The notes beneath the pieces were generated by a model that did not search any database, was not told the DNA's origin, and worked only from the letters and a program-made list of their open reading frames with translations. The translations under genes and the position numbers were made by a program. DNA of 64,000 nt from Nocardioides sp. L-11A (GTDB lineage: Bacteria > Actinomycetota > Actinomycetes > Propionibacteriales > Nocardioidaceae), in the NCBI GenBank assembly GCA_029961745.1, contig CP124680.1, positions 3,162,001-3,226,000 of the forward strand, read 5' to 3'. Below are positions 1 through 64,000 of this stretch, piece by piece (within the stretch, counting starts at the first letter, position 1; every line of letters starts with the position of its first letter).

Positions 1-254
1 TGGATGCCCACCTCGGTGCCGGCGAAGAACGCCATGAACGCGATCACGCCGGCCGAGCCGGCGATCAGGCTCAAGCCGCCCGCGCCGAAGGTGACCTCGG
101 CCAGGGTGTTGGAGATCTCGCGCGGGTAGCGCCGGATGGCACGCGGCGCCCAGGTCAGCGCCTTGACGTAGAAGAGCAGTTGGTCGCCGTACCCCTCGAG
201 GGACGCCCGGCCGCTCTTGTACGCGTCGCCGAGGAACTCGCCTGCCGCCGCCAT
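1..254 (-). CDS. MlaE/YrbE-family Mce permease, second YrbE of the locus (partial)
   Basis: Inner-membrane permease of an Mce lipid importer; the C-terminal part lies beyond the window edge. The visible 84 residues start with an amphipathic N-terminus (MAAAGEFLGDAYKSG) and reach a first hydrophobic helix (SLIAGSAGVIAFMAFFAG), matching YrbEB proteins such as the one at 13397-14266. The ATG overlaps the stop of the upstream YrbE by one base (TGATG), so the two are translationally coupled. The mceA-F genes would be expected just outside the window. Confidence 0.88.
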   Translation of the reverse strand, partial: MAAAGEFLGDAYKSGRASLEGYGDQLLFYVKALTWAPRAIRRYPREISNTLAEVTFGAGGLSLIAGSAGVIAFMAFFAGTEVGI

Positions 255-1027
255 CACAGACCCGCCGGGGGTGCGACCTGGAAGTAGATGGCGGTGATCA
301 CGGCGTTGAGGAAGAACAGCGCCATGAACGCGATGATCACCGTCTCGTTCACGGCGCGGCCGACGCCGCTGGGGCCGCCGCCCGCGTTGAGGCCCTTGTA
401 GGAGCCGATGATCGCGGCCAGCCAGCCGAAGATGAGCGCCTTGATCATCGCGACGTAGAGGTCGGGCAGCGAGGCGAGCCCGGCGAAGGTCGACAGGAAC
501 GCACCCGCGGACCCGCCCTGGACGATGACGGTGAAGAAATAGCCGCCGCCGATGCCCGCGGCGATCACGATGCCGTTGACCATCACCGCGACGAACGTCG
601 TCGCCACCACCCGCGGCGCGACGAGGCGCTCGAGCGGGTCGATGCCGAGGACCTCCATGGCATCGATCTCCTCACGGATCTTGCGCGCGCCGAGGTCGGA
701 GCAGATCGCCGACCCGGCCGCCCCCGCGATGATCATCGCCGCGGCCATCGGCGCCGCCTCGCGCACGGTGGCGAGGACGGCGGTCGCTCCGGCGAAGGAC
801 TGGGCGCCCAGCTGTCCGGTCAGATTGCCGACCTGCAGCGAGATGACCGCGCCGAAGGGGATCGAGACCATGATCGTCGGCATCAGCGTCACGCTGGTGA
901 CGAACCAGGCCTGCTCGAGGAACTCGCGGAACTGGAAGGGGCGCGTGAAGATCCGCTTGGTGACCTCGACGACCATCAGCGCGATCTCGCCGGGGCCGCG
1001 CACGACCGCCATGGCATTGAACGCCAC
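254..1027 (-). CDS. MlaE/YrbE-family Mce permease, first YrbE of the locus
   Basis: Permease subunit of an Mce-type ABC importer for hydrophobic substrates. About 257 residues with the family's hydrophobic segments and the conserved cytoplasmic loop ADLGARKIREEIDAMEVLG (here SDLGARKIREEIDAMEVLG), the family's contact loop for the ATPase. I chose the GTG at 1027 because a strong Shine-Dalgarno (GGGGAGAGGAG) lies 7 nt upstream; an ATG at 1012 is the alternative. First gene of its operon, about 60 bp downstream of a KstR-type palindrome (1085-1098). That placement resembles the mycobacterial mce4 cholesterol importer, so sterol uptake is a reasonable inference but is not shown by the protein itself. 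Confidence 0.9.
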   Translation of the reverse strand: MAFNAMAVVRGPGEIALMVVEVTKRIFTRPFQFREFLEQAWFVTSVTLMPTIMVSIPFGAVISLQVGNLTGQLGAQSFAGATAVLATVREAAPMAAAMIIAGAAGSAICSDLGARKIREEIDAMEVLGIDPLERLVAPRVVATTFVAVMVNGIVIAAGIGGGYFFTVIVQGGSAGAFLSTFAGLASLPDLYVAMIKALIFGWLAAIIGSYKGLNAGGGPSGVGRAVNETVIIAFMALFFLNAVITAIYFQVAPPAGL

Positions 1028-1084
1028 GCGCCGACTCCTCTCCCCACGGTTGTCGCCGGTCCTGCTCCGGCAACGGGGCGATAC

Positions 1085-1098
1085 TAGAACACGTTCTC
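1085..1098 (-). promoter_or_regulatory. KstR-type operator upstream of the yrbE-mce locus
   Basis: Perfect inverted repeat AGAAC-AC-GTTCT at 1086-1097. With flanks it reads TAGAACACGTTCTC, matching the mycobacterial KstR consensus TnnAACnnGTTnnA at all fixed positions but the last. On the minus strand a TAGTAT hexamer (1078-1083) next to it could be the -10 element, so a bound repressor would block initiation. Inferred function: TetR-type control of the mce locus by a steroid-derived ligand. Confidence 0.6.
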
Positions 1099-1183
1099 GT
1101 TGTGACCAAGGCGACATGGCCGGAGCGTGGTCGTTTTCACCCGACTTCTCACTCCAACGCTGCCGTCCGGGCCCGAGTCACGG

Positions 1184-1302
1184 CGTCCCTCGGCTGGCGT
1201 CCGCTCCTCACTTCGTCGCCGGCGCTCGCTGGCGCTCCCGCGCTCCCGCGTTCGTCGGAAGCACTTCGACCTCGTTCCTCGGTCGGCGCTTCCTCCTCAC
1301 TT
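1184..1302. repeat. Imperfect 30-bp direct repeat at the 3' end of uvrB
   Basis: Two similar 30-bp units lie at 1184-1213 and 1273-1302, each beginning CGTyCCTCGG and ending CTCCTCACTT. The second contains the uvrB stop codon, so the downstream copy looks like a duplicated gene end or a dispersed intergenic repeat. The rest of 1118-1296 holds no convincing gene. Confidence 0.5.
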
Positions 1303-3426
1303 GGTCGCTTCGAGCATCTGGCGCAGCTCCTTCTTGAGCTCGCCGATCTCGTCGCGCAGCCGGGCGGCCAGCTCGAACTGCAGCTCGGCCGCGGCGGCCT
1401 TCATCTGGTCGGTGAGGTCCTGGATCAGCTGCGCCAGGTCGGAGCTGGGCAGGCCGGCGAGCTCGGCGGCGTGCCCGCCGATGTCGGTGCTGCGCAGCTG
1501 GGGCGTGGGCGACTTCTTCGGCTTCACGCCCCCGGCGCGTCCCTTCTGCCCGACATCGGCCCAGGTCTGCAGCAGCTCCTGGGTCGTCTCGTCCTCACGG
1601 GCGAGCATCTCGGTGATGTCGGCGATCTTCTTGCGCAGCGGCTGCGGGTCGATCCCGTGGGCCTCGTTGTAGGCGACCTGCTTGGCCCGGCGACGATTGG
1701 TCTCGTCGATGGCCGACTCCATGGACGGGGTGATCCGGTCGGCGTACATGTGGACCTCGCCGGACACATTGCGCGCCGCGCGGCCGATGGTCTGGATCAG
1801 CGACTTGTCGGAGCGCAGGAAGCCCTCCTTGTCGGCGTCGAGGATCGAGACCAGCGACACCTCGGGCAGGTCGAGCCCCTCGCGGAGCAGGTTGATGCCG
1901 ACCAAGACGTCATAGGCACCGAGCCGCAGGTCGCGCAGCAGCTCGATCCGCTTGAGGGTGTCGACCTCGGAGTGCAGGTAGCGGGTGCGGATGCCGGCAT
2001 CGAGGAGGTAGTCGGTGAGGTCCTCGGACATCTTCTTGGTCAGCGTCGTGACCAGGACCCGCTCCTCCTTGTCGGCGCGCAGCCGGATCTCGTGGATCAG
2101 GTCGTCGATCTGGCCCTTGGTCGGCTTGACCACGACCTCGGGGTCGACCAGGCCGGTGGGGCGGATGATCTGCTCGACGACGTCGCCCTGCACCTTGTCG
2201 AGCTCGTAGTCGCCGGGCGTCGCGGAGAGGTAGACCGTCTGGCCGATCCGGTCCAGGAACTCCTCCCAGCGCAGCGGCCGGTTGTCCATGGCGCTCGGCA
2301 GCCGGAAGCCGTGCTCGACCAGGTTGCGCTTGCGCGACATGTCGCCTTCGTACATGCCGCCGATCTGCGGGACAGCGACGTGGGACTCGTCGACCACGAG
2401 CACGAAGTCCTCGGGGAAGTAGTCGAGCAGCGTGTTGGGCGCGCTCCCCCGGCTGCGGCCGTCCATGTGCATCGAGTAGTTCTCGATGCCGGAGCAGGAG
2501 CCGACCTGGCGCATCATCTCGATGTCGTACGTCGTGCGCATCCGCAGCCGCTGCGCCTCGAGCATCTTGCCCTGCCGCTCGAAGGTCTCGAGCTGCTCGG
2601 TGAGCTCGGCCTCGATGCCGTTGATCGCCCGCTCCATCCGCTCGGGACCGGCGATGTAGTGGCTGGCGGGGAAGACGTAGAGCTCCTGGTCCTCGGTGAT
2701 CACCTCGCCCGTGACCGGGTGCAGCGTCATCAGCCGCTCGATCTCGTCGCCGAAGAACTCGATGCGGACCGCCAGCTCCTCGTAGACCGGGAAGATCTCC
2801 AGCGTGTCGCCCCGCACCCGGAAGGTGCCGCGGGTGAAGGCGAGGTCGTTGCGGGTGTACTGGATCTCGACCAGCCGGCGCAGCACGGAGTCGCGGTCGT
2901 GCTCCTCCCCCACCCGCAGCCGGACCATGCGGTCGACATACTCCTGCGGGGTGCCGAGGCCGTAGATGCACGACACGGTCGACACCACGATCACGTCGCG
3001 CCGGGTGAGCAGGCTGTTGGTCGCCGAGTGGCGCAGCCGCTCCACCTCCTCGTTGATCGAGGAGTCCTTCTCGATGTAGGTGTCGGTCTGCGGGACGTAG
3101 GCCTCGGGCTGGTAGTAGTCGTAGTAGGAGACGAAGTACTCGACGGCGTTGTCCGGGAAGAGCTGACGCAGCTCGTTGGCGAACTGCGCGGCCAGCGTCT
3201 TGTTGGGCTGGAGCACCAGCAGCGGCCGCTGCACCTGCTCGGCCACCCAGGCCACCGTCGCGGTCTTGCCGGTGCCGGTCGCGCCGAGCAGGACGACGTC
3301 CTGGACCCCGTCGTTGATGCGCTTCGTGATCTCCGCGATGGCGGCCGGCTGGTCACCGGAGGGCTGGTAGTCGGACTGCACGTGGAAGGGCGCGACACGA
3401 CGCTCGAGATCGGTGACCGGACGCAT
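1297..3426 (-). CDS. uvrB: Excinuclease ABC subunit B
   Basis: Damage-verifying helicase-like subunit of UvrABC nucleotide excision repair. The 709 residues carry the family N-terminus ([11 protein letters not shown]), the Walker A motif GATGTGKT at residues 48-55, the beta-hairpin region [12 protein letters not shown] that clamps damaged DNA, the helicase motif QTIGRAARN, and a C-terminal UVR coiled-coil domain that binds UvrA/UvrC. Length is close to the usual 670-715. The ATG at 3426 gives the canonical [10 protein letters not shown] start. No actinobacterial LexA box was seen upstream; that space holds two unrelated palindromes (3471-3540). Confidence 0.98.
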
Positions 3427-3470
3427 GGCTCCAGCCTACGAGGGAGCGCCGACAGCACCGCCGCCTCGCT

Positions 3471-3541
3471 TGTAACTAAGGGTTACAGCATGGTTTTCGC
3501 ACCTACCCGGGCGTTGTTGCGCACGTAACACTTAGTTACAA
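3471..3541. promoter_or_regulatory. Paired 17-bp palindromic operators upstream of uvrB
   Basis: TGTAAC-TAAGG-GTTACA spans 3471-3487 and the related CGTAAC-ACTTA-GTTACA spans 3524-3540. Their centres are 53 bp apart, close to five helical turns. Together they form a larger inverted repeat with arms TTGTAACTAAG (3470-3480) and CTTAGTTACAA (3531-3541). The symmetry and spacing suggest two dimer sites for one repressor. They sit between the end of the SDR operon and the uvrB start, so they may serve uvrB; the regulator is unknown. Confidence 0.5.
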
Positions 3542-3545
3542 GGGA

Positions 3546-4094
3546 TCAGCGCGGCCTGTCGGGCCGGACCCGCAGGGCGTGCAGTGCCGTGGCGAGCATC
3601 GTGTAGTGGCCCACGAGCATCAGGATCTCGATCCGCTCGCGGTCCTCGAAGTGCGTCCCCAGCTCCGCCCACAGCGGGTCGGAGAGGTCCTGGTCGGCGA
3701 GCAGCTCGTCGGTGGCGCGCAGCAGCAGCCGCTCCCGGGCGCTGAGACCCGGGTCCCTCTCCCCCGCCTCGATGGCGGCGACCTCGGCGCGGGACAGCCC
3801 GGCCCGGCGGGCCAGGCGCCGGTGCTGCTCGAGCTCGTACGCCGATCCGCGGCGCGCCGCGACCCGGACGATGACCAGCTCCGACTCCCGCCGCGACAGT
3901 CGGCCCCCCGGCATCAGCCGGCCGGCGAAGTGCAGCCAGCCCCAGAACAGCCGGCGGTGGCGGCCCAGGGTGAGGAAGACCGCCGGCGGCTCGGTGCCCT
4001 GGACCCGGCCGGCGATCCGGGCGAAGGCCGCGACGAAGGGGCCGACCTCGCGCCAGCCCCCGGGCGTGATCCGCGGCTCGTCCGGACCGCTCAT
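3546..4094 (-). CDS. Carboxymuconolactone decarboxylase family protein
   Basis: A 182-residue all-helical protein of the CMD/AhpD superfamily. The region around ESELVIVRVAARRGSAYELEQH carries the family's conserved Glu/His pattern, but there is no CxxC pair, so an AhpD-type thiol peroxidase is unlikely. Substrate unknown. The ATG at 4094 overlaps the end of the upstream SDR by 4 bp (ATGA), so the two are co-translated and probably act in one catabolic step series. They share the operator region at 5060-5081. Confidence 0.8.
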   Translation of the reverse strand: MSGPDEPRITPGGWREVGPFVAAFARIAGRVQGTEPPAVFLTLGRHRRLFWGWLHFAGRLMPGGRLSRRESELVIVRVAARRGSAYELEQHRRLARRAGLSRAEVAAIEAGERDPGLSARERLLLRATDELLADQDLSDPLWAELGTHFEDRERIEILMLVGHYTMLATALHALRVRPDRPR

Positions 4095-4972
4095 GCGACC
4101 CGCCGCGCCTGCTCGACCGCGGGCAGCACCTTGTTGGCGCCGTAGTTGAACACCCGCATCGCGACGGCGTACCCGGGCGGGAAGTAGCGCTGCAGCCAGT
4201 GGACCAGCCGGATGTCGGGCGAGGTGTAGACCCAGTACCGGTTGCGCAGGGCGCCCTTCCAGATCGCCGCGGCGGCCTGCTCCGGGGAGACGGCGCGCTT
4301 CTGGAAGTGCCCGCGCGCACGGACGAAGGCCTTGCTCTGCTGGTCGATCCCAGCGATCCGGATCGTCTCGACCAGGCCGGTGTCGACGCCGCCGGGACAC
4401 ACCAGGCTGACGCCGATCCGGTGCTTGCGCAGGTCGTAGCGCAACACCTCGGAGACACCCCGCAGACCGAACTTGGTGGCGCTGTAGGCCGCATGCCACG
4501 GCATCGCGATGATGCCGGCGGCCGAGGAGACGTTGACCAGCTGGCCACCGCGGCCGGCGTCGATCATCGGGGGCACGAACTCCTCGATGACGTGGATGGG
4601 ACCCATCAGGTTGACGTCGACGAGACGCTGCCAGTGCTCGGGCTCGAGGCTGCGGACAGTGCCCCAGATCGCGATGCCAGCCACGTTGAGCACGACGTCC
4701 ATGGCACCGGCGCGCTCGGTGACGTGGGCGGCGAGGCGGCGCACCTGCTCATGGTCCGCGACATCGGCGACCTCCGCGGTGCCGACCCGACCGCCGCGGG
4801 CCCGGATCGCTGTGGCGACCTCGGCGAGGCGCTCCGGCTGGACGTCGGTCAGGTGCAGCACCGCCCCCCGGTCGGCCGCCTGCTCGGCCACCGCACGGCC
4901 GATGCCGCTGGCGGCGCCGGTGACCAGGACCTGCTTGCCGGTCAGGTCGCGGACGGGTGCACGGAACCACAT
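4091..4972 (-). CDS. Short-chain dehydrogenase/reductase (SDR)
   Basis: NAD(P)-dependent oxidoreductase of 293 residues. It has the Rossmann motif TGAASGIG near residue 18, the NxAG-type motif NVAGIA, and the catalytic YSATK (YxxxK). The extended C-terminus is typical of the larger classical SDRs that act on lipids or steroids; substrate unknown. The ATG at 4972 is preceded by GAGGAG, which decides it over an in-frame start at 5068. First gene of a two-gene operon with the CMD-like protein. A TetR-type operator nearly identical to that of the regulator at 30616 lies about 90 bp upstream. Confidence 0.9.
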   Translation of the reverse strand: MWFRAPVRDLTGKQVLVTGAASGIGRAVAEQAADRGAVLHLTDVQPERLAEVATAIRARGGRVGTAEVADVADHEQVRRLAAHVTERAGAMDVVLNVAGIAIWGTVRSLEPEHWQRLVDVNLMGPIHVIEEFVPPMIDAGRGGQLVNVSSAAGIIAMPWHAAYSATKFGLRGVSEVLRYDLRKHRIGVSLVCPGGVDTGLVETIRIAGIDQQSKAFVRARGHFQKRAVSPEQAAAAIWKGALRNRYWVYTSPDIRLVHWLQRYFPPGYAVAMRVFNYGANKVLPAVEQARRVA

Positions 4973-5059
4973 GGGCTTCTCCTCGGTTCGGGTCGGCGGC
5001 GCGTCGCGGCGACGAGCCGGGCCGGGGCAGCCGGCCCTCCCGCGTTGTTGCAACCCCGA

Positions 5060-5081
5060 GTGCAACACGCTGTTACAACAG
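5060..5081 (-). promoter_or_regulatory. Operator upstream of the SDR operon, shared with the TetR gene at 30616
   Basis: On the minus strand this contains GCTGTTGTAACAGC followed by a GTTGCAC half-site. The 22-bp stretch matches the site at 30576-30597 at 20 of 22 positions. Such long identity between two distant promoters is best explained by one regulator binding both, most simply the TetR protein encoded next to the second site. Confidence 0.6.
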
Positions 5082-5102
5082 CGTCACCCTAGCAGGCCGG
5101 AT

Positions 5103-6374
5103 TCAGAGCAGCGGGCGGAGCGGAGCGAGGACGAGCTCGGTGAACTTGCGGTGCACGTCGCGCGCCTCCCACTCGCCGCTGGTCAGCTCGAGGCAGTGCG
5201 ACTGGTCGATCTCGAAGATCTCCTCGAGCTCGCGGGCGAAGCCCTCGTCGATGATCTCGACGTTGATCTCGAAGTTGCCGGTGAGGCTGAGCCGGTCGAT
5301 GTTCGCGGTGCCGACGGTCGCCCAGGTGCCGTCGACGGTTGCGGTCTTCGCGTGCACCATCGCGTCGCGGTAGCGCAGGATGCGCACACCGGCGTCGAGC
5401 AACTGGGTGAAGTGACCGCGAGAGATCCAGTCGGCCACGATGTGGTTGGACTTGAGCGGCAGCAGCAGCCGGACGTCGACGCCACGACGGGCGGCGGCCT
5501 TGACGGCGTCGATGAAGTCCTCGTCGGGAAGGAAGTAGGCCTGGGTCATCCACACATTGCGGCTGGCCCGGTTGATCGCCTCGATGTACATCGCGCGGAT
5601 CGGGAACATCCACAGCCGCGGCACATTGCGCTGCACCCGCACCCGGGGCTCCCAGGTCGACGCGGTCTCCAGCAGCAGGGGGCGCTCGGAGCCGCGCAGC
5701 CGCCGGCGGCGGTTGAGGTTCCAGAAGTCCGCGAACGCCCGCTTGAGGTCCCAGACGGCGGGTCCGGTGATCTGGACGTGGGTGTCGCGCCACTCCGACT
5801 CGTACGCCGAGCCGATGTTGTAGCCGCCGACGAAGCCGACGTTGTCGTCGACCACGAGGATCTTGCGGTGGTCGCGGCCGTAGCGCCGCAGGTCGAAGAA
5901 GCGCCACCCGGCCGAGTAGACCGGGTAGCGCAGCACCTTCACACTCGGGGGGAAGCGCTGGAAGGCCGGCGAGACGACCAGGTTCGCGAACCCGTCGTAG
6001 ATGCAGTAGACGTCGACGCCGCGCTCGGCAGCGGCGATCAGCGCACGCTTGAACCGCTCCCCGGTCGCGTCGCCCTTCCAGATGTAGGTCTCGAAGAGGA
6101 TCTGGCGCTGGGCGCCGTCGATCGCGGCCAGCATGTCGTCGTACAGGTCGCGGCCGAACGTGTAGGTCGTGACGTTCCCGTCGCCCACCGCGACCGTGCG
6201 CGGTGGGGTCGTCGGGAACGGCTTGGGCCGCTTGCCCCGGCGCCGGTAGGAGTCGACGAGCGACATCGCGATCGCCACCAGGAAGGGCACGCCGATCAGC
6301 GTCAGCAGGACGCGGCGCAGCGCGGTCCTCAGGCCGGCCAGGGGGTCGTTGTCGTCGTGCGCCACGCGCGTCAA
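5103..6374 (-). CDS. Phospholipase D-family / cardiolipin synthase-like protein
   Basis: Membrane-anchored phosphatidyl-transferase or phospholipase of 423 residues. After an N-terminal hydrophobic helix (VLLTLIGVPFLVAIAMSL) come two HKD-type motifs: HRKILVVDD in the first half and HAKTATVDG in the second, the paired catalytic sites of the superfamily. Starts at TTG 6374, or the GTG at 6365; no strong Shine-Dalgarno decides. It lies 43 bp downstream of the Mce-associated gene on the same strand, so it is probably the last gene of the mce operon. True cardiolipin synthase is the leading guess, but the substrate is not determined by motifs. Confidence 0.85.
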   Translation of the reverse strand: MTRVAHDDNDPLAGLRTALRRVLLTLIGVPFLVAIAMSLVDSYRRRGKRPKPFPTTPPRTVAVGDGNVTTYTFGRDLYDDMLAAIDGAQRQILFETYIWKGDATGERFKRALIAAAERGVDVYCIYDGFANLVVSPAFQRFPPSVKVLRYPVYSAGWRFFDLRRYGRDHRKILVVDDNVGFVGGYNIGSAYESEWRDTHVQITGPAVWDLKRAFADFWNLNRRRRLRGSERPLLLETASTWEPRVRVQRNVPRLWMFPIRAMYIEAINRASRNVWMTQAYFLPDEDFIDAVKAAARRGVDVRLLLPLKSNHIVADWISRGHFTQLLDAGVRILRYRDAMVHAKTATVDGTWATVGTANIDRLSLTGNFEINVEIIDEGFARELEEIFEIDQSHCLELTSGEWEARDVHRKFTELVLAPLRPLL

Positions 6375-6417
6375 TCTAGTGGTGTCCTCGGACGTCCGTC
6401 GTGGGTGGGCTCACGTC

Positions 6418-6978
6418 CTACGGGGTGCCCTCGCCGCTGTTGGTGCCACTCAGCAGCTCGAGCCGGTCGACCAGCCAGCTGCCGTCGACGAGCTTCATCG
6501 TCATGCTGACGCGCTGCTCCTCGATCTTCACGTCGGCATTGGTCTCGTCCGTGATGGCCTGGTCGACGAAAGCGAGCACCTCGACCTGGCTGGCGTCGAC
6601 CACGCGCCCGGCCGCGTCGACGACCTGGCCCTTCGCGGTGGCTCGACCGTCGACGATCGCCTGCTGGAGCGTGCTGACGTTGGCCTCGAGCTTGGCCCTC
6701 AGCTCGGTGTCGGCGATCTTGTCGAGCCAGGCGAAGTCGTGCTCGCCGTCCTTCCACGAGTACGTCGTGGTCTCGACCAGCACCTCCTTGGCCGCCTCGA
6801 TCGCCGCCTTCTCGGCGTCGTCCTGCGCCGCGAGGGTCTGTGCCCGCGACCGGGCGTCCGCGAGGTCGTCGTCTGCTCCCCGCTCCTGGACGACCAGCCA
6901 GCCGATGACCGCGAGGCTCGCGACCAGGGCCGCGACCAGCGCGACGAGCAGGGTGCTGGGCCGGGACTCCCGGGTCAC
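6418..6978 (-). CDS. Mce-associated membrane protein
   Basis: A 186-residue protein with one N-terminal transmembrane helix (LLVALVAALVASLAVIGWLVV) and an extracytoplasmic domain of the SnoaL/NTF2-like kind found in Mas proteins that stabilise Mce complexes. The GTG at 6978 overlaps the end of mceF (GTGA), which shows it belongs to the operon. It ends with a short disordered tail. Confidence 0.83.
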   Translation of the reverse strand: MTRESRPSTLLVALVAALVASLAVIGWLVVQERGADDDLADARSRAQTLAAQDDAEKAAIEAAKEVLVETTTYSWKDGEHDFAWLDKIADTELRAKLEANVSTLQQAIVDGRATAKGQVVDAAGRVVDASQVEVLAFVDQAITDETNADVKIEEQRVSMTMKLVDGSWLVDRLELLSGTNSGEGTP

Positions 6979-8066
6979 CGCACCGGCCCCGGGGCGTGGG
7001 CGGCGCCGCGCTGGAGCGTGGCGAAGGACGCGGCGCAGCGGCCGTCCTTCTGCAGCGGCCGGCGCTCGGTCTTCTTGGGGTCCAGCCGCGCGGTGCCGTA
7101 GCTGCACCGGGGGTCCATGTCGGGGATCAGCTCGATCCGCAGCTCGCCGTCGCGCACCTTCGACAGCAGCGACCGGAGTCCCGGCGAGTAGTTCTGCAGC
7201 AGGTTGCGCAGGTGGGGCTCGTAGGAACGGAACACGTCGGTGAAACTTACTCCTGTCGACAAGAAGCCGGGCAGCACCTGGTTGGCGTCCTCGACCAGCT
7301 CGACCAGTTCGTCGAGCTGGCCCGGTCCCCGCTTCAGCAGGTCGCGCAGCTCCGGGTCGTAGTCGCGCAGGAAGCGCGCGAACTGCTTCGCCGAGGTCGC
7401 GAGCCGGCGCAGCGAGTCGGCGTTGTCGGTCGCGATGGACAACACGCTGCCGGAGTTGGCGATGACCCGGTCGGTCTCGGGCCACACCTCGTCGAGGGTC
7501 TGCAGGATCGCGGTCCCCTGGTCGAGGATCTGGCCGAGGTCGTCGCCGGTGCCCTTCAGGCCGGTGCTCAGCTCCCCCAGGACGATCCGCAGCTTCTTGT
7601 CGTCGATCTGGCGCAGCACGTTGTTGACCGCGACGACCGTCGAGCTCAGGCTCTTGGGCAGGTCGGTCGACTCGGCGGGCACGACGTCGCCGGTGGCGAG
7701 GTACGGCCCGGCGGCCTGCTGTGGCTGGAAGTCGAGGTACTGCTCGCCGACCGGCGAGAGGCTGCGTACCCGGGCCAGCGAGTCCTTCGGGATCTCGGTG
7801 CCCGTGGTGATGGCGATCGTGGCCTCGACCCCCTCGGCCGCGGGCACGATCGAGCGGACCTTGCCGACCTTGATGCCGCGATAGGTCACCACGGAGCCCT
7901 CGAAGAGACCGCCGGTCTGCGCGAGCTGGACCTTCACCTCGACCGGGCGCGAGGTCAGCGGCTGGTCGAGGACGGCGGCGAAGATGTAGGCCGTCGTCAC
8001 GACCAGCACCACCACGATGCCGGCGAGGCTCAGGTAGAGCCGGTCGCCCAGGATCTTCTTGACCAT
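6975..8066 (-). CDS. Mce family protein (MceF position)
   Basis: Substrate-tunnel subunit of the Mce complex, 363 residues. It has an N-terminal membrane anchor (LAGIVVVLVVTTAYIFAAVL), an MlaD/Mce beta-barrel domain (about residues 35-115, with GLFEGSVVTYRGIKVGKV), and a long helical tail. The ATG at 8066 lies one base after the mceE stop. It is the last of six Mce subunits, hence MceF by position. Confidence 0.92.
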   Translation of the reverse strand: MVKKILGDRLYLSLAGIVVVLVVTTAYIFAAVLDQPLTSRPVEVKVQLAQTGGLFEGSVVTYRGIKVGKVRSIVPAAEGVEATIAITTGTEIPKDSLARVRSLSPVGEQYLDFQPQQAAGPYLATGDVVPAESTDLPKSLSSTVVAVNNVLRQIDDKKLRIVLGELSTGLKGTGDDLGQILDQGTAILQTLDEVWPETDRVIANSGSVLSIATDNADSLRRLATSAKQFARFLRDYDPELRDLLKRGPGQLDELVELVEDANQVLPGFLSTGVSFTDVFRSYEPHLRNLLQNYSPGLRSLLSKVRDGELRIELIPDMDPRCSYGTARLDPKKTERRPLQKDGRCAASFATLQRGAAHAPGPVR

Positions 8067-8067
8067 C

Positions 8068-9291
8068 TCAGGCCCCCCGTCCGAACAGCGCGCCGAGCAG
8101 GCCGTTGAGGCCGAGCGGGTCGGACGTGGGCCCGGTGCCGTCCGGGGTGCTCCCCGTCCCGGCCGGACCGGCAGGAGCCGCCGGGGCGGCCGCGCCGTGC
8201 TTGGCCTTGCCGCCACCCTTCCCGCCACCCAGCAGCCCGGGCAGCAGGTCGCCGAGGCCGATCAGGTCGAGCAGGTCGGTGACCAGCCCGTTGACGGCGC
8301 CGGTCAGCAGGCCGTCGATGTTGAGGTTGTCGACGTGCAGCTCGAGCGCGATGTTGAGGTAGTCGGTGCCGATCACCGCGTCCGCCGAGCCGGACGCCTG
8401 GATGACGGCCTGCAACGACTTCTCGAAGGTCCCGTTGTTGGCGGCGAACTCCGCCAGCACCGGTTCCAGCTCGCTGAGCATGCTGAGCAGCTGGGTGCGG
8501 GTCTTGGTGACGGTGTCGTTGGCGGCCCCGCTGAACTTCTCGACCTCGGCGAGCAGCTCGGTGAACGCCGGCGTCTTCTCGCGCAGCACCTTGGCGGCCG
8601 GGCGGATGTCCTTGAGCGCCCGGTTGATGGTCTTCTTGCGCCCGTTCAGCGTGGTCGACAGCGAGTTCATCGAGGACAGGACGCCGTCGATCGCCTGGGT
8701 GGTGGCGTTGGCCCGGGTGAGGAAGACGGAGGCCTTGTCGAGCAGCGCGCGATAGTCCGCCTCGTTGCCGCTCAGCGCGGTGTTCAGCTCCTCGGTGACC
8801 GTCTGCAGCTGGTCGAGGCCGCCGCCGTTGATCAGGAGCGAGGCCTGCGCCAGCGCGTCCTCGACGGAGGGGGCCGTCCGGGTGCTCTCGCGGCCCAGCA
8901 CGGCCTTGTCGGCGAGCTCCGGGCCCGTGGCCGGGTTGGTGACGTCGACGAACAGCTCCCCGAGCGGCGTGGTGTAGCGCAGCCGCGCCTGGGCGCCCTC
9001 CCGCACCACCGCGTCCTTCTTGACCGTCAAGGTCGCGCGGGCCGTGAAGTCGTCGGGCTCGATCGACTTGACCTTGCCCATGTCGACGCCGTTGACCTTG
9101 ACCGGCGCGCCCACCGCGAGGTTGAGGGCGTCGTCGAACTGCGCCTCGATCTCGATCGTGTCGCCCGCGACCCCCGTGCCCGGGATGGGCAGGTCGCGCA
9201 TCGTCGTACTGCAGGCCGAGAGCACGCCCAGCACGAGGACGAGCAGGCCGGCGACGCCGGCCCTCGTCCGCATCGCAGTCATCGCGGTCAT
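8068..9291 (-). CDS. Mce family lipoprotein (MceE position)
   Basis: A 407-residue Mce subunit with a lipoprotein signal: a hydrophobic stretch ending LSAC gives the lipidated cysteine near residue 27. An Mce domain (GAPVKVNGVDMGKVKSI) and a helical tail follow. MceE is the lipoprotein subunit in mycobacterial operons (LprK), which agrees with its place here. The C-terminus is a low-complexity Gly/Ala/Pro/Lys-rich segment. Start chosen at 9291; in-frame ATGs 9 and 18 bp downstream are possible. Confidence 0.92.
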   Translation of the reverse strand: MTAMTAMRTRAGVAGLLVLVLGVLSACSTTMRDLPIPGTGVAGDTIEIEAQFDDALNLAVGAPVKVNGVDMGKVKSIEPDDFTARATLTVKKDAVVREGAQARLRYTTPLGELFVDVTNPATGPELADKAVLGRESTRTAPSVEDALAQASLLINGGGLDQLQTVTEELNTALSGNEADYRALLDKASVFLTRANATTQAIDGVLSSMNSLSTTLNGRKKTINRALKDIRPAAKVLREKTPAFTELLAEVEKFSGAANDTVTKTRTQLLSMLSELEPVLAEFAANNGTFEKSLQAVIQASGSADAVIGTDYLNIALELHVDNLNIDGLLTGAVNGLVTDLLDLIGLGDLLPGLLGGGKGGGKAKHGAAAPAAPAGPAGTGSTPDGTGPTSDPLGLNGLLGALFGRGA

Positions 9292-9298
9292 CGTTCCC

Positions 9299-10339
9299 TC
9301 ACGATCCCGGCTGCGTGCCGTTGATGATGTTGCACAGCGGTCCCAGCAGGCCCTGGCAGACCTGCTGCAGGAGCCCGCCCAGCGGGTCGAGGATCAGCGG
9401 GTCGATCCGGACCGGGAGGCGGTCGCCCTGGACCAGCTGCAGGTTCTGCAGCGCGAGCGGCATCACCCGGAGGATCTCGGCGAGCTGGTCCTGCTTGGTC
9501 AGCAGGGTGTTCATCAGCGTCGTCGAGCCGTCGAGGCTGGCGACGATCGACTCCCGGTTGTCGACGGCGAACTTCGCGACGGTCGTCACCGCCTTGTCGA
9601 GCGAGCGTAGCGCCTGCTGGAAGTTGCCCCGCTCGTCGGCGAGCAGCTGGGACGCCGCGGATACCTGCTGGATGAAGGTGCGGGCGGTGTCCTCGTTGGC
9701 CGCGATCGTGGTCAGCAGCACGTCGAGCGAGCGCAGGGTCGCCGCGATGTCCTCGCGATGGCTGGCGATCCCGTCGACGCCGTTCGCGAGCGAGTGGATC
9801 GTCTGGTTGAGCAGCGGGCCGCGGCCCTGCAGGGCCTCGGTGCCGGCGTCGATGAACTTCTGGACGGCCTTCGTCGTCTCGGCGTTGCCGCCGATGCCGG
9901 TGGCGAAGTCGTTGAGCGACTCCAGCACCTGGTCGAAGTCGACCGGTGTCTGGGTGCGGTCCAGTCCGATGGTCGCGTCGTCCTTCAGCTTCGCGCCCTC
10001 GCGGTAGACGGGCGTCAGCTCGACGTACCGGTCGGTGGCCACCGACCGGGCCACGACGACGGCGCCGGCGTCGGCGGGGACGGGCTGTCCGGCGTCGATC
10101 TCCATCGTCACGAGAACCTTGTCGCCCGCCGGCTCGATCGAGCTGATGGATCCGATGGTGACGCCGAGGACGCCGACGTCGTTGCCGACGAACAGTCCCG
10201 CGGAGTCGGCGAAGTACGCCTTCACCGTCATCTTGTCCGACCCGCCGACGAGGCCGCACCCGGTGGCCAGGAGGACGGCGACGGTCGCCGCGACCGCGGC
10301 GGCGGCGCGCAGCACGCGCCTGTCGAGGACCCGGCTCAT
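9299..10339 (-). CDS. Mce family protein (MceD position), possible second lipoprotein
   Basis: A 346-residue Mce subunit. The N-terminus (AVAATVAVLLATGCGLVGG) ends in a lipobox-like ATGC, so this subunit may also be lipid-anchored, whereas MceD proteins usually have a plain membrane helix. The Mce domain includes GLFVGNDVGVLGVTIGSI, followed by a helical region and a short tail containing two cysteines (QVCQGLLGPLCN). The ATG at 10339 overlaps the mceC stop by 4 bp. Confidence 0.92.
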   Translation of the reverse strand: MSRVLDRRVLRAAAAVAATVAVLLATGCGLVGGSDKMTVKAYFADSAGLFVGNDVGVLGVTIGSISSIEPAGDKVLVTMEIDAGQPVPADAGAVVVARSVATDRYVELTPVYREGAKLKDDATIGLDRTQTPVDFDQVLESLNDFATGIGGNAETTKAVQKFIDAGTEALQGRGPLLNQTIHSLANGVDGIASHREDIAATLRSLDVLLTTIAANEDTARTFIQQVSAASQLLADERGNFQQALRSLDKAVTTVAKFAVDNRESIVASLDGSTTLMNTLLTKQDQLAEILRVMPLALQNLQLVQGDRLPVRIDPLILDPLGGLLQQVCQGLLGPLCNIINGTQPGS

Positions 10340-11319
10340 CGCTGACACGTCCCTTCCAGCTTGCAGGTGGTGTCGTCGGCCGGGATCGCCGGCGGCTTGA
10401 CGTAGAGCGGCAGGTAGGGCCCGCTGCCGGTCGCGTTGGCGACATAGCGGACGGCGGGTGCCATCTGCTCCAGGAGCTTGGTCAGCTGCTTGTCCTGGCT
10501 GTTGAGCGTGTCGAGGACGGCCTTGACGTCCTTCAGCGCGGGTTCCAGCTTGCCGTTGGTCGACTTCACGATCGCGGTGAGCGCCTTGGACAGGTCGGTG
10601 GTCTCCACCAGCAGCCGGTGGATGGCCTCCCGGCGGGCGGTGATCTCGCTGACGACCAGGTTGGTCTGCTTCATCAGGCCGACGAAGTCCTGGCTGCTCG
10701 CCGAGAGCTGGTCGGTGACCTTGCGCGTCGACTCCAGCAGGTCGCCGACCTGGTCGGAGCGCTTCGAGACGACCTCGGAGAGGCGGGCGACCCCCTCGAG
10801 CGCCGGGCCGATCTCCTCCTTGCTCGCGCCGAGGGTGTCGGCCATGGCGGTCAATGCCTGGGCCAACAACTCGGGGTCGAGCTCGTCGAGCGCCTCGGAG
10901 CCCTTCTCGATGACGTCCTGCAGGTTGTAGGGCACCGACGTCCGCTCGAGCGGGATCTGGCCACCGGCGAGGCTGCCCGACCCGTTCGGGTCGACCTCCA
11001 GGTAGTGGGTGCCGAGCAGCGTGGCGACCTTGACCGTCGCCGAGGACCGCTCGCCCAGGCTGATCCCGGAGTCGAGGGCGAAGGTCACCAGGACGTGGTC
11101 CTTCTCCAGCTCGATGGCGGTGACCTTGCCGGAGATCACGCCGTGCACCTGCACGTCCTCGCCCTGCCTCAGACCGCCCGTGTGCTCGAGGACCGCACTG
11201 TAGGTCTTCGTGCCGAAGGTGCTGACGCTGAGCACGATCACCGCCGCGCCCACCAGGCCGAGGATCGCCAGGGTGACGATGCCGACGCGCAGCGGGTTGC
11301 GCTCGTTCATGGGCTTCAT
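10336..11319 (-). CDS. Mce family protein (MceC position)
   Basis: A 327-residue Mce subunit with an N-terminal helix (GIVTLAILGLVGAAVIVLSV), an Mce domain (GLRQGEDVQVHGVISGKVTAI), a long helical region, and a C-terminal pair of cysteines (TTCKLEGTC). The ATG at 11319 overlaps the mceB stop (ATGA); an internal ATG at 11310 is an alternative. Confidence 0.92.
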   Translation of the reverse strand: MKPMNERNPLRVGIVTLAILGLVGAAVIVLSVSTFGTKTYSAVLEHTGGLRQGEDVQVHGVISGKVTAIELEKDHVLVTFALDSGISLGERSSATVKVATLLGTHYLEVDPNGSGSLAGGQIPLERTSVPYNLQDVIEKGSEALDELDPELLAQALTAMADTLGASKEEIGPALEGVARLSEVVSKRSDQVGDLLESTRKVTDQLSASSQDFVGLMKQTNLVVSEITARREAIHRLLVETTDLSKALTAIVKSTNGKLEPALKDVKAVLDTLNSQDKQLTKLLEQMAPAVRYVANATGSGPYLPLYVKPPAIPADDTTCKLEGTCQR

Positions 11320-12332
11320 CGGCACGCCGCCGACCAGGGACCGTTGTTGCCGACCGGATTGATCCCGGTGCCGTTCTCGGTGAGGGCGATCGACATCGAG
11401 CACACGTACACATTGAGCGCGTTCTCGTACGACGTCGCGCGCCCCAGCGAGTCGAAGACGGTGGTGAATGCCGGGACCGCGTCCACCAGGCTCTTGCGGG
11501 ACCGCTCGAACATGTCGGCGACGGTGACCAGCTGATCCGTCGTCTTGGTCAGGGGCACCTTGACCTCCTTGAGCAGGGAGCTGGTCGCGCCGACGAGTCG
11601 GCTCACGCCGTCGATCGAGGCACCGATGGACTCGCGGTCCTCGGCGAGCCCCGTCATCAGGCCGCGCAGCTCGGCGACGGTCTGGGAGAGCTCGTCGCCC
11701 TTCCCGGCGATGTTGTCGAGCACCGGCTTGAGGTTGGTCATCACCTCACCGATCACGGCGTCGCGGTCGGCGAGGAAGTTGCTGAGCTCGCCGGTCTGCT
11801 CGAGCAGCTGCTCGACGGTGCCGCCCTCGCCCTGGAGCACCTTGATCAGCGAGGTCGCCAGCTGGTTGACGTCGCCGGGCTGGAGCACCTTGAACAGGGG
11901 CCGGAAGCCGTTGAGCAGGCCGGTGAGATCGAAGCCCGGGTCGGTGCGGGCGATCGGCACCGTGGCGCCGTCCTTCAGCTCCCCGCCCCGTTGGGCACCC
12001 TGGACGAGCGAGATGTATCGCTGGCCGAGCAGGTTCTGGTAGCGCATGACGAGCTTGGTGGAGTCGAGCAGCGGCTGGTCCTCGACCAGCTCGAGGCTGA
12101 TCTCGGCGCCGTCCGGGGTCGCCTCGATCCCCGTGACCTGGCCCACCCGGACGCCGGCCGCCTTGACGTCGTCGCCGACCCGCAGGCCGCTGACATCGGC
12201 GAACTCGGCCTTGAACTCGTGGGTGCCGCCACTGACGCCGTTCTGCATGGTGTTGACCAGCAGCAGCAGCATCAGGCCGCTGACCACCGCGAAGGCGGCG
12301 AACTTGATCGCGATCGAGCGCAGCCCGGTCAT
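11316..12332 (-). CDS. Mce family protein (MceB position)
   Basis: A 338-residue Mce subunit. The N-terminal helix (FAAFAVVSGLMLLLLVNTM) is followed by the Mce barrel (GLRVGDDVKAAGVRVGQVTGI), then the helical tail and a C-terminus with paired cysteines (VCSMS and SAAC). The start at ATG 12332 overlaps mceA by 4 bp. Confidence 0.93.
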   Translation of the reverse strand: MTGLRSIAIKFAAFAVVSGLMLLLLVNTMQNGVSGGTHEFKAEFADVSGLRVGDDVKAAGVRVGQVTGIEATPDGAEISLELVEDQPLLDSTKLVMRYQNLLGQRYISLVQGAQRGGELKDGATVPIARTDPGFDLTGLLNGFRPLFKVLQPGDVNQLATSLIKVLQGEGGTVEQLLEQTGELSNFLADRDAVIGEVMTNLKPVLDNIAGKGDELSQTVAELRGLMTGLAEDRESIGASIDGVSRLVGATSSLLKEVKVPLTKTTDQLVTVADMFERSRKSLVDAVPAFTTVFDSLGRATSYENALNVYVCSMSIALTENGTGINPVGNNGPWSAACR

Positions 12333-13387
12333 CGGCCGTCCCCCCACAGCCGGCCGACGCCGGCCGGGTCGGTGCTGCCGGTGCGGTACGCCGGCCGCTG
12401 GCCACTGGTGTAGTACGGCGGCGGCGAGAGGCGCAGCGTGCCGTCGGTCTTGACGAAGCCGCCGCGCACGGCCTGCGGCAGGTTCGTACCGAGCAGGATG
12501 TTGACGGCCAGCGCGTCGGTGATGCCCGCCTTGCGGTTGTCGTAGACCGCGTCGAGCAGGACCGCCGACCCGTTGATGAAGTCCACCAGCTTCCGCTCGT
12601 TCGTCCTCAGGAAGCCCCGCGAGGTCCGGGCCAGGTTGGTGCCGCCGCTGATCAGCGCCGTGATGGCCGCCTCCTGGGTGACGATCGTGTGCAGGGTGAC
12701 CAGGACGTCGTCGGTCGCGTCCAGGAGGTCCGGCGCGATCTCGTCGACCAGGCGGGTGGTCGAGGCGAGCGCCTCCAGGTCCGCGCGGACCTGCGGCATC
12801 CGCGGGTTGATCCGGTCGAGGTAGCCGTTGAGGGTGCGCACGGTGGCGCCGATCCGGCCGCCGCGGCCGTCGAGCGCCTCGGCCGCCGAGCCGATGGCCG
12901 AGGCGAGCTCGGCCGGACCGAGCGCCTTGACCAGACGGTCGATGTCGTCGAGCGCCTGCTGCAGCTCCAGGGTCTCCTGGGTGCTGTCGGCGGGAACCTT
13001 GGCACCGGCCTTCAGCTCGCCCGACGCGGCCCCGTGGACGACCAGGTCGACGAAGGTGGTGCCGAACACGGTCGCCGGCAGGATCCGCGCCACGACGTTG
13101 CCCGGGACGACGTCGAGGTCCTGCTTCGACATCTCCATGTCGACCGTGACGCCGCCGGAGGCGGCGCGACTGATCTTGGACACCTTGCCGACGATGACGC
13201 CGTTCATCTTGACGTCGGAGCCGGTGCGCAGCGCGCCGCCGGCGTTGGCGACCTCGGCGGTGACATGGGGCCGGGAGCCGAAGGTGCCGTTGCTGCGCAG
13301 CGTGATGAAGGCGCCGATGACGGCGAGCGCGACGAGCGCGATCAGGCCCCGGCGGGCCAGTTCGTTGCGAGAGACCTCGCGTGCCAT
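12329..13387 (-). CDS. Mce family protein (MceA position)
   Basis: First of six consecutive Mce subunits, 352 residues. It has an N-terminal membrane anchor (LIALVALAVIGAFITL), an Mce domain (ALRTGSDVKMNGVIVGKVSKI), a helical middle part and a proline-rich C-terminus. Ten bases separate it from the yrbEB stop. The six subunits are expected to form a hetero-hexameric shuttle for lipids across the envelope. Confidence 0.93.
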   Translation of the reverse strand: MAREVSRNELARRGLIALVALAVIGAFITLRSNGTFGSRPHVTAEVANAGGALRTGSDVKMNGVIVGKVSKISRAASGGVTVDMEMSKQDLDVVPGNVVARILPATVFGTTFVDLVVHGAASGELKAGAKVPADSTQETLELQQALDDIDRLVKALGPAELASAIGSAAEALDGRGGRIGATVRTLNGYLDRINPRMPQVRADLEALASTTRLVDEIAPDLLDATDDVLVTLHTIVTQEAAITALISGGTNLARTSRGFLRTNERKLVDFINGSAVLLDAVYDNRKAGITDALAVNILLGTNLPQAVRGGFVKTDGTLRLSPPPYYTSGQRPAYRTGSTDPAGVGRLWGDGR

Positions 13388-13396
13388 GTCCTCACC

Positions 13397-14266
13397 TCAC
13401 CCCGAGATCCGGAAGCCCGGGTCGCCGCCCCAGAACACCAGGGTCAGGACCATGTCGAGCACGACGATGGACACGATGCTCGCGCGGATCCCGGTGCCGG
13501 TGGCCTCGCCAACAGCCTGCGGACCGCCCCCGACGCGCATGCCGTACCAGCAGTGGATCAGGGCCACGGTCAGGGAGAAGATCAGGATCTTCACGATCGA
13601 GAAGGCGACGTCCCTGGGTTGGATGAACGTCGAGAAGTAGTGGTCGTACTGGCCCCGCGACTGCCCGAACAGGAGAACGACCGATGCCTCCGAGGCGATA
13701 TAGCTCCCGATCAGGCCGATCAGGTAGAGCGGCAGGATCGCGACCATGCAGGCGATCACGCGCGTGGTGCAGACGTAACGCACCGCGCTGACCGCCATCA
13801 CCTCGAGGGCGTCGATCTCCTCGTGGATCTTCATCGAGCCGATCTGGGCGGTGAACCGGCAGCCGACCTGGGCGCCGAGCGCCAGTGCCGCGATCAGCGG
13901 CGCCAGCTCACGGGTGTTGACGCTAGCGGAGATGAAGCCGGTCAACGGAGCGAGGCCGACGATCTCGAGGCCGTTGAACCCCTCGATGCCGATCGACGTG
14001 CCGGCCGCGACCGACAGCAGGATCATCACGCCGACCGTGCCGCCCCCGACGAGAAGGGCGCCGCTGCCCCAGGCGATGTCCTTGATCTGACGCAGCACCT
14101 CCTTGGGGTAGAGGGCGAGGGTCGCCGGGATCTCGCGGAACACCTTGCCGGAGAAGCTCACGAAGGAGCCGAACATCGCGAGCGTGCTCATCAGGGCGTC
14201 GGCGAGGCCGACGACGGCGTCGGAGAACCGGGCCCCGAGCCCGCGACCGAGCTGGACCTCGGACAT
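13397..14266 (-). CDS. YrbE/MlaE-family permease (YrbEB position)
   Basis: A 289-residue Mce-system permease with several hydrophobic helices and the conserved loop SMKIHEEIDALEVMAV. The ATG at 14266 overlaps the end of yrbEA by one base (TGATG). With YrbEA it forms the transmembrane pair. The ATPase (Mkl/MceG) is not in the window and is commonly encoded elsewhere. Confidence 0.93.
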   Translation of the reverse strand: MSEVQLGRGLGARFSDAVVGLADALMSTLAMFGSFVSFSGKVFREIPATLALYPKEVLRQIKDIAWGSGALLVGGGTVGVMILLSVAAGTSIGIEGFNGLEIVGLAPLTGFISASVNTRELAPLIAALALGAQVGCRFTAQIGSMKIHEEIDALEVMAVSAVRYVCTTRVIACMVAILPLYLIGLIGSYIASEASVVLLFGQSRGQYDHYFSTFIQPRDVAFSIVKILIFSLTVALIHCWYGMRVGGGPQAVGEATGTGIRASIVSIVVLDMVLTLVFWGGDPGFRISG

Positions 14267-15090
14267 CAGGCACCTCCGGGGAAGAGCATGACGTAGGCCT
14301 GGGTCAGGCCCACGTTGATGACGGCGAGCAGGATCACGCTGAGGACGACGGCCTGGTTGACGGCGTCGGCGACCGCCTTGGGGCCGCCGCGCGCGCTCAG
14401 CCCCTTGTGCGCACACACGATGATCGCGACGAAGCCGAAGATGAGGCCCTTGAGCTCGGCGAGCACCAGATCACCCGGCTGGGCGAGTCCGACGAACGAG
14501 TCGAGATAGGTGCCCGACGAGATCTGGCCGCCGCCGACGACGATGACGAAGGCGGTCGTCATGGCGGTCATCGCCACGATCACGGTGAGCAGCAGCGACA
14601 CGACCAGGGCCGCCAGGATGCGGGGGGCGACCAGCCGCTGGATCGGCGAGATGCCCATGACCTTGAGCGCGTCGATCTCCTCCCGGACGGTGCGGGCGCC
14701 GAGGTCGGCGCACACCGCGGAGCCGACGGCACCGGCGATCATCAGCGAGGTCACGAGCGGTGCGCCCTGCCGGAGCACACCGATGCCGTTGACCGCGCCG
14801 ATGAAGGACTGGGCGCCGATCTGATTGGCGGCGGCGCCGATCTGGACGGACGTGATGACGCCGAACGGGATGGCCACCAGGATCGTCGGCAGCAGCGAGA
14901 CCCGGGTCATGAACCAGCACTGGAGGAGGAACTCGGACCACGAGAACCGGCGGGCGACGATGTCGGAGAAGCCCCACTGGATGGACTCCACCGCGAGCTT
15001 CACCAGCTCACCGGTCGTGACCACCCCCGCACGGAACCGGCCGGTCATGTTGTCGAGGAGGGAGCGTCCCCCGGCGACCACCGCGCTCAT
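14266..15090 (-). CDS. YrbE/MlaE-family permease (YrbEA position)
   Basis: First permease of the complete mce operon, 274 residues, with the family loop ADLGARTVREEIDALKVMG and hydrophobic segments throughout. Closely resembles the YrbE at 254-1027, so the genome carries at least two mce loci. The ATG at 15090 overlaps the end of a possible small upstream frame (15087-15281). Confidence 0.93.
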   Translation of the reverse strand: MSAVVAGGRSLLDNMTGRFRAGVVTTGELVKLAVESIQWGFSDIVARRFSWSEFLLQCWFMTRVSLLPTILVAIPFGVITSVQIGAAANQIGAQSFIGAVNGIGVLRQGAPLVTSLMIAGAVGSAVCADLGARTVREEIDALKVMGISPIQRLVAPRILAALVVSLLLTVIVAMTAMTTAFVIVVGGGQISSGTYLDSFVGLAQPGDLVLAELKGLIFGFVAIIVCAHKGLSARGGPKAVADAVNQAVVLSVILLAVINVGLTQAYVMLFPGGA

Positions 15091-15188
15091 CCGCGCGCCC
15101 GCCTCACGTCGTCCATGCCCCCGACAACGGATGTCACCCGGTCGACGTCATGGCCCGCGACGGCAAACACCGCGCCCGGCTCTCCCAT
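15087..15188 (-). CDS. Possible small leader peptide gene before the mce operon
   Basis: An open frame whose stop overlaps the yrbEA ATG (ATGA), the coupling seen throughout this operon. Read from the ATG at 15188 it gives 33 residues (MGEPGAVFAVAGHDVDRV and onward). The frame is open back to 15281, but that part overlaps the glycosylase gene and an operator-like motif. No family recognised; it may be a coupling leader or chance. Confidence 0.25.
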   Translation of the reverse strand: MGEPGAVFAVAGHDVDRVTSVVGGMDDVRRARG

Positions 15189-15253
15189 ACGCACCCCTGC
15201 CTGCCACACCGGAGCGCCGAACCCGCCCGCCCCCGCGACTGCCTGTTGCTCGG

Positions 15254-15267
15254 TGTAACACTTATCA
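15254..15267 (-). promoter_or_regulatory. TGTAAC-type motif upstream of the mce operon
   Basis: TGTAACACTTATCA shares ten bases (GTAACACTTA) with the operator at 3524-3540 and has one intact half-site. It lies about 165 bp upstream of yrbEA, at the 3' end of the glycosylase gene. Proposed as a weaker copy of the same operator. Confidence 0.35.
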
Positions 15268-16230
15268 CGGCATTTGGTCACGGGTCCCGAGGTGACCGCG
15301 TGGCGCCAGGCGCGGGCCGCGCCGCGGTCGGCGCAGGCCCGCCGCGGCGACGAGGAACGGCACCCGCCCCCGGTGGCCGGCCCACGGACGCAGGTAGCGG
15401 GCCAGCTCCGCGTCGTCGAAGAGGCGGCCCTCCAGCGCCCAGCCGACGTCCTTGGCGACGTGGTAGTCGCCGAAGGACACCGCGTCCGGGTCGCCGAGCG
15501 CCCGCTGACGCACCTCGGCCGCCGTCCACACGCCGATCCCCGGCAGTGCCCGCAGCCTGCGCTCCAACTCCTCCCCCGTCAGCACGGCCGCGCGCTCCAG
15601 CGCGTCGGCGTGCCGGGCGGCGAGGACCACGGCCCGACTGCGGGCCGGGTCGACGTGGAGGCGCAGCCACTCCCACGACGGGATCCGCCGCAGCGTCGCC
15701 GCATCGGGCGGGACCATCAGGCCGTGCGCGGCGCCGGGCCCCGGAGCCGGCGTACCGTGCCGGCGGACGAGGGCCCGGAACGACGAGAACGCCTCCTGTC
15801 CGGTCACCTTCTGCTCGATGATCGCGGGCACCAGCGCCTCCAGGACCAGCCCGGTGCGCCCCTGCCGCAGGTGCGGGTGGTGCCGGCGGGCGTCGGCCAG
15901 CACCGGATGCCGGGGCTCGAAGCCGGTCCAGTCGTCGAGGTCGCCGAGCAGCGCGGGCAGCCGGTCGAGGGCCCAGTCGGCTCCCGGTCCCCATGCGGAC
16001 GCCGTGACGGCGCCGGCGCGGTCCGGCTCGGAGACCGCGAGCGCCGCCACGCCCTGCGGCGTGCGCGTCGCGCGCCAGTGCCGGCCCGCGACCGCCAGCC
16101 GGTGGGTCGGGTCCCCGGCGCCCCGGCGCTGCTGGCGCAGCAGCGCGCCCACCGGGACCGGCCGACCCGGCCGCCAGAGCCGGGTCGCGTCGGGGGCGTC
16201 CGAGGTGGCCGCGGCGCCCGACGAGGTCAT
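15265..16230 (-). CDS. DNA-3-methyladenine glycosylase II-like (AlkA/HhH-GPD family)
   Basis: Base-excision repair glycosylase candidate, 321 residues. The core has a helix-hairpin-helix (LPGIGVWTAAEV) followed by the catalytic-aspartate region (FGDYHVAKDVGW), the HhH-GPD signature. No four-cysteine Fe-S cluster is present, so it resembles AlkA rather than MutY/Nth. Arginine-rich C-terminus. Transcribed divergently from the TetR gene at 16350. Confidence 0.83.
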   Translation of the reverse strand: MTSSGAAATSDAPDATRLWRPGRPVPVGALLRQQRRGAGDPTHRLAVAGRHWRATRTPQGVAALAVSEPDRAGAVTASAWGPGADWALDRLPALLGDLDDWTGFEPRHPVLADARRHHPHLRQGRTGLVLEALVPAIIEQKVTGQEAFSSFRALVRRHGTPAPGPGAAHGLMVPPDAATLRRIPSWEWLRLHVDPARSRAVVLAARHADALERAAVLTGEELERRLRALPGIGVWTAAEVRQRALGDPDAVSFGDYHVAKDVGWALEGRLFDDAELARYLRPWAGHRGRVPFLVAAAGLRRPRRGPRLAPRGHLGTRDQMP

Positions 16231-16349
16231 CGCAGCACTGTACGGCGCACGGCAGGTCGCTGCGCTTCGGCCCGCGACGGACTAGGCTCTCTCGCGCAGG
16301 GACGAACCCCTTTCGTTCCGGACGTACATCCTCAGGCTCCGGAGGGCAG

Positions 16350-16955
16350 TTGAGCATCGACACCACGCGCGGGCGCCGGACCCGCCTCGACCAGGAGGCG
16401 GTGCTCCAGGCGGCGGACCGGCTCGTCGACCGCGACGGGTACGACGCGCTCACCATGACCTCGCTCGCCGCCGAGCTCGAGGCCCGGGTCTCCTCGCTCT
16501 ACAACCACGTCGCGAACCTCGAGGACCTGCGGGCGCTGATCCAGGTGCGGGCGATGCGCCTGCTCGGCGAGCACGTCCGCGCCGCCGCCATGGGCCACGC
16601 CGGCATCGACGGCCTGCGCGCCCTCAGTCACGCGCTGCGCGCCTTCGCCCGCACCCACCCCCAGCGCTATGCCGCCCTGACCCGCCCGCCGATCGACCGC
16701 GAGGCGTTCTACACGGCGGCACTCGACGCGATCGAGGCGCTGGCCGTCATGGTCCGCTCCGCAGGACTCCCCGACGACCGGCTGCTGCAGAGCGCGATGG
16801 CGCTGTTCGCCTCGCTGCACGGGTTCGTGTCGCTGGAGGTGGCCGGCTACTTCGGCGACCTGTCCGGCACCAGCGCCGAGGCCCTCGACCTCGATCTGGT
16901 CTACGAGCAGGTCATCGACGGCGCCGTGACCGCCGCCTCCCTGGAAGCCCTCTGA
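16350..16955 (+). CDS. TetR-family transcriptional regulator (WHG-type C-terminal domain)
   Basis: A 201-residue repressor-type protein. The N-terminal helix-turn-helix (residues about 12-60, with LTMTSLAAELEARVSSLYNHV) is followed by a ligand-binding domain containing LHGFVSLEVAGYFG, typical of the WHG subfamily. Starts at TTG 16350 with GGAGGG a few bases upstream. Seven bases before the DNA ligase gene, so probably co-transcribed with it. Ligand unknown. Confidence 0.88.
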   Translation: MSIDTTRGRRTRLDQEAVLQAADRLVDRDGYDALTMTSLAAELEARVSSLYNHVANLEDLRALIQVRAMRLLGEHVRAAAMGHAGIDGLRALSHALRAFARTHPQRYAALTRPPIDREAFYTAALDAIEALAVMVRSAGLPDDRLLQSAMALFASLHGFVSLEVAGYFGDLSGTSAEALDLDLVYEQVIDGAVTAASLEAL

Positions 16956-16962
16956 CGGACCG

Positions 16963-18546
16963 ATGCTGCTCCGCGACCTCGTCGACGTCTCCCGCCAGGT
17001 CGCCGCGACGCGCTCGCGCAAGGAGAAGACCCGCCTGATCAGCGCCCTGCTGCTCGCCGCCGACCCCGGTGAGCGCGCGCTCGTGGCCCACTACCTCGGC
17101 GGACGACTCCGCCAGCGCCGTACCGGGCTCGGGTGGCGGGGCCTCCAGGCCCTACCCTCCCCCGCCTCCGCGTCCACCCTGGAGGTCGGCGAGGTCGACG
17201 CCGCCTTCGCGGCGATGTCGCTGCTCGCCGGGCCGGGCTCGGTCGGCCAGCGCGGCGTCGCGGTCGCCGACCTGTTCGGGCGCGCGACCGCGAGCGAGCA
17301 GGAGTGGCTGCGCGCCGTCGCCGTCGGCGAGGTCCGCCAGGGCGCGCTCGAGGCGATCGTGACCGAGGCGCTGGCCGCGGCCGCCGAGGTCCCGCTGGCC
17401 GCGGTCCGGCGCGCCGCGATGCTCGCGGGCGGCTCGACCTATGTCGTCGACGCGGCCTTCTCGGGCCCCGACGCCCTCGCCGAGGTCGGCCTGACCGTCG
17501 GCCGGCCGGTCCTGCCGATGCTGGCCTCCTCCGCGCCGGATGTCGCCGCTGCGATCGCCAAGGCCGCCGGCGGCGCCGGACCGGTGGGCGTCGACGCCAA
17601 GCTGGACGGCATCCGGATCCAGGTGCACCGCAGCGGCGACGACGTCGTGATCGCCACCCGCAGCCTCGACGACGTCACCCACCGGCTGCCCGAGATCGTC
17701 GCCATCGCCCGCTCGCTGCCGGCCACCCGGCTCGTGCTCGACGGCGAGGCCCTGTCCCTGGCCGACGACGGCCGCCCGCGCCCCTTCCAGGAGACGGCGG
17801 CGCGCGCCGCCTCCGAGGTCGCGGTAGGCGGCACTGACAGCACCGGCATGACGCCGTACTTCTTCGACGTGCTGCACCTCGATGGCACCGACCTCATCGA
17901 CCGGCCCGCCCATGAGCGCTGGCGCATCCTGGAGGACCTGGTCCCCGCCGAGCACCGGGTGCAGCGCTGGATCGGCACCGACGTCGCCGACGCCACCGCC
18001 TTCACCGACGCGGTCCTCGCGTCGGGCCACGAGGGCGTCGTCGTGAAGTCCACCGACGCCGGGTACGACGCCGGTCGCCGCGGCTCGGCCTGGGTCAAGG
18101 TCAAGCCGGTGCATACCCTCGACCTGGTCGTCCTCGCCGTGGAGCACGGCTCCGGCCGGCGCCGCGGCTGGCTCTCCAACATCCACCTCGGCGCCCGCGA
18201 CCCGTCCTCGCCCACCGGGTTCGTGATGCTCGGCAAGACCTTGGACAAAACTGGATCACACACTAGCCCGCCAGGGTGGGTTCCGGTCGGCAAGACGTTC
18301 AAAGGCATGTCGGACGAGATGCTTGCGTGGCAGACCGAGCGATTCCTCGAACTGGAGACCCACCGAGACGGACACATCGTCTACGTCAGGCCCGAGCAAG
18401 TCGTAGAGATCGCGTTCGATGGCGTCCAACGCTCCACTCGGTACGCCGGCGGCGTAGCGCTGAGGTTCGCACGCGTCGTTCGCTACCGCGAGGACAAGCC
18501 TGCTGAGGAAGCCGACACGATCGATACGCTGCGGTCCTACATCTAG
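16963..18546 (+). CDS. ATP-dependent DNA ligase, chimeric: C-terminus supplied by an integrated element
   Basis: Joins DNA nicks using ATP. 527 residues: an N-terminal helical ligase domain, the adenylation domain with nucleotidyl-accepting K213 in KLDGIR, and an OB-fold C-terminus, as in mycobacterial LigB. Residues 1-426 are chromosomal. At residue 427 the gene crosses an attachment site (18234-18242), and the rest comes from the element, with less GC-rich codons. The junction adds 19 residues (LDKTGSHTSPPGWVPVGKT) before the sequence resumes at FKGM. The displaced native 3' end is at 30290-30545 and matches the new one at about three quarters of positions (hand count). The protein therefore has a full domain set but carries an insertion whose effect is unknown. 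Confidence 0.93.
   Translation: MLLRDLVDVSRQVAATRSRKEKTRLISALLLAADPGERALVAHYLGGRLRQRRTGLGWRGLQALPSPASASTLEVGEVDAAFAAMSLLAGPGSVGQRGVAVADLFGRATASEQEWLRAVAVGEVRQGALEAIVTEALAAAAEVPLAAVRRAAMLAGGSTYVVDAAFSGPDALAEVGLTVGRPVLPMLASSAPDVAAAIAKAAGGAGPVGVDAKLDGIRIQVHRSGDDVVIATRSLDDVTHRLPEIVAIARSLPATRLVLDGEALSLADDGRPRPFQETAARAASEVAVGGTDSTGMTPYFFDVLHLDGTDLIDRPAHERWRILEDLVPAEHRVQRWIGTDVADATAFTDAVLASGHEGVVVKSTDAGYDAGRRGSAWVKVKPVHTLDLVVLAVEHGSGRRRGWLSNIHLGARDPSSPTGFVMLGKTLDKTGSHTSPPGWVPVGKTFKGMSDEMLAWQTERFLELETHRDGHIVYVRPEQVVEIAFDGVQRSTRYAGGVALRFARVVRYREDKPAEEADTIDTLRSYI
18234..18242. other. attL core of the element
   Basis: CAAGACCTT, in the ligase reading frame (AAG ACC TT). Left of it is chromosomal ligase; right of it is element sequence. 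The inferred uninterrupted site reads GGCAAGACCTTCAAGGGG. Confidence 0.8.
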
Positions 18547-19044
18547 TCACGAACTGCTACTGATGGCACTCCTCCAGCTGGCGGGGGCAGTCACCATGAC
18601 GGCGGGGCCGGACCCCCACTGGCGGGGCGGACCGCCCCTCACTTCGGCACGCCGAAGGCGGGCCCTTTCGTAGTCGATCACGAACGTCACGCGAGCTCGG
18701 CGCCCTTGGTCGCCCGGATCCAGACCGGCAACCCCATCGCCGACACCTTCGATCGCCTCGGTGCGACGAGCCGGCGTGCGTCGTAGCCCGGTCCACCCAC
18801 GTGGCGGTGGCGACCGAACGTGGTTTCCCGCGGGCCGACGTTGCTCCACGCGCAGGCCGCCGACGTCCGCGAGGCCGGCCGCCGCGAGATGATCGAGCAG
18901 GCGTCCCGTAAGGAGCGCGCGATGATGGGGCCAGTCGTTGTCTTCCTCGTCCTCCCGACGACGGCGCTCTTCGCCTATAGCCCGACGAAGGTGGAGAGAG
19001 AAGGAGTTTGCGATTGGCCCTACGATGTCCCGCGAGGAGGGCGG
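18547..19044. other. Left end of the element without a convincing gene
   Basis: About 500 bp with open frames on both strands but none with good start, ribosome site and sequence character. A short GC-rich hairpin (GGGGCGG-ACC-GCCCC, about 18617-18633) could end ligase transcription. The frame at 18820 that continues into the next gene encodes a hydrophobic stretch but lacks a good start. Confidence 0.4.
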
Positions 19045-19788
19045 ATGGCATCGGACATTGAGCGTCAGCAGGCGGCTGCGCGTGCGCTTTCCGATCCTGC
19101 GGTGCAGGCCCAACTCATCGCGGCTACCCGCCGGCTCGCGGACCAGGAGTACATGGCAGCCGTCAGACGATCCATGCAGGACGTCGCCAACCTGATGGCC
19201 GACCGCGAGTTCTGGGCGTCGTATCGCCGCTCCGTCGTCAGCATGATGTCCACGCTGTCGAGCGCGGAGTTCTGGGAGTCGTACCGCCGCTCGGTCGTCG
19301 CCACGATGTCGCTGTTCTCGGACCCCAAGTTCTGGGAGTCGTTCCGCGAGCAGATGATGACGGCGACGAGGGTCGTATCGAGCCCTGACTTCGCTGCTGC
19401 TCTCCAGAGACAGGTTGCTGCCCTGTCCGCCACGAACCAGATGTACGCGGACGCGGTGAGGCAGTCGCTCGAAGGGATCTCTCAGCAGATGGCTGACCCA
19501 ACGGTCAGCGCGGCCATCCGTCAGCGGCTCGCAGCTGCGTGGGAGGAGCAGCAGGCCAGCACGTCAGGTCACGATGGGCCGTTGCCGCTGATGCTCTTCG
19601 CTAACCTCGTCTTCACGTGCGTCCTCCTCTGGTGCCTGGGCTACTTCTTGGGGGAGGCCAACAGGACCGGCGAAGATCTGTTGGAGGCCAACCGCTTCGA
19701 GGTCGCTTCCAGTGTGGGGTTCGCCCTCACGATTGCCTTCGGGGCTCGCAACGCGGTGTTGCGGGGCGGGAAGTACCTCGGAATGTGA
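19045..19788 (+). CDS. Repeat-containing membrane protein, unknown function
   Basis: 247 residues from the ATG at 19045, chosen for the GAGGAGGGCGG upstream. Residues about 35-160 are a series of roughly 20-residue imperfect repeats, best seen as FWASYRRSVVSMMSTLSSAE, FWESYRRSVVATMSLFSDPK and FWESFREQMMTATRVVSSPD, with weaker copies on both sides. A C-terminal hydrophobic segment (LMLFANLVFTCVLLWCLGYF) and a second weaker one imply membrane anchoring with the repeats as a helical rod. Family not recognised. It lies in the element's accessory zone, so a role in phage or plasmid conflict is possible but unsupported. Confidence 0.65.
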   Translation: MASDIERQQAAARALSDPAVQAQLIAATRRLADQEYMAAVRRSMQDVANLMADREFWASYRRSVVSMMSTLSSAEFWESYRRSVVATMSLFSDPKFWESFREQMMTATRVVSSPDFAAALQRQVAALSATNQMYADAVRQSLEGISQQMADPTVSAAIRQRLAAAWEEQQASTSGHDGPLPLMLFANLVFTCVLLWCLGYFLGEANRTGEDLLEANRFEVASSVGFALTIAFGARNAVLRGGKYLGM

Positions 19789-19873
19789 CCTTCTGTGCGG
19801 CTCTGAACGGCCTGTCCGCTGAGCCCTCTACGCTCGCTTGGGTTCGGAACTTGAAGCGACAGGGGACCGTTGG

Positions 19874-20638
19874 ATGGACAACATTGAGGATCTGCTGCAT
19901 CGGCGCACCGATCTGAGCACCTTCTTGGTCCACCTGACACGTGACACGAAGAAGTACGAGGCGCGACAAAACCTCCTTAGCCTGTTGGAAGACCGAACCA
20001 TTCAGGCGCGAACGCCGCTCGGGATGGCTGCGGATCTCGATGACTACCTCAAAGACACGATCGCGACCCAACGTGTCGTCTGCTTCTCGGAAACGCCGCT
20101 GGAGCACTCCTGGATGATGGTCCGGGACATCAAGGGTCGACAGCAGAAGTTCAAGCCGTACGGCATCGTGTTCAGCAAGTCCTTCGCTCGCCGGTGCGGC
20201 TGCAATCCGGTCTGGTACCTCGACATCACGATTGGACATGACTGGCTCACCGTTCCCGTGAACGAGCTGATCTCCCAGGCGAAGGCCGCGAGCCAGGGCC
20301 GTCGCGGACGGCTTAAGGCGGAGCTCCTCGCGAATGAGAGCGTCTTCCGGCTAACGCCGTTCATCGAGCAGATGGGCAACCCCTCAGGCACCCGTAAGGA
20401 GTTCTGGTGGGAACGGGAGTGGCGACATGCCGGTCACTTCGCATTCCGGCCCCGCAAGGTGGTTGCGGTGCTGGCACCCGAGTCGGACCACGAGGACCTA
20501 GCCGATGAGATCGCTGACATAGACCTCGATTGGGCGAAGCGGCGAGTGCCGCTACTCGATCCGTCGTGGGGACTGGAGCGCATGATCTCCGCGCTCGCAC
20601 GCATCGACCCCGACGACGCCGGCCCCTGGCCGGAGTAG
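19874..20638 (+). CDS. AbiGi-like abortive-infection family protein
   Basis: 254 residues. The pattern FLVHLTRD, NLLSLLEDRTI, VVCFSETPLEHSWMM, YGIVFSKSFAR, NPVWYLD, then EFWWEREWRH matches what I recall of AbiGi-type proteins, a component of abortive phage-resistance systems described as an antitoxin. ATG 19874 is chosen because AGGGGA lies 8 nt upstream. Seven bases before a PIN-domain gene, suggesting a two-gene module. The conserved aromatic and charged residues suggest an enzyme rather than a simple binding protein. The assignment rests on memory of the family pattern. Confidence 0.55.
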   Translation: MDNIEDLLHRRTDLSTFLVHLTRDTKKYEARQNLLSLLEDRTIQARTPLGMAADLDDYLKDTIATQRVVCFSETPLEHSWMMVRDIKGRQQKFKPYGIVFSKSFARRCGCNPVWYLDITIGHDWLTVPVNELISQAKAASQGRRGRLKAELLANESVFRLTPFIEQMGNPSGTRKEFWWEREWRHAGHFAFRPRKVVAVLAPESDHEDLADEIADIDLDWAKRRVPLLDPSWGLERMISALARIDPDDAGPWPE

Positions 20639-20645
20639 GTCCGCG

Positions 20646-21311
20646 ATGCTCGCCGGACCGTTGTTCGAGTACGACCGCATCCGTGACCTCGTGCCCACAC
20701 GGCAAGGCATGGGGCCTGTCTGGGTCGCTTGGGACACGAACGTTCTTTCTCTCTACGAACGCTACGTCGCAGCCATGTGTGAGGGGGACGAGCTCACTGT
20801 CCTAGGGACGGACCCAAATGAGGTCGAGGCGCTGTCCACGCTCATTTTCGTCTGGCTCTGGTGGGATCTGCGCTTCATCATCGTCGACGCAACCGCAACG
20901 GACACCAAGAATCCAAGGCCGGCTGCCCTAGTGGAGCAACGCGACCGTGCGATGGAGGGGCTGCGACGCGCGCTGTCGCTCGGTCTCGACGGGGATGGAG
21001 AGGACCCGGAGCCACGCATCCCGTACCTGCCTCCACGAGTCATCGCCAGCCTCCCGAAGGGACACGACCGCGTGATGGTTCCGGACGCCTTCGCGGTCGG
21101 TGCAGACGTGTTCCTCACCATCGACAAAGGGATCCTCAAACGAGCTGCCGTACTGCGCGATCAAGGCTTGGTGGTCCTGCCGCCCACCGGCCTCGTTGAT
21201 GCGCTCGTAGAGGCAGGGCTGGACGTTGAGAGCGGCCCCCGTCAGATGGGCAACGGGCTGGCCCCTGACCTCGGACATATGTCTGCGCTGCTCGAAACCC
21301 TTGGGGTCTGA
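20646..21311 (+). CDS. PIN-like domain protein, putative RNase
   Basis: 221 residues. An early acidic motif (VAWDTNVLSLYERY), a middle region, and a late VPDAFAVGADVFLTIDKGIL segment are arranged as in PIN-domain ribonucleases, where separated Asp/Glu residues bind Mg2+. ATG 20646 follows the AbiGi-like stop by 7 bp with a GGAG-type ribosome site overlapping that gene's end. Likely the nuclease partner of the preceding gene; a toxin or defence effector is inferred, not shown. Confidence 0.6.
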   Translation: MLAGPLFEYDRIRDLVPTRQGMGPVWVAWDTNVLSLYERYVAAMCEGDELTVLGTDPNEVEALSTLIFVWLWWDLRFIIVDATATDTKNPRPAALVEQRDRAMEGLRRALSLGLDGDGEDPEPRIPYLPPRVIASLPKGHDRVMVPDAFAVGADVFLTIDKGILKRAAVLRDQGLVVLPPTGLVDALVEAGLDVESGPRQMGNGLAPDLGHMSALLETLGV

Positions 21312-21312
21312 G

Positions 21313-21534
21313 TCACTCGTCGGTCGGGGAATGCAACTGGCCGGGCTCGAAGACCCAGTCACCCTCGACGCCATCCATCTCGACGGTGAATCGGTAGATC
21401 GGCGCTCCTCGGTCTCGTCCCCACGATCGGTCCACGATGGTTCCGATGCGCCACTGTCCCGGTTCCTCGTAGCGGTTCCACACCCGGACGCGCATCCCCG
21501 TATGCCACTGTTCGCCTCGCCGTTCCTCCGTCAT
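21313..21534 (-). CDS. Small hypothetical protein
   Basis: 73 residues with many aromatic and charged residues (RVRVWNRYEEPGQWRIGTIV, later GDWVFEPGQLHSP), looking like a small SH3-like or Tudor-like beta barrel. Convergent with the PIN gene, one base apart. No family recognised. An internal ATG (MRVRVWN) is an alternative start. Confidence 0.5.
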   Translation of the reverse strand: MTEERRGEQWHTGMRVRVWNRYEEPGQWRIGTIVDRSWGRDRGAPIYRFTVEMDGVEGDWVFEPGQLHSPTDE

Positions 21535-21744
21535 CTGGCGAGCCTAGGGCGCGGCGACCACTGAGGGGAGCCTTGGACGTGCTGCCTCAGGCGAGTCGCC
21601 GTGACTCACCTGCTCGCGCCCCCTGGGGGCAGGACCCCTCGCGCTGAACCTCCCGACCGCTACGTCATAGCACGAAAGATCCTGTGACGCTCAAAGGTCT
21701 GGAGGCAGGCAGCCGCAGGTGTGACCACTCCGAGGGCATTTGGG

Positions 21745-22857
21745 TCAGGTGTTCCGCGGCGGGAGTCCCAAGTGCTCGCGTATCTCCTGGTCCCGAAGGC
21801 CACCGGCGATCATGAGCGCCTTGATGACTTCCTCGAAAACGGCCTTGTCGGAACCGATCTCCCATCCAAGGTACGCCTGCAAGCGTTTCAGCATCTCGTC
21901 AACCGCCAGGAGCGGCGCGATCAAGTGCCACGCGATGCCCTCGGTTCGTTGCCACGAGTCGACTTCGATCCAGATCGCATGCTCACCAGCGATGTGAATC
22001 GGAGGACGGTAGGAGTGTGCGACAGCAGACAGCGAGCGATACGTCGTCCGCCCGATGCCCGGAAGGAGCAGTTCAGCCATCGACATGGCGGAGGCTGGCC
22101 TGGTTTCGCCGTCCCCGTGGATGACTGGCGGCGTCCACCTCTTCCGGTTGTGCGGGGTAACGCTAAAGCCGAGCTGAATCGCAAACTCCCGCAACTCATC
22201 CAGTTCGGTAAGTAGTCTCTCCGAGATCTCAGCGTCCCCCGTGAAGTTCGCGCCCTCCTTCACATCGTTGAAGTGGACGTTCATCGCCCGCCGCAGACGT
22301 TCCTGCGGTCCGACATCGAGATCCGTAAGGAAGCACGCCACAGAGGCGGCTTCAAGAACCGTTCGAGTGAGGGTTAGCGGTGCTCTCAATGCGCCGCCTT
22401 CGATTGCCAGCAGGTCTCCAACGGCAGCCAAGTGATCCAACGCAGTGTTGGAGCACCGGGTTAGATGTTCGATCGCTCTGACCGTGGGATTGCGGATCGG
22501 GTTTGTGTCCAACCAGTGCGTGGATTGAAGGTCAGGCGACGCGCTGAAGGCGACCGTTGGAGCATCCCACCGGGAGACGTCTTGTTCAGCGATCGAGCCG
22601 GTCGCAGGCTTCCACGCGTACGTCTGTGTCGGCGACATACCAGCCGCCAAGCAGTAGTGCACCCTCGCGAGGTTAAGGATCCTTTGGCTGCTGCGAGCAA
22701 TCTCTGCAAGCAGCGGCCCGAGCACGTCGCCAGTGGGCCGCAACTGCACGACCTGACGGTGCTCTTCCCCAGCGCGCTCAAGGTCGTCCAACCACGCTTG
22801 CGCATCGAACTCTTGGCTGCTGTCACTCTCCGTCACGGGACCAGCATGACGCCACAC
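21745..22857 (-). CDS. Hypothetical helical protein of the element
   Basis: Up to 370 residues; mostly alpha-helical by composition, with conserved-looking stretches (ARVHYCLAAGMSP, TVLEAASVACFLTDLD, AVAHSYRPP). No transmembrane segment or recognisable catalytic motif. Start uncertain: GTG 22857 or GTG 22836. Placed just after the terminase small subunit on the same strand, at the boundary with the accessory zone. Confidence 0.6.
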   Translation of the reverse strand: MWRHAGPVTESDSSQEFDAQAWLDDLERAGEEHRQVVQLRPTGDVLGPLLAEIARSSQRILNLARVHYCLAAGMSPTQTYAWKPATGSIAEQDVSRWDAPTVAFSASPDLQSTHWLDTNPIRNPTVRAIEHLTRCSNTALDHLAAVGDLLAIEGGALRAPLTLTRTVLEAASVACFLTDLDVGPQERLRRAMNVHFNDVKEGANFTGDAEISERLLTELDELREFAIQLGFSVTPHNRKRWTPPVIHGDGETRPASAMSMAELLLPGIGRTTYRSLSAVAHSYRPPIHIAGEHAIWIEVDSWQRTEGIAWHLIAPLLAVDEMLKRLQAYLGWEIGSDKAVFEEVIKALMIAGGLRDQEIREHLGLPPRNT

Positions 22858-22958
22858 CCCTGATGCCGAGCCGCATTTGCGCCGCGGCGTCTAATGGAAC
22901 GACAGATGGCCCCTCCTGGCGCTCCCGGAATCGAGAGGCAGGAGGGGGCATTGTTCGC

Positions 22959-23366
22959 TCAACCGGTGCCGAACAGGTCGTCCAGTCCGGCGAGGAAGTC
23001 CTCCTCGTCGTCGGGAGCTTTCTGCAACTCGATGTGGAGCTTGCGTCGATCGCCCTCGGTGGCGAGCAGAGCACCGAGCGCCTGCATGATGACACGCAGG
23101 TACTCGGGAGATCGTCGGCCTCCCTGCTGATACAGATGCTCGATCTGGTCGCATACGATGTAGAGCACGGCGTAATCGCTGGACTCGAAGTAGGCCGCGC
23201 CTCCGGACTCCAACATCGAGTCCCACACCATCCGAGCGGCCTTGGACCATTCGGGATCGGGCACCGGAACAGTCGCGGGGTTGCTCTTGCCCCGGACTGT
23301 CGTCGTGCCACGCTGCTTGCGCTTTCGCTCACCGGCCGGGGTGAGGTCTTCAGTGCGATTCGGCAT
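22959..23366 (-). CDS. Phage terminase small subunit (TerS)
   Basis: DNA-recognition subunit for phage packaging, 135 residues. The pattern PDPEWSKAARMVWDSMLESG, YFESSDYAVLYIVCDQ, ALGALLATEGDRRKLHIEL matches actinophage small terminases. ATG 23366 starts MPNRTEDL with GGAG upstream, and the gene overlaps the preceding frame by 17 bp. No large terminase is present. A lone terS is the hallmark of satellites that redirect helper packaging. Confidence 0.75.
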   Translation of the reverse strand: MPNRTEDLTPAGERKRKQRGTTTVRGKSNPATVPVPDPEWSKAARMVWDSMLESGGAAYFESSDYAVLYIVCDQIEHLYQQGGRRSPEYLRVIMQALGALLATEGDRRKLHIELQKAPDDEEDFLAGLDDLFGTG

Positions 23367-23640
23367 CGTTGCCAAGCTTGGTCTCCTTCTTGTTGAGGTA
23401 ATCGGAGCCGATGGCTCCGAAGGGTTCGTGCTCCGATGGATGGCAGAACAACGCGGCGTAGGCGTCGTACAAGGGCACGCCGACGAGGCGATCGAGCAGC
23501 GCCGCCTTCTGACGCACCCTTGCTCCGGCGTCATCGTTCTCCTCGATGGAGCGGACGAGGGCCACTAGCGCTTCGGCTCTGTCGACCTCGATCCCTGCTG
23601 ACAGGAATGCACCAAGGCGGTAGATGTCGGTGGTCGTCAT
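23350..23640 (-). CDS. Small hypothetical phage-type protein
   Basis: About 96 residues (TTTDIYRLGAFLSAGIEV), acidic and helical. ATG 23640 has GAGG 5 nt upstream; an ATG at 23646 is equally possible. Overlaps terS by 17 bp, so it is translated with it. Function unknown. Confidence 0.6.
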   Translation of the reverse strand: MTTTDIYRLGAFLSAGIEVDRAEALVALVRSIEENDDAGARVRQKAALLDRLVGVPLYDAYAALFCHPSEHEPFGAIGSDYLNKKETKLGNDAESH

Positions 23641-23648
23641 CGTCATCC

Positions 23649-23804
23649 TCAGGTCGTCCTCGCCTCGATCCGCATGATCTGCACCGCCGTTCGCCGCTTG
23701 ATGCTGCCGGCCGTGACCTTCTGCCCCGGCTTGAACGCCGATTCGCAGTCGAGTTGCTTGCCCTGCCGAACGAACTTCCTGCCCAGCGCCTTACCGCCCT
23801 TCAC
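23649..23804 (-). CDS. Very small basic protein, coupled to the zinc-ribbon gene upstream
   Basis: 51 residues, Lys/Arg-rich (KGGKALGRKFVRQGKQLD, ending MRIEARTT). Its GTG start overlaps the stop of the 23801-24085 gene (GTGA), which supports translation. Looks like a small beta-rich nucleic-acid-binding protein; no family recognised. Confidence 0.5.
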   Translation of the reverse strand: MKGGKALGRKFVRQGKQLDCESAFKPGQKVTAGSIKRRTAVQIMRIEARTT

Positions 23805-24085
23805 GCGGCCCACGCTCCGATCTGAGGCGGACCAGAGACCGAAGGGGTGTTCCCAGCCCACCTGGCCGCGTCGTCCCCCGCGTTGCGCCACGAGGGCCCC
23901 GTGCCGGTGCAGTCCGCACAGACCGGAGCGACCTCTGAGAAGCCGAGTTGGTGGCCGTAGGCAGCCTGCACGCTGCAGGGCTCGCAGAAGCCGTCGCTGA
24001 GGTACGTGTTCTTCACCCGGTGCCATGTCCGAGCCTGCTCCAAGGTCTCTGCGCGACGGGATGACGCCGTTGGCTGCCGAGCCAT
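23801..24085 (-). CDS. Small zinc-ribbon-like protein
   Basis: 94 residues with two CxxC pairs (CEPC and CADC) about 20 residues apart, enough for one zinc ribbon. The ATG overlaps the stop of the 296-residue protein (TGATG). Probably DNA- or protein-binding; role unknown. Confidence 0.65.
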   Translation of the reverse strand: MARQPTASSRRAETLEQARTWHRVKNTYLSDGFCEPCSVQAAYGHQLGFSEVAPVCADCTGTGPSWRNAGDDAARWAGNTPSVSGPPQIGAWAA

Positions 24086-24975
24086 CAGTTGACACTTCGA
24101 CGGGAGCGAGCAGTGGCGGTGAACTCGATCTCGGCGCCGCTAGCGCCACCGGGACCGCTCGACCACGGGCGCACGTTCGAGATCTCGATCTTCTCGATGA
24201 CACCGAGGTTCGGCGCGAGGCCGGATCGCCGCTCGACGAAGGGTCGGATCTCGTTGACGATCTCGTTAAGTGTCCAGCGGATGCCGTTGTCGCTGTAGGC
24301 GGCGATCGTGCCCCGAACAGTGGCAGCCTGCTCATCGCTGGCGACCACGGTCGTGTCGAGCACACGAGCAGCCCGTCCCACCGTGTCACTGCGACCACGC
24401 TTGGCGAACGCGACGATCTCGTGGGCAAGGCCGTCAGCACTCGGCCTCGGAACAACGGGGTTGTCGAGGAGAGCGTGCTTCATCGTGACGATGTTGATCG
24501 ACTCGCCTTGGCTGAAGTTCCCAACATCGACAAACGACAGGTTGCCGTTCAGCGAGTGCTTCGCCATCAGGTCGCGCAGCATCTTGGTGTCGAGAACGGG
24601 ACTGCCAAGGTTGTGCAGCTTCACGCTCACCTTGCCGGACGCGGTGCCAGTGCCCGTGTGCTCGGTCGGAGCGAGCGGCTTCACGACGATGGTCGGCACA
24701 CCATCCTCGATCTCGATGTCTCCGACGGCGTACTTCGTGTCCAGCGGCAGCCGGAGGTCGTACGCGCTGTCGCGGAGCACCTGGGCGACGAACTCGGCGA
24801 GTTCCGCATCTGCGTTGGCAGCAGCGTCGCGCCTTGCCGTTGCTTCCATGGTCTGCCGTCGTAGGACGAGCTCGTTGAAGCGATCTGCGAAGTACGCGGA
24901 AGCCAGGTCGGCAGCAGTGATGCCCTTGGCGCCGGCGAGGATCTGGTTTTCGAGGTTCTTGTAGGTGTTGGTCAT
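24085..24975 (-). CDS. Hypothetical protein of the element
   Basis: 296 residues from an ATG giving MTNTYKNLENQIL, with a clear ribosome site (AAGGAG) upstream. An N-terminal helical region is followed by a mixed segment with KVSVKLHNLGSPVLDTKML. No recognised motif. Central gene of the satellite, between the replication and packaging genes, and so perhaps involved in DNA processing or helper interference (inference only). Confidence 0.65.
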   Translation of the reverse strand: MTNTYKNLENQILAGAKGITAADLASAYFADRFNELVLRRQTMEATARRDAAANADAELAEFVAQVLRDSAYDLRLPLDTKYAVGDIEIEDGVPTIVVKPLAPTEHTGTGTASGKVSVKLHNLGSPVLDTKMLRDLMAKHSLNGNLSFVDVGNFSQGESINIVTMKHALLDNPVVPRPSADGLAHEIVAFAKRGRSDTVGRAARVLDTTVVASDEQAATVRGTIAAYSDNGIRWTLNEIVNEIRPFVERRSGLAPNLGVIEKIEISNVRPWSSGPGGASGAEIEFTATARSRRSVN

Positions 24976-24989
24976 GCTGTCGATCTCCT

Positions 24990-25217
24990 TCAGTTGACGG
25001 GGTCGGTCTGGCCGGCGCGCTTTCGGTTTCGGCGGCTCCGCTGGAGCTTCCGGTCGGCAGCGGCTTCTCGGCTGGCGTCGAAACTCGGGTGGATCGCCAT
25101 GACCGTGATCGGCTCGATGGCGACTCGAGCCTCTTGGCCGGGGAGTAGCGGGAGCAGGTGCTCCCAGCGCTCATGGGGCCGGGCCAGCAGGCCGGGGTCG
25201 TTGATCGTGTTCCTGAT
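24990..25217 (-). CDS. Small protein gene lacking a canonical start codon
   Basis: 75 codons from ATC 25217, with AAGGAG seven bases upstream, the ideal place for a start. The sequence (RNTINDPGLLARPHERWEHL, then LPGQEARVAIEPITV) looks coding and ends in a basic tail. No ATG, GTG or TTG lies upstream in frame near the ribosome site. The first internal ATG would give only 35 residues. Either ATC is used, or a start codon was lost. Confidence 0.45.
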   Translation of the reverse strand: MRNTINDPGLLARPHERWEHLLPLLPGQEARVAIEPITVMAIHPSFDASREAAADRKLQRSRRNRKRAGQTDPVN

Positions 25218-25392
25218 GGGTTTTCTCCTTCTCTGCGTAGCCCGGTTTCGGGCATGACTAGATCGCCGGATGGACGGGTGTCGTCCACCGGAGGTGAAGA
25301 TGGATTGCAGCGCTCACGGCGCAGCGCGGAGTACCGAAGGTGCCTCGCGGATCGCTCCTCGCGCCTCAGCCGGAGGGGCGACGGAGGGATGG

Positions 25393-25413
25393 AAGGTTCC
25401 GAGTTGGAACCTT
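25393..25413. terminator. Hairpin downstream of the replication-initiator candidate
   Basis: AAGGTTCC-GAGTT-GGAACCTT is a perfect 8-bp stem with a 5-nt loop, 35 bp after the end of the gene at 25448. No T-tract follows, so it may attenuate or protect mRNA rather than terminate. Confidence 0.35.
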
Positions 25414-25447
25414 GGGTTGATCGAGGATCTATCTCAGACGAGACAGT

Positions 25448-26227
25448 TCATCGGCGACGGCGAGGAACGTATCCGCTGGGAGTGATCTCGTCAGGGTCGA
25501 TCCCGAGAGCCCTCGGGTCTTCGTTCTGCTCCAGGTTGTTCTCGAACCACTGACGACGCTGCTCGTCGGAGTGCTTCGACTCGCTCCGCTCTCGACTGGC
25601 GACGGCGAAGCAATGAGGACAGCCGTCCTTTGGATAGACATTGCCGTGATCGACACAGAGAGCGATCTCGGGCACCGTCGTCTCCTCCGTTGCCTCGACC
25701 TTGTTGACAGCGGCTACCCGAGGAGAGATCCCCGAAGGGGTCTCGGTGTTCTGAGCCTCCTTGTCACCGTCGTCCCAGAAGGAGGGAGCCTTGCCGATGT
25801 CAGGGTGAGCCGTGTTGGTAGGAGACACATAGGAGTCTTCAGATTCCTCCTTTGGAGTACATGCTTCGCCGACCATGTACTCCTTTGGAGTACATGCTTC
25901 GTGGGGGGTCTCGCCGACCACGTACTCCTTTGGAGTACATGCCCCCTCGCTCGGCGCCTCGGAAACGAGGGTCGCGAGGAGATCGAGATCGGCGACATAG
26001 GCCGTGGCCGCGTCGAATCGCCGTTGCTCGACCATCAGCCCCGACTCCAGCGCAGCACTGCGCCAGGCGTAGTAGCCCTTCCTCGATTTGATGCCGAGAT
26101 CGGCCATGTTCGTCTCGACGCTGCCGTACAGCACTCCACCTCGACTCGCGATGAGATTGAGGAAGCCCTTGACTCGGTAGTCCAACCCGCGGGCGTCGCG
26201 GGTCATGTGCGCAAGTCGCTCGTCCAT
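25448..26227 (-). CDS. Candidate replication initiator with internal palindromic repeats
   Basis: 259 residues. The N-terminal half (DYRVKGFLNLIASRGGVLYG, then SRKGYYAWRSAALESGLMVE) looks like a winged-helix DNA-binding domain of the kind found in phage O/Rep-type proteins. The middle contains three ACTPKE repeats encoded by palindromic DNA (25846-25941). The C-terminal part has a CxxH...CxxC zinc-finger-like motif (CVDHGNVYPKDGCPHCF) and a basic end. ATG 26227 overlaps the upstream stop (TGATG). Lambda O also carries origin iterons inside its gene, so the repeats may be the origin. A regulator role is the alternative. Confidence 0.55.
   Translation of the reverse strand: MDERLAHMTRDARGLDYRVKGFLNLIASRGGVLYGSVETNMADLGIKSRKGYYAWRSAALESGLMVEQRRFDAATAYVADLDLLATLVSEAPSEGACTPKEYVVGETPHEACTPKEYMVGEACTPKEESEDSYVSPTNTAHPDIGKAPSFWDDGDKEAQNTETPSGISPRVAAVNKVEATEETTVPEIALCVDHGNVYPKDGCPHCFAVASRERSESKHSDEQRRQWFENNLEQNEDPRALGIDPDEITPSGYVPRRRR
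25846..25941. repeat. Three palindromic repeats inside the initiator candidate, possible origin
   Basis: Three copies share CTCCTTTGGAGTACATG. The full palindrome GTACTCCTTTGGAGTAC occurs at 25877-25893 and 25922-25938, with a half-diverged copy centred on 25852. Centres are 33 and 45 bp apart. Each unit is self-complementary around TTT. Because they lie in a coding region and encode a repeated ACTPKE peptide, they could equally be a protein-level repeat. Confidence 0.6.
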
Positions 26228-26469
26228 CAGCGACCAGCTCTCAGCGCGGTCGAGAGGTCGATCCACTCGTCTACAACGGCGTCCGGTGTCTTGCGGAGCC
26301 TGCCGCCGATCAGGACGGCAGCGTCCAGCCGCTCCAGAGCATCGAGCCACGGCACAGCCGGGTCGCCCGCGACATTGGCAGCGTGCTCCAACGCGACCTG
26401 GTACATGATCGCCGCGACATCGGGCGCTCCAGCCGGACGTCCGCTCGGCTTCTTCCGCCTACGGCTCAT
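26227..26469 (-). CDS. Small hypothetical protein
   Basis: 80 residues; a basic N-terminus (MSRRRKKPSGRPAG) followed by a helical part (IMYQVALEHAANVAGDPAV). Coupled by short overlaps to the genes on both sides (ATGA upstream, TGATG downstream). Function unknown. Confidence 0.6.
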   Translation of the reverse strand: MSRRRKKPSGRPAGAPDVAAIMYQVALEHAANVAGDPAVPWLDALERLDAAVLIGGRLRKTPDAVVDEWIDLSTALRAGR

Positions 26470-26768
26470 GCAGCCTCCTCAGTCGATCGCCCCTCTGGCC
26501 GCCACGGATTCCCCGGCACGTAGACCGGCAGGCCGTCACACTCGGCCTGTCGAGCAAGCCTCACGAGCTCGTAGCCACGAAGTGCTCTCTCTTGGCCGGT
26601 GCGTCCGTTGACCGCGACGTAGATCCAGCGGCCAGCGTCGGACTTCTTGCGGTCCAACACCCGCCAGTGGCCGATACTCGCGCCGACGAGACCGTGCGCG
26701 ATGGCCTCATGAGCATCCACAGCCCTGTGTTGCATGTTGCCCAGGTCGGGCTGCTCCTGCCGGCTCAT
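26466..26768 (-). CDS. Small DNA-binding-like protein (AP2/HNH-associated type)
   Basis: 100 residues with GHWRVLDRKKSDAGRWIYV and GRTGQERALRGYELVRLA, resembling the beta-rich AP2-like domains common in phage HNH proteins, but without an HNH core. Overlaps the excisionase-like gene by 4 bp. Role unknown. Confidence 0.5.
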   Translation of the reverse strand: MSRQEQPDLGNMQHRAVDAHEAIAHGLVGASIGHWRVLDRKKSDAGRWIYVAVNGRTGQERALRGYELVRLARQAECDGLPVYVPGNPWRPEGRSTEEAA

Positions 26769-26968
26769 CGGCTACCCCGCAGGCGCGCACGAGCCCGGAC
26801 CTCGGACAGCTTGAAGAACACGCGACCGGGGATGATCTCGCGGTGCCGCTGGAGATAATCGTCGCCATGCAGGCTCAGATAGTTCCGTAGCGTCTGCGGT
26901 CCCATTCCCATCTCCTCGCTTGCTTCTCTCCAGTCGAGGTAGGTATCGGCTCCAATCTGTAGGGCCAT
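26765..26968 (-). CDS. Excisionase-like (MerR/AlpA-type HTH) protein
   Basis: 67 residues from ATG 26968 (AAAGGAG ribosome site upstream). The sequence TYLDWREASEEMGMGPQTLR, then FFKLSEVRARAR, has the winged-helix pattern of excisionases and AlpA-type regulators. In satellites such a protein controls excision or the replication operon. It opens the short-overlap run of genes that includes the initiator candidate. Confidence 0.6.
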   Translation of the reverse strand: MALQIGADTYLDWREASEEMGMGPQTLRNYLSLHGDDYLQRHREIIPGRVFFKLSEVRARARLRGSR

Positions 26969-27032
26969 CTCGGTGGCTCCTTTCAATGATTTGTTATGAA
27001 CGGGTCATCCCACGTTGGGGCAAGAAGAAGTG

Positions 27033-27073
27033 CCCTCGCGGTCGGGACAGTGAGGAAGAGCCGACCGCGAGGG
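27033..27073. terminator. 13-bp hairpin between the zinc-ribbon and excisionase-like genes
   Basis: CCCTCGCGGTCGG (27033-27045) pairs perfectly with CCGACCGCGAGGG (27061-27073) around a 15-nt loop. On the minus strand a pyrimidine-rich CTTCTTCTTG follows. Best read as a terminator or attenuator between the two minus-strand genes. A second inverted repeat, TCTGCATAG (27193-27201) and CTATGCAGA (27227-27235), lies nearby and may be an operator. The gene-free stretch is 26969-27261. Confidence 0.45.
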
Positions 27074-27261
27074 AATACATGCGCGCAGGCCAAGGAAGGA
27101 GGGGATCCCAGACTGCGCGATGCTCAGATCGGGAGGGATCCAAGGAAACTCAGGGAAGTGGACCCAAGTCCCCCGGCTCAACCTCATACCGATCTGCATA
27201 GCGAGGACGATCACCTCATCCTCTATCTATGCAGACGGTCCTCCTACGGCTTGAAACAGCA

Positions 27262-27708
27262 TTAAGCGGACCACGAGGCAATGGCGCGATCCCGATACCG
27301 CTTCCGCCGTCGCTCATTGCGACGGAGCCGAACGCCCACAGCCCGCTTGGCCTTCTCGACAGCCTCACGCTCGGCAATCGCTTCTCTGGCCTTGCTCACG
27401 CGCTCCTGATGAGCAGCCAGGTCCGTCTCCGTCTCGAAGGGCCTCATGGGCTCGGGTCTCCCGATGACGCTGTAGGGCACGCCGTATCCGACGTGGCCGC
27501 AACTGACGGTGCGTCCAGCGGTGAGGTTGTCTGCGCGAATGACCTTCTCTGCGCCGCAGTCGCAGAGACAGAGGTATTGCGCCTTCGACCCCGGAGCGTT
27601 CTCGACCCGCTCAACAACGGTCAGGTGTCGGAATACCTGACCGGCGAGATCCTGGCGCCAGAGGTTCCTCGACGTCAGTGGAGTCTTGCTACTGGCTGAA
27701 TCGGGCAT
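27262..27708 (-). CDS. Zinc-ribbon DNA-binding protein of phage type
   Basis: 148 residues from ATG 27708, with AAGGAGG upstream. The core (LAGQVFRHLTVVERVENA, CLCDCGAEKVIRADNL, TVSCGHVGYG) is the beta-hairpin/zinc-ribbon module found in many actinophage proteins next to HNH domains. The tail is highly basic (RLRRNERRRKRYRDRAI). Likely nucleic-acid binding; regulation or replication is possible. Confidence 0.6.
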   Translation of the reverse strand: MPDSASSKTPLTSRNLWRQDLAGQVFRHLTVVERVENAPGSKAQYLCLCDCGAEKVIRADNLTAGRTVSCGHVGYGVPYSVIGRPEPMRPFETETDLAAHQERVSKAREAIAEREAVEKAKRAVGVRLRRNERRRKRYRDRAIASWSA

Positions 27709-28118
27709 GGGAGATTCCTCCTTCATCTCGGGAATATTGCGCGAGACGAAGTGGCCGTCCCCACCTGCTTCCGTTCGGTCGAGGCTCGTTGCCGGAGCCG
27801 TTGTCGCTCTGGTGGGCACCATTATGGATTATGCGAGGTACAGAACCGGCAGATCAGTCCGACACCTGCCGGCCAGAACATCAGTCTGGACCATCTCAGA
27901 CAGGTTCTCGCCGACGCTCTCCCGAGAACGCGAGGACGGCGCTCTGTGCGCCTCCGCAGCGCGGACTCGACTGCCTCTTGCACTCCGAGTGCCGCCCTGG
28001 CCGTGGTCCGCATTCACGCGCTCTACGGCGCTGCCTCATCACTACCTACACATAGATGGGCATTCGAATCTCCCTGTTTCCCCGCCGAAGTGGCTGAAGG
28101 TGCAGTAGAAATCCGGTC
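27709..28118. promoter_or_regulatory. Divergent intergenic region of the element
   Basis: 410 bp without a convincing gene, between the minus-strand zinc-ribbon gene and the plus-strand DUF2510 gene, so it should hold at least two promoters. A stem CCGGCAG (27846-27852) with CTGCCGG (27866-27872) is the clearest structure. This is where a satellite master-regulator region would be expected. Confidence 0.4.
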
Positions 28119-28421
28119 ATGGGCCTGTTCAGGAAGACGATGAGCCTCAGCACGATGGGCGTGGTCAACTGGCGCAACGACAGTGAGCGACAGGCAGCAG
28201 CCGAGCGCTCCAAGTCGAAGGCGTACCGCGACCGCACCCAGACCTTGCTGGAGCAGGCGCAGGCTGACCGCGACGCAGCGCTACGGATCGCCAACCAGCA
28301 GGCTCAGGCTGCCGCACCTGTCTCCGCTGGTCCCCCTCCCGGCTGGTACGACGATCCTGACGGCGATGCCGGGAAGCGCTGGTGGGATGGCTCAGCGTGG
28401 ACTGAGCACAGAAACTCGTAG
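28119..28421 (+). CDS. DUF2510-domain small protein
   Basis: 100 residues: a charged coiled-coil-like region (RQAAAERSKSKAYRDRTQTL), an Ala/Gln linker, and a C-terminal DUF2510 motif (PPPGWYDDPDGDAGKRWWDG), common in actinobacterial envelope proteins. No membrane segment is visible here. Convergent with the secreted protein at 28423. Function unknown. Confidence 0.65.
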   Translation: MGLFRKTMSLSTMGVVNWRNDSERQAAAERSKSKAYRDRTQTLLEQAQADRDAALRIANQQAQAAAPVSAGPPPGWYDDPDGDAGKRWWDGSAWTEHRNS

Positions 28422-28422
28422 G

Positions 28423-28827
28423 TCAGCAGTCGTTGTTCTTCCAACGACCCGATACCTTGACCCATGGCTCCCGCCGCTGGTTCAGATCGGGGTCGGAGAA
28501 CGTGTAGGTCACCCGGGCGCGCGTGCCTCGGACCTTGGCGCGGTAGGTCTCGATGTGGAGGTTGCCGTAGATGATCGCAGCGAGGTCGGAGGAGTCGTTG
28601 AACGGACCGCGAGGAATCACGGCGCGACAACGAGGGGTAAGCATCCGGTACGCCTTGGTTCCGTTGCCGTTGAGGTACGCCCGCGAGTAGTCCGTGACAG
28701 CCTCGCGCAGCGCCGCCTTGGATGACGGCGCGCCTGCCTGCGCGACGCTCGACATCGACGGGACCAGGGCAAGGGCAGCGACACCCGCCACTCCGACGCG
28801 GAGAACCTTCGCAATCATGCCGGCCAT
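28423..28827 (-). CDS. Secreted hypothetical protein
   Basis: 134 residues with a signal peptide (hydrophobic GVAGVAALALVPSMSS, then an AQA-type cleavage site) and a mature domain with an NTF2-like look (DYSRAYLNGNGTKAYRMLTP, later VRGTRARVTYTFSD). Start at 28827 or the ATG at 28818. Next to the integrase; such exported cargo may alter the host surface, for example by superinfection exclusion (inference). Confidence 0.6.
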   Translation of the reverse strand: MAGMIAKVLRVGVAGVAALALVPSMSSVAQAGAPSSKAALREAVTDYSRAYLNGNGTKAYRMLTPRCRAVIPRGPFNDSSDLAAIIYGNLHIETYRAKVRGTRARVTYTFSDPDLNQRREPWVKVSGRWKNNDC

Positions 28828-28872
28828 CCTGCCCGACGCTGATTGTCGTTGCGCAGAGGGGCGCCAGCCCAG

Positions 28873-30255
28873 TCAACTGATCGGCCAGATCACCTTCTCC
28901 TCGATCGCGAGCCCCTTTCCTCGCCGGACCACGGCAGGCCCGAGGCATGACAGCAGCAAGTGCGATCGCTCGGCATCGTCGGCGGCCTGCCAGGCCTCCC
29001 CGTAGGTCCGTCCCGTCGGAGCGGTCGTCGTCGTTCGCTCGACGGGCATGTCCTCAGCCTCCCGGAGGGCACGCTTGGCGTCTCTCAGGTCGCGGAGGAC
29101 GCCTTCCTCCTCGTCGTCTGACAGCTCGCCTAGGAAGGCGATCTGCGCAGCCTCTAGCCGCACCTGGGCGAGCGCGATCGCTTCCGTCCTCGCCGTGGGA
29201 TCGTCCACGACCACCTCCACGATCTCCGGCTCGTCGGACCAGTTGCCCAGGAACGCCTGCTCTAAGTGAGCGTCTGCTCGAACAGCAACGACGGTCGGAG
29301 ACGTATCCCCCGGCTCGTGCTTCACCCGGCGGCACACGTAGGTGCTGTACTCCGGCTTGCGATTGCTCTTGGCGTAGTAGAGCCGATCCCCGCAGACCTC
29401 ACAGCGCAGAGCAGCGCCATATCCCCTCGCCTTGCTCCACGCCTTCGTCTCCGGCTTGTCGAGATAGTCCCGGAGCCGTCGCCATTCCACCAAGGTCAAC
29501 AGAGCAGCGTCGGGGTCGATCTTCGGCACCCCGCCGACCATGACGACACCATCGCCATTCGGGATCATGCCCGCGAGTCGGGGGTTCCTGAGGAGCTTGT
29601 GCATCCCGGTCTTGGACAGCCCGAGCGCCTTTCGAGCGCTGTCCTGCGACTCCCCCGCCATCACTGCCGCAATGGCGTCACGCAGGAGCTTCGCCGGAGG
29701 CTCCCCGCCGTCCTCCGGATCCCGCCAGTCTGGCCGGATCACCAGCCCGCGCCCCTTCGGGTTCTCCGCCGACAGGAAGCCGTACGGCGCCCCGCCGACG
29801 ATGTGCCTGCCCTCTTCGCGAGCGGCACTGATCGACTCCCTCCGCCGCTCCGCGATGAGAGCTCGCTCGAACTCTGCGACCGCCGCGAGGATGGTCAGCA
29901 GCAGACGGCCCGTCGATCCTGTGGTGTCGATGTCATTTCCGACGAAGACGATGCTCGCCCCCGCCTTCTCGATGTGCTCGACCGTTGCCAGGAGGTCAGA
30001 CGCGCTGCGGGCGGCACGGTCGATCTTCGACACGTACACGACATCGCCCTTGCTCACGTCCTCCCACAGGCGACCGCCATCGGGACGTTCGCGCATCGGA
30101 ATCGCACCTGACCGCGACTCATCGACGTACCACTCGATCTTCTCGGGGTCGCCGCCCTTCGACATCACCGAACCAGTGATCTGGCTCTTCTGCTTCTGGA
30201 TCGACCCCGACACCTTCGTGTCGAGGCTGATCCGGGCATACCCTCTGTCAGCCAC
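28873..30255 (-). CDS. Large serine integrase
   Basis: Site-specific recombinase of 460 residues. Catalytic Ser10 in YARISLD, the resolvase core ([12 protein letters not shown], then [21 protein letters not shown]), a recombinase domain ([16 protein letters not shown]), a zinc ribbon ([14 protein letters not shown], then YVCRRV) and a C-terminal coiled coil. The GTG at 30255 is preceded by AAAGGAT. The gene starts 31 bp inside the right att core (30287-30295), the usual integrase position. It should insert the element into the ligase gene. Confidence 0.95.
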
Positions 30256-30286
30256 GCTCGGATCCTTTCATATATCGAGTTATCTC

Positions 30287-30295
30287 CAAGACCTT
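30287..30295. other. attR core of the element
   Basis: CAAGACCTT, identical to the left core. Sequence to its right continues the chromosomal ligase in frame (AAG ACC TTC AAG GGG ATG), fixing the right boundary. Confidence 0.8.
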
Positions 30296-30545
30296 CAAGG
30301 GGATGACCGACCAGATGCTGGCCTGGCAGACCGAGCGCTTCCGCGGGCTCCAGGTGGACGACGACGGCTGGGTCGTCACGGTGCGTCCCGAGCAGGTCGT
30401 CGAGATCGCCTTCGACGGCCTGCAGCGCTCCACCCGCTACCCCGGCGGCCTGGCCCTGCGCTTCGCCCGGGTGGTGCGCTACCGCGACGACAAGGCCGCG
30501 GACGAGGCGGACACGATCGAGACGGTACGCTCGCTGCTGCCCTGA
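30290..30545 (+). pseudogene. Displaced native 3' end of the DNA ligase gene
   Basis: Encodes [20 protein letters not shown] and onward to VRSLLP before a stop, in high-GC host codon usage. It corresponds to residues 446 to the end of the present ligase. An ATG at 30303 opens an 80-codon frame, but without the adenylation domain it cannot be a ligase. It was cut off by integration and should rejoin on excision. Confidence 0.92.
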
Positions 30546-30574
30546 GAGCCCGTCGCGGTCTCGATCTCGTCACA

Positions 30575-30597
30575 GCTGTTGCAACAGCGAGTTGCAC
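30575..30597 (+). promoter_or_regulatory. Autoregulatory operator of the TetR gene at 30616
   Basis: Perfect 14-bp palindrome GCTGTTGCAACAGC (30575-30588) plus a GTTGCAC half-site, starting 41 bp upstream of the ATG. A TACACT hexamer (30604-30609) could be the -10. The same arrangement occurs before the SDR operon at 5060-5081. Confidence 0.65.
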
Positions 30598-30615
30598 ATC
30601 TCGTACACTCACCCC

Positions 30616-31302
30616 ATGGCGACGAACGCACCAGCCACCGACGGGCGCCGCAGGGCGGCGGCCGCGCGCCGCAAGGCGCGCCAGGCGGAGATCATCACCG
30701 CGACCCGGGAGATCTTCGACTCCAAGGGGGTGCGCGACGTCCAGATCGAGGAGATCGCGAGCGCGGTCGGGATCAACCGGGCGATCGTCTACCGGCATTT
30801 CACCGGCAAGGAGGAGCTGTTCGCGCTGACCCTCGTCGGCTACCTCGAGGAGCTGCACGACGCCATGGCCGCGGCTGCCGCGAGCGGGAGCGACCCGGGC
30901 GACCAGCTGGAGCGGATCGTGGGCTCGTTCGTCGACTACGGCGTCGCGCACCCGGCGTTCGTCGACTGCGCCCAGGCCCTCATGGTCCGGCCGGGCGACG
31001 AGCTGCTCGACGAGATCGCGGAGGGCCCGCTGTTCCGGCTCGGGCGCGGCATCACGTCCTGCCTGACCGTCCTGTCCGACACCCTCACCCACGGCGTCGA
31101 GGAGGGGGCCTTCGATCTCAGTGACGACCCGGTGCTGCTGGCCAACGCTCTCTACGCCAGCGGCCTCGGCGCGCTGCAGCTGGCCCGGCTCGGCATCCTC
31201 GTCAGCGAGGCGGCGCCGGGCATCCCGACGGTCGGGCAGATCTCGGCCGAGCAGGTCCGCTCGTACCTCGTGCGCTCGGCGCTCGCGCTCGTCACCCCCT
31301 GA
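30616..31302 (+). CDS. TetR-family transcriptional regulator
   Basis: 228 residues. A basic N-terminus (RRRAAAARRKARQAEIITAT) leads into the HTH (VQIEEIASAVGINRAIVYRHF), then an all-helical ligand domain with LYASGLGALQLARLG. ATG 30616 rather than the upstream in-frame start, which lies in the operator. Ends at a strong terminator shared with the convergent thiolase gene. By location and its shared operator, a regulator of fatty-acid or steroid catabolic genes, including the SDR/CMD operon. Confidence 0.9.
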   Translation: MATNAPATDGRRRAAAARRKARQAEIITATREIFDSKGVRDVQIEEIASAVGINRAIVYRHFTGKEELFALTLVGYLEELHDAMAAAAASGSDPGDQLERIVGSFVDYGVAHPAFVDCAQALMVRPGDELLDEIAEGPLFRLGRGITSCLTVLSDTLTHGVEEGAFDLSDDPVLLANALYASGLGALQLARLGILVSEAAPGIPTVGQISAEQVRSYLVRSALALVTP

Positions 31303-31309
31303 CGGCGGT

Positions 31310-31354
31310 ACGCCGAACGGCCCGTCCCCCGCAGAGGGACGGGCCGTTCGGCGT
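31310..31354. terminator. Bidirectional terminator
   Basis: 19-bp perfect stem: ACGCCGAACGGCCCGTCCC (31310-31328) and its complement at 31336-31354, 7-nt loop. Lies between the convergent TetR and thiolase genes and should serve both. Confidence 0.8.
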
Positions 31355-31362
31355 AGCGGAGG

Positions 31363-32643
31363 TCAGCGCTCCATGATGGCGACGACGCCCTGGCCGCCGG
31401 CCGCGCAGACCGAGATCAGCGCCCGGCCGCCGCCGTTGGCCTGGAGCAGCTTGGCGGTGTTGGCGACGATCCGGCCGCCGGTCGCGGCGAACGGGTGCCC
31501 CGCGGCGAGCGAGGAGCCCTTGACGTTGAGCTTGGCGCGGTCGATCGATCCGAGCGGCGCGTCGAGGCCGAGGCGCTCCTTGCTGAAGACCGGGCTCTCC
31601 CACGCGGCGAGCGTGGAGAGGACCTGCGAGGCGAAGGCCTCGTGGATCTCGTAGAAGTCGAAGTCCTGCAGGGTCAGTCCGTTGCGGGCAAGCAGCCGCG
31701 GCACGGCGTACGCCGGAGCCATGAGCAGCCCCTCGGCGCCGTTGACGAAGTCGACGGCGGCGACCTCGGAGTCGACGAAGTAGGCGAGGACCTCGAGGCC
31801 GTGGGCCTCGGCCCACTCCTCCGAGCCGAGCAGCACGGCGGAGGCGCCGTCGGTCAGGGGCGTCGAGTTGGCGGCGGTCATGGTGGCCGCCTCGCCCTTG
31901 CCGAAGACCGGCTTGAGCTTGGCGAGCTTCTCCAGCGAGGAGTCTGCACGCAGGTTGTTGTCGCGCTCCAGGCCGCGGAAGGGGGTGATCAGGTCGTCCT
32001 GCCAGCCCTCGTCGTACGACGCCGCGAGGTGGTGGTGCGAGGCGACGGCCAGCTCGTCCTGGGCCTCGCGGGTGATCTGCCACTCCAGCGCGGTGAGCGC
32101 CTGGTGCTCGCCCATGGAGAGCTTGGTGCGCGGCTCGCCGTTGGAGGGGATCGCGAGGCCGATGTCGCCGGGGCGGAGGGTCGCGAGGATCGCGAGGCGG
32201 TCCTTGGTGGAGCGCGCGTTGTTGAGCTGGATCAGCTTCTTGCGCAGCTTCTCGGAGATCGCGACGGGAGCGTCGGAGGTGGTGTCGACGCCTCCGCCGA
32301 TGCCGGAGTCGAGCTGACCGAGCTTGATCTTGTTGGCGATGTAGTTGATCGCCTGGAGACCGGTGCCGCAGGCCTGCTGCAGGTCGACGGCCGGCGTCTC
32401 CGGCGCGAGCCGGGTGCTGAGCACGGACTCGCGGACCAGGTTGAAGTCCCGGCTGTGCTTGAGGACGGCGCCGCCGGCGACCTCGCCCAGACGCTCGCCC
32501 TCCAGCCCGAAGCGGGCCACGAGGCCGTCGAGTGCGGCGGTCAGCATCTCCTGGTTGGAGGCGGTGGCGTACGCGCCGTTGGAGCGGGCGAACGGAATGC
32601 GGTTACCGCCGAGTACGGCGGCGCGGCGAACGGTCTCGGTCAT
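31363..32643 (-). CDS. Acetyl-CoA C-acyltransferase (thiolase), FadA2-like
   Basis: 426-residue thiolase: catalytic Cys in QQACGTGLQAI, the His motif AAGHPFAATG and the C-terminal Cys motif CAAGGQG. Performs the last step of fatty-acid beta-oxidation or acetoacetyl-CoA formation. Divergent from the fabG4-type gene across a 97-bp promoter region. The order thiolase, reductase, hydratase matches mycobacterial fadA2-fabG4-htdX (Rv0243-Rv0241c). Confidence 0.95.
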   Translation of the reverse strand: MTETVRRAAVLGGNRIPFARSNGAYATASNQEMLTAALDGLVARFGLEGERLGEVAGGAVLKHSRDFNLVRESVLSTRLAPETPAVDLQQACGTGLQAINYIANKIKLGQLDSGIGGGVDTTSDAPVAISEKLRKKLIQLNNARSTKDRLAILATLRPGDIGLAIPSNGEPRTKLSMGEHQALTALEWQITREAQDELAVASHHHLAASYDEGWQDDLITPFRGLERDNNLRADSSLEKLAKLKPVFGKGEAATMTAANSTPLTDGASAVLLGSEEWAEAHGLEVLAYFVDSEVAAVDFVNGAEGLLMAPAYAVPRLLARNGLTLQDFDFYEIHEAFASQVLSTLAAWESPVFSKERLGLDAPLGSIDRAKLNVKGSSLAAGHPFAATGGRIVANTAKLLQANGGGRALISVCAAGGQGVVAIMER

Positions 32644-32713
32644 GAATCAATCCTCACTCAGCCACCCCCACGGGAGAACCCTTTGAGGGCGAGATCACGA
32701 AATGTGGACTCAG

Positions 32714-32732
32714 AGTTACACATCTAGTTACA
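32714..32732. promoter_or_regulatory. TGTAACTA-type motif in the thiolase/fabG divergent promoter
   Basis: Two direct AGTTACA units (32714-32720 and 32726-32732) spaced 12 bp apart, just before the fabG ATG. The minus strand reads TGTAACTAGATG, sharing TGTAACTA with the palindrome at 3471. Probable regulator site controlling both directions. Confidence 0.4.
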
Positions 32733-32740
32733 TAGTGCAC

Positions 32741-34075
32741 ATGACTGACAAGTACCAGGGCTTCGTGAGCTCCCCGATCGGCCGGCTCCTCGTCAAGAAC
32801 CTCGGACTGCCGAACCCGACCAAGCTGGACCGCTACACCGCCGGCTCCCCGCTGGTCGACGGCACCGTGCTGGTCGGCGGTCGCGGCCGGCTGGTCGAGT
32901 CGCTGCCCGGCCTGCTCGACGTCCTCGGCATCGCCTCGGCGAGCGCCCAGGCGGACGGCGAGAGGTACAAGGGCCTGGTCTTCGACGCCACCGGCCTGAC
33001 GTCGGTCGAGGAGCTCGTCGAGCTCCAGGCCTTCTTCACCCCGCTCCTGCGCAGCCTGAAGAGCTGCGCCCGCGTCGTCGTCCTCGGTACGCCGCCGGGG
33101 TCGGCCGCGGGCAGCGAGCGGATCGCCCAGCGCGCGCTCGAGGGCTTCACCCGCAGCCTCGGCAAGGAGATCGGCAAGGGCGGCACCGTCCAGCTGGTCT
33201 ACGTCGCGGAGGGCTACGAGGACTCGGTGCTGTCCACCCTCGGCTTCCTGCTCAGCCCCAAGTCGGCGTACGTCTCGGGTCAGGTGGTCCGCATCGGCGT
33301 CCACGACGAGCAGCACGGCTCGGCGCTCGCCGACTGGACCGCTCCCCTGGCCGGCAAGGTCGCCTTCGTGACCGGCGCGAGTCGCGGCATCGGCGAGGAG
33401 ATCGCCCGCGTGCTGCACCGCGACGGCGCGAAGATCGTCGGCCTCGACGTGCCGCAGGCCGCCGACGAGCTGGTCACGGTCATGAAGGAGCTCGACGGCG
33501 ACTGGCTGACCCTCGACATCACCGCGGCCGACGCACCGCAGCGGATCGCCCACCATCTGAAGGAGAAGCACGGCGGCGTCGACATCGTCGTGCACAACGC
33601 CGGGGTCACGCTCGACAAGAAGCTCGCCAACCAGACACCGGAGCGCTTCGGCAAGGTGCTGCAGATCAACCTCGAGGCGCCGGAGCGGATCACCGCCGAG
33701 CTGCTCGAGCAGAAGGTCGTCAACGCCAACGGCCGGATCATCGGCGTCGCCTCGATCGCCGGCATCGCGGGCAACCTGGGCCAGACCAGCTACGCCGCCT
33801 CGAAGGCCGGCGTCATCGGCTTCGTGGACTCGCTGGCCGAGAAGCTCGAACACGGCATCACGATCAACGCCGTCGCGCCGGGCTTCATCATCACCCAGAT
33901 GACCGCCGCCGTGCCGTTCGCGACCCGCGAGGTCGGCCAGCGTCTCAACGCGATGTCCCAGGGCGGCCTGCCGGTCGACGTCGCCGAGACCATCGCCTGG
34001 TACGCCTCGCCCGCCTCGACCGCCGTCAACGGCAACGTGGTGCGGGTCTGCGGCCAGATGATGCTGGGTGCCTGA
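32741..34075 (+). CDS. 3-oxoacyl-ACP/CoA reductase, FabG4-like (long SDR)
   Basis: 444-residue high-molecular-weight FabG. An N-terminal flavodoxin-like half is followed by the catalytic SDR half (TGASRGIG; YAASKAG as YxxxK). FabG4 (Rv0242c) is a 454-residue NADH-dependent reductase of the same plan. ATG 32741 (MTDKYQGF) is chosen over an upstream in-frame start. Two bases before the MaoC gene, so one operon. Confidence 0.95.
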   Translation: MTDKYQGFVSSPIGRLLVKNLGLPNPTKLDRYTAGSPLVDGTVLVGGRGRLVESLPGLLDVLGIASASAQADGERYKGLVFDATGLTSVEELVELQAFFTPLLRSLKSCARVVVLGTPPGSAAGSERIAQRALEGFTRSLGKEIGKGGTVQLVYVAEGYEDSVLSTLGFLLSPKSAYVSGQVVRIGVHDEQHGSALADWTAPLAGKVAFVTGASRGIGEEIARVLHRDGAKIVGLDVPQAADELVTVMKELDGDWLTLDITAADAPQRIAHHLKEKHGGVDIVVHNAGVTLDKKLANQTPERFGKVLQINLEAPERITAELLEQKVVNANGRIIGVASIAGIAGNLGQTSYAASKAGVIGFVDSLAEKLEHGITINAVAPGFIITQMTAAVPFATREVGQRLNAMSQGGLPVDVAETIAWYASPASTAVNGNVVRVCGQMMLGA

Positions 34076-34077
34076 TC

Positions 34078-34932
34078 ATGGGTGGCATGGCGCTCCCCGT
34101 GATGCTGAAGGCCGCGCTGCCCGCGGTCCCCGGCGTGAACCAGCTGCCGGGCATCAAGAAGACCGGCGGCGCGCTGCCGGGCCTCACGCTGTCGCGCGAC
34201 GACGTGCTCGTGGAGCGCTCGGCCGTGGAGCGGTACGCCGCCGTGTGCGGCTTCCCCCGGCGCGACGTCGCGCCGGTGCCCTACCTGCACATGCTGGCCT
34301 TCCCACTGCACCTGCAGCTGATGACCGACGCGGCGTTCCCGTTCCCGGCGATCGGCTCGGTGCACCTGGAGAACACGATCGTCCAGCACCGTCCCGTCGC
34401 CATCGGCGAGACCGTCTCGCTCGCCCTCACCGCCGACAACCTGCGCGCCAGCACCAAGGGCCGCGCCTGGGACATGAACGTCACCGGCACCGTGGGCGAG
34501 GAGGTCGTGTGGGAGTCCGTGTCGACGTACCTGCGGGTCGGCAAGGGCGACAAGGAGGGCGGCGACCCCGGGATGGCGCTGGGCACGATCGATGCCAAGG
34601 GGCCGGTGTGGAGCCTGCCCGGCGACCTCGGTCGCCGCTACGGCGCGGTGTCCGGCGACCGGAACCCGATCCACCTCTATCCGCTGACGGCCAAGGCCCT
34701 GGGCTTCCCGCGCCACATCGCCCACGGCATGTGGAGCAAGGCGCGCTGCATCGCGGCGCTGGAGAACCGGCTGCCCGACGCCGTCAAGGTCGAGGTCGCG
34801 TTCAAGAAGCCGATCTTCCTGCCCGGAAAGGCGCAGTTCGGCGCGGAGGCCGGCGCCACCGGCTGGGACTTCACGCTGGTGAACCCGAAGACCGGTGCCC
34901 CCCACCTGCTGGGCCGCACGACCGCGCTCTGA
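34078..34932 (+). CDS. MaoC-like (R)-3-hydroxyacyl dehydratase/hydratase, HtdX-like
   Basis: 284 residues with a double hot-dog fold; the hydratase 2 motif is YGAVSGDRNPIHLYPLTAKA followed by HIAHGMW (catalytic Asp/His). Acts with the FabG4-like reductase on (R)-3-hydroxyacyl thioesters. HtdX (Rv0241c) sits at the same place in mycobacteria. Start at 34078 or the ATG at 34087. Confidence 0.92.
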   Translation: MGGMALPVMLKAALPAVPGVNQLPGIKKTGGALPGLTLSRDDVLVERSAVERYAAVCGFPRRDVAPVPYLHMLAFPLHLQLMTDAAFPFPAIGSVHLENTIVQHRPVAIGETVSLALTADNLRASTKGRAWDMNVTGTVGEEVVWESVSTYLRVGKGDKEGGDPGMALGTIDAKGPVWSLPGDLGRRYGAVSGDRNPIHLYPLTAKALGFPRHIAHGMWSKARCIAALENRLPDAVKVEVAFKKPIFLPGKAQFGAEAGATGWDFTLVNPKTGAPHLLGRTTAL

Positions 34933-34944
34933 TCCGTCGGGCCC

Positions 34945-35005
34945 GTCTCACCCGGCATTCCTGCTGTGTTCGCGGTCGGAAGACGACCCGGATGCCGGGT
35001 GAGAC
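34945..35005. terminator. Hairpin between the convergent MaoC and TesB genes
   Basis: GTCTCACCCGGCAT (34945-34958) pairs perfectly with ATGCCGGGTGAGAC (34992-35005); 14-bp stem with a 33-nt loop. Likely a bidirectional transcription barrier. Confidence 0.6.
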
Positions 35006-35011
35006 CATCCA

Positions 35012-35875
35012 TCAGCGGCTCGGGCGGATCAGCCCCTCCTGGGCGACGGTCGCGACCAGGGTCCCGTCCTGGGTGAAGATCCGGCCCAGGGCGAGTCCCC
35101 GTCCGCCACTGGCCGACGGGGACCACTGGTCGTAGAGCCACCATTCGTCGGCCCGGAAGGGCCGGTGGAACCAGATCGTGTGGTCGAGCGAGGCCATCTG
35201 CACCTTGTGGGGACCGTGCTCGGGGTGCGCGGCCAGCGTCGCGCCGAGCAGGGAGACGTCGCTGGCGTAGGTGAAGGTGGCCAGGTGCTCGATCGGGTCG
35301 TCGCTCAGCCGGCCGTCGACCCGGATCCAGACCTGGGTCTGGGCCGGATGCAGGGGGTCCGGCTCCATGCCGTGGGCCGAGCTGCCGAGCCAGCGTACGT
35401 CGAGCGCGGCCCACTCCTTGCTCAACCCGTCGTCGGTGCCGCGGTCGGCCATCAGCGCCATCAGGTCCAGGCCCTCCTCGGGCGCCTTGACCGGGGGCAT
35501 CACGTCCTGGTGCTCGAGACCCTCCTCGGCACGCTGGAAGTTGAGCGACTGGTAGTAGATCGGGCGGCCGTGCTGGCGCGCGAGCACCCGGCGGGTGGCG
35601 AAGGACCTGCCGTCGCGGATCCGCTCGACGTCGTAGATGATCGGCACCGTGTAGTCGCCGGGCAGCAGGAAGTAGGAGTGCAGCGAGTGCACCTGCATGC
35701 CCTCGTCGACGGTCCGGGTCGCGGCGATCAGGGCCTGGGCGGCGACCTGGCCGCCATAGACCCGCTGCCGGATCGTCTCGGGCTGCTGGCCGCGGAACAG
35801 GTCGGTGTCGAGCTGTTCGAGGTCGAGCAGCGAGACCAGCTTGCGGGTCGCCTCACCCATCACCCGGTCGTTCAT
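35012..35875 (-). CDS. tesB: Acyl-CoA thioesterase II
   Basis: 287 residues of the TesB family: tandem hot-dog domains, with GGQVAAQALIAATRT and HSYFLLPGD in the first and LDHTIWFHRPFRADEWWLY in the second. Hydrolyses acyl-CoA to free fatty acid and CoA. The start overlaps the PAC2 gene stop by 4 bp (ATGA). Confidence 0.95.
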   Translation of the reverse strand: MNDRVMGEATRKLVSLLDLEQLDTDLFRGQQPETIRQRVYGGQVAAQALIAATRTVDEGMQVHSLHSYFLLPGDYTVPIIYDVERIRDGRSFATRRVLARQHGRPIYYQSLNFQRAEEGLEHQDVMPPVKAPEEGLDLMALMADRGTDDGLSKEWAALDVRWLGSSAHGMEPDPLHPAQTQVWIRVDGRLSDDPIEHLATFTYASDVSLLGATLAAHPEHGPHKVQMASLDHTIWFHRPFRADEWWLYDQWSPSASGGRGLALGRIFTQDGTLVATVAQEGLIRPSR

Positions 35876-36822
35876 GACGCGCCTCCGGTCTCGTCGGGCC
35901 CCTCGAGGCCGGCCAGGAACTGCTCGAACTGCCGGCCGATCTCCTCGCCGGTGGGCAGCGGCTCGTCCTCGGCGAGCAGGCTGCTGCCCTCCTCCTCGGC
36001 GCGTGCGAAGGTGTCGTACTGCTGCTCCAGCGCGGTCACGACGTCCTGCACCTCGCTGTTGGCCGACAGGTAGCGACCGATCTCCTCCTCGCGCTCGTCG
36101 GCCGCGGTGCGCAGCTCGCCGAGGTCGACGGTGAGCCGGGCCGCCAGCTCGACCTGCTCGAGCAGGGACACCGAGGCGCGCGGGTAGTCGAGCTGGGCGA
36201 GGTAGTGCGGCACGTGCGCGACGAAGCCCTGGGCGTCGTGACCCCACTCGCCGAGGCGGACCTCCAGCAGCGCCTGCGCACTGCTCGGCACCCGCAGCTC
36301 GCCGCGCCACGGACTGGTGCCGGTGAGCAGGTCGGGGTTGTTGGCGTGGTGGGTGATCGCGATCGGGCGGGTGTGCGGCACCGCCATGGGCACCGAGCCC
36401 ATCGACACGACCAATGCGACGTCGAGGCGCTCGATGACCTCGCGCACGCCGCGACAGAACGCCTCCCAGCGGATGTCGGGCTCGGGCCCGTGCAGGAGGA
36501 GGTACGGCGTCCCGCCGGCGTCGCGCAGCATCCGGACCACGAGCCGCGGGGCCTCGTAGCCCTCGTAGTGGTCGCGGGCGAAGGTCAGCGGCGGGCGGCG
36601 TGCACGGTAGTCGTGCAGCTGGTCCACGTCGAAGGTCGCGACCACGACACCGCCGCCGTCGGCCGAGAAGGCGCCCGCGCGGACCAGGTGCCGACAGGCG
36701 AGGGCACCGGCGCTGCCGGCGTCGAGGAAGCCCTCGAGCGCCACCACCAGGGCGAGGTTCTCCACGCCCTCCAGCTCGGGCACCTCGTCGACGATGTGGA
36801 CGAGCCGGGGCGATGAGGTCAC
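35872..36822 (-). CDS. PAC2-family protein (proteasome assembly chaperone-like fold)
   Basis: 316 residues. The core VVALEGFLDAGSAG and VVVATFDVDQL region, then ITHHANNPDLLTG, is typical of actinobacterial PAC2 (PF09754) proteins. The acidic C-terminal helix (YLSANSEVQDVVTALEQQYD) is also usual. Physiological role in bacteria unknown; a link to the actinobacterial proteasome is only suggested by the fold. Confidence 0.88.
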   Translation of the reverse strand: MTSSPRLVHIVDEVPELEGVENLALVVALEGFLDAGSAGALACRHLVRAGAFSADGGGVVVATFDVDQLHDYRARRPPLTFARDHYEGYEAPRLVVRMLRDAGGTPYLLLHGPEPDIRWEAFCRGVREVIERLDVALVVSMGSVPMAVPHTRPIAITHHANNPDLLTGTSPWRGELRVPSSAQALLEVRLGEWGHDAQGFVAHVPHYLAQLDYPRASVSLLEQVELAARLTVDLGELRTAADEREEEIGRYLSANSEVQDVVTALEQQYDTFARAEEEGSSLLAEDEPLPTGEEIGRQFEQFLAGLEGPDETGGAS

Positions 36823-36831
36823 ACCGAAAGC

Positions 36832-38313
36832 CTATTCCCCCGTCCGCGGCGGCTGCAGGCGGCTGTGGCTGCGACCGTAGACGGCGTAGACCACGACGCC
36901 GATCGCCATCCAGACCAGGAACCGGATCCAGGTGTCGCCGGTGAGGTTGAGCATGAGGTAGAAGCACATCAGCGTCGACACCGCCGCGACGAGCGGCGCG
37001 AGCGGGGTGCGGAAGCCGCGCGGCAGGTCGGGTCGGGTCCGCCGCAGCACGACGACCCCGATGCTGACCAGCATGAACGCGAACAGGGTGCCGATGTTGA
37101 CCAGGTGGGCCAGCGTGCTCAGGTCGACCAGACCGGCGAGCGCGGCGACGGCGACGCCGGTCAGGATCGTGATCCGGTACGGCGTCCCCCAGGTCGGGTG
37201 CACCTTGGCCAGTGAGCGCGGGAGCAGGCCGTCGCGCGCCATCGCGAAGCCGACCCGGGACTGACCGAGCATGAGGATCATGGCGACCACGACCAGGCCG
37301 ATGCAGGCGCCGACGGAGATCAGGTCGGGCATCCAGTCGACGCCCGATGCCTGGAAGGCGTCGGCGAGCGGCGCCGCGCTGTCGGGGTCGATGTCCTGGT
37401 AGCTGCGCAGCCCGGTGACGACCAGGCTGACCGCGGCGTAGAGGACGGTGACGATGGCCAGCGAGCCGAGGATGCCGATGGGGACGTCGCGCTGCGGGTT
37501 CTTCGTCTCCTCAGCGGTCGTGGCCACGATGTCGAAGCCGATGAAGGCGAAGAACACGATCGCCGCGCCGGAGATCACGCCGGCGATGCCGAAGACCGCG
37601 GGCTCGAGGCCGAGCAGGCTGGTGATCAGTGGGACGTCGGCGAAGCCGCCACCGGACTCCGGGGCGGGCTGGGCGTCGGGGATGAACGGCGTCCAGTTGC
37701 TGACGTCGATGTGCGCGATGCCGACGACGATCACCGCCGCGACGACGACCAGCTTGAGGGCGACGACGAACTGGTTGAAGCGGCTGGAGAACTTCGTGCC
37801 GCGGATCAGCAGGAAGGTGACCAGCAGCGCGATCACCACGGCCGGGAGGTCGACGACGCCGGTGGCCGCGGAGCTGATCTGTGCCGGCAGGGTGACGCCG
37901 ACGATGTCGAGCACCTCCTGCAGATAGGCGGAGAAGCCGGTCGAGAGCGCCGCGGCGCCGACGGTGAACTCGAGCACGAGGTCCCAGCCGATGATCCAGG
38001 CGATCAGCTCGCCCAGAGTCGCGTAGCTGAAGGTGTAGGCGCTGCCGGCCACCGGCACGGTCGAGGCGAGCTCGGCGTAGCAGAGCGCGGCGAGCCCGCA
38101 CGCGACGGCCGCGATCACGAAGCTGAGGGCGAGCGCCGGGCCCGCATTGCTGGCCGCCACGGTGCCGGTGAGCACGAAGATGCCCGCGCCGATGATGACG
38201 CCGACGCCGAACACGGTGAGATCGAGCGCCGACAGGTCCTTGCGCAGGCGATGGTCGGGCTCGTCGGTGTCGGCGATCGACTGTTCGACCGTCTTGATCC
38301 GGAACAGGCTCAT
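36832..38313 (-). CDS. APC-superfamily amino acid permease (cationic amino acid transporter-like)
   Basis: 493 residues with about 12-14 transmembrane helices. The consensus GVGVIIGAGIFVLTGTVAA near the N-terminus is the unwound TM1 of APC transporters. Closest in look to YfnA/CAT-type permeases. Substrate probably an amino acid. Its C-terminal codons end just before the PAC2 start. Confidence 0.92.
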   Translation of the reverse strand: MSLFRIKTVEQSIADTDEPDHRLRKDLSALDLTVFGVGVIIGAGIFVLTGTVAASNAGPALALSFVIAAVACGLAALCYAELASTVPVAGSAYTFSYATLGELIAWIIGWDLVLEFTVGAAALSTGFSAYLQEVLDIVGVTLPAQISSAATGVVDLPAVVIALLVTFLLIRGTKFSSRFNQFVVALKLVVVAAVIVVGIAHIDVSNWTPFIPDAQPAPESGGGFADVPLITSLLGLEPAVFGIAGVISGAAIVFFAFIGFDIVATTAEETKNPQRDVPIGILGSLAIVTVLYAAVSLVVTGLRSYQDIDPDSAAPLADAFQASGVDWMPDLISVGACIGLVVVAMILMLGQSRVGFAMARDGLLPRSLAKVHPTWGTPYRITILTGVAVAALAGLVDLSTLAHLVNIGTLFAFMLVSIGVVVLRRTRPDLPRGFRTPLAPLVAAVSTLMCFYLMLNLTGDTWIRFLVWMAIGVVVYAVYGRSHSRLQPPRTGE

Positions 38314-38320
38314 GGATCTC

Positions 38321-39571
38321 CTAACCCGAGTAGGTGCGTTCCATCAGTCCTACACCTCGTTGGGCCAGCTGGGCAGGAGTCACGCCGAGGACGTCCGGGA
38401 CGACCTGGCTCTGGTCGGCCCCGTCGGCGAGGCGGTCGAGCAGCACGAAGAGCATCGGCGCGCCGTAGGTCGCGGCGATGTACTCGCACACCCACCAGGA
38501 CACGGCGTACCAGGCCTCGGCGTCCGCGCCCCCGAACTGGGCCGCACCCGGCAGCGCGCGAGCCGTCGCGGCGATGTCGAGGGCCCGGGCCGGGAGCCGG
38601 CGCCGGGTGGGCGACATCGGCCGGACGGAGACGTACTCCGCGATGCCCTCGCTCAGCCACAGTGGGGCGCCGCGCCCGCGGGCGCCCAGGGTCGCGTGGG
38701 TGAGCTCGTGGCGCACCAGCCGGCCCAGGACGCCGGCCTGCTGGTCGAGGACCCGTGGGTTGAGGAAGATCCGGTACGACGCCACGCCCTGGCGTGCATC
38801 CGTCCCGTCGACGGGCACCGCGATGGTCAGCCCGTCCGCGCGGTCGGGGTCGCCGACGGTCTGGTCGGCGAGGCCCCGCAGGAAGGTGGGGTCACGCAGC
38901 GCGTAGACGACCACGCCGGTGGCGACGCCGCTGGTGCTGCCGATCACGCTCCGGACGTCGTAGCGGCCGTTTCCGGCGGCGTCGAGCACCGCCGGGGCGT
39001 GCCGCACCGTCGTGTCGTCGAAGACGCCCAGGACGCCGACCGCCTGCTCGACCCGGATCGGTCCGAGGTCCCACGGCTGCGCGTTGCCCGGGTGGGCGGT
39101 CTCCCAGGCGTGGTCGGTGGTCGAGGTGATGACCAGCCGCCGGCCGTCGGGCGAGGGCGTGAACAGGAACCGGTCGCGGGTGCGGGCCGGCGTGGCGTCG
39201 TAGCCGTCGAGGCCGAGCACGAGCACCACCTCGACCCAGTAGTCGTCGCCGCCCTCGACCGGGGTGATCGTGTCGGCGGCGACCTCGTAGCGCAGCTCCC
39301 CGACGGGCAGTTGGGCGAGGTTGTCGAAGTAGGTCTGCTGCTCGGCGATCAGGCCGGGGTCCGCGGCGTCCAGGCTGCGGCGGAACCGGGCGACGTCGTG
39401 GGTGCGCAGGCCACGCGCCCGCCTGTCGAGCGTGCGCTGCATGAGGGCGCTGACCTCGTCGTACCCGGTGCCGGAGGAGGCCGGCGGTGGCGGGTCGTCG
39501 GAGCAGCCGGTGAGCGGCAGCAGGAGCAGCGCCAGCGCAGGGACGAGCGTCCTAGCGCGGGCCGTCGACAT
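38321..39571 (-). CDS. Putative lipoprotein metalloprotease (HExxH) of unknown family
   Basis: 416 residues. A lipoprotein signal ([15 protein letters not shown]) leads to a beta-rich NTF2-like region. A zinc-protease signature [11 protein letters not shown] then follows, with WLSEGIAEY about 20 residues later supplying the third ligand Glu, as in gluzincins. Outer-surface protease is the inference. The ATG at 39571 lies 20 bp inside the end of dxs, so they are co-expressed. Confidence 0.78.
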
Positions 39572-41462
39572 CGAGGAGCGCCCGTCCTTCCGGGGCGGAC
39601 TCCGCGGCGATGTCGTGGACGATCTCCAGGGCGATCGTCGCCGGGGCCAGCCCGATCCGCTCCAGGATCGCGGCCCGCTTGGCGTGGTCGAGGAACTCCT
39701 GCGGGATGCCGTGGATCCGCACCGGCGTGCGGACGCCGGCGGCCGCCAGGGTCTGCAGCAGCACCGCGCCGACGCCGCCGACCACCCCGTTGTCCTCGAT
39801 CGTGACGACCCGGCGGTGGGTGCGGGCGAGCTCGACGAGCGCGGGGTCGACCGGCTTGACCCAGCGCGGGTCGACGACGGTGACGCCGATGCCCTGGGCG
39901 ACGAGCCGCCGGGCGACGTCGACGGCGACCGGGGCCATCGAGCCCACGGACACGACGAGCACGTCGCGCGCGCCCTCGCGGACCAGGACGTCGCACCCGC
40001 CGGCCCGGTCGACGGCCGGGACGTCCTCAGGGGGCGGTCCCTTCGGGAACCGGACGACGGTGGGAGCGTCGGCGACCTCGACCGCCTCGTCGAGGAGCTC
40101 GCGCATCCGGGTGACGTCGCGCGGCGCCGCCAGACGCAGGCCGGGGACGACCTGCAGCAGCGACATGTCCCACATGCCGTTGTGGCTGGCGCCGTCGTCG
40201 CCGGTCACGCCGGAGCGGTCGAGCACGAAGGTCACGCCGCACCTGTGCAGCGCGACGTCCATCAGGACCTGGTCGAAGGCCCGGTTGAGGAACGTGGCGT
40301 AGACGGCGAAGACCGGGTGCAGCCCGCCCATGGCGAGGCCCGCGGCGGAGGTCGCGGCGTGCTGCTCGGCGATGCCGACGTCGAAGGTCCGCTCGGGGAA
40401 CCGGGCCTGGAACTTGTCGAGGCCGACCGGGTGCATCATCGCGGCGGTGATGCCCACGACGTCGGGACGCCGCTCGCCGATCCGCACGATGTGGTCGGCG
40501 AAGTGGTCGGTCCAGATCGGCCCCTTGGGCTTCTCCGCCCCGGTCTGCACGTCGAACGGGCCGGGAGCGTGGAACTGGTCGGCCTCGTGCCGCTCCGCAG
40601 GGTCGTAGCCGAAGCCCTTGCGGGTGATGGCATGCACGATGACCGGCCCGCCGAAGCGCTTCGCCTGGCTCAGCGCCTGCTCCATGGCCGCGCGGTCGTG
40701 ACCGTCCACCGGGCCGACGTACTTGAGCCCGAGGTCCTCGAAGAGACCCTGCGGCGCGAGCGCGTCCTTGAGGCCCTTCTTCATCGCGTGCAACGCGTCG
40801 TAGGCCGCGGCGCCGACGCCCGGCACCGCGTTGAGCCGGCGCTTGACGATGTCGAGCACGGTCTCGTAGCGCGGGTTGGTGCGCAGGCTGGTCAGCGCGG
40901 TCGCGAGCCCCCCGATGGTGGGGGTGTAGGAGCGGCCGTTGTCGTTGACGACGATCACGAGCCGCGAGTCGTGCTGGATGGCGATGTTGTTGAGCGCCTC
41001 CCAGGCCATGCCGCCGGTGAGCGCACCATCGCCGATCACGGCCACGGTGTGCCGGTCCTCGCCGCGGATCCGGAACGCCTTGGCGATGCCGTCGGCGTAG
41101 CTGAGCGCGGTGGAGGCGTGGGAGTTCTCGACCAGGTCGTGCTCGGACTCCGCCTGGCTGGGGTAGCCGCTGAGCCCGCCCTCGCGCCGCAGCGTGCCGA
41201 AGTCGGCGGCCCGACCGGTGACGAGCTTGTGGACGTAGGACTGGTGCCCCGTGTCGAAGACGATCTTGTCGCGCGGCGAGTCGAACACGCGGTGGATCGC
41301 GAGGGTCAACTCGACCACACCGAGGTTGGGCCCGAGGTGGCCGGTGTTGGTCGCGACGGTGCGGATCAGGACGTCCCGGATCTCGGCCGCCAGCTGGGTC
41401 AGCTCGTCCTCGGACAGGCCCCGCAGGTCGCGCGGTCCGGTGATGGTGTCGAGCACAGGCAT
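39552..41462 (-). CDS. dxs: 1-deoxy-D-xylulose-5-phosphate synthase
   Basis: First enzyme of the MEP isoprenoid pathway: pyruvate plus glyceraldehyde-3-phosphate to DXP, using thiamine diphosphate. 636 residues with [12 protein letters not shown], the ThDP motif [18 protein letters not shown], the central catalytic Glu region, and the C-terminal transketolase domain. The usual length is 620-640. Confidence 0.97.
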
Positions 41463-41480
41463 AGCGGCGAGTCTACGGCG

Positions 41481-42419
41481 TCAGCCCTGGTAGACGGCGA
41501 TCGCGGACTCGTGCAGGCTGCCCAGCCAGACCCGCCCCTCGTGCTCCCGCACCCCGGTGACCATGTGGTACGCCGCGCCGTGCTCGGCCGGGCTGATGTC
41601 GAGGTCGTGGACCAGGGTGCCGCGCTCGTCGTACGCGACGACCCGCACGGTCTGCCGGGGCTGGGGCTGCAGGGCGTCCGGCAGCCTCGTGGCCAGCTTG
41701 CGCAGGGCCATCGGACCCCGCTGCAGGCGCTCGACGAGCGGGTCGGTCGGGCTGGCGATGGTGATCCAGATCAACCCGTCGGAGCCGCGCGCGATGTTGT
41801 CGGGATAGCCCGGCAGGTCGCTGCACAGCCGGTCGCGCATGCCCTTGCTCGGCCCGCTGATCCAGTGCCGCACGACGGTGCGGGCCCCCGTCTCGGCCAC
41901 GCACACGAAGTCGCCGGCGGCCGACAGTGCGACGCCGTTGGCGAACGCCAGCCCGTCGAGGACGACGGCGACGGTGCCGTCGGGGTCGCGGCGCAGCAGC
42001 CGGCCGGTGCGGGTGTTGCGGACGAAGTCGTCCTTCCAGCGGTCGATCCCGAACCTGGTCGACGAGTCCGACCACCAGATGGTGCCGTCCTCGGCGAGCG
42101 CGGCGTTGTTGCAGAACACCATCGGCCGACCGTCGACCTCGGCGGTGATCACCTCGACGCCGCCCGCCGCGGGATCGACCCACAGCAGCCCGCGCCGGGC
42201 GTCGCACACCAGCAACCGGCCGTCCGGCGCGAACTCGATCCCCAGCGGGCGGCCGCCGGTGTGGGCGACCCGGTCGATGCGCTCCCCGCCGGGAGCGACC
42301 CGGAAGATCGCACCGTCGTCGGTGCCGGTGTAGACGCTGCCCCGGTCGGGCCCGGAGGTCGCCACGACGACGTCCTCCGCGCCGTGGCCGGGAACGGGGA
42401 TCACGGTGAGAGAGGTCAC
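41481..42419 (-). CDS. SMP-30/strictosidine synthase-like beta-propeller protein
   Basis: 312 residues of six-bladed beta-propeller type; repeats of the GRPLGIEFAPDGRLLVCD kind, the EDGTIWWSDSSTRF element, and PGYPDNIARGSDGLIWITIA (metal-site Asn). Likely a lactonase or esterase on small metabolites. The GTG at 42419 is the best fit for the start; the ribosome site is weak. Unrelated to dxs by function. Confidence 0.85.
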   Translation of the reverse strand: MTSLTVIPVPGHGAEDVVVATSGPDRGSVYTGTDDGAIFRVAPGGERIDRVAHTGGRPLGIEFAPDGRLLVCDARRGLLWVDPAAGGVEVITAEVDGRPMVFCNNAALAEDGTIWWSDSSTRFGIDRWKDDFVRNTRTGRLLRRDPDGTVAVVLDGLAFANGVALSAAGDFVCVAETGARTVVRHWISGPSKGMRDRLCSDLPGYPDNIARGSDGLIWITIASPTDPLVERLQRGPMALRKLATRLPDALQPQPRQTVRVVAYDERGTLVHDLDISPAEHGAAYHMVTGVREHEGRVWLGSLHESAIAVYQG

Positions 42420-42451
42420 GCTGTCGACCCTAGACCCCGCCGGCGCGCGGG

Positions 42452-43225
42452 TCAGGCGCTGGTGCCCGACGGCGGCAGGTCGTCGGGGTCGACGCCGCCG
42501 TGGCACGACGCGAACGGCTCGGGCGCGGTGTCGCCGGCGCCGTACTCGGCCACGAACAGCGCGATCCGCGGGTCGTCCGGTCCGGTCAGCGCCAACTGGC
42601 GGCCCCAGACGGTGATCACGACCGGCGCCTCCTGGTCGGGATAGGGCGACAGGATCCCGTTGACCGGCAACTGGTCCGCGAGCCGCTGCACGCCCGCTGC
42701 GTCGACCTCGTCGTCGCGGTAGGTCAGCCAGACCGTGCCGTGCTCGAGGTCGTGCACGACGTTGACCTCCGGCACCGGCTCGTCGTAGACGCCGCACTCG
42801 AGCCAGTACGGCGCGTGGTCGCCGCCGACCGGCGGGGACTGCGGGTAGTCGTGCTCCGCGCCGACCGGGAGATGCTGCATGGTCAGTCCGGCGTACTCCT
42901 CGACGGCGTCGAGGTTGCTCGTGTCGGGCGTCGCGCCGCCGGATGCCGAGCGGCCGGAGTCGCCGGCGTCGCCGGCGTCCTCGTCATCACCGGAGAGCAG
43001 GACCGGCACCAGGACCGCGGCGCCGATCACCACGACCGCGGCGAGGATCGCGAGCACGATCGGCAGCGGCGAGCGCGATCGCCGGGGCGGGGGTGGCGCG
43101 AACCCGGGCGGGGGGAAGGCGGGCGGCGGCCCGTACGGCGGCGGAGGCGCACCCTGCGGCGGCCCGGGCGGCGGCCCGGGCGGCGTCCCGTAGGGCGGGG
43201 GCGGTGGATACGGCGGCTGACTCAC
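42452..43225 (-). CDS. DUF3105 membrane-anchored protein
   Basis: 257 residues: a long proline-rich cytoplasmic head (PPYPPPPPYGTPPGPPPGPP), one transmembrane helix (LPIVLAILAAVVVIGAAVLV), an acidic linker, and an extracellular DUF3105 domain with HDYPQSPPVGGDHAPYW and VVHDLEHGTVWLTY. The GTG at 43225 overlaps the stop of the thiamine-binding gene remnant (GTGA). Function unknown; the histidine-rich motifs suggest metal binding. Confidence 0.85.
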   Translation of the reverse strand: MSQPPYPPPPPYGTPPGPPPGPPQGAPPPPYGPPPAFPPPGFAPPPPRRSRSPLPIVLAILAAVVVIGAAVLVPVLLSGDDEDAGDAGDSGRSASGGATPDTSNLDAVEEYAGLTMQHLPVGAEHDYPQSPPVGGDHAPYWLECGVYDEPVPEVNVVHDLEHGTVWLTYRDDEVDAAGVQRLADQLPVNGILSPYPDQEAPVVITVWGRQLALTGPDDPRIALFVAEYGAGDTAPEPFASCHGGVDPDDLPPSGTSA

Positions 43226-43437
43226 TGCTCCAGCGCCCGCTCGACCCGCTCCACCTTGGCGGTGAGCTCGCCGGAGAAGCCGGGCCGGATGTCGGCCTTG
43301 AGCACCAGCCCGACGCGAGGCGAGGATGCGGCCACGACGTCGACCGCCTGCTTCACGACCGCCATCACCTCGTCCCACTCCCCCTCGATCGTCGTGAACA
43401 TCGGTATCCGAACTGAGGTAAGCGCTGCGGCTGTCAT
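43222..43437 (-). pseudogene. Stranded C-terminal half of a thiamine-binding-protein (MTH1187/YkoF) gene
   Basis: Encodes MFTTIEGEWDEVMAVVKQAV to the end (KVERVERALEQ), the second half of a family whose intact member is at 43434-43733. Its current ATG (43437) overlaps the stop of that intact copy (ATGA), and its first 12 residues (MTAAALTSVRIP) come from inserted DNA. It may still be translated as a 71-residue coupled peptide leading into the DUF3105 gene. Confidence 0.85.
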
Positions 43438-43733
43438 TGGCCGAGGAGCCTGTTCACTCGATCCACCTTGGCAGCAAGTTGCCCGGTGTACCCGGGGCGA
43501 ATGTCTGCCTTTAGAACAAGGCTCACACGGGGCGACACCATCACGACTGCCGCAGTCGCCTGCTTGACGACCTCCATGACTTCGTCCCATTCACCCTCGA
43601 TGGTCGTGAACATCGACGTGAGTTCCCACGGCAGGCCCGAGTCCCGCACGACTTCCACGGCCCTGGCGACGGCTTCCGCAACCGACCCGTCATCGTCTCC
43701 GCCAGCAGGCGCGACACTGAAGGCAACCAACAT
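43434..43733 (-). CDS. Thiamine-binding protein family (MTH1187/YkoF-like), intact imported copy
   Basis: 99 residues (MLVAFSVAPAGGDDDGSVAE, then MFTTIEGEWDEVMEVVKQAT). Members form small ferredoxin-like tetramers that bind thiamine-type ligands (PF01910). It closely resembles the split native gene. By position it replaces the function lost on insertion and keeps translational coupling downstream through an ATGA overlap at 43434-43437. Confidence 0.88.
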   Translation of the reverse strand: MLVAFSVAPAGGDDDGSVAEAVARAVEVVRDSGLPWELTSMFTTIEGEWDEVMEVVKQATAAVVMVSPRVSLVLKADIRPGYTGQLAAKVDRVNRLLGQ

Positions 43734-43848
43734 GGCGTCAACCTACCGGCGAGGTTCTCGACTGTAGCCGTGGACCACCGCTGTCTCATGTAGGCGCCGC
43801 AGCCTCACGGGCCGATTGGCATCGCGACGTCCTCCGCGACTGCCGGAC

Positions 43849-44847
43849 CTATGACGCGTCGACCGTGCCAGGATCGTCCGCGTCCTCGCCCTCTTCGTCT
43901 TCGTCGTCGTCGAAGGCCATCGAAAGCGACAGCGCAGAGAAGTCGAGAACCTCGAGCGCTTCACGTGCACACTCCGCACACTGATCTGCCGACGCACCTA
44001 GCATCATCGCGCGGGCCACTTCCGTGGAGCGTTCGAAGTTGAAGTCATCTTGGTCGGTGTCCGGATAGCTCCACCGGTTCTCCCACCTGACCTCGATCAT
44101 GTCTGGGTCATCATGATCCTCAGAGGCGTATGGCTTGGCCTCCACGCCGAGCGAGCTCATGCCTGAGAGGATTTGAACAATCTCTGTTGGTGGGATTCCG
44201 GATGTGCGACGCAGCAGATCAAGGCTGACGTGCACGTTCTCTGGGAGTTTGGAGTTGCAGCCTTCGGCAAAGACCTCGAACAACAGGAGCCGTTCCTGGA
44301 CGGTCATGCGCAAGGCCGCCTGAAAGAACGCAGCCGCGGTGTGGCGTGCCCACTCCTCTGCGACTGTGCCCTCGACGTCCAACATCTCGTAGACGCGCAC
44401 AGGCTCTGGGGGAAAGAACCTTGTCGGACGGCGCGGCCCTAGCTTTTCGAGGATCAGTTGTGCCAGAACCTCCGGCGTCACGGCTTGGAGATCGATGTAA
44501 CCAATGGTCTTCCTGATCCCAGGGATCTCCGTCGCATCGAACCGCGCGGGAAGGATGTACTCACCCTTCTCGTCGATCGCACGGGCCTGAGCACTGCGGC
44601 GCTCATGGGTTGTCCACATCTTTTCCGCGTACTCCGCGGAGGCGAAGACGACGCAGTACTGCGCCGCCCGCTGATAGACGTAGTCGAGGTGCTCGTACAG
44701 GTCCTTACCCCAGAGGTTGACCTGTTCGTACGTGTCGTAGAAGACCCGAACTCCTGCGTCACGAAGTGCCTTTGCGACGCTCTCGACGTATGGCCTCTGC
44801 TCCCCTGCGAACGAAAGCGCGACCTCGAACTCAAACTGCGCGTCCAT
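43849..44847 (-). CDS. TIR-domain protein with wHTH-like middle region, putative immune effector
   Basis: 332 residues. The N-terminal TIR domain (about 1-135): FEFEVALSFAGEQRPYVESV, then VRVFYDTYEQVNLWG, then the WTTHE helix with Trp78 and Glu82, where TIR NADases place their catalytic Glu. Residues about 180-245 (ERLLLFEVFAEGCNSKLPEN, then LDLLRRTSGIPPTEIVQIL) look like a winged helix. The end is a very acidic tail (DDDEDEEGEDADDPGTVDAS). Likely a NAD+-cleaving or signal-making defence protein; no partner effector gene is adjacent. Codon use is less GC-rich than the neighbours. Confidence 0.8.
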   Translation of the reverse strand: MDAQFEFEVALSFAGEQRPYVESVAKALRDAGVRVFYDTYEQVNLWGKDLYEHLDYVYQRAAQYCVVFASAEYAEKMWTTHERRSAQARAIDEKGEYILPARFDATEIPGIRKTIGYIDLQAVTPEVLAQLILEKLGPRRPTRFFPPEPVRVYEMLDVEGTVAEEWARHTAAAFFQAALRMTVQERLLLFEVFAEGCNSKLPENVHVSLDLLRRTSGIPPTEIVQILSGMSSLGVEAKPYASEDHDDPDMIEVRWENRWSYPDTDQDDFNFERSTEVARAMMLGASADQCAECAREALEVLDFSALSLSMAFDDDEDEEGEDADDPGTVDAS

Positions 44848-45075
44848 GCGCCGACACTAAGGCCGTGGAGTCGTCTTAGTGACGGGTTCATGGAAGCTCG
44901 TACGCCTTTCGATTACACGTGCCGGGCCTGTCCCGGCCATCGCTCCCTCACCGGCCTCGACCGCGAAGCCTGCCACCCGACGGGCGGAGACTTCACGATT
45001 GTCTCGAAGTAGCTACCCCACTACCGACCTGCGAGCACGTGACCTGCAGTCACGCCACTCACCCTGCGGACATCG

Positions 45076-45203
45076 GTGAACATCGACGTCGTCTCGTGGG
45101 GCAGCCCGGACGCGCGGACCACGCGGACCGCGGCGGCGACCGCCTCGGACACCCCGCCGGTGTCGTCGGAGGCCGAGGGGCTGATGCTGAACGCGACGAG
45201 CAT
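45076..45203 (-). pseudogene. Stranded N-terminal half of the thiamine-binding-protein gene
   Basis: Starts at ATG 45203 (MLVAFSISPSASDDTGGVSE) and follows the family to MFT, where the direct repeat lies. Beyond it the frame runs into inserted DNA and stops at 45021. It keeps its own promoter position after the aconitase terminator, so transcription may continue into the inserted genes. Confidence 0.87.
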
Positions 45204-45238
45204 GCGCCCACCGTAGCCAGGGGCCTTCCGGAGAAGCA

Positions 45239-45279
45239 CGACGGCCCGCCGCTCCGTTTCCGGGAGCGGCGGGCCGTCG
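45239..45279. terminator. Terminator downstream of aconitase
   Basis: CGACGGCCCGCCGCTCC (45239-45255) pairs perfectly with its complement at 45263-45279; 17-bp stem, 7-nt loop. It separates acnA from the thiamine-binding-protein gene start. Confidence 0.8.
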
Positions 45280-45292
45280 GGTCGAGCAGGCG

Positions 45293-48124
<2,832 letters not shown>

Positions 48125-48252
48125 CGCGTCTCCGTCCTCATCGACTGCCATCGACTGATCGTTGGTAGGTCTCCCGTTCATCCTGCCGCCGCGGACGGCG
48201 GACCGGATAGTGAGGCTGACCTAAGTTCTCAGGACACCGGAAGCCCGATATC

Positions 48253-48266
48253 TCTTGACATCAAGA
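48253..48266 (-). promoter_or_regulatory. Palindrome upstream of acnA
   Basis: TCTTGA-CA-TCAAGA is a perfect inverted repeat, about 130 bp before the acnA start and overlapping the 3' end of the ABC exporter gene. Streptomyces TamR (MarR family) controls aconitase, so a similar link is possible; I could not compare the exact consensus. Confidence 0.45.
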
Positions 48267-50141
48267 TACACGATCCGGGGACGCTTCGGAGAACTGGGTG
48301 CGGTACAGCTCCTCATACCGGCCACCCGCCGCCAGCAGCGCCGCGTGGGTCCCTCGCTCGACGATCCGCCCGTCCTCCACCACGACGATCAGGTCCGCCG
48401 CCCGGATGGTGGAGAGCCGGTGCGCGATGACGAGTGCGGTCCGCCCGGCGAGCGCCTCGCCCAGCGCCGCCTGCACCGCGGCCTCGGACGTCGAGTCCAA
48501 CGACGCCGTGGCCTCGTCGAGGATCACCACACGCGGCTGCTTGAGCAGCAGCCGGGCGATGGTGAGCCGCTGTCGCTCCCCGCCCGAGAGCCGGTAGCCG
48601 CGCTCCCCCACCACGGTGTCCAGTCCGTCGGGCAGGGCGCCGACCAGGTCGGCCAGCCGGGCCCGGCTCAGGGCGTCCCACAGGTCCTGCTCGCTCGCCT
48701 CCGGGCGGGCCAGCAGCAGGTTGCCGCGGATGGTGTCGTGGAACAGGTGACCGTCCTGGGTCACCATCCCCACCGTCCCGCGGATCGACGCGGCGGTCAG
48801 GTCGCGGACGTCGACGCCCGCGAGGCGGACGGCGCCCGCATCGACGTCGTACAGCCGCGACACCAGCTGCGCGATCGTCGACTTCCCCGCACCGGAGGAG
48901 CCGACGAGGGCGACCACCTGGCCGGGCTCGGCACGCAGCGAGATGCCGTGCAGCACCTCCTCGCCCCCGCGGGTGTCGAGGGTGGCGACCGCCTCCAGGG
49001 ACGCGAGCGAGACCTTGTCCGCCGACGGATAGGCGAAGCGGACGTCGTCGAGCTCGACGCCGACCGGACCGTCGGGCACCCGGCCCGCACCGGGCCGGTC
49101 CGTGATCAGCGGCTCCAGGTCGAGCACCTCGAAGACCCGCTCGAAGCTCACCAGGGCGCTCATCACCTCCACCCGCGCGCTGGCCAGCGCGGTCAGCGGC
49201 GCGTAGAGCCGGGTCAGCAGCAGCGAGAGCGCGACGACGTCGCCGGCGTCGAGGGTGCCGTCGAGGGCGAGCGCGCCGCCCAGTCCGTAGACGACCGCGA
49301 CGGCGAGCGCCGACACGAGGGTCAGCGCGGTCACGAAGGTGGTCTGCACCATGGCCGTGCGGACGCCGATCTCGGCCACCCGCCGGGCCCGCGCCGCGAA
49401 CTCGGCGGACTCCTGCTCGGGACGACCGAACAGCTTGACCAGGGTCGCGCCGGGCGCCGAGAACCGCTCGGTCATCTGGTTGCCCATCGCCGCGTTGTGG
49501 TCGGCGGCCTCCCGCTGGATGCCGGCCAGGCGCCGGCCCATCCGCCGCGCGGGGACCACGAACACCGGCAGCAGCACCAGGGCGAGCAGGGTGACCTGCC
49601 AGGAGATGCCGAGCATCACGACCAGGGTCAGCACCAGCGTCACCAGGTTGCCGACGACGCCGGACAGAGTCTGGCTGAACGCCCGCTGCGCCCCGATCAC
49701 GTCGTTGTTGAGCCGGCTGACCAGCGCGCCGGTGCGGGTACGGCTGAAGAAGGCCACCGGCATCCGCTGCACATGGTCGAAGACGGCGGTGCGCAGATCC
49801 AGGATCAGTCCCTCGCCGATCTTGGACGACAGCCAGCGCGCCACCAGCCCCAGCGCCGCGTCGAGTACGGCGAGCACGGCGATCGCCAGCGCCAGCCGGA
49901 CCACGACGCCACGGCTGTCACCGGCGACGATCGCGTTGACGACGTCGCCGGCCAGCACCGGCGTGGCGACGGCCAGACCGGCCGTGAGGACGCTCAGCAC
50001 CACGAAGCCGACCAGCTTGCGGCGGTGCGGCCGCGCGAAGCGGAAGATCCGCTTCGCCGTCGCGGCGCTGAAGGCCCGCTGCTCGTCCGGCCCGTGCATC
50101 CCCCGGTAGACCTGGTTCCAGGCGATCGACTCCATGCTCAT
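48261..50141 (-). CDS. ABC exporter, fused permease and ATPase
   Basis: 626 residues. Six-helix transmembrane domain (about 40-330), then an ATPase with Walker A GSSGAGKST, signature LSGGERQR and Walker B VVILDEATASLDS. Works as a dimer, probably exporting drugs, lipids or peptides. N-terminus begins MSMESIAWN. Confidence 0.93.
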   Translation of the reverse strand: MSMESIAWNQVYRGMHGPDEQRAFSAATAKRIFRFARPHRRKLVGFVVLSVLTAGLAVATPVLAGDVVNAIVAGDSRGVVVRLALAIAVLAVLDAALGLVARWLSSKIGEGLILDLRTAVFDHVQRMPVAFFSRTRTGALVSRLNNDVIGAQRAFSQTLSGVVGNLVTLVLTLVVMLGISWQVTLLALVLLPVFVVPARRMGRRLAGIQREAADHNAAMGNQMTERFSAPGATLVKLFGRPEQESAEFAARARRVAEIGVRTAMVQTTFVTALTLVSALAVAVVYGLGGALALDGTLDAGDVVALSLLLTRLYAPLTALASARVEVMSALVSFERVFEVLDLEPLITDRPGAGRVPDGPVGVELDDVRFAYPSADKVSLASLEAVATLDTRGGEEVLHGISLRAEPGQVVALVGSSGAGKSTIAQLVSRLYDVDAGAVRLAGVDVRDLTAASIRGTVGMVTQDGHLFHDTIRGNLLLARPEASEQDLWDALSRARLADLVGALPDGLDTVVGERGYRLSGGERQRLTIARLLLKQPRVVILDEATASLDSTSEAAVQAALGEALAGRTALVIAHRLSTIRAADLIVVVEDGRIVERGTHAALLAAGGRYEELYRTQFSEASPDRVS

Positions 50142-50286
50142 GTCCGTGACCGTAGAACCTCAAGCCGACATGAGGACAAGCCGGCGGCGCGGAGTCCCCG
50201 AAAAAGGCACCCGCCCGACCTGTCGTAGCCCGCCACCGCCGTTCGTGGAGAGGATGTCAGCACCCCTACCGACCCCGGAGGTCACC

Positions 50287-50862
50287 ATGCGCACCCTGAT
50301 CTACACCGCCTTCGTCTCCCTCGACGGCGTCGTCCAGGCCCCCGGGCCCGAGGACGACTACCGCAACGGCGGCTGGACCTTCCAGGGCATCGACTTCCAG
50401 GAGGACGTCTACGAGCTCAAGGCGCGCGAGCAGGAGGAGGCCGGCGCGCTCCTGCTCGGCCGGGTCAGCTACCAGGCGTTCGCACCCGTGTGGCCCTCGA
50501 TGACCGACGAGTTCCCCCGCTACAACGCGATGCCGAAGTATGTCGTCTCCACGACCCTCGAGGAGGGAGACCTGGTCACCGACTGGGGGGAGACCACGAT
50601 CCTGCGCTCCTTCGACGACGTCGCCGGCCTCAAGCGGACCGACGGCGCGCCCATCTCGGTCCACGGCTCGGCCAGCCTGGCCCGCGGGCTGGCCGACGCC
50701 GGCCTGCTGGACCGCTACCACCTGCTGGTGTTCCCGTGGGTGCTCGGCGCCGGCAAGCGGATGTGGAGCGAGACCGACAAGGACCGCCAGCGGCTGGAGC
50801 TGGTCGAGAGCCAGAGCTACGCCAACGGCGTGCAGAAGCTCTGCTACGACGTCGTGCGCTGA
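50287..50862 (+). CDS. Dihydrofolate reductase-like / RibD C-terminal domain protein
   Basis: 191 residues, from ATG 50287 with GGAGGT upstream. The start MRTLIYTAFVSLDGVVQAPG and LLLGRVSYQAFAPVWP, then ISVHGSASLARGLADAGLLD, are typical of the small NADPH reductases of the RibD/DHFR-like family. Substrate unknown. Confidence 0.9.
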   Translation: MRTLIYTAFVSLDGVVQAPGPEDDYRNGGWTFQGIDFQEDVYELKAREQEEAGALLLGRVSYQAFAPVWPSMTDEFPRYNAMPKYVVSTTLEEGDLVTDWGETTILRSFDDVAGLKRTDGAPISVHGSASLARGLADAGLLDRYHLLVFPWVLGAGKRMWSETDKDRQRLELVESQSYANGVQKLCYDVVR

Positions 50863-50876
50863 CCGGATCGGCGCGG

Positions 50877-52814
50877 CTACAGCACGACGGTCGGCTTCAC
50901 CCGACTCGGCGTCCACACCCGCTGGCGCCGCGCGACGAGCGAGGTGAGCAGCAGGGACCCCACGAGGTACGCCGCCAGCACCAGCACGGCGGTCAGCGCC
51001 CGGGCCGGGTCGCCGCCGTACATGAGCTGGCGCAGTCCGTCGACGGCGTAGCTCATCGGCAGCACCTGGTGCAGCCAGTGCAGGGGTTCGGGGATCGTCT
51101 GCCAGGGGAAGGTGCCGCCGGCGGTCACCAGCTGCACGACCATCAGCACCAGCGCCAGGAACTGTCCGGGCGTGCCCAGCAGCGCGTTCATGAGGTGGAC
51201 GACGGCGACGAAGGTCGCCGAGATCAGGATCATGAACAGCCAGGTGCGCAGGCTCTCGACGATGCCGACGTCGAGCGCGACCGCGACCACGACGAACGCC
51301 AGGGTCATCTGGGCCGCGCCGATCAGCGCCGGCGGCAGCCAGCCGCCGAGGGCGACCCGCAGCGGGTGCTGGTTGGCCGCCAGCGCCCGGCTCGACAGCG
51401 GACGGACGAGCAGGAAGAGGACGTACCCGCCGATCCAGGCGGCCAGCGCCAGGAAGAAGGGTGCCAGGCCCGCGCCGTAGTTGCGGGCCGCCGCGTCACT
51501 GCGGGCCCGGACGTCGATCGGGTTGGCGATGGTCTCGGCGATCCGCTGGCGGGACTCCTCGGTGGTGTCCGGCACCTGCTCGACACCGGAGGCGAGACCG
51601 TCGCGGAGCGTGCCGGCACCGCTGGTCAGCTGTCGCAGGCCGGAGCGCAGCTCGACGGTCCCGTCGTGCAGGGTCCCGGCCCCCCGGGTCAGCCGGGCGG
51701 CGCCCGACGACAGCTCGCCGGCGCCGTCGCGCGCCTGCCCGATGCCGTCGACCAGGGCCGGGGCCGAGCGGGCCAGCTGGTCGGCGCCGGTCGCCACCTG
51801 GCCGGCGCCGGCGGCGAGCTGGTTCAGCTGCTTGCGGACCCCGTCGGCCCGGTTGTCGCCGGCGTGGACCTTCGCGCCCACCCGGTCGTAGACGGCCAGC
51901 AGCCGGTCCTGGCCGGCGGGGTCGATCCCGAGCTGGTTCATCTGGGCGACGAGGTCGGCGCGCCCGCCGTCGTACGCGACCCGGGCGGCGTGGACGGCGT
52001 CGGCGACCTTGGTGCCCGCGTCGGCCACCTTCCGGTCGCCGTCGGCGACCTGTCGGGCACCGTCCGCGAGCTGCCGCGCCTGGCGGGGCAGCGCTGCGGT
52101 CCGGGTCGCGAGCGTGGACAGTCCGTCGTGCAGCCGGGTCGCGCCGTCGCGCAGGTCGCCCGCGCCGTCGGCCAGGCGGGCGCTGCCGCCGACGAGCTTG
52201 CGGGAGCCGCGCTTCGCCTCGCGCAGGCCGTCCTGGAGCTGTCCGGCGCCGTCGGCGCCCTGCTGCAGGCCCTGCCGGACGTCGGCGATGCCCAGCAGGA
52301 AGGTGCCGACCGCCTCCTGGGAGACCTTCTCGCCGATCGCGTCGCGCACCTTGGTGGCGACCGTGTTGGCGATGGTCGTGGAGAGATAGGAGTTGGCGTC
52401 ATTGGTGATCATCGTGATCCGGGCCTGCTCCGGCTCGGCACCCGCACTGCTGGACAGCGCCGCCGAGAAGCCACGCGGGATCACCAGCGCGAAGTCGTAG
52501 GTGCCGTCGTCGACACCTGTCTTCGCGGTCGCGCGGTCGACCTCGTGCCAGCCGAAGTCCCGGGAATCGAGCAGCTGGTCGGCCACCTCCCGCCCGGCCT
52601 CCAGCCGGGCACCGTCGAGTCCGGTGGCCCCGGCGTCCTCGACGACCAGGGCCGTCGGCACCCGGTCCAGCGCCGAGTACGGGTCGTGGTTGGCGTACAG
52701 GTAGAGGCCGGCGTAGATCGTCGGGACCGTCACCAGTGCGAGCACGGTGATCCGGCCCATCCGGATGCTCAGCAGCCGGGACAGCTCGCTCCAGGCGATG
52801 CGCAGGGCGTTCAC
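50877..52814 (-). CDS. YhgE/Pip-family membrane protein
   Basis: 645 residues. One N-terminal helix (ITVLALVTVPTIYAGLYLYA), a long extracytoplasmic part with many heptad-like repeats (ADGARQVADGDRKVADAGTK), then a C-terminal block of about five or six helices related to ABC-2 permeases. Related to phage-infection protein and type VII-associated EsaA-like proteins. GTG start at 52814 overlaps the upstream gene (GTGA), pairing it with the degenerate ATPase. Confidence 0.88.
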   Translation of the reverse strand: MNALRIAWSELSRLLSIRMGRITVLALVTVPTIYAGLYLYANHDPYSALDRVPTALVVEDAGATGLDGARLEAGREVADQLLDSRDFGWHEVDRATAKTGVDDGTYDFALVIPRGFSAALSSSAGAEPEQARITMITNDANSYLSTTIANTVATKVRDAIGEKVSQEAVGTFLLGIADVRQGLQQGADGAGQLQDGLREAKRGSRKLVGGSARLADGAGDLRDGATRLHDGLSTLATRTAALPRQARQLADGARQVADGDRKVADAGTKVADAVHAARVAYDGGRADLVAQMNQLGIDPAGQDRLLAVYDRVGAKVHAGDNRADGVRKQLNQLAAGAGQVATGADQLARSAPALVDGIGQARDGAGELSSGAARLTRGAGTLHDGTVELRSGLRQLTSGAGTLRDGLASGVEQVPDTTEESRQRIAETIANPIDVRARSDAAARNYGAGLAPFFLALAAWIGGYVLFLLVRPLSSRALAANQHPLRVALGGWLPPALIGAAQMTLAFVVVAVALDVGIVESLRTWLFMILISATFVAVVHLMNALLGTPGQFLALVLMVVQLVTAGGTFPWQTIPEPLHWLHQVLPMSYAVDGLRQLMYGGDPARALTAVLVLAAYLVGSLLLTSLVARRQRVWTPSRVKPTVVL

Positions 52815-53422
52815 GCCGCGCCCCCGATCGCGGCCACCCGGGCGACGTCGCCGTCGAGGTCGACCGCCTCGCTGACGGTGACCAGGACCCCGAGCCCGCG
52901 GTCGGCTGCCGCGTGGGCGATCGGCCACCAGTCCCGCCGGTGCAGGCCGTGCCGGTCCGGCGAGAGCAGGACCAGGAAGCGGGCGTCGGGTCGCGTGGAC
53001 CCGAGCTCGGTCAGCGACCGGATCCGCTCGAGGGGCGACACGTCCTCGGTACGCAGCCGCGGGCTGGTGCCGAGCCGGTGCTCCCGCAGCCAGGCCGAGG
53101 TCGCGCGCGGGCCGGAGGAGAGGCCGGCCAGGGCCAGTTCCTCGGCCACCACGACCCGGAACGGGACGCTGTCGTCCGGCTCGGTGACTCCGGGTACGTC
53201 GACCAGCACCACCGCCTGCTGGAGCGGCGTGGGCGCGGGGTCGCCGCCGAGCTCGACGCTGCCGGCGCTCAGTCGCAGCCGCCCGGCCAGGGCGAGGGCC
53301 AGGGCCACGTTGCCGTGGCCCGGTCTCCCCACCGCCACGACCACCTCGCCCGGCACCAGCTCCACCGAGGTGGCCTCCAGCAGTCCCGCGACCGCCCCAT
53401 CCGTCATGACCAGGTTCGCCAT
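52811..53422 (-). CDS. Degenerate ABC-type ATPase-like protein
   Basis: 203 residues from ATG 53422. The fold looks like an ABC ATPase (VELVPGEVVVAVGRPGHGNV, then LALAGRLRLSAGSVELGG, later ARFLVLLSPDRHG), but the P-loop Lys is replaced (GRPGHGNV in place of GxxGxGKS) and no LSGGQ signature is visible. Probably a non-hydrolysing partner of the Pip-type membrane protein that it overlaps. Confidence 0.7.
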   Translation of the reverse strand: MANLVMTDGAVAGLLEATSVELVPGEVVVAVGRPGHGNVALALALAGRLRLSAGSVELGGDPAPTPLQQAVVLVDVPGVTEPDDSVPFRVVVAEELALAGLSSGPRATSAWLREHRLGTSPRLRTEDVSPLERIRSLTELGSTRPDARFLVLLSPDRHGLHRRDWWPIAHAAADRGLGVLVTVSEAVDLDGDVARVAAIGGAA

Positions 53423-53492
53423 GGCGGCCAGTCTGCCGTGACCGCTCCACGACGTGGGGATCAACGGCGCGCCCGGTGAGCGGCCGCGTCGG

Positions 53493-54668
53493 TCAGGTCA
53501 CGCCGTTGACCCGGTGCGCGATCGCCGAGAAGACCGCCAGACCGACGGCCAGGGCACCCTCGTCGGGATCGAAGGTGGGGGTGTGCAGGCCGCCACCGGT
53601 GGCTCCGGATCGCTCACACCCGAGCATGAACATCGCGCCGGGCACCGCCTGTTGGTAGTAGGCGAAGTCCTCCGAGCCCAGGTGAGGGCGCTCCAACTCG
53701 ATGATCTGCGCCCCCGGGTCCAGGACCTCGCGAGCGGCGACGCGGACCGTGGCGGTCAGGTCCGGATCGTTGACCACCGGCGGGAAGCCCTCGACGATGC
53801 GCACCGTGGCCTGCGCGCCCATCGACGCGGCGACGGCCTCGGCCGTCGTGATCAGCCGTTCGCGCAGCAGGAGCTTGTCGGCCGACTCGACACACCGGAG
53901 CATGCCCCGCACCTCGGCGTCGCCGGGGATCACGTTGATCGCCTCTCCGCCATGGACCGAGGCGACGTTCAACGTGGCCACGCTGAACGGGCTCAGCGTG
54001 GCGCACAGACCGTCGAGCGCCGTGACCAACCGAGCCGCCACCGACAGGGCGTTGACGCCCAGCTCGGGCTGCGAGCTGTGCGCCTCCCGTCCGGCGACGG
54101 AGATCTCGAACTCGTCGTCGGTCGCCGTCAGGGCGCCGTCGCGCAGCGCGATCGAGCCCGTCGGCAGCTCGGGCACGACATGCAGGGCGAAGATCCGCTC
54201 GACCCCGGCGTCGCTGAGCCCGCCGGCGTCGATGACCCGCTGTGCGCCGCCGTTGGCCTCCTCGCCCGGCTGGAAGACGAAGACGATGGTGCCGGTCAGC
54301 GCGGCGGCCTCGGCGGCGAGCAGCTCGGCCAGCCCGAGCAGGATCCCGGTGTGCATGTCGTGTCCGCAGGCGTGCATCACGCCCGCCACCGTGGACCGGA
54401 ACGGCTGGTCGGTGTCCTCCGTGATCGGCAGCGCGTCCAGGTCGGCACGGAAGGCGGTGACCGGGCCGGGGCGACCGGTGTCGAGCGTGGCGACGACACC
54501 GGTGCCCGCGACGCCGGCCCGGTAGGGCAGGCCGATCCGGTCGAGGTGCTCGCGGATCAGCCGGGCGGTGCGGTGCTCCTCGAAGCTCAGCTCGGGATGC
54601 TGGTGGATCGACCGGCGTACCGCGACGGCCGTCGCCAGCGCGGCCGACCCGGCGTCCGCGGGTGCCAC
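53493..54668 (-). CDS. M20-family amidohydrolase (IAA/hippurate hydrolase-like)
   Basis: 391 residues. Metal-site motifs HACGHDMHTG and GEEANGG, and HLGSEDFAYY near the C-terminus, are those of the peptidase M20D group, which cleave N-acyl amino acids. The GTG at 54668 shares a base with the upstream stop (TAGTG), so it is co-translated with the isochorismatase-like gene. Confidence 0.92.
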   Translation of the reverse strand: MAPADAGSAALATAVAVRRSIHQHPELSFEEHRTARLIREHLDRIGLPYRAGVAGTGVVATLDTGRPGPVTAFRADLDALPITEDTDQPFRSTVAGVMHACGHDMHTGILLGLAELLAAEAAALTGTIVFVFQPGEEANGGAQRVIDAGGLSDAGVERIFALHVVPELPTGSIALRDGALTATDDEFEISVAGREAHSSQPELGVNALSVAARLVTALDGLCATLSPFSVATLNVASVHGGEAINVIPGDAEVRGMLRCVESADKLLLRERLITTAEAVAASMGAQATVRIVEGFPPVVNDPDLTATVRVAAREVLDPGAQIIELERPHLGSEDFAYYQQAVPGAMFMLGCERSGATGGGLHTPTFDPDEGALAVGLAVFSAIAHRVNGVT

Positions 54669-55405
54669 TAGCGCGCGGGGAGCTCGGCCAGGCGGCCCAG
54701 CAGCGTCTCGGTGGTCTCGGAGTTCGCGTAGATCTTCCGGATGCTCTGCAGCGCGTACTCGTGGCGCTGCGGGCTGAGGGCGCCGACCGCGTCCTCGATG
54801 AGGTCGACCTGGTAGCCGAGGTCGGAGAGGTCGCGCACCGAGGCGCTGATGCACTGGTCGGTGTAGAAGCCCACCACCAGGACCTTCCGGGCGCCGAGGT
54901 TGCGCAGCACCTGGTCGATGTGGGTCCCGACGTGGATGCCGGAGCAGGTCTTGTTGAGGACGATCTCGTCCTCCCGCGGCATCGCCTCGGGGAGGAACTC
55001 GGAGTCCTTCGAGCCCGGCGGGTAGAACATGCCCGCCGAGGTGTGCAGCGCGCCGGTGTCCGCGGCGTCGGGGAGGTGGGACTGGATGCGCACGTGGATC
55101 GGGCGGATCCCCGTCTCGCGGCACCGCTCCAGCACGGCCGAGATGTTGGCCGCCGTGGCGCGCATGTCGGCCTCGATGCGGTCGAGGATCGGCAGCATCG
55201 GCTCGGAGTCGACGCCGAGCGCGGCGAAGGTCTTGAGGAACGCCTCCTTGGTGATGCACTCCTGGATGTCGATCAGGACCAGCACCGTGTCCGCGGGGTC
55301 GAGCGGCACGGGCGTCGCGTAGATGCTGGAGCTGAGCCCGCCGTAGTAGGTGTCGGCGAAGGCGTTGACCATCTCGTCGGTGACGTCGGACGGGGTGGAG
55401 GTCAT
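54668..55405 (-). CDS. Isochorismatase-like cysteine hydrolase
   Basis: 245 residues with the family catalytic triad: Asp in LVLIDIQECI, Lys in VLNKTCSG, Cys in FYTDQCISAS. Likely an amidase of the nicotinamidase/carbamoylsarcosine amidase group. Start MTSTPSDV at 55405 with AGGAG upstream. Two-gene operon with the M20 amidohydrolase suggests degradation of an N-substituted amide. Confidence 0.9.
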   Translation of the reverse strand: MTSTPSDVTDEMVNAFADTYYGGLSSSIYATPVPLDPADTVLVLIDIQECITKEAFLKTFAALGVDSEPMLPILDRIEADMRATAANISAVLERCRETGIRPIHVRIQSHLPDAADTGALHTSAGMFYPPGSKDSEFLPEAMPREDEIVLNKTCSGIHVGTHIDQVLRNLGARKVLVVGFYTDQCISASVRDLSDLGYQVDLIEDAVGALSPQRHEYALQSIRKIYANSETTETLLGRLAELPAR

Positions 55406-55529
55406 GTGGGGGGCTCCTGTTCGTGAGAAGTCGGCGCCGCGCCGACGGGTGGTGCGCCTCACTCTAGGGACGTACCTGGTGATCCCTCACCGGAGGGACC
55501 GGGAATCCGTCCTCAAGGCCGCCCCGGGT

Positions 55530-56108
55530 TCAGTCGCCGAGGGCGAGGATGGCTCTCGAGCTGGCGACCACGGCCTCGGGCAGCGACGCGGGCACCGAGT
55601 TCCACAGATAGGGCCTGACGAGCCCGTAGGGACTCTCGGCCGCGGCGAGACGCACGAGAAACCGGTGGCGCTCGGTCGTGTGCTCGTAACGCCGCTCGGC
55701 CAGCACCGCGAGGCGGTCGTGTATGCCGACGTTGATGTTCTCGACGTCCTCGCGACAGGACTCGGGGGCCGTCAGCACCAGACGTGAGTGCCGGTACAAC
55801 GTCATGGCGACCGCGTCCAGCTGATGATCACGGCTGAACGCGACGACGCACTCGGCCATGGCCAACAGCGCACGCTCCGGGTCGTCCTGATCCCCGGCGG
55901 CCAGATAGTCCACGTGGAAGCGCCCGACGCTGCGCAGCCACAGTCGGACGAGAAGCTCCTGTCGCGATCCGAACCGGTGATAGATCGACCCCGTGGGAGC
56001 ACCCAGCCGGCTGGCTATATCGGCGATCCGCACGTCGCCGCCGTTTGCGAGCACCTCCTCCGCACACGCGTCGAGGATCCCGTCGGAGGTGAACTTGGCG
56101 AGGGCCAC
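55530..56108 (-). CDS. TetR-family transcriptional regulator
   Basis: 192 residues. HTH with RIADIASRLGAPTGSIYHRF, then a helical ligand domain. Divergent from the membrane protein at 56200, with a palindromic operator between them. It could also control the amidohydrolase operon downstream on the same strand. Confidence 0.9.
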   Translation of the reverse strand: MALAKFTSDGILDACAEEVLANGGDVRIADIASRLGAPTGSIYHRFGSRQELLVRLWLRSVGRFHVDYLAAGDQDDPERALLAMAECVVAFSRDHQLDAVAMTLYRHSRLVLTAPESCREDVENINVGIHDRLAVLAERRYEHTTERHRFLVRLAAAESPYGLVRPYLWNSVPASLPEAVVASSRAILALGD

Positions 56109-56142
56109 CGGCGCAGACTACCGGCTCACCAGAGGTCAAGTT

Positions 56143-56160
56143 CTAGAATCATTGTTCTAG
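56143..56160. promoter_or_regulatory. TetR operator in the divergent promoter
   Basis: CTAGAA-TCATTG-TTCTAG, a perfect 18-bp inverted repeat with 6-bp arms between the TetR gene and the membrane-protein gene. Symmetry and position fit autoregulation. Confidence 0.65.
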
Positions 56161-56199
56161 GATGCCCATGCTAGACCCACCCTCTCGGAAGGAATCGTC

Positions 56200-56784
56200 A
56201 TGGCATTCACCCCCGGGCACACCCGGCCAGGCGTCGCGCCGCCGCCCCCGTTCGTCACAGCGGTAGGCGCGTCGGTCGCGGTGTGGTGCGGAGTCTTCGC
56301 GGCGATCAGCGTCTGGTTCGAGGTCACCGACAAGTTCGCCTCCGGGCCGCATGCCGCTGACGCCGACGCCCTCTCGGTCGTCAACTGGTACGTCGCCGCC
56401 GTCAAGCTCGTCGGCGTGGCCACGGCAGTCCTCGCCGTCGTCGAGCCGCCCAGCTTCCTGCGGCCGAGGGTCGTGGGCGTTCTCCTGTGGGCCGCCTTCG
56501 CGACCGTGACCATCTACGTCGCGGGCAGTCTGGCCCAGGCGGTGGCCATGCTCACCGGCATGGCGGGCGACGCGGAACGCCTCGATCTCGCGTCAGCAGG
56601 CTACGTGCTCGCCTTCCTCCTGGCCGCCGCGGGCTTCGGACTCCTCGCGTTCTCCTACGCCGGACGTGCCGGGCTGGGGAAGCGAGAGGTTCTCCTCGGC
56701 ATCTGCGGCGCCCCGCTCGTCCTGGGCAGCATCCTCGTCGTCCTCCCGATGCTGCTCCGGGCGACCGGGCTGCTGTCCCCCTGA
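56200..56784 (+). CDS. Small membrane protein, unknown function
   Basis: 194 residues with four hydrophobic helices (for example AVWCGVFAAISVWF, VGVLLWAAFATVTIYV, VLAFLLAAAGFGLLAF, VLGSILVVLPMLL). No family recognised. Under the TetR operator at 56143, so perhaps the regulated target and possibly a transport or resistance protein. Confidence 0.75.
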   Translation: MAFTPGHTRPGVAPPPPFVTAVGASVAVWCGVFAAISVWFEVTDKFASGPHAADADALSVVNWYVAAVKLVGVATAVLAVVEPPSFLRPRVVGVLLWAAFATVTIYVAGSLAQAVAMLTGMAGDAERLDLASAGYVLAFLLAAAGFGLLAFSYAGRAGLGKREVLLGICGAPLVLGSILVVLPMLLRATGLLSP

Positions 56785-56812
56785 CCGCCCGGCGGCACGT
56801 CACCGGCCGGCG

Positions 56813-57955
56813 TCACCCCAGGTCGGGGCCGGTTCTCGTCAACAACGCCACGCACTCGACGTGGTGCGTCATCGGGAACAGGTCGAAGGCGCGCAGCGAC
56901 GCCAGCCGGTAGCCGTGCTCGGCGAAGATCGCGACATCGCGCGCGAGTGCCGACGGGTCGCAGGCGACGTAGGCGACCGCCCGGGGCTCGCGCGCGACGA
57001 CCTGCTCGACCACGGCGCGCTTGGCCCCGGTGCGGGGCGGGTCGAGGACCACCAGGTCGGCACGGGCCCAGGCGTCCGGGAGACCGTCCGCGAGGACGGC
57101 GCCGACGTCGCCCCCGCAGGCCAGGACGCCGGGGCAGTTGCGCTCGGACAGGGCCGAGGCCGTGCGGTCGCCCTCGACCGCCGCGACCGAGCCGGTCGGT
57201 CCGACCGCCTCGGCGAGGAAGCGGCTGAACAACCCCACGCCGGCGTACAGGTCGAGCGCGCTCTCCCCCGGCCGGGGGCCGAGCGCGTCGAGCACCGCGT
57301 CGACCAGAACCTCGGGCGCGCCGGGGTGGACCTGCCAGAAGCTCGCGCCCTCGCCGGGTGCGGTGGTGACCTCGAAAGCGTGCCCGCGCACGTCGTACGA
57401 CGGACCGTCCGGCGCCTCGAGGAGGCAGGCGTCGACGGCGACGACGTCGTGGGAGCGGTGCTTGCGCATGCCGCGCGCGCCTCCGGGCAGCGCGACGTAC
57501 CGCTGGCGGGTGCGCCAGTGCAGGCCCTCCTCGTCGCCGGGGACGGCCTCGACCACGACGTCCACCTCGATCCGGGCCACCCGGAGCAGTTGCTCGCGCA
57601 CGACCCGGGCCTTGAGCTCGCGCTGGGCGGGCAGGGCGACGTGCTGGAGGTCGCAGCCGCCGCAGCGGCCCGGGCCGGCGTACGGACAGGGTGCGGGCAC
57701 CCGGTCGGGCGACGGGGTCAGCACCTCGACGGCGTCGCCGCGCCAGAACCGGTCCCCCTCGGTGCCCTCGGTGATCTCCAGGACCACCCGCTCGCCGGGC
57801 AGGGCGTGCCGGACGAACACCACCCGCTCCTCGACCCGGGCCACGCAGTGCCCGCCGTGCGCGACCGGACCGACCTCGACCTCGAACCGGCGCCCGACCA
57901 TCGAGTCGCCCCGGGCGGCCCGCACCCGTGGTCGCCGGGCCCGTGGGCGGCTCAC
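56813..57955 (-). CDS. TrmA/RlmD-family 23S rRNA or tRNA uracil C5-methyltransferase
   Basis: 380 residues. An N-terminal TRAM domain (VEVGPVAHGGHCVARVEERV), a [4Fe-4S] cysteine set (CPYAGPGRCGGCDLQHV), the SAM motif DLYAGVGLFS, and the catalytic Cys in VACDPSALARD. Methylates uracil in RNA. Start overlaps kimA by 4 bp. Mycobacterial homologue Rv2689c sits in the same place. Confidence 0.93.
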   Translation of the reverse strand: MSRPRARRPRVRAARGDSMVGRRFEVEVGPVAHGGHCVARVEERVVFVRHALPGERVVLEITEGTEGDRFWRGDAVEVLTPSPDRVPAPCPYAGPGRCGGCDLQHVALPAQRELKARVVREQLLRVARIEVDVVVEAVPGDEEGLHWRTRQRYVALPGGARGMRKHRSHDVVAVDACLLEAPDGPSYDVRGHAFEVTTAPGEGASFWQVHPGAPEVLVDAVLDALGPRPGESALDLYAGVGLFSRFLAEAVGPTGSVAAVEGDRTASALSERNCPGVLACGGDVGAVLADGLPDAWARADLVVLDPPRTGAKRAVVEQVVAREPRAVAYVACDPSALARDVAIFAEHGYRLASLRAFDLFPMTHHVECVALLTRTGPDLG

Positions 57956-60003
57956 CGCCGGATCTGCTTGTCGTCGCCGGAGCCGACCCGCCCGCGGCGC
58001 AGGTCGCCGGGGCGAACCCGGTGCTCATCGCGCTCCTCGCGCTCGAGCGCGATCTCGGAGGAGCGCAGCTGGTAGGGCACCGAGATGACCATGACTCCCG
58101 GCGTGAACAGCAGCCGGCCCTTGAGCCGCAGTGCGGTCTGGTTGTGGAGGAACTGCTCCCACCAGCGGCCCACGACGTACTCGGGGATGTAGACCGCGAC
58201 CACACCGCGGGGGTTGGCCCGCCGGATCGCGGAGGCGTACTCGACGATCGGCTTGACGACCTCGCGGTACGGCGAGTGCAGCACCTTGAGCGGGACGCCG
58301 GTGTTGCGCTCGTCCCACTCCTCGAGGAGTCGCGCGGTCTCCTTCTCGTCGACCGACACGTAGACGCCCTCGAGCGCGTTGGGTCGGGTGGCCTTGGCGA
58401 AGGCCAGGGCCCGCAGGGTCGGCTTGTGCAGCTTGGAGACGAGCACCACGGCGTGCACGCGGGTCGGGAGCGCCTTGTCGGTTTCGTCCGCCGCGAGCTC
58501 GCGCTCGACGTTGTCGTAGTGCTTCTTGATGGACTTCATGACCACGAAGAAGAAGCCCATCGCGAGGATGGTGATCCAGGCGCCGGCGAGGAACTTGGTG
58601 AGCAGCACGACGACCAGCACCACGGCGGTGAAGGACAGCCCGACCGCGTTGATGGCCCGGGAGCGGTAGATCCGCCGGCGCGCGGCGGGGTCCCGCTCGG
58701 TCGTCAGCGCCCTGGTCCAGTGCCGGATCATGCCGAGCTGGCTGAGGTTGAAGGAGACGAAGACGCCGACGATGTAGAGCTGGATCAGCTTCGTGGTCTC
58801 GGCGTCGAAGGCGACGATGAGCACGATCGCCATCGCGGCGAGGAAGACGATGCCGTTGCTGTAGGCCAGCCGGTCGCCGCGCGCGCCGAGAGCGCGGGGT
58901 GCCAGCCCGTCCTTGGCGAGGATCGAGCCGAGCACCGGGAAGCCGTTGAAGGCGGTGTTGGCCGCCAGCACCAGGATGATGCCGGTGACGGTGACGACGA
59001 AGTAGAAGCCCGGGCTGAAGTCGGAGAACACGGCCCGCGCGATCTGCGCGATGACGGCGTGCTGGTCGAAGTCGTCGGGCACGGGCAGGCCGTCGCGGGT
59101 GAGGCGCCCGAACTCGTGGGGGTCGACGAACCGGATCCCCATCTGCTTGGCGAGCACGATGACGCTGACCATCATCGTGATGGCGATCATGCCGAGCAGC
59201 AGCAGCGTGGTCGCGGCGTTCTGGCTCTTGGGCCGCTTGAACGCGGGCACGCCGTTGGAGATGGCCTCGACCCCGGTCAGGGCGGCACAGCCCGACGAGA
59301 AGGCCCGGGCCAGCAGGATGACCAGCCCGAAGGTGGTGATCGGGTCCTCCCAGCCCTCCTTCGGCGTGATGTCGAGGTCGGCGCTCTCGGCCATCGGCAG
59401 GGTCCCCGCGACCATCTCGAAGAACCCGAAGGCGCACATGCCCAGGATCGCGAACATGAACAGGTACGTCGGGACGGCGAAGAAGGTGCCCGACTCGCGG
59501 ATGCCACGCAGGTTCATCGCCATCAGCAGCAGCACCATGACGACGGCGACCGTCGCCTCGTGGTGCTGGAACGCCGGCAGCGCCGACGCTGCGTAGTTGG
59601 CGCCCGAGGAGATCGACACGGCGACGGTGAGGACGTAGTCGACCAGCAACGCGCTGCCGACGGTCATGCCCGCCGTCCGACCGAGGTTGACCGTCGCCAC
59701 CTCGTAGTCGCCCCCGCCCGACGGATAGGCGTGCACCGTCTGTCGGTACGACGCGATGACGGCCGCCATCACGAGCGCGACGGCGATCGCGACCTTCCAC
59801 GACCAGACGTACTGAGCGGTGCCGGCGATCGCCAGCATGATGAAGACCTCGTCCGGGGCGTAGGCCACCGACGAGAGGGCGTCGCTGGCGAACACCGGCA
59901 GCGCGACGCGCTTGGGCAGCAGCGTCTCCCCCAACTGGGCGCTCCGAAGCTTGCGTCCGAGCAGGATGCGCTTCGATACGTCTCCGACACCCACGAGCGA
60001 CAA
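57952..60003 (-). CDS. KimA/YdaO-like potassium transporter (APC superfamily)
   Basis: 683 residues. Twelve helices (to about residue 480) precede a cytoplasmic domain of about 200 residues. The stretches LPVFASDALSSVAYAPDEVF, SYRQTVHAYPSGGGDY and LLVDYVLTVAVSISSG match B. subtilis KimA, a high-affinity K+ importer inhibited by c-di-AMP. Divergent from CeoB/CeoC, so the locus is a K+ module. Mycobacterial Rv2690c is the likely homologue. Confidence 0.88.
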   Translation of the reverse strand: MSLVGVGDVSKRILLGRKLRSAQLGETLLPKRVALPVFASDALSSVAYAPDEVFIMLAIAGTAQYVWSWKVAIAVALVMAAVIASYRQTVHAYPSGGGDYEVATVNLGRTAGMTVGSALLVDYVLTVAVSISSGANYAASALPAFQHHEATVAVVMVLLLMAMNLRGIRESGTFFAVPTYLFMFAILGMCAFGFFEMVAGTLPMAESADLDITPKEGWEDPITTFGLVILLARAFSSGCAALTGVEAISNGVPAFKRPKSQNAATTLLLLGMIAITMMVSVIVLAKQMGIRFVDPHEFGRLTRDGLPVPDDFDQHAVIAQIARAVFSDFSPGFYFVVTVTGIILVLAANTAFNGFPVLGSILAKDGLAPRALGARGDRLAYSNGIVFLAAMAIVLIVAFDAETTKLIQLYIVGVFVSFNLSQLGMIRHWTRALTTERDPAARRRIYRSRAINAVGLSFTAVVLVVVLLTKFLAGAWITILAMGFFFVVMKSIKKHYDNVERELAADETDKALPTRVHAVVLVSKLHKPTLRALAFAKATRPNALEGVYVSVDEKETARLLEEWDERNTGVPLKVLHSPYREVVKPIVEYASAIRRANPRGVVAVYIPEYVVGRWWEQFLHNQTALRLKGRLLFTPGVMVISVPYQLRSSEIALEREERDEHRVRPGDLRRGRVGSGDDKQIRR

Positions 60004-60038
60004 CGGTAGGGCATCGGGCGTGGGATAGCGTGCTCACC

Positions 60039-60704
60039 GTGCACGTCGTGATCATGGGCTGCGGCCGGGTCGGCTCGACCCTGGCCCGAAGCCTCGAGGA
60101 CCGCAACCACACCGTGTCGATCATCGACAGCGAGCCTGACGCGTTCCGGCGGCTCGGACCGGGCTTCAACGGCGACAAGATCCCCGGCATCGGCTTCGAC
60201 CAGGAGGTCCTGGAGAAGGCCGGCATCCGCCGCGCGGACGCCTTCGCCGCCGTGTCGAGCGGCGACAACTCCAACATCATCGCGGCCCGGGTCGCGCGGG
60301 AGACGTTCGGGATCCAGCAGGTCGTGGCCCGGATCTACGACCCCGGACGCGCCGAGGTCTACCAGCGGCTCGGGATCACCACGGTCGCGACCGTCAAATG
60401 GACCGCCGACCAGGTACTGCGCCGGATCCTCCCGGCCGGCGCCGAGCCGGACTTCCGGGACCCGTCCGGCACCATCCGCGTCGACCACCTCCCGACCCCC
60501 GAGGTCTGGGTGGGTGCCCGGGTGGGGCAGCTCCAGGAGCAGGCCCGATGCCGGGTCGCCTGGATCGACCGGCTCGGCGAGGGCCTGCTGCCGGACCGCG
60601 ACAGCGTCATCCAGGAGGGCGACATGCTCCACCTGGTCACCCGCGAGGAGTCCGCGGACCATGCCTACGAGGTGCTCGGCCGCGGGCCCGAGCTCGGCGA
60701 GTGA
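60039..60704 (+). CDS. ceoB: TrkA/KtrA-type potassium channel regulator, CeoB
   Basis: About 221 residues: an RCK_N Rossmann domain (VVIMGCGRVGSTLA) and an RCK_C domain. Binds nucleotides to gate K+ uptake. GTG 60039 fits the family start (VHVVIMGCG); GTG 60030 is possible. Paired with CeoC 23 bp downstream; the divergent transporter is kimA-like. Confidence 0.9.
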   Translation: MHVVIMGCGRVGSTLARSLEDRNHTVSIIDSEPDAFRRLGPGFNGDKIPGIGFDQEVLEKAGIRRADAFAAVSSGDNSNIIAARVARETFGIQQVVARIYDPGRAEVYQRLGITTVATVKWTADQVLRRILPAGAEPDFRDPSGTIRVDHLPTPEVWVGARVGQLQEQARCRVAWIDRLGEGLLPDRDSVIQEGDMLHLVTREESADHAYEVLGRGPELGE

Positions 60705-60727
60705 AAGTCTGAGAGGGCCAGGAAGAC

Positions 60728-61402
60728 ATGAGAGTCGCCATCGCCGGAGCGGGTGCCGTGGGCCGCTCGATCGCCCGCGAGCTGATCGAGAACGGCCACG
60801 AGGTGCTGCTCATCGACAAGTCCCCGTCGTCGATCCGTCCCGAGCGGGTCCCCGATGCCGAGTGGCTGTTGGCCGACTCCTGCGAGCTGTCGTCGCTGGA
60901 GGAGGCGCGTCTCGACAAGTGCGACGTTGTCATCGCCGCGACCGGCGACGACAAGGCCAACCTGGTCACCGCGCTGCTCGCGAAGACCGAGTTCGGCGTG
61001 CCGCGCACCGTCGGCCGGGTCAACCACCCCAACAACGAGTGGCTCTTCACCGAGGCCTGGGGCGTCGACGTCAACGTCTCGACCCCACGGATCATGTCCG
61101 CGCTGGTGGAGGAGGCCGTCAGCGTCGGCGACCTGGTGCGCCTGTTCACCTTCCGCAAGGGCAACGCGAACCTGGTCGAGATGGTGCTGCCGGCCGACTC
61201 GCCGTACGTCGGCAAGGAGTCCGGCCTGATCCCGCTGCCGGAGAACTGCGCCCTGGTCTCGATCCTGCGCGACGGCCAGGTCTACGTGCCGACCCCGGAG
61301 CAGCCGGTCGAGTCCGGCGACGAGCTGCTGTTCGTCGTCCCGGCCGAGGCCGAGGACGAGCTGGAGCGGCTGCTCGCCCCGGGCTCGCACCCGGCCAAGT
61401 AG
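60728..61402 (+). CDS. ceoC: TrkA/KtrA-type potassium channel regulator, CeoC
   Basis: 224 residues. N-terminal MRVAIAGAGAVGRSIARELI is the RCK_N nucleotide-binding fold (GAGAVG). The C-terminal RCK_C domain follows. ATG 60728 with AGGAAG upstream. Its TAG stop abuts the opposing DUF3159 stop, forming TAGCTA. Confidence 0.92.
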   Translation: MRVAIAGAGAVGRSIARELIENGHEVLLIDKSPSSIRPERVPDAEWLLADSCELSSLEEARLDKCDVVIAATGDDKANLVTALLAKTEFGVPRTVGRVNHPNNEWLFTEAWGVDVNVSTPRIMSALVEEAVSVGDLVRLFTFRKGNANLVEMVLPADSPYVGKESGLIPLPENCALVSILRDGQVYVPTPEQPVESGDELLFVVPAEAEDELERLLAPGSHPAK

Positions 61403-62122
61403 CTACGCCGGGTCGGGCTCGGCGTCAGGAGACCCCAAGGGCGTCGCGTTGCGGGCCAGCAGCCAGATCATCACCGACCAGGACCCGATCCGCAGCGCCC
61501 AGCCCAGACCGGTGCGCAGGATCAGGATGAGCACGACCGCCTGGTCCGCGTCGAGCCGCCCGCTGTGGCCGAGCAGCCACACCGGCCCCTGCAGGAGCAC
61601 CCCGACCGCGCCGGGTAGGAGCATCACCCAGGTGAGCCGGCTGCACAGCCGCACCACCTGGCGGTCGTCGTGCCAGGCCGTCGCGTCGCCGGTCACGCCG
61701 CCGAGCATGAACCCGAGCATCGGCCAGCCGATCAGGCAGGTGAACCCGAGCACGACGGTGTAGCCGAGGCTCATCAGGATGCCGGGGAGGAAGAAGGCGA
61801 GCGCCTGGTCGGACTCCGAGCCGCCCGAGCTCTCCGCCCAGCGGACGAAGACCCAGCCGATGCCGATGCCGAACACGGCGTTGAGGACGTACTGCGTGCT
61901 GGAGCGCTGCAGCACCCGGGCCAGCAGTGCGAGGCCGGCGACCACGAGGCTGCCGACCAGGGCCCACTGGAGCTCCTTGGTGCTCAGCCACACGGCGGTG
62001 AAGACGACGCCGGGGATCGCGGCCTCGAGCATGCCGCGCCGGCCGCCGAGGGCGGTCGCCAGCTGACGGCGGACCAGCGCCTCGACGGTGTCGACGCCGA
62101 TCGCGGAGTGGGGGGTGGTCAC
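61403..62122 (-). CDS. DUF3159 membrane protein
   Basis: 239 residues with about six hydrophobic helices (for example LTWVMLLPGAVGVLLQ). Homologue of mycobacterial Rv2693c by position and appearance. The GTG at 62122 overlaps the OB-fold gene stop (GTGA). Function unknown. Confidence 0.87.
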   Translation of the reverse strand: MTTPHSAIGVDTVEALVRRQLATALGGRRGMLEAAIPGVVFTAVWLSTKELQWALVGSLVVAGLALLARVLQRSSTQYVLNAVFGIGIGWVFVRWAESSGGSESDQALAFFLPGILMSLGYTVVLGFTCLIGWPMLGFMLGGVTGDATAWHDDRQVVRLCSRLTWVMLLPGAVGVLLQGPVWLLGHSGRLDADQAVVLILILRTGLGWALRIGSWSVMIWLLARNATPLGSPDAEPDPA

Positions 62123-62478
62123 AGCAGCTCGTACCTCGGGTTGTAGAGCATCCGGTGGCCGTCCTGGGTGCCGACCCGGCCCTGGACCTCGAGCGCGCGG
62201 CCGGGGCCGATCCCGGCGATCCGGCGGCGCCCCAGCCAGATCACGGTGATCGTGCCGGTGCCGTCGTACAGCTCGGCCTCGAGGGCGGGTACGCCGCCGC
62301 GCGGGCGCAGGGTCACGGTGCGCAGGGTGCCGCGCAGCCGCACCGGCTCCCGGTCGGGCGCGTCGCCGATGCACAGCACGCCGTCGCCGCTGAAGGTCTT
62401 GCGCAGGTCGCGGGCCTCGGCCTCGTCCGGGTTGGCCCACCTGCTGATGGTGCGCCGCAGGCGGCTCTTCGTGCGCAT
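62119..62478 (-). CDS. OB-fold nucleic-acid-binding protein
   Basis: 119 residues. An N-terminal RTKSRLRRTISRWANPDEAE leads into an OB-fold (VRLRGTLRTVTLRPRGGVPA, then GTITVIWLGRRRIAGIGPGR). Homologue of Rv2694c by position. Start MRTKSRL at 62478. Confidence 0.87.
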   Translation of the reverse strand: MRTKSRLRRTISRWANPDEAEARDLRKTFSGDGVLCIGDAPDREPVRLRGTLRTVTLRPRGGVPALEAELYDGTGTITVIWLGRRRIAGIGPGRALEVQGRVGTQDGHRMLYNPRYELL

Positions 62479-62501
62479 GGGTGGCCTCGTCCCGTCCTCG
62501 G

Positions 62502-63164
62502 TCAGGTGGCCGGGACGGCCCGGGGCGTCGCGCCCTCGGGCAGCGAGAGCGGCAGCTGCTCGCCGACCGGCATGGCGTGGTTGCCGCGCCGCACGGCGAC
62601 CTGCTCGATGGCGGCCTCCCACGCACCGGCGGTCTCGGGGTCGCGGGCGGGGTCGCCGAGCAGCGTGGCGCGCAGCAGCCAGCGGGGACCGTTGATGCCG
62701 ATCACCCGCGAGGTCTGGGTGCCGGTCTGCCCGTCGGGGCGGGTCAGCCGGACCTCGCACACCAGCTCGGTGCCGAACCGGCCCTCCCGCTCGGTGGCGG
62801 TGCCGCCGCGGCGGGCGGCGTCGGCCGCGATCTGCGGCCGGATCTCGCTCCACAGGTCTCCGTTGCGCGGGGCGGCGAAGGCCCGCAGCTCGAGCGCGCC
62901 GGCGTCGGTGGCCAGCAGCACGGCGCGGACCGCGCCGGACGCCTCGTCGACCTGGACCCTCAGCTCCCGGCCGTCGGACGGGGCCACCAGGAGCGAGCCC
63001 AGGTCGAGCCGGGCCACGCCGTCCTCGGGGAGGTCGTCGACGTCGAAGGGGCCGGCGCCGGCCAGGTCCCGGGGTCCGGCGGACTCGTCGGGCCCGGCGG
63101 TCTCCTCCGCCACGCCCTCGACCGCCACGTCGTCAGCGTCGACAGCCTTGCGCCGCAGCCTCAC
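62502..63164 (-). CDS. DUF3710 protein
   Basis: 220 residues from the GTG at 63164, chosen for GAGGAGGACACA upstream; a longer frame would overlap dut. The acidic N-terminus precedes a domain with RVIGINGPRWLLRATLLG, typical of DUF3710 (Rv2696c). Function unknown. Confidence 0.87.
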   Translation of the reverse strand: MRLRRKAVDADDVAVEGVAEETAGPDESAGPRDLAGAGPFDVDDLPEDGVARLDLGSLLVAPSDGRELRVQVDEASGAVRAVLLATDAGALELRAFAAPRNGDLWSEIRPQIAADAARRGGTATEREGRFGTELVCEVRLTRPDGQTGTQTSRVIGINGPRWLLRATLLGDPARDPETAGAWEAAIEQVAVRRGNHAMPVGEQLPLSLPEGATPRAVPAT

Positions 63165-63195
63165 TGTGTCCTCCTCGTCACGCCCATCGGCCTCA

Positions 63196-63660
63196 TCACC
63201 GCTGGAATCCTCCGGTTGAACCGTAGCCGCCGCTGCCACGCACGCTGTCCGGAAGGGCGACGACCGGCTCGAACCGGGCCCGCTCGACCCGCTGGACCAC
63301 CAGCTGGGCGATGCGGTCCCCCCTCCGCAGCGTGATCGCCTCGACCGGGTCGTGGTTGATCAGCAGCACCTTGATCTCTCCACGGTAGCCCGCGTCCACG
63401 GTTCCCGGGGTGTTGACGATGGACAGACCGTGCCGAGCCGCCAGCCCCGAGCGCGGGTGGACCAGCGCGACGTACCCCTCGGGCAGCGCGATCGCGACCC
63501 CGGTGGGGACCAGCGCCCGCTCACCCGGCGCCAGGTCCACGTCGACCCCGGTCACCAGGTCGGCGCCCGCGTCGCCCGGATGGGCGTAGGCGGGCAGCGG
63601 CAGGTCGGGGTCGAGCTGCTGGACGGAGATCACGAGATCCGCGGTGGCGTCGTCGGGCAC
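63196..63660 (-). CDS. dut: dUTP pyrophosphatase
   Basis: 154 residues. Motifs of the homotrimeric dUTPase: [45 protein letters not shown] and the C-terminal glycine arm [10 protein letters not shown]. Converts dUTP to dUMP, limiting uracil in DNA. Confidence 0.97.
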
Positions 63661-63711
63661 GGGGAGACCCTAGCGACAGGTCCACACCGGGCGGATGGGA
63701 TCATCCTCCCC

Positions 63712-64000
63712 GTGAGCGAGAGTGCGAGCTACCAGGAGCGCCTGCGGGTCCCGCTGCGGTGGTGGGCCCAGGGCACGATGCTCGTCGCCACCCTCTGGCT
63801 CACGCTCATCGTCGCCCTCATCGGCCACGCCGCGTGGCTGGCCTGGACCGTGACCGGCGTGGTGATGGCCGGCATGGTCGCGGCGCTGCGCGCCTACGGC
63901 AGCGCGCGGATCGCGGTCGCCGACGGGTGGTTCCGGGCCGGACGGGCACAGATCGAGATGGCGCACGTCGGCACGGCCGAGGCGCTCGACACCGAGCGCA
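63712..64000 (+). CDS. DUF3093 membrane protein (partial)
   Basis: Begins at GTG 63712 and runs off the window. Visible part: SESASYQERLRVPLRWWAQG, then two hydrophobic segments (TLWLTLIVALIGHAAWL and the following TVTGVVMAGMVAAL). Matches Rv2698-type DUF3093 proteins by position beside dut. Confidence 0.8.
   Translation, partial: MSESASYQERLRVPLRWWAQGTMLVATLWLTLIVALIGHAAWLAWTVTGVVMAGMVAALRAYGSARIAVADGWFRAGRAQIEMAHVGTAEALDTER

Follow-up and report, generated by a model that had tools for sequence, protein, structure and literature searches.

We found that a low-GC island of 12.06 kb (18234-30295), inserted in the ATP-dependent DNA ligase gene of Nocardioides sp. L-11A, is probably a helper-dependent phage satellite from an apparently undescribed actinobacterial family, a reading to which we assign a probability of about 0.72 and which the sequence supports well. 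All coordinates refer to the window, the whole 64-kb stretch of DNA that was analysed.

The island is bounded by identical 9-bp cores, CAAGACCTT, at 18234-18242 (attL) and 30287-30295 (attR), with the spacing of 12,053 bp reported by the first-pass annotation of this DNA. A 9-mer repeat alone is weak, and we took the proof of the boundaries from the empty-site join and from uninterrupted relatives. Joining the flanks at the core restored a ligase open reading frame (ORF) of 509 amino acids with no internal stops, 79.3% identical over 507 amino acids, with one gap, to the uninterrupted ligase of a congener; the boundaries are therefore real. In 1-kb steps, the GC content was 62-67% from 19001 to 30000 and 67-78% in the rest of the window, where the only other dip was one of 61% at 44001-45000.

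The interrupted ligase gene (16963..18546, plus strand; Pfam DNA_ligase_A_M, 1.9e-41, and A_C, 9e-11) is a single open ORF of 527 amino acids. It is a hybrid, in which the native N-terminal part runs to 18242 and is followed by an element-borne 3' end (18243..18546, plus strand) made up of a short linker, in frame, and a full replacement C terminus. When the flanks are joined at the empty site, the displaced native 3' end (30287..30545, plus strand) carries the ligase frame onward. The two ends are 75% identical over 246 nucleotides (18291-18536 versus 30287-30532); of the 79 codons compared, the difference is synonymous only in 26 and non-synonymous in 19, and the GC content is 62% in the element-borne end versus 71% in the native one. 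Thus, the island brings its own diverged ligase 3' end, and the interrupted ligase therefore stays open. The first-pass annotation had overlooked that the insertion lies in a DNA ligase gene and that the island supplies a replacement 3' end. Two other elements at the ligase site, a 21-kb element in genome G009 and a remnant of about 1.9 kb in G025, carry element-borne ligase ends in the same layout. The same principle of target repair was seen at another gene, with no Pfam match at 0.01, in G189 and G112, where the remnant matches the end of the complete gene at 71% over 94 amino acids and 64% over 92 amino acids.

Just inside the right core, as the first-pass annotation had stated, lies a large serine integrase (28873..30255, minus strand; Pfam Resolvase PF00239, 9e-31; phrog_95, 7.4e-55, residues 5-448). 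It has the N-terminal Resolvase domain, the long C-terminal part and the zinc ribbon of this class, the last matching Zn_ribbon_recom (PF13408) at 0.001, under its cut-off; NCBIfam matches to the integrase recombinase domain were all under cut-off. Its relatives at the same ligase site are the integrases of G009 and G036. The proposed excisionase-like gene, which encodes a small helix-turn-helix (HTH) protein (26765..26986, minus strand), is weak when taken alone (phrog_66, E 0.005), but its product is 37% identical to that of its positional counterpart in G035, and the same-place gene of the G112 islet scores 1.2e-4 as an excisionase. Adjoining it is the family marker N (26466..26768, minus strand), which is 46% identical to its G035 counterpart. 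A profile of N matched 6 of 341 family genomes, some of them weakly, and the N matches include G272 and G290; none was found among 50,697 phage records or, by pattern search, in viral_contigs. Between the integrase and the excisionase-like gene are genes for an HNH-family-related protein (27262..27708, minus strand; phrog_374, 3.5e-16 over 54 residues), a DUF2510 protein (28119..28421, plus strand; Pfam, 6.9e-10) and a probable secreted small protein (28423..28827, minus strand), which has a signal-like N terminus by eye and no family over cut-off. A further small ORF, M (26227..26469, minus strand), was included in the family scans.

The putative replication region centres on L (25448..26227, minus strand), which had been proposed as an initiator. 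Its position and the repeats within the gene support this role, but no family passed its cut-off in the Pfam- and PHROG-type scans; a winged-helix-like region at its N terminus was recognized by eye. The repeats, three 23-bp palindromic iterons of which the first is degenerate (25842..25942), form a putative replication origin. Among 300 synonymous recodings of L, none reached the triple repeat and one reached the longest pair; the triple repeat of the G035 iterons was likewise reached in 0 of 300, and the in-gene repeats of G138 and G150 were not beyond chance by the same measure. Repeats were also seen near the helicase of G112. The homology of L is weak: its relative in the same place in G035 (30% identity over 86 amino acids, E 4e-6 in a two-sequence blastp) was missed by default tblastn. 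The initiator lambda O has a DNA-binding domain at its N terminus, and its gene contains iterons. L resembles lambda O in its winged-helix-like N terminus and its in-gene iterons, whereas no homology between the two was seen in the family scans.

Downstream of L lies J (24085..24975, minus strand), a marker of the islet family that is matched at E 2.7e-6 by a profile built from the J proteins of three other islets. J had no match among the 50,697 phage records and none in viral_contigs by pattern search, the J of G269 had no phage match either, and a protein search that scored 8000 candidates returned only J itself. The PDB held no useful relative of J or of the terminase small subunit described below. 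Genome G133 has a weak J match only and was not counted as an islet. The neighbouring gene I (23801..24085, minus strand) encodes a cysteine-rich protein of 94 amino acids with partial tblastn matches in G035, G189 and G009.

The island also encodes a terminase small subunit (TerS; 22959..23366, minus strand), which the first-pass annotation had named correctly: it matches Pfam Terminase_7 at 7.2e-25, with 88 bits against a curated cut-off of 27. By tblastn, TerS matched 332 phage records, every one at less than 60% identity. The PHROG label of this family is 'minor tail protein'. A TerS profile matched 7 of 341 family genomes, including the G058 prophage, so such islets are rare; the TerS matches in G212 and G317 are not among the islets described here. 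Five other TerS islets in which no structural gene was seen were found (G035, G189, G112, G269 and Knoellia L086). These share part of the core genes and mostly have different integrases (four of the five carry their own), and J was not seen in G189. G138, which has N and a winged-helix gene and in which TerS was not seen, was not counted. Counting the window, each of the six TerS islets examined has an ORF immediately upstream of TerS. In the window this ORF is H (23350..23646, minus strand), which overlaps the TerS start. Its tblastn link is to G189 only, the Knoellia ORF is a tblastn match only (31% over 68 amino acids), and H is related to the upstream ORFs of the other islets by position and a loose pattern, at 18-38% identity. 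No match to H was found among the 50,697 phage records.

We compared the surroundings of TerS in islets and in viruses by tblastn with the large terminase (TerL), portal and capsid proteins of prophage G383. Among the best 80 of 189 viral TerS loci, each represented by a piece of roughly 4 to 20 kb, TerL was matched in 77, the portal in 73 and the capsid in 54, and other island genes in none. Three prophages with this TerS family, represented by four pieces, gave the same picture (TerL and portal in 4/4, capsid in 3/4, island genes in none). By contrast, eight islet pieces and the window had no match to any of the three queries. In a TerS tree of 71 rows, which included 20 of the 80 viral loci and left out the other 60, 23 viral and prophage rows together with three other genome rows formed one group of 26 (99/87) that held none of the 42 islet-type rows; the tree is unrooted, most rows are without known context, and the islet-type TerS are not shown as one clade. 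The TerS of the six islets falls into two clearly separate sequence groups. The recurrence of such islets, together with the lack of other island genes in the 80 viral loci, supports the earlier suggestion that the island is a satellite.

As first proposed, scans of the 17 island ORFs yielded no family of portal, capsid, tail or large terminase proteins, the PHROG name of the TerS family aside, and the whole 64-kb window gave no tblastn match to one prophage's TerL, portal and capsid. In these searches the window showed none of the TerL, portal, capsid and tail genes of a complete prophage, and the island has no major capsid protein of its own in these scans, such as would mark a capsid-forming PICI, a MiniFlayer-type satellite or a Mycobacterium candidate PICI. 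For the other islets, structural genes were sought with one prophage's queries and by reading gene lists, the family scans covering the window only; a check for a cognate TerL with one prophage protein overlooked that of G036, a member of the same PHROG. The source genome (G000) has no large terminase of phrog_9 and no portal of phrog_104, and the same holds for G189 and G269; because a large terminase of the matching family is missing from the source genome, the helper must come from outside. With the phrog_9 search, G035 proved to have a large terminase away from its islet (on contig C53, the islet being on C11), and G112 gave a weak match (on C152, the islet being on C200). Prophage-type large terminases were detected in G003, G150, G036 and G058.

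Could the island instead move by conjugation, as an AICE or a mobilizable integrative element that picked up TerS? ArdA and restriction cargo are common on conjugative elements, which counts for this explanation. So does the core of excisionase, replication gene and J that occurs without TerS in G003 and G150, next to integrases of the tyrosine type by eye; TerS is therefore not essential to the core. We nevertheless consider it unlikely and rejected it, as neither a relaxase nor an FtsK/TraB-like family was found in the 17 island ORFs, and as TerS accompanied by its upstream ORF, in two separate sequence groups, makes use likelier than chance pick-up. An old satellite that is now immobile and retained for its cargo would fit a genome without a matching large terminase or portal, and would fit the related remnant that shares the insertion site. 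This too is improbable, given that the ORFs of the integrase, TerS and J are intact, with no internal stops, that neither core is damaged and that the flanks can still be joined cleanly. Finally, a decayed prophage, in which a temperate phage of the ligase site lost its structural genes and kept its integrase, TerS and early genes, is very unlikely and was rejected: although the same ligase gene holds a 41.7-kb prophage in G036 (with TerL, portal, capsid, tape measure and an integrase 43% identical to that of the island), remnants such as that of G025 occur at the site and the G009 element still has a tape measure gene, this explanation fits badly because neither the 80 viral loci (best of 189) nor the three prophages match any island gene other than TerS, and TerS islets in which no structural genes were seen recur at five further loci, of which four have their own integrase, while J, H and N of the window, and the J of G269, are unmatched among the phage records.

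The left end had been proposed to carry defence cargo, which is partly supported, by one gene. This gene (19874..20638, plus strand) encodes an AbiGi-like protein of an abortive-infection antitoxin family (Pfam AbiGi, 2.7e-6, over cut-off; PADLOC AbiGi, 2.3e-4). Its neighbours encode a repeat-containing protein (18889..19788, plus strand) with repeats spaced 60 nucleotides apart, hydrophobic stretches by eye and no Pfam family over cut-off, and a protein of 221 amino acids (20646..21311, plus strand) that is PIN-like by eye only and had no match in Pfam, PHROG, PADLOC or NCBIfam. They are followed by a small ORF (21313..21534, minus strand) with no match in the family scans and, distal to TerS, by a gene for a 370-amino-acid protein (21745..22857, minus strand) with no family match, NCBIfam included. 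For one cargo protein, NCBIfam gave noise below cut-off.

PICIs, in the part of PMC6092414 that sets out their features, measure around 15 kb, occupy att sites never taken by prophages, carry a pri-rep module with an origin and, in some cases, terS, and have PICI-exclusive genes and phage-dependent induction, interference and packaging. Like the TerS-type PICIs described there (SaPIs and others, about 12-15 kb), the island, at 12.06 kb, has an integrase, an excisionase candidate, a terS gene (Terminase_7), no structural genes, an initiator candidate of its own, a putative repeat-bearing origin and accessory genes at the end. Unlike them, as far as that description goes, it has a serine integrase, an att site in common with the G036 prophage and a carried 3' end of its target; no primase family or rep module was found in the 17 ORFs, and an initiator candidate with in-gene iterons stands instead. 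We did not file the island as a PICI because of the missing primase, the serine integrase and the shared att site. The earlier label of PICI-type is thus apt in the functional sense, but strict membership was rejected on two features, the pri-rep module and the prophage-free att site.

To our knowledge, the PLE of V. cholerae has no structural genes. Compared by description, the island too has a serine recombinase of the large class, and structural genes were not found in it. In the relevant part of PMC6002521, PLE 1 is a satellite with a serine integrase whose directionality factor is a helper protein, whereas the island has a small HTH candidate of its own. A serine integrase in a satellite, as inferred at first, therefore has a precedent there and in one of the four Mycobacterium examples shown in PMC10654092. 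Those candidate PICIs, as defined in that source, are recognized by an integrase and a major capsid gene; compared by description, they and phiRv1/phiRv2 are actinobacterial like the island, in which no capsid was found. The Streptomyces satellites MulchRoom and MiniFlayer (PMC10690885; records OQ784832 and OQ357865) are also actinobacterial and have TerS, but, unlike the island, they carry TerL, portal, scaffold and capsid. The island TerS profile did not find their TerS, and no island gene matched them with an E value of 0.01 or lower, the best being 0.016. The earlier remark that few actinobacterial examples are known is right for the capsid-less kind, the Mycobacterium and Streptomyces ones, as described, being defined by or carrying a capsid gene.

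In the favoured reading, the course of events would begin when the cell is infected by a phage with a packaging enzyme that can work with a Terminase_7 TerS. The integrase, with a directionality factor that may be the HTH candidate at 26765 or, as for PLE, a protein of the phage, would release an excised circle, and L would bind the palindromic iterons within its coding sequence and start replication at that place with host replication proteins, in the manner of lambda O. TerS, produced together with H from the overlapping gene pair, would mark the satellite DNA at a putative packaging site and hand it to the TerL and capsid of the helper; spread to the next cell would be transduction. The AbiGi-like gene and its neighbours would be cargo and may protect the host.

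It is an even bet that the island belongs to a widespread, unrecognized family of actinobacterial satellites whose core comprises the excisionase, N, J and a replication gene of the initiator or helicase type. In such a family, serine or tyrosine integrases would be swappable, H and TerS would form an optional plug-in packaging cassette, and the cargo would consist of restriction, antirestriction or abortive-infection genes; repair of the entered gene would allow a harmless stay, and some members would replicate from iterons inside the initiator gene. If so, J and H would be new satellite-specific replication and packaging proteins. Phages with Terminase_7 small subunits, such as the Streptomyces phages matched by TerS in tblastn, are predicted as candidate helpers. 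Because the actinobacterial satellites compared here carry capsid genes, searches keyed to the capsid would overlook capsid-less satellites like this island.

We found that the island, at 18234–30295 of the window (G000:C1:3162001-3226000, in a genome of one 5.68-Mb contig), is bounded by identical cores, CAAGACCTT, at 18234–18242 and 30287–30295. These are the 9-bp ends proposed in the first-pass annotation, and joining the flanks there restores an uninterrupted open reading frame (ORF) for an ATP-dependent DNA ligase (Pfam DNA_ligase_A_M), the target of the island. The joined ORF has 509 amino acids and no internal stops, and aligns with the intact ligase of genome G056 at 79.3% identity over 507 amino acids and with a single gap. 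GC content is 62–67% per kb across 19001–30000 and 67–78% in the rest of the window, with one further dip at 44001–45000. ARAGORN found no tRNA genes in the window, and no Rfam family exceeded its gathering score there. Directly 3′ of the gene downstream of the island, an inverted repeat at 31306–31358 (two 23-nt arms, 96% complementary) looks like a terminator.

From the right core inwards, the minus strand encodes a large serine integrase, as previously noted, a probable secreted protein, an HNH-related protein (phrog_374), a small excisionase-like helix-turn-helix protein, N (26466–26768), M (26227–26469), the initiator candidate L (25448–26227), J (24085–24975), I (23801–24085), H (23350–23646), TerS (22959–23366) and a 370-aa protein of no assigned family. 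A DUF2510 gene lies on the plus strand, unlike its minus-strand neighbours, as do three cargo genes at the left end; the defence cargo expected there is partly borne out, by one AbiGi-like gene, the other two having no such assignment. The assignment of TerS as a terminase small subunit held, with 88 bits for Terminase_7 against a cut-off of 27. TerS matched 332 of 50,697 phage records, all at less than 60% identity (by name, 175 Streptomyces and 153 Mycobacterium phages). PHROG labels the family 'minor tail protein'; the TerS reading is supported by three prophages in which the gene stands shortly upstream of TerL, portal and capsid genes (G058, G383 and G385; the G383 genes were named by PHROG).

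The sharpest test of a satellite against the remnant of a larger prophage is linkage by tblastn (E 1e-3). Of 189 confirmed viral loci encoding a TerS of this family, the best 80 were compared, as pieces spanning about 4–20 kb; in these, the G383 TerL was matched in 77, portal in 73 and capsid in 54, whereas the other island genes tested were matched in none. Four pieces of the three prophages gave the same picture: TerL and portal in 4/4, capsid in 3/4, and no island gene other than TerS. Conversely, TerL, portal and capsid of G383 had no matches in eight pieces of seven related islets or in the window, in agreement with the first-pass annotation for the window, although an unrelated structural set could escape in the other islets because the queries came from one prophage. 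A prophage remnant, the alternative that the annotation had named as its refutation, is thus very improbable, since of the island genes tested TerS alone matches the 80 viral loci or the three prophages. The reading of the island as a phage satellite is well supported by these sequence comparisons.

TerS matches occurred in 6 of 215 genomes of the genus, and its profile matched 7/341 family genomes and 6/391 drawn from the order. Besides the three prophages, these comparisons yielded TerS islets in which no structural gene was seen, namely the window, G035, G189, G112, G269 and Knoellia subterranea (locus L086). The G112 and G269 TerS are distant, yet above the Terminase_7 cut-off. An ORF lies immediately upstream of TerS in 6/6 islets; its homology is clear by tblastn only between the window and G189 and, separately, along a chain of G035, Knoellia, G112 and G269. 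In an unrooted tree of 71 TerS, with 20 of the 80 viral rows and context known for some rows only, a 26-row group (99/87) held the 20 viral, three prophage and three further genome rows, and 0 of the 42 islet-type rows. The Knoellia TerS fell among the islet-type rows, with G112 and G269 far apart, and the tree is no proof that the islet-type rows form a clade.

A J profile built without the window protein found the window J at E 2.7e-6 and matched 7/335 family genomes, some weakly; N matched 6/341. G003 and G150 carry a core with J, without TerS. Integrases are serine-type in G035 and G189 (phrog_95) and, judged from DNA likeness to G189, in G112, and tyrosine-type (phrog_1) in G269; none was noticed in the Knoellia gene list. 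DNA comparison showed modules exchanged between islets, with an integrase common to G189 and G112 and a helicase and integrase common to G269 and G003. Cargo includes type III restriction genes (G112, G150), ArdA (G035, G269, G003) and a 521-aa G189 protein whose Knoellia counterpart is 66% identical over 444 aa. This large protein, TerS and an H-like match lie at 9760–13838 of L086, so the family extends outside Nocardioidaceae. Three metagenome TerS and three N proteins have longest contigs of equal size (75186, 34898 and 11818), which suggests linkage but falls short of proof.

The present ligase ORF (527 aa) passes the left core, enters island DNA and stops at 18546; the island supplies a short linker, in frame, and an entire replacement C terminus. 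This C terminus has diverged from the displaced native end (30287–30545), of which it is a copy, and the two share 75% nucleotide identity over 246 nt; across 79 codons, 26 differ synonymously only and 19 change the residue. The island-borne end has 62% GC, versus 71% for the native one. Elements in G009 and G025 bear ligase ends in the same layout. In G036 the same gene is occupied by a 41.7-kb prophage (G036:C1:2213245-2256519) with TerL, portal, capsid and tape measure genes (PHROG) and an integrase 43% identical to that of the window. There the ligase match stops at residue 456 and the native C terminus is missing, unlike the islets, which repair the ligase. The repair principle recurs at another gene in G189 and G112, where a remnant gene end adjoins the integrase and the complete gene lies at the opposite end. 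The remnant agrees with the end of the complete gene at 71% over 94 aa in G189 and at 64% over 92 aa in G112.

Further elements were seen in passing. The G025 ligase site (L076, G025:C1:2661501-2667500) holds a remnant islet of about 1.9 kb with the ligase end still complete. The 21-kb ligase-site element of G009 (L074, G009:C10:549501-569500) has an I homologue, a possible short J-like gene and, at about 7088–11149, a gene for a tail tape measure protein (phrog_305, 1e-79); this element may be a satellite that brings its own ruler for tail length. G036 has a second TerL and portal copy of equal scores, with a similar integrase, at about 2619848–2630857. On the minus strand of the window, 43244–45239 is a second small islet-like insertion, with no integrase seen in its gene list. 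Its TIR-domain protein (43849–44847, Pfam TIR_2 2e-17) lies in the GC dip (61% at 44001–45000) and adjoins a complete thiamine-binding-protein gene (43434–43733, Pfam 3e-28); the native copy looks split into 45021–45239 and a remnant, 43244–43403, which is 73% identical to 43456–43615.

In gene L, the winged-helix-like N-terminal region is followed by a 23-bp palindrome centred on TTT; it occurs three times, and the first copy is degenerate. The G035 gene at the same place has four copies of another palindrome, its centre likewise TTT. Among 300 synonymous recodings of L, the triple repeat was reached in none and the longest pair in one; for the G035 gene, double, triple and quadruple repeats were reached in 0/300. 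The same test gave no significant repeats in the G138 and G150 winged-helix genes. L and the G035 protein show a weak similarity, 30% over 86 aa, which default tblastn does not detect. The L repeats are a candidate replication origin inside the gene, an arrangement that resembles lambda O in its architecture.

The G383 TerL query matched 20 of 215 genus genomes but not G000 (the window's genome), G035, G112 or G189; because it also missed G036, the whole phrog_9 (large terminase) family was searched. It matched 6/9 genomes, on contigs other than the islet's in G035 and G112, and was unmatched in G000, G189 and G269. Portal (phrog_104) matched 4/9 (G036, G058, G003 and G150) and not G000, G035, G112, G189 or G269; the G383 capsid matched 3/10, the prophage carriers G058, G383 and G385. 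G000 therefore has no packaging motor or portal of matching families. Prophages in the same cell as some related islets could serve as helpers.

Against the PICI criteria of PMC6092414, the proposed PICI-type satellite stands in its TerS-type, PICI-like working and fails on two features, a primase/rep module and an exclusive attachment site. The island TerS profile does not detect the TerS of the MulchRoom and MiniFlayer satellites (PMC10690885), and the best match of any island gene to these satellites, at E 0.016, falls outside the 0.01 cut-off, whereas the control G383 portal weakly matched both. Elsewhere, Mycobacterium candidate PICIs are defined by capsid plus integrase (PMC10654092), PLE has a serine recombinase (PMC6002521) and small prophage remnants of actinobacteria may be satellites (PMC10023795). 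We found capsid-less Nocardioidaceae satellites, J, H and N described in none of the literature listings and abstracts searched, nor in PMC11389934 or PMC10111431; PMC10085698, a survey of thousands of satellites, may include some such elements. We infer a mobile life cycle for the island throughout, and the island most likely belongs to a wider, apparently undescribed actinobacterial family.
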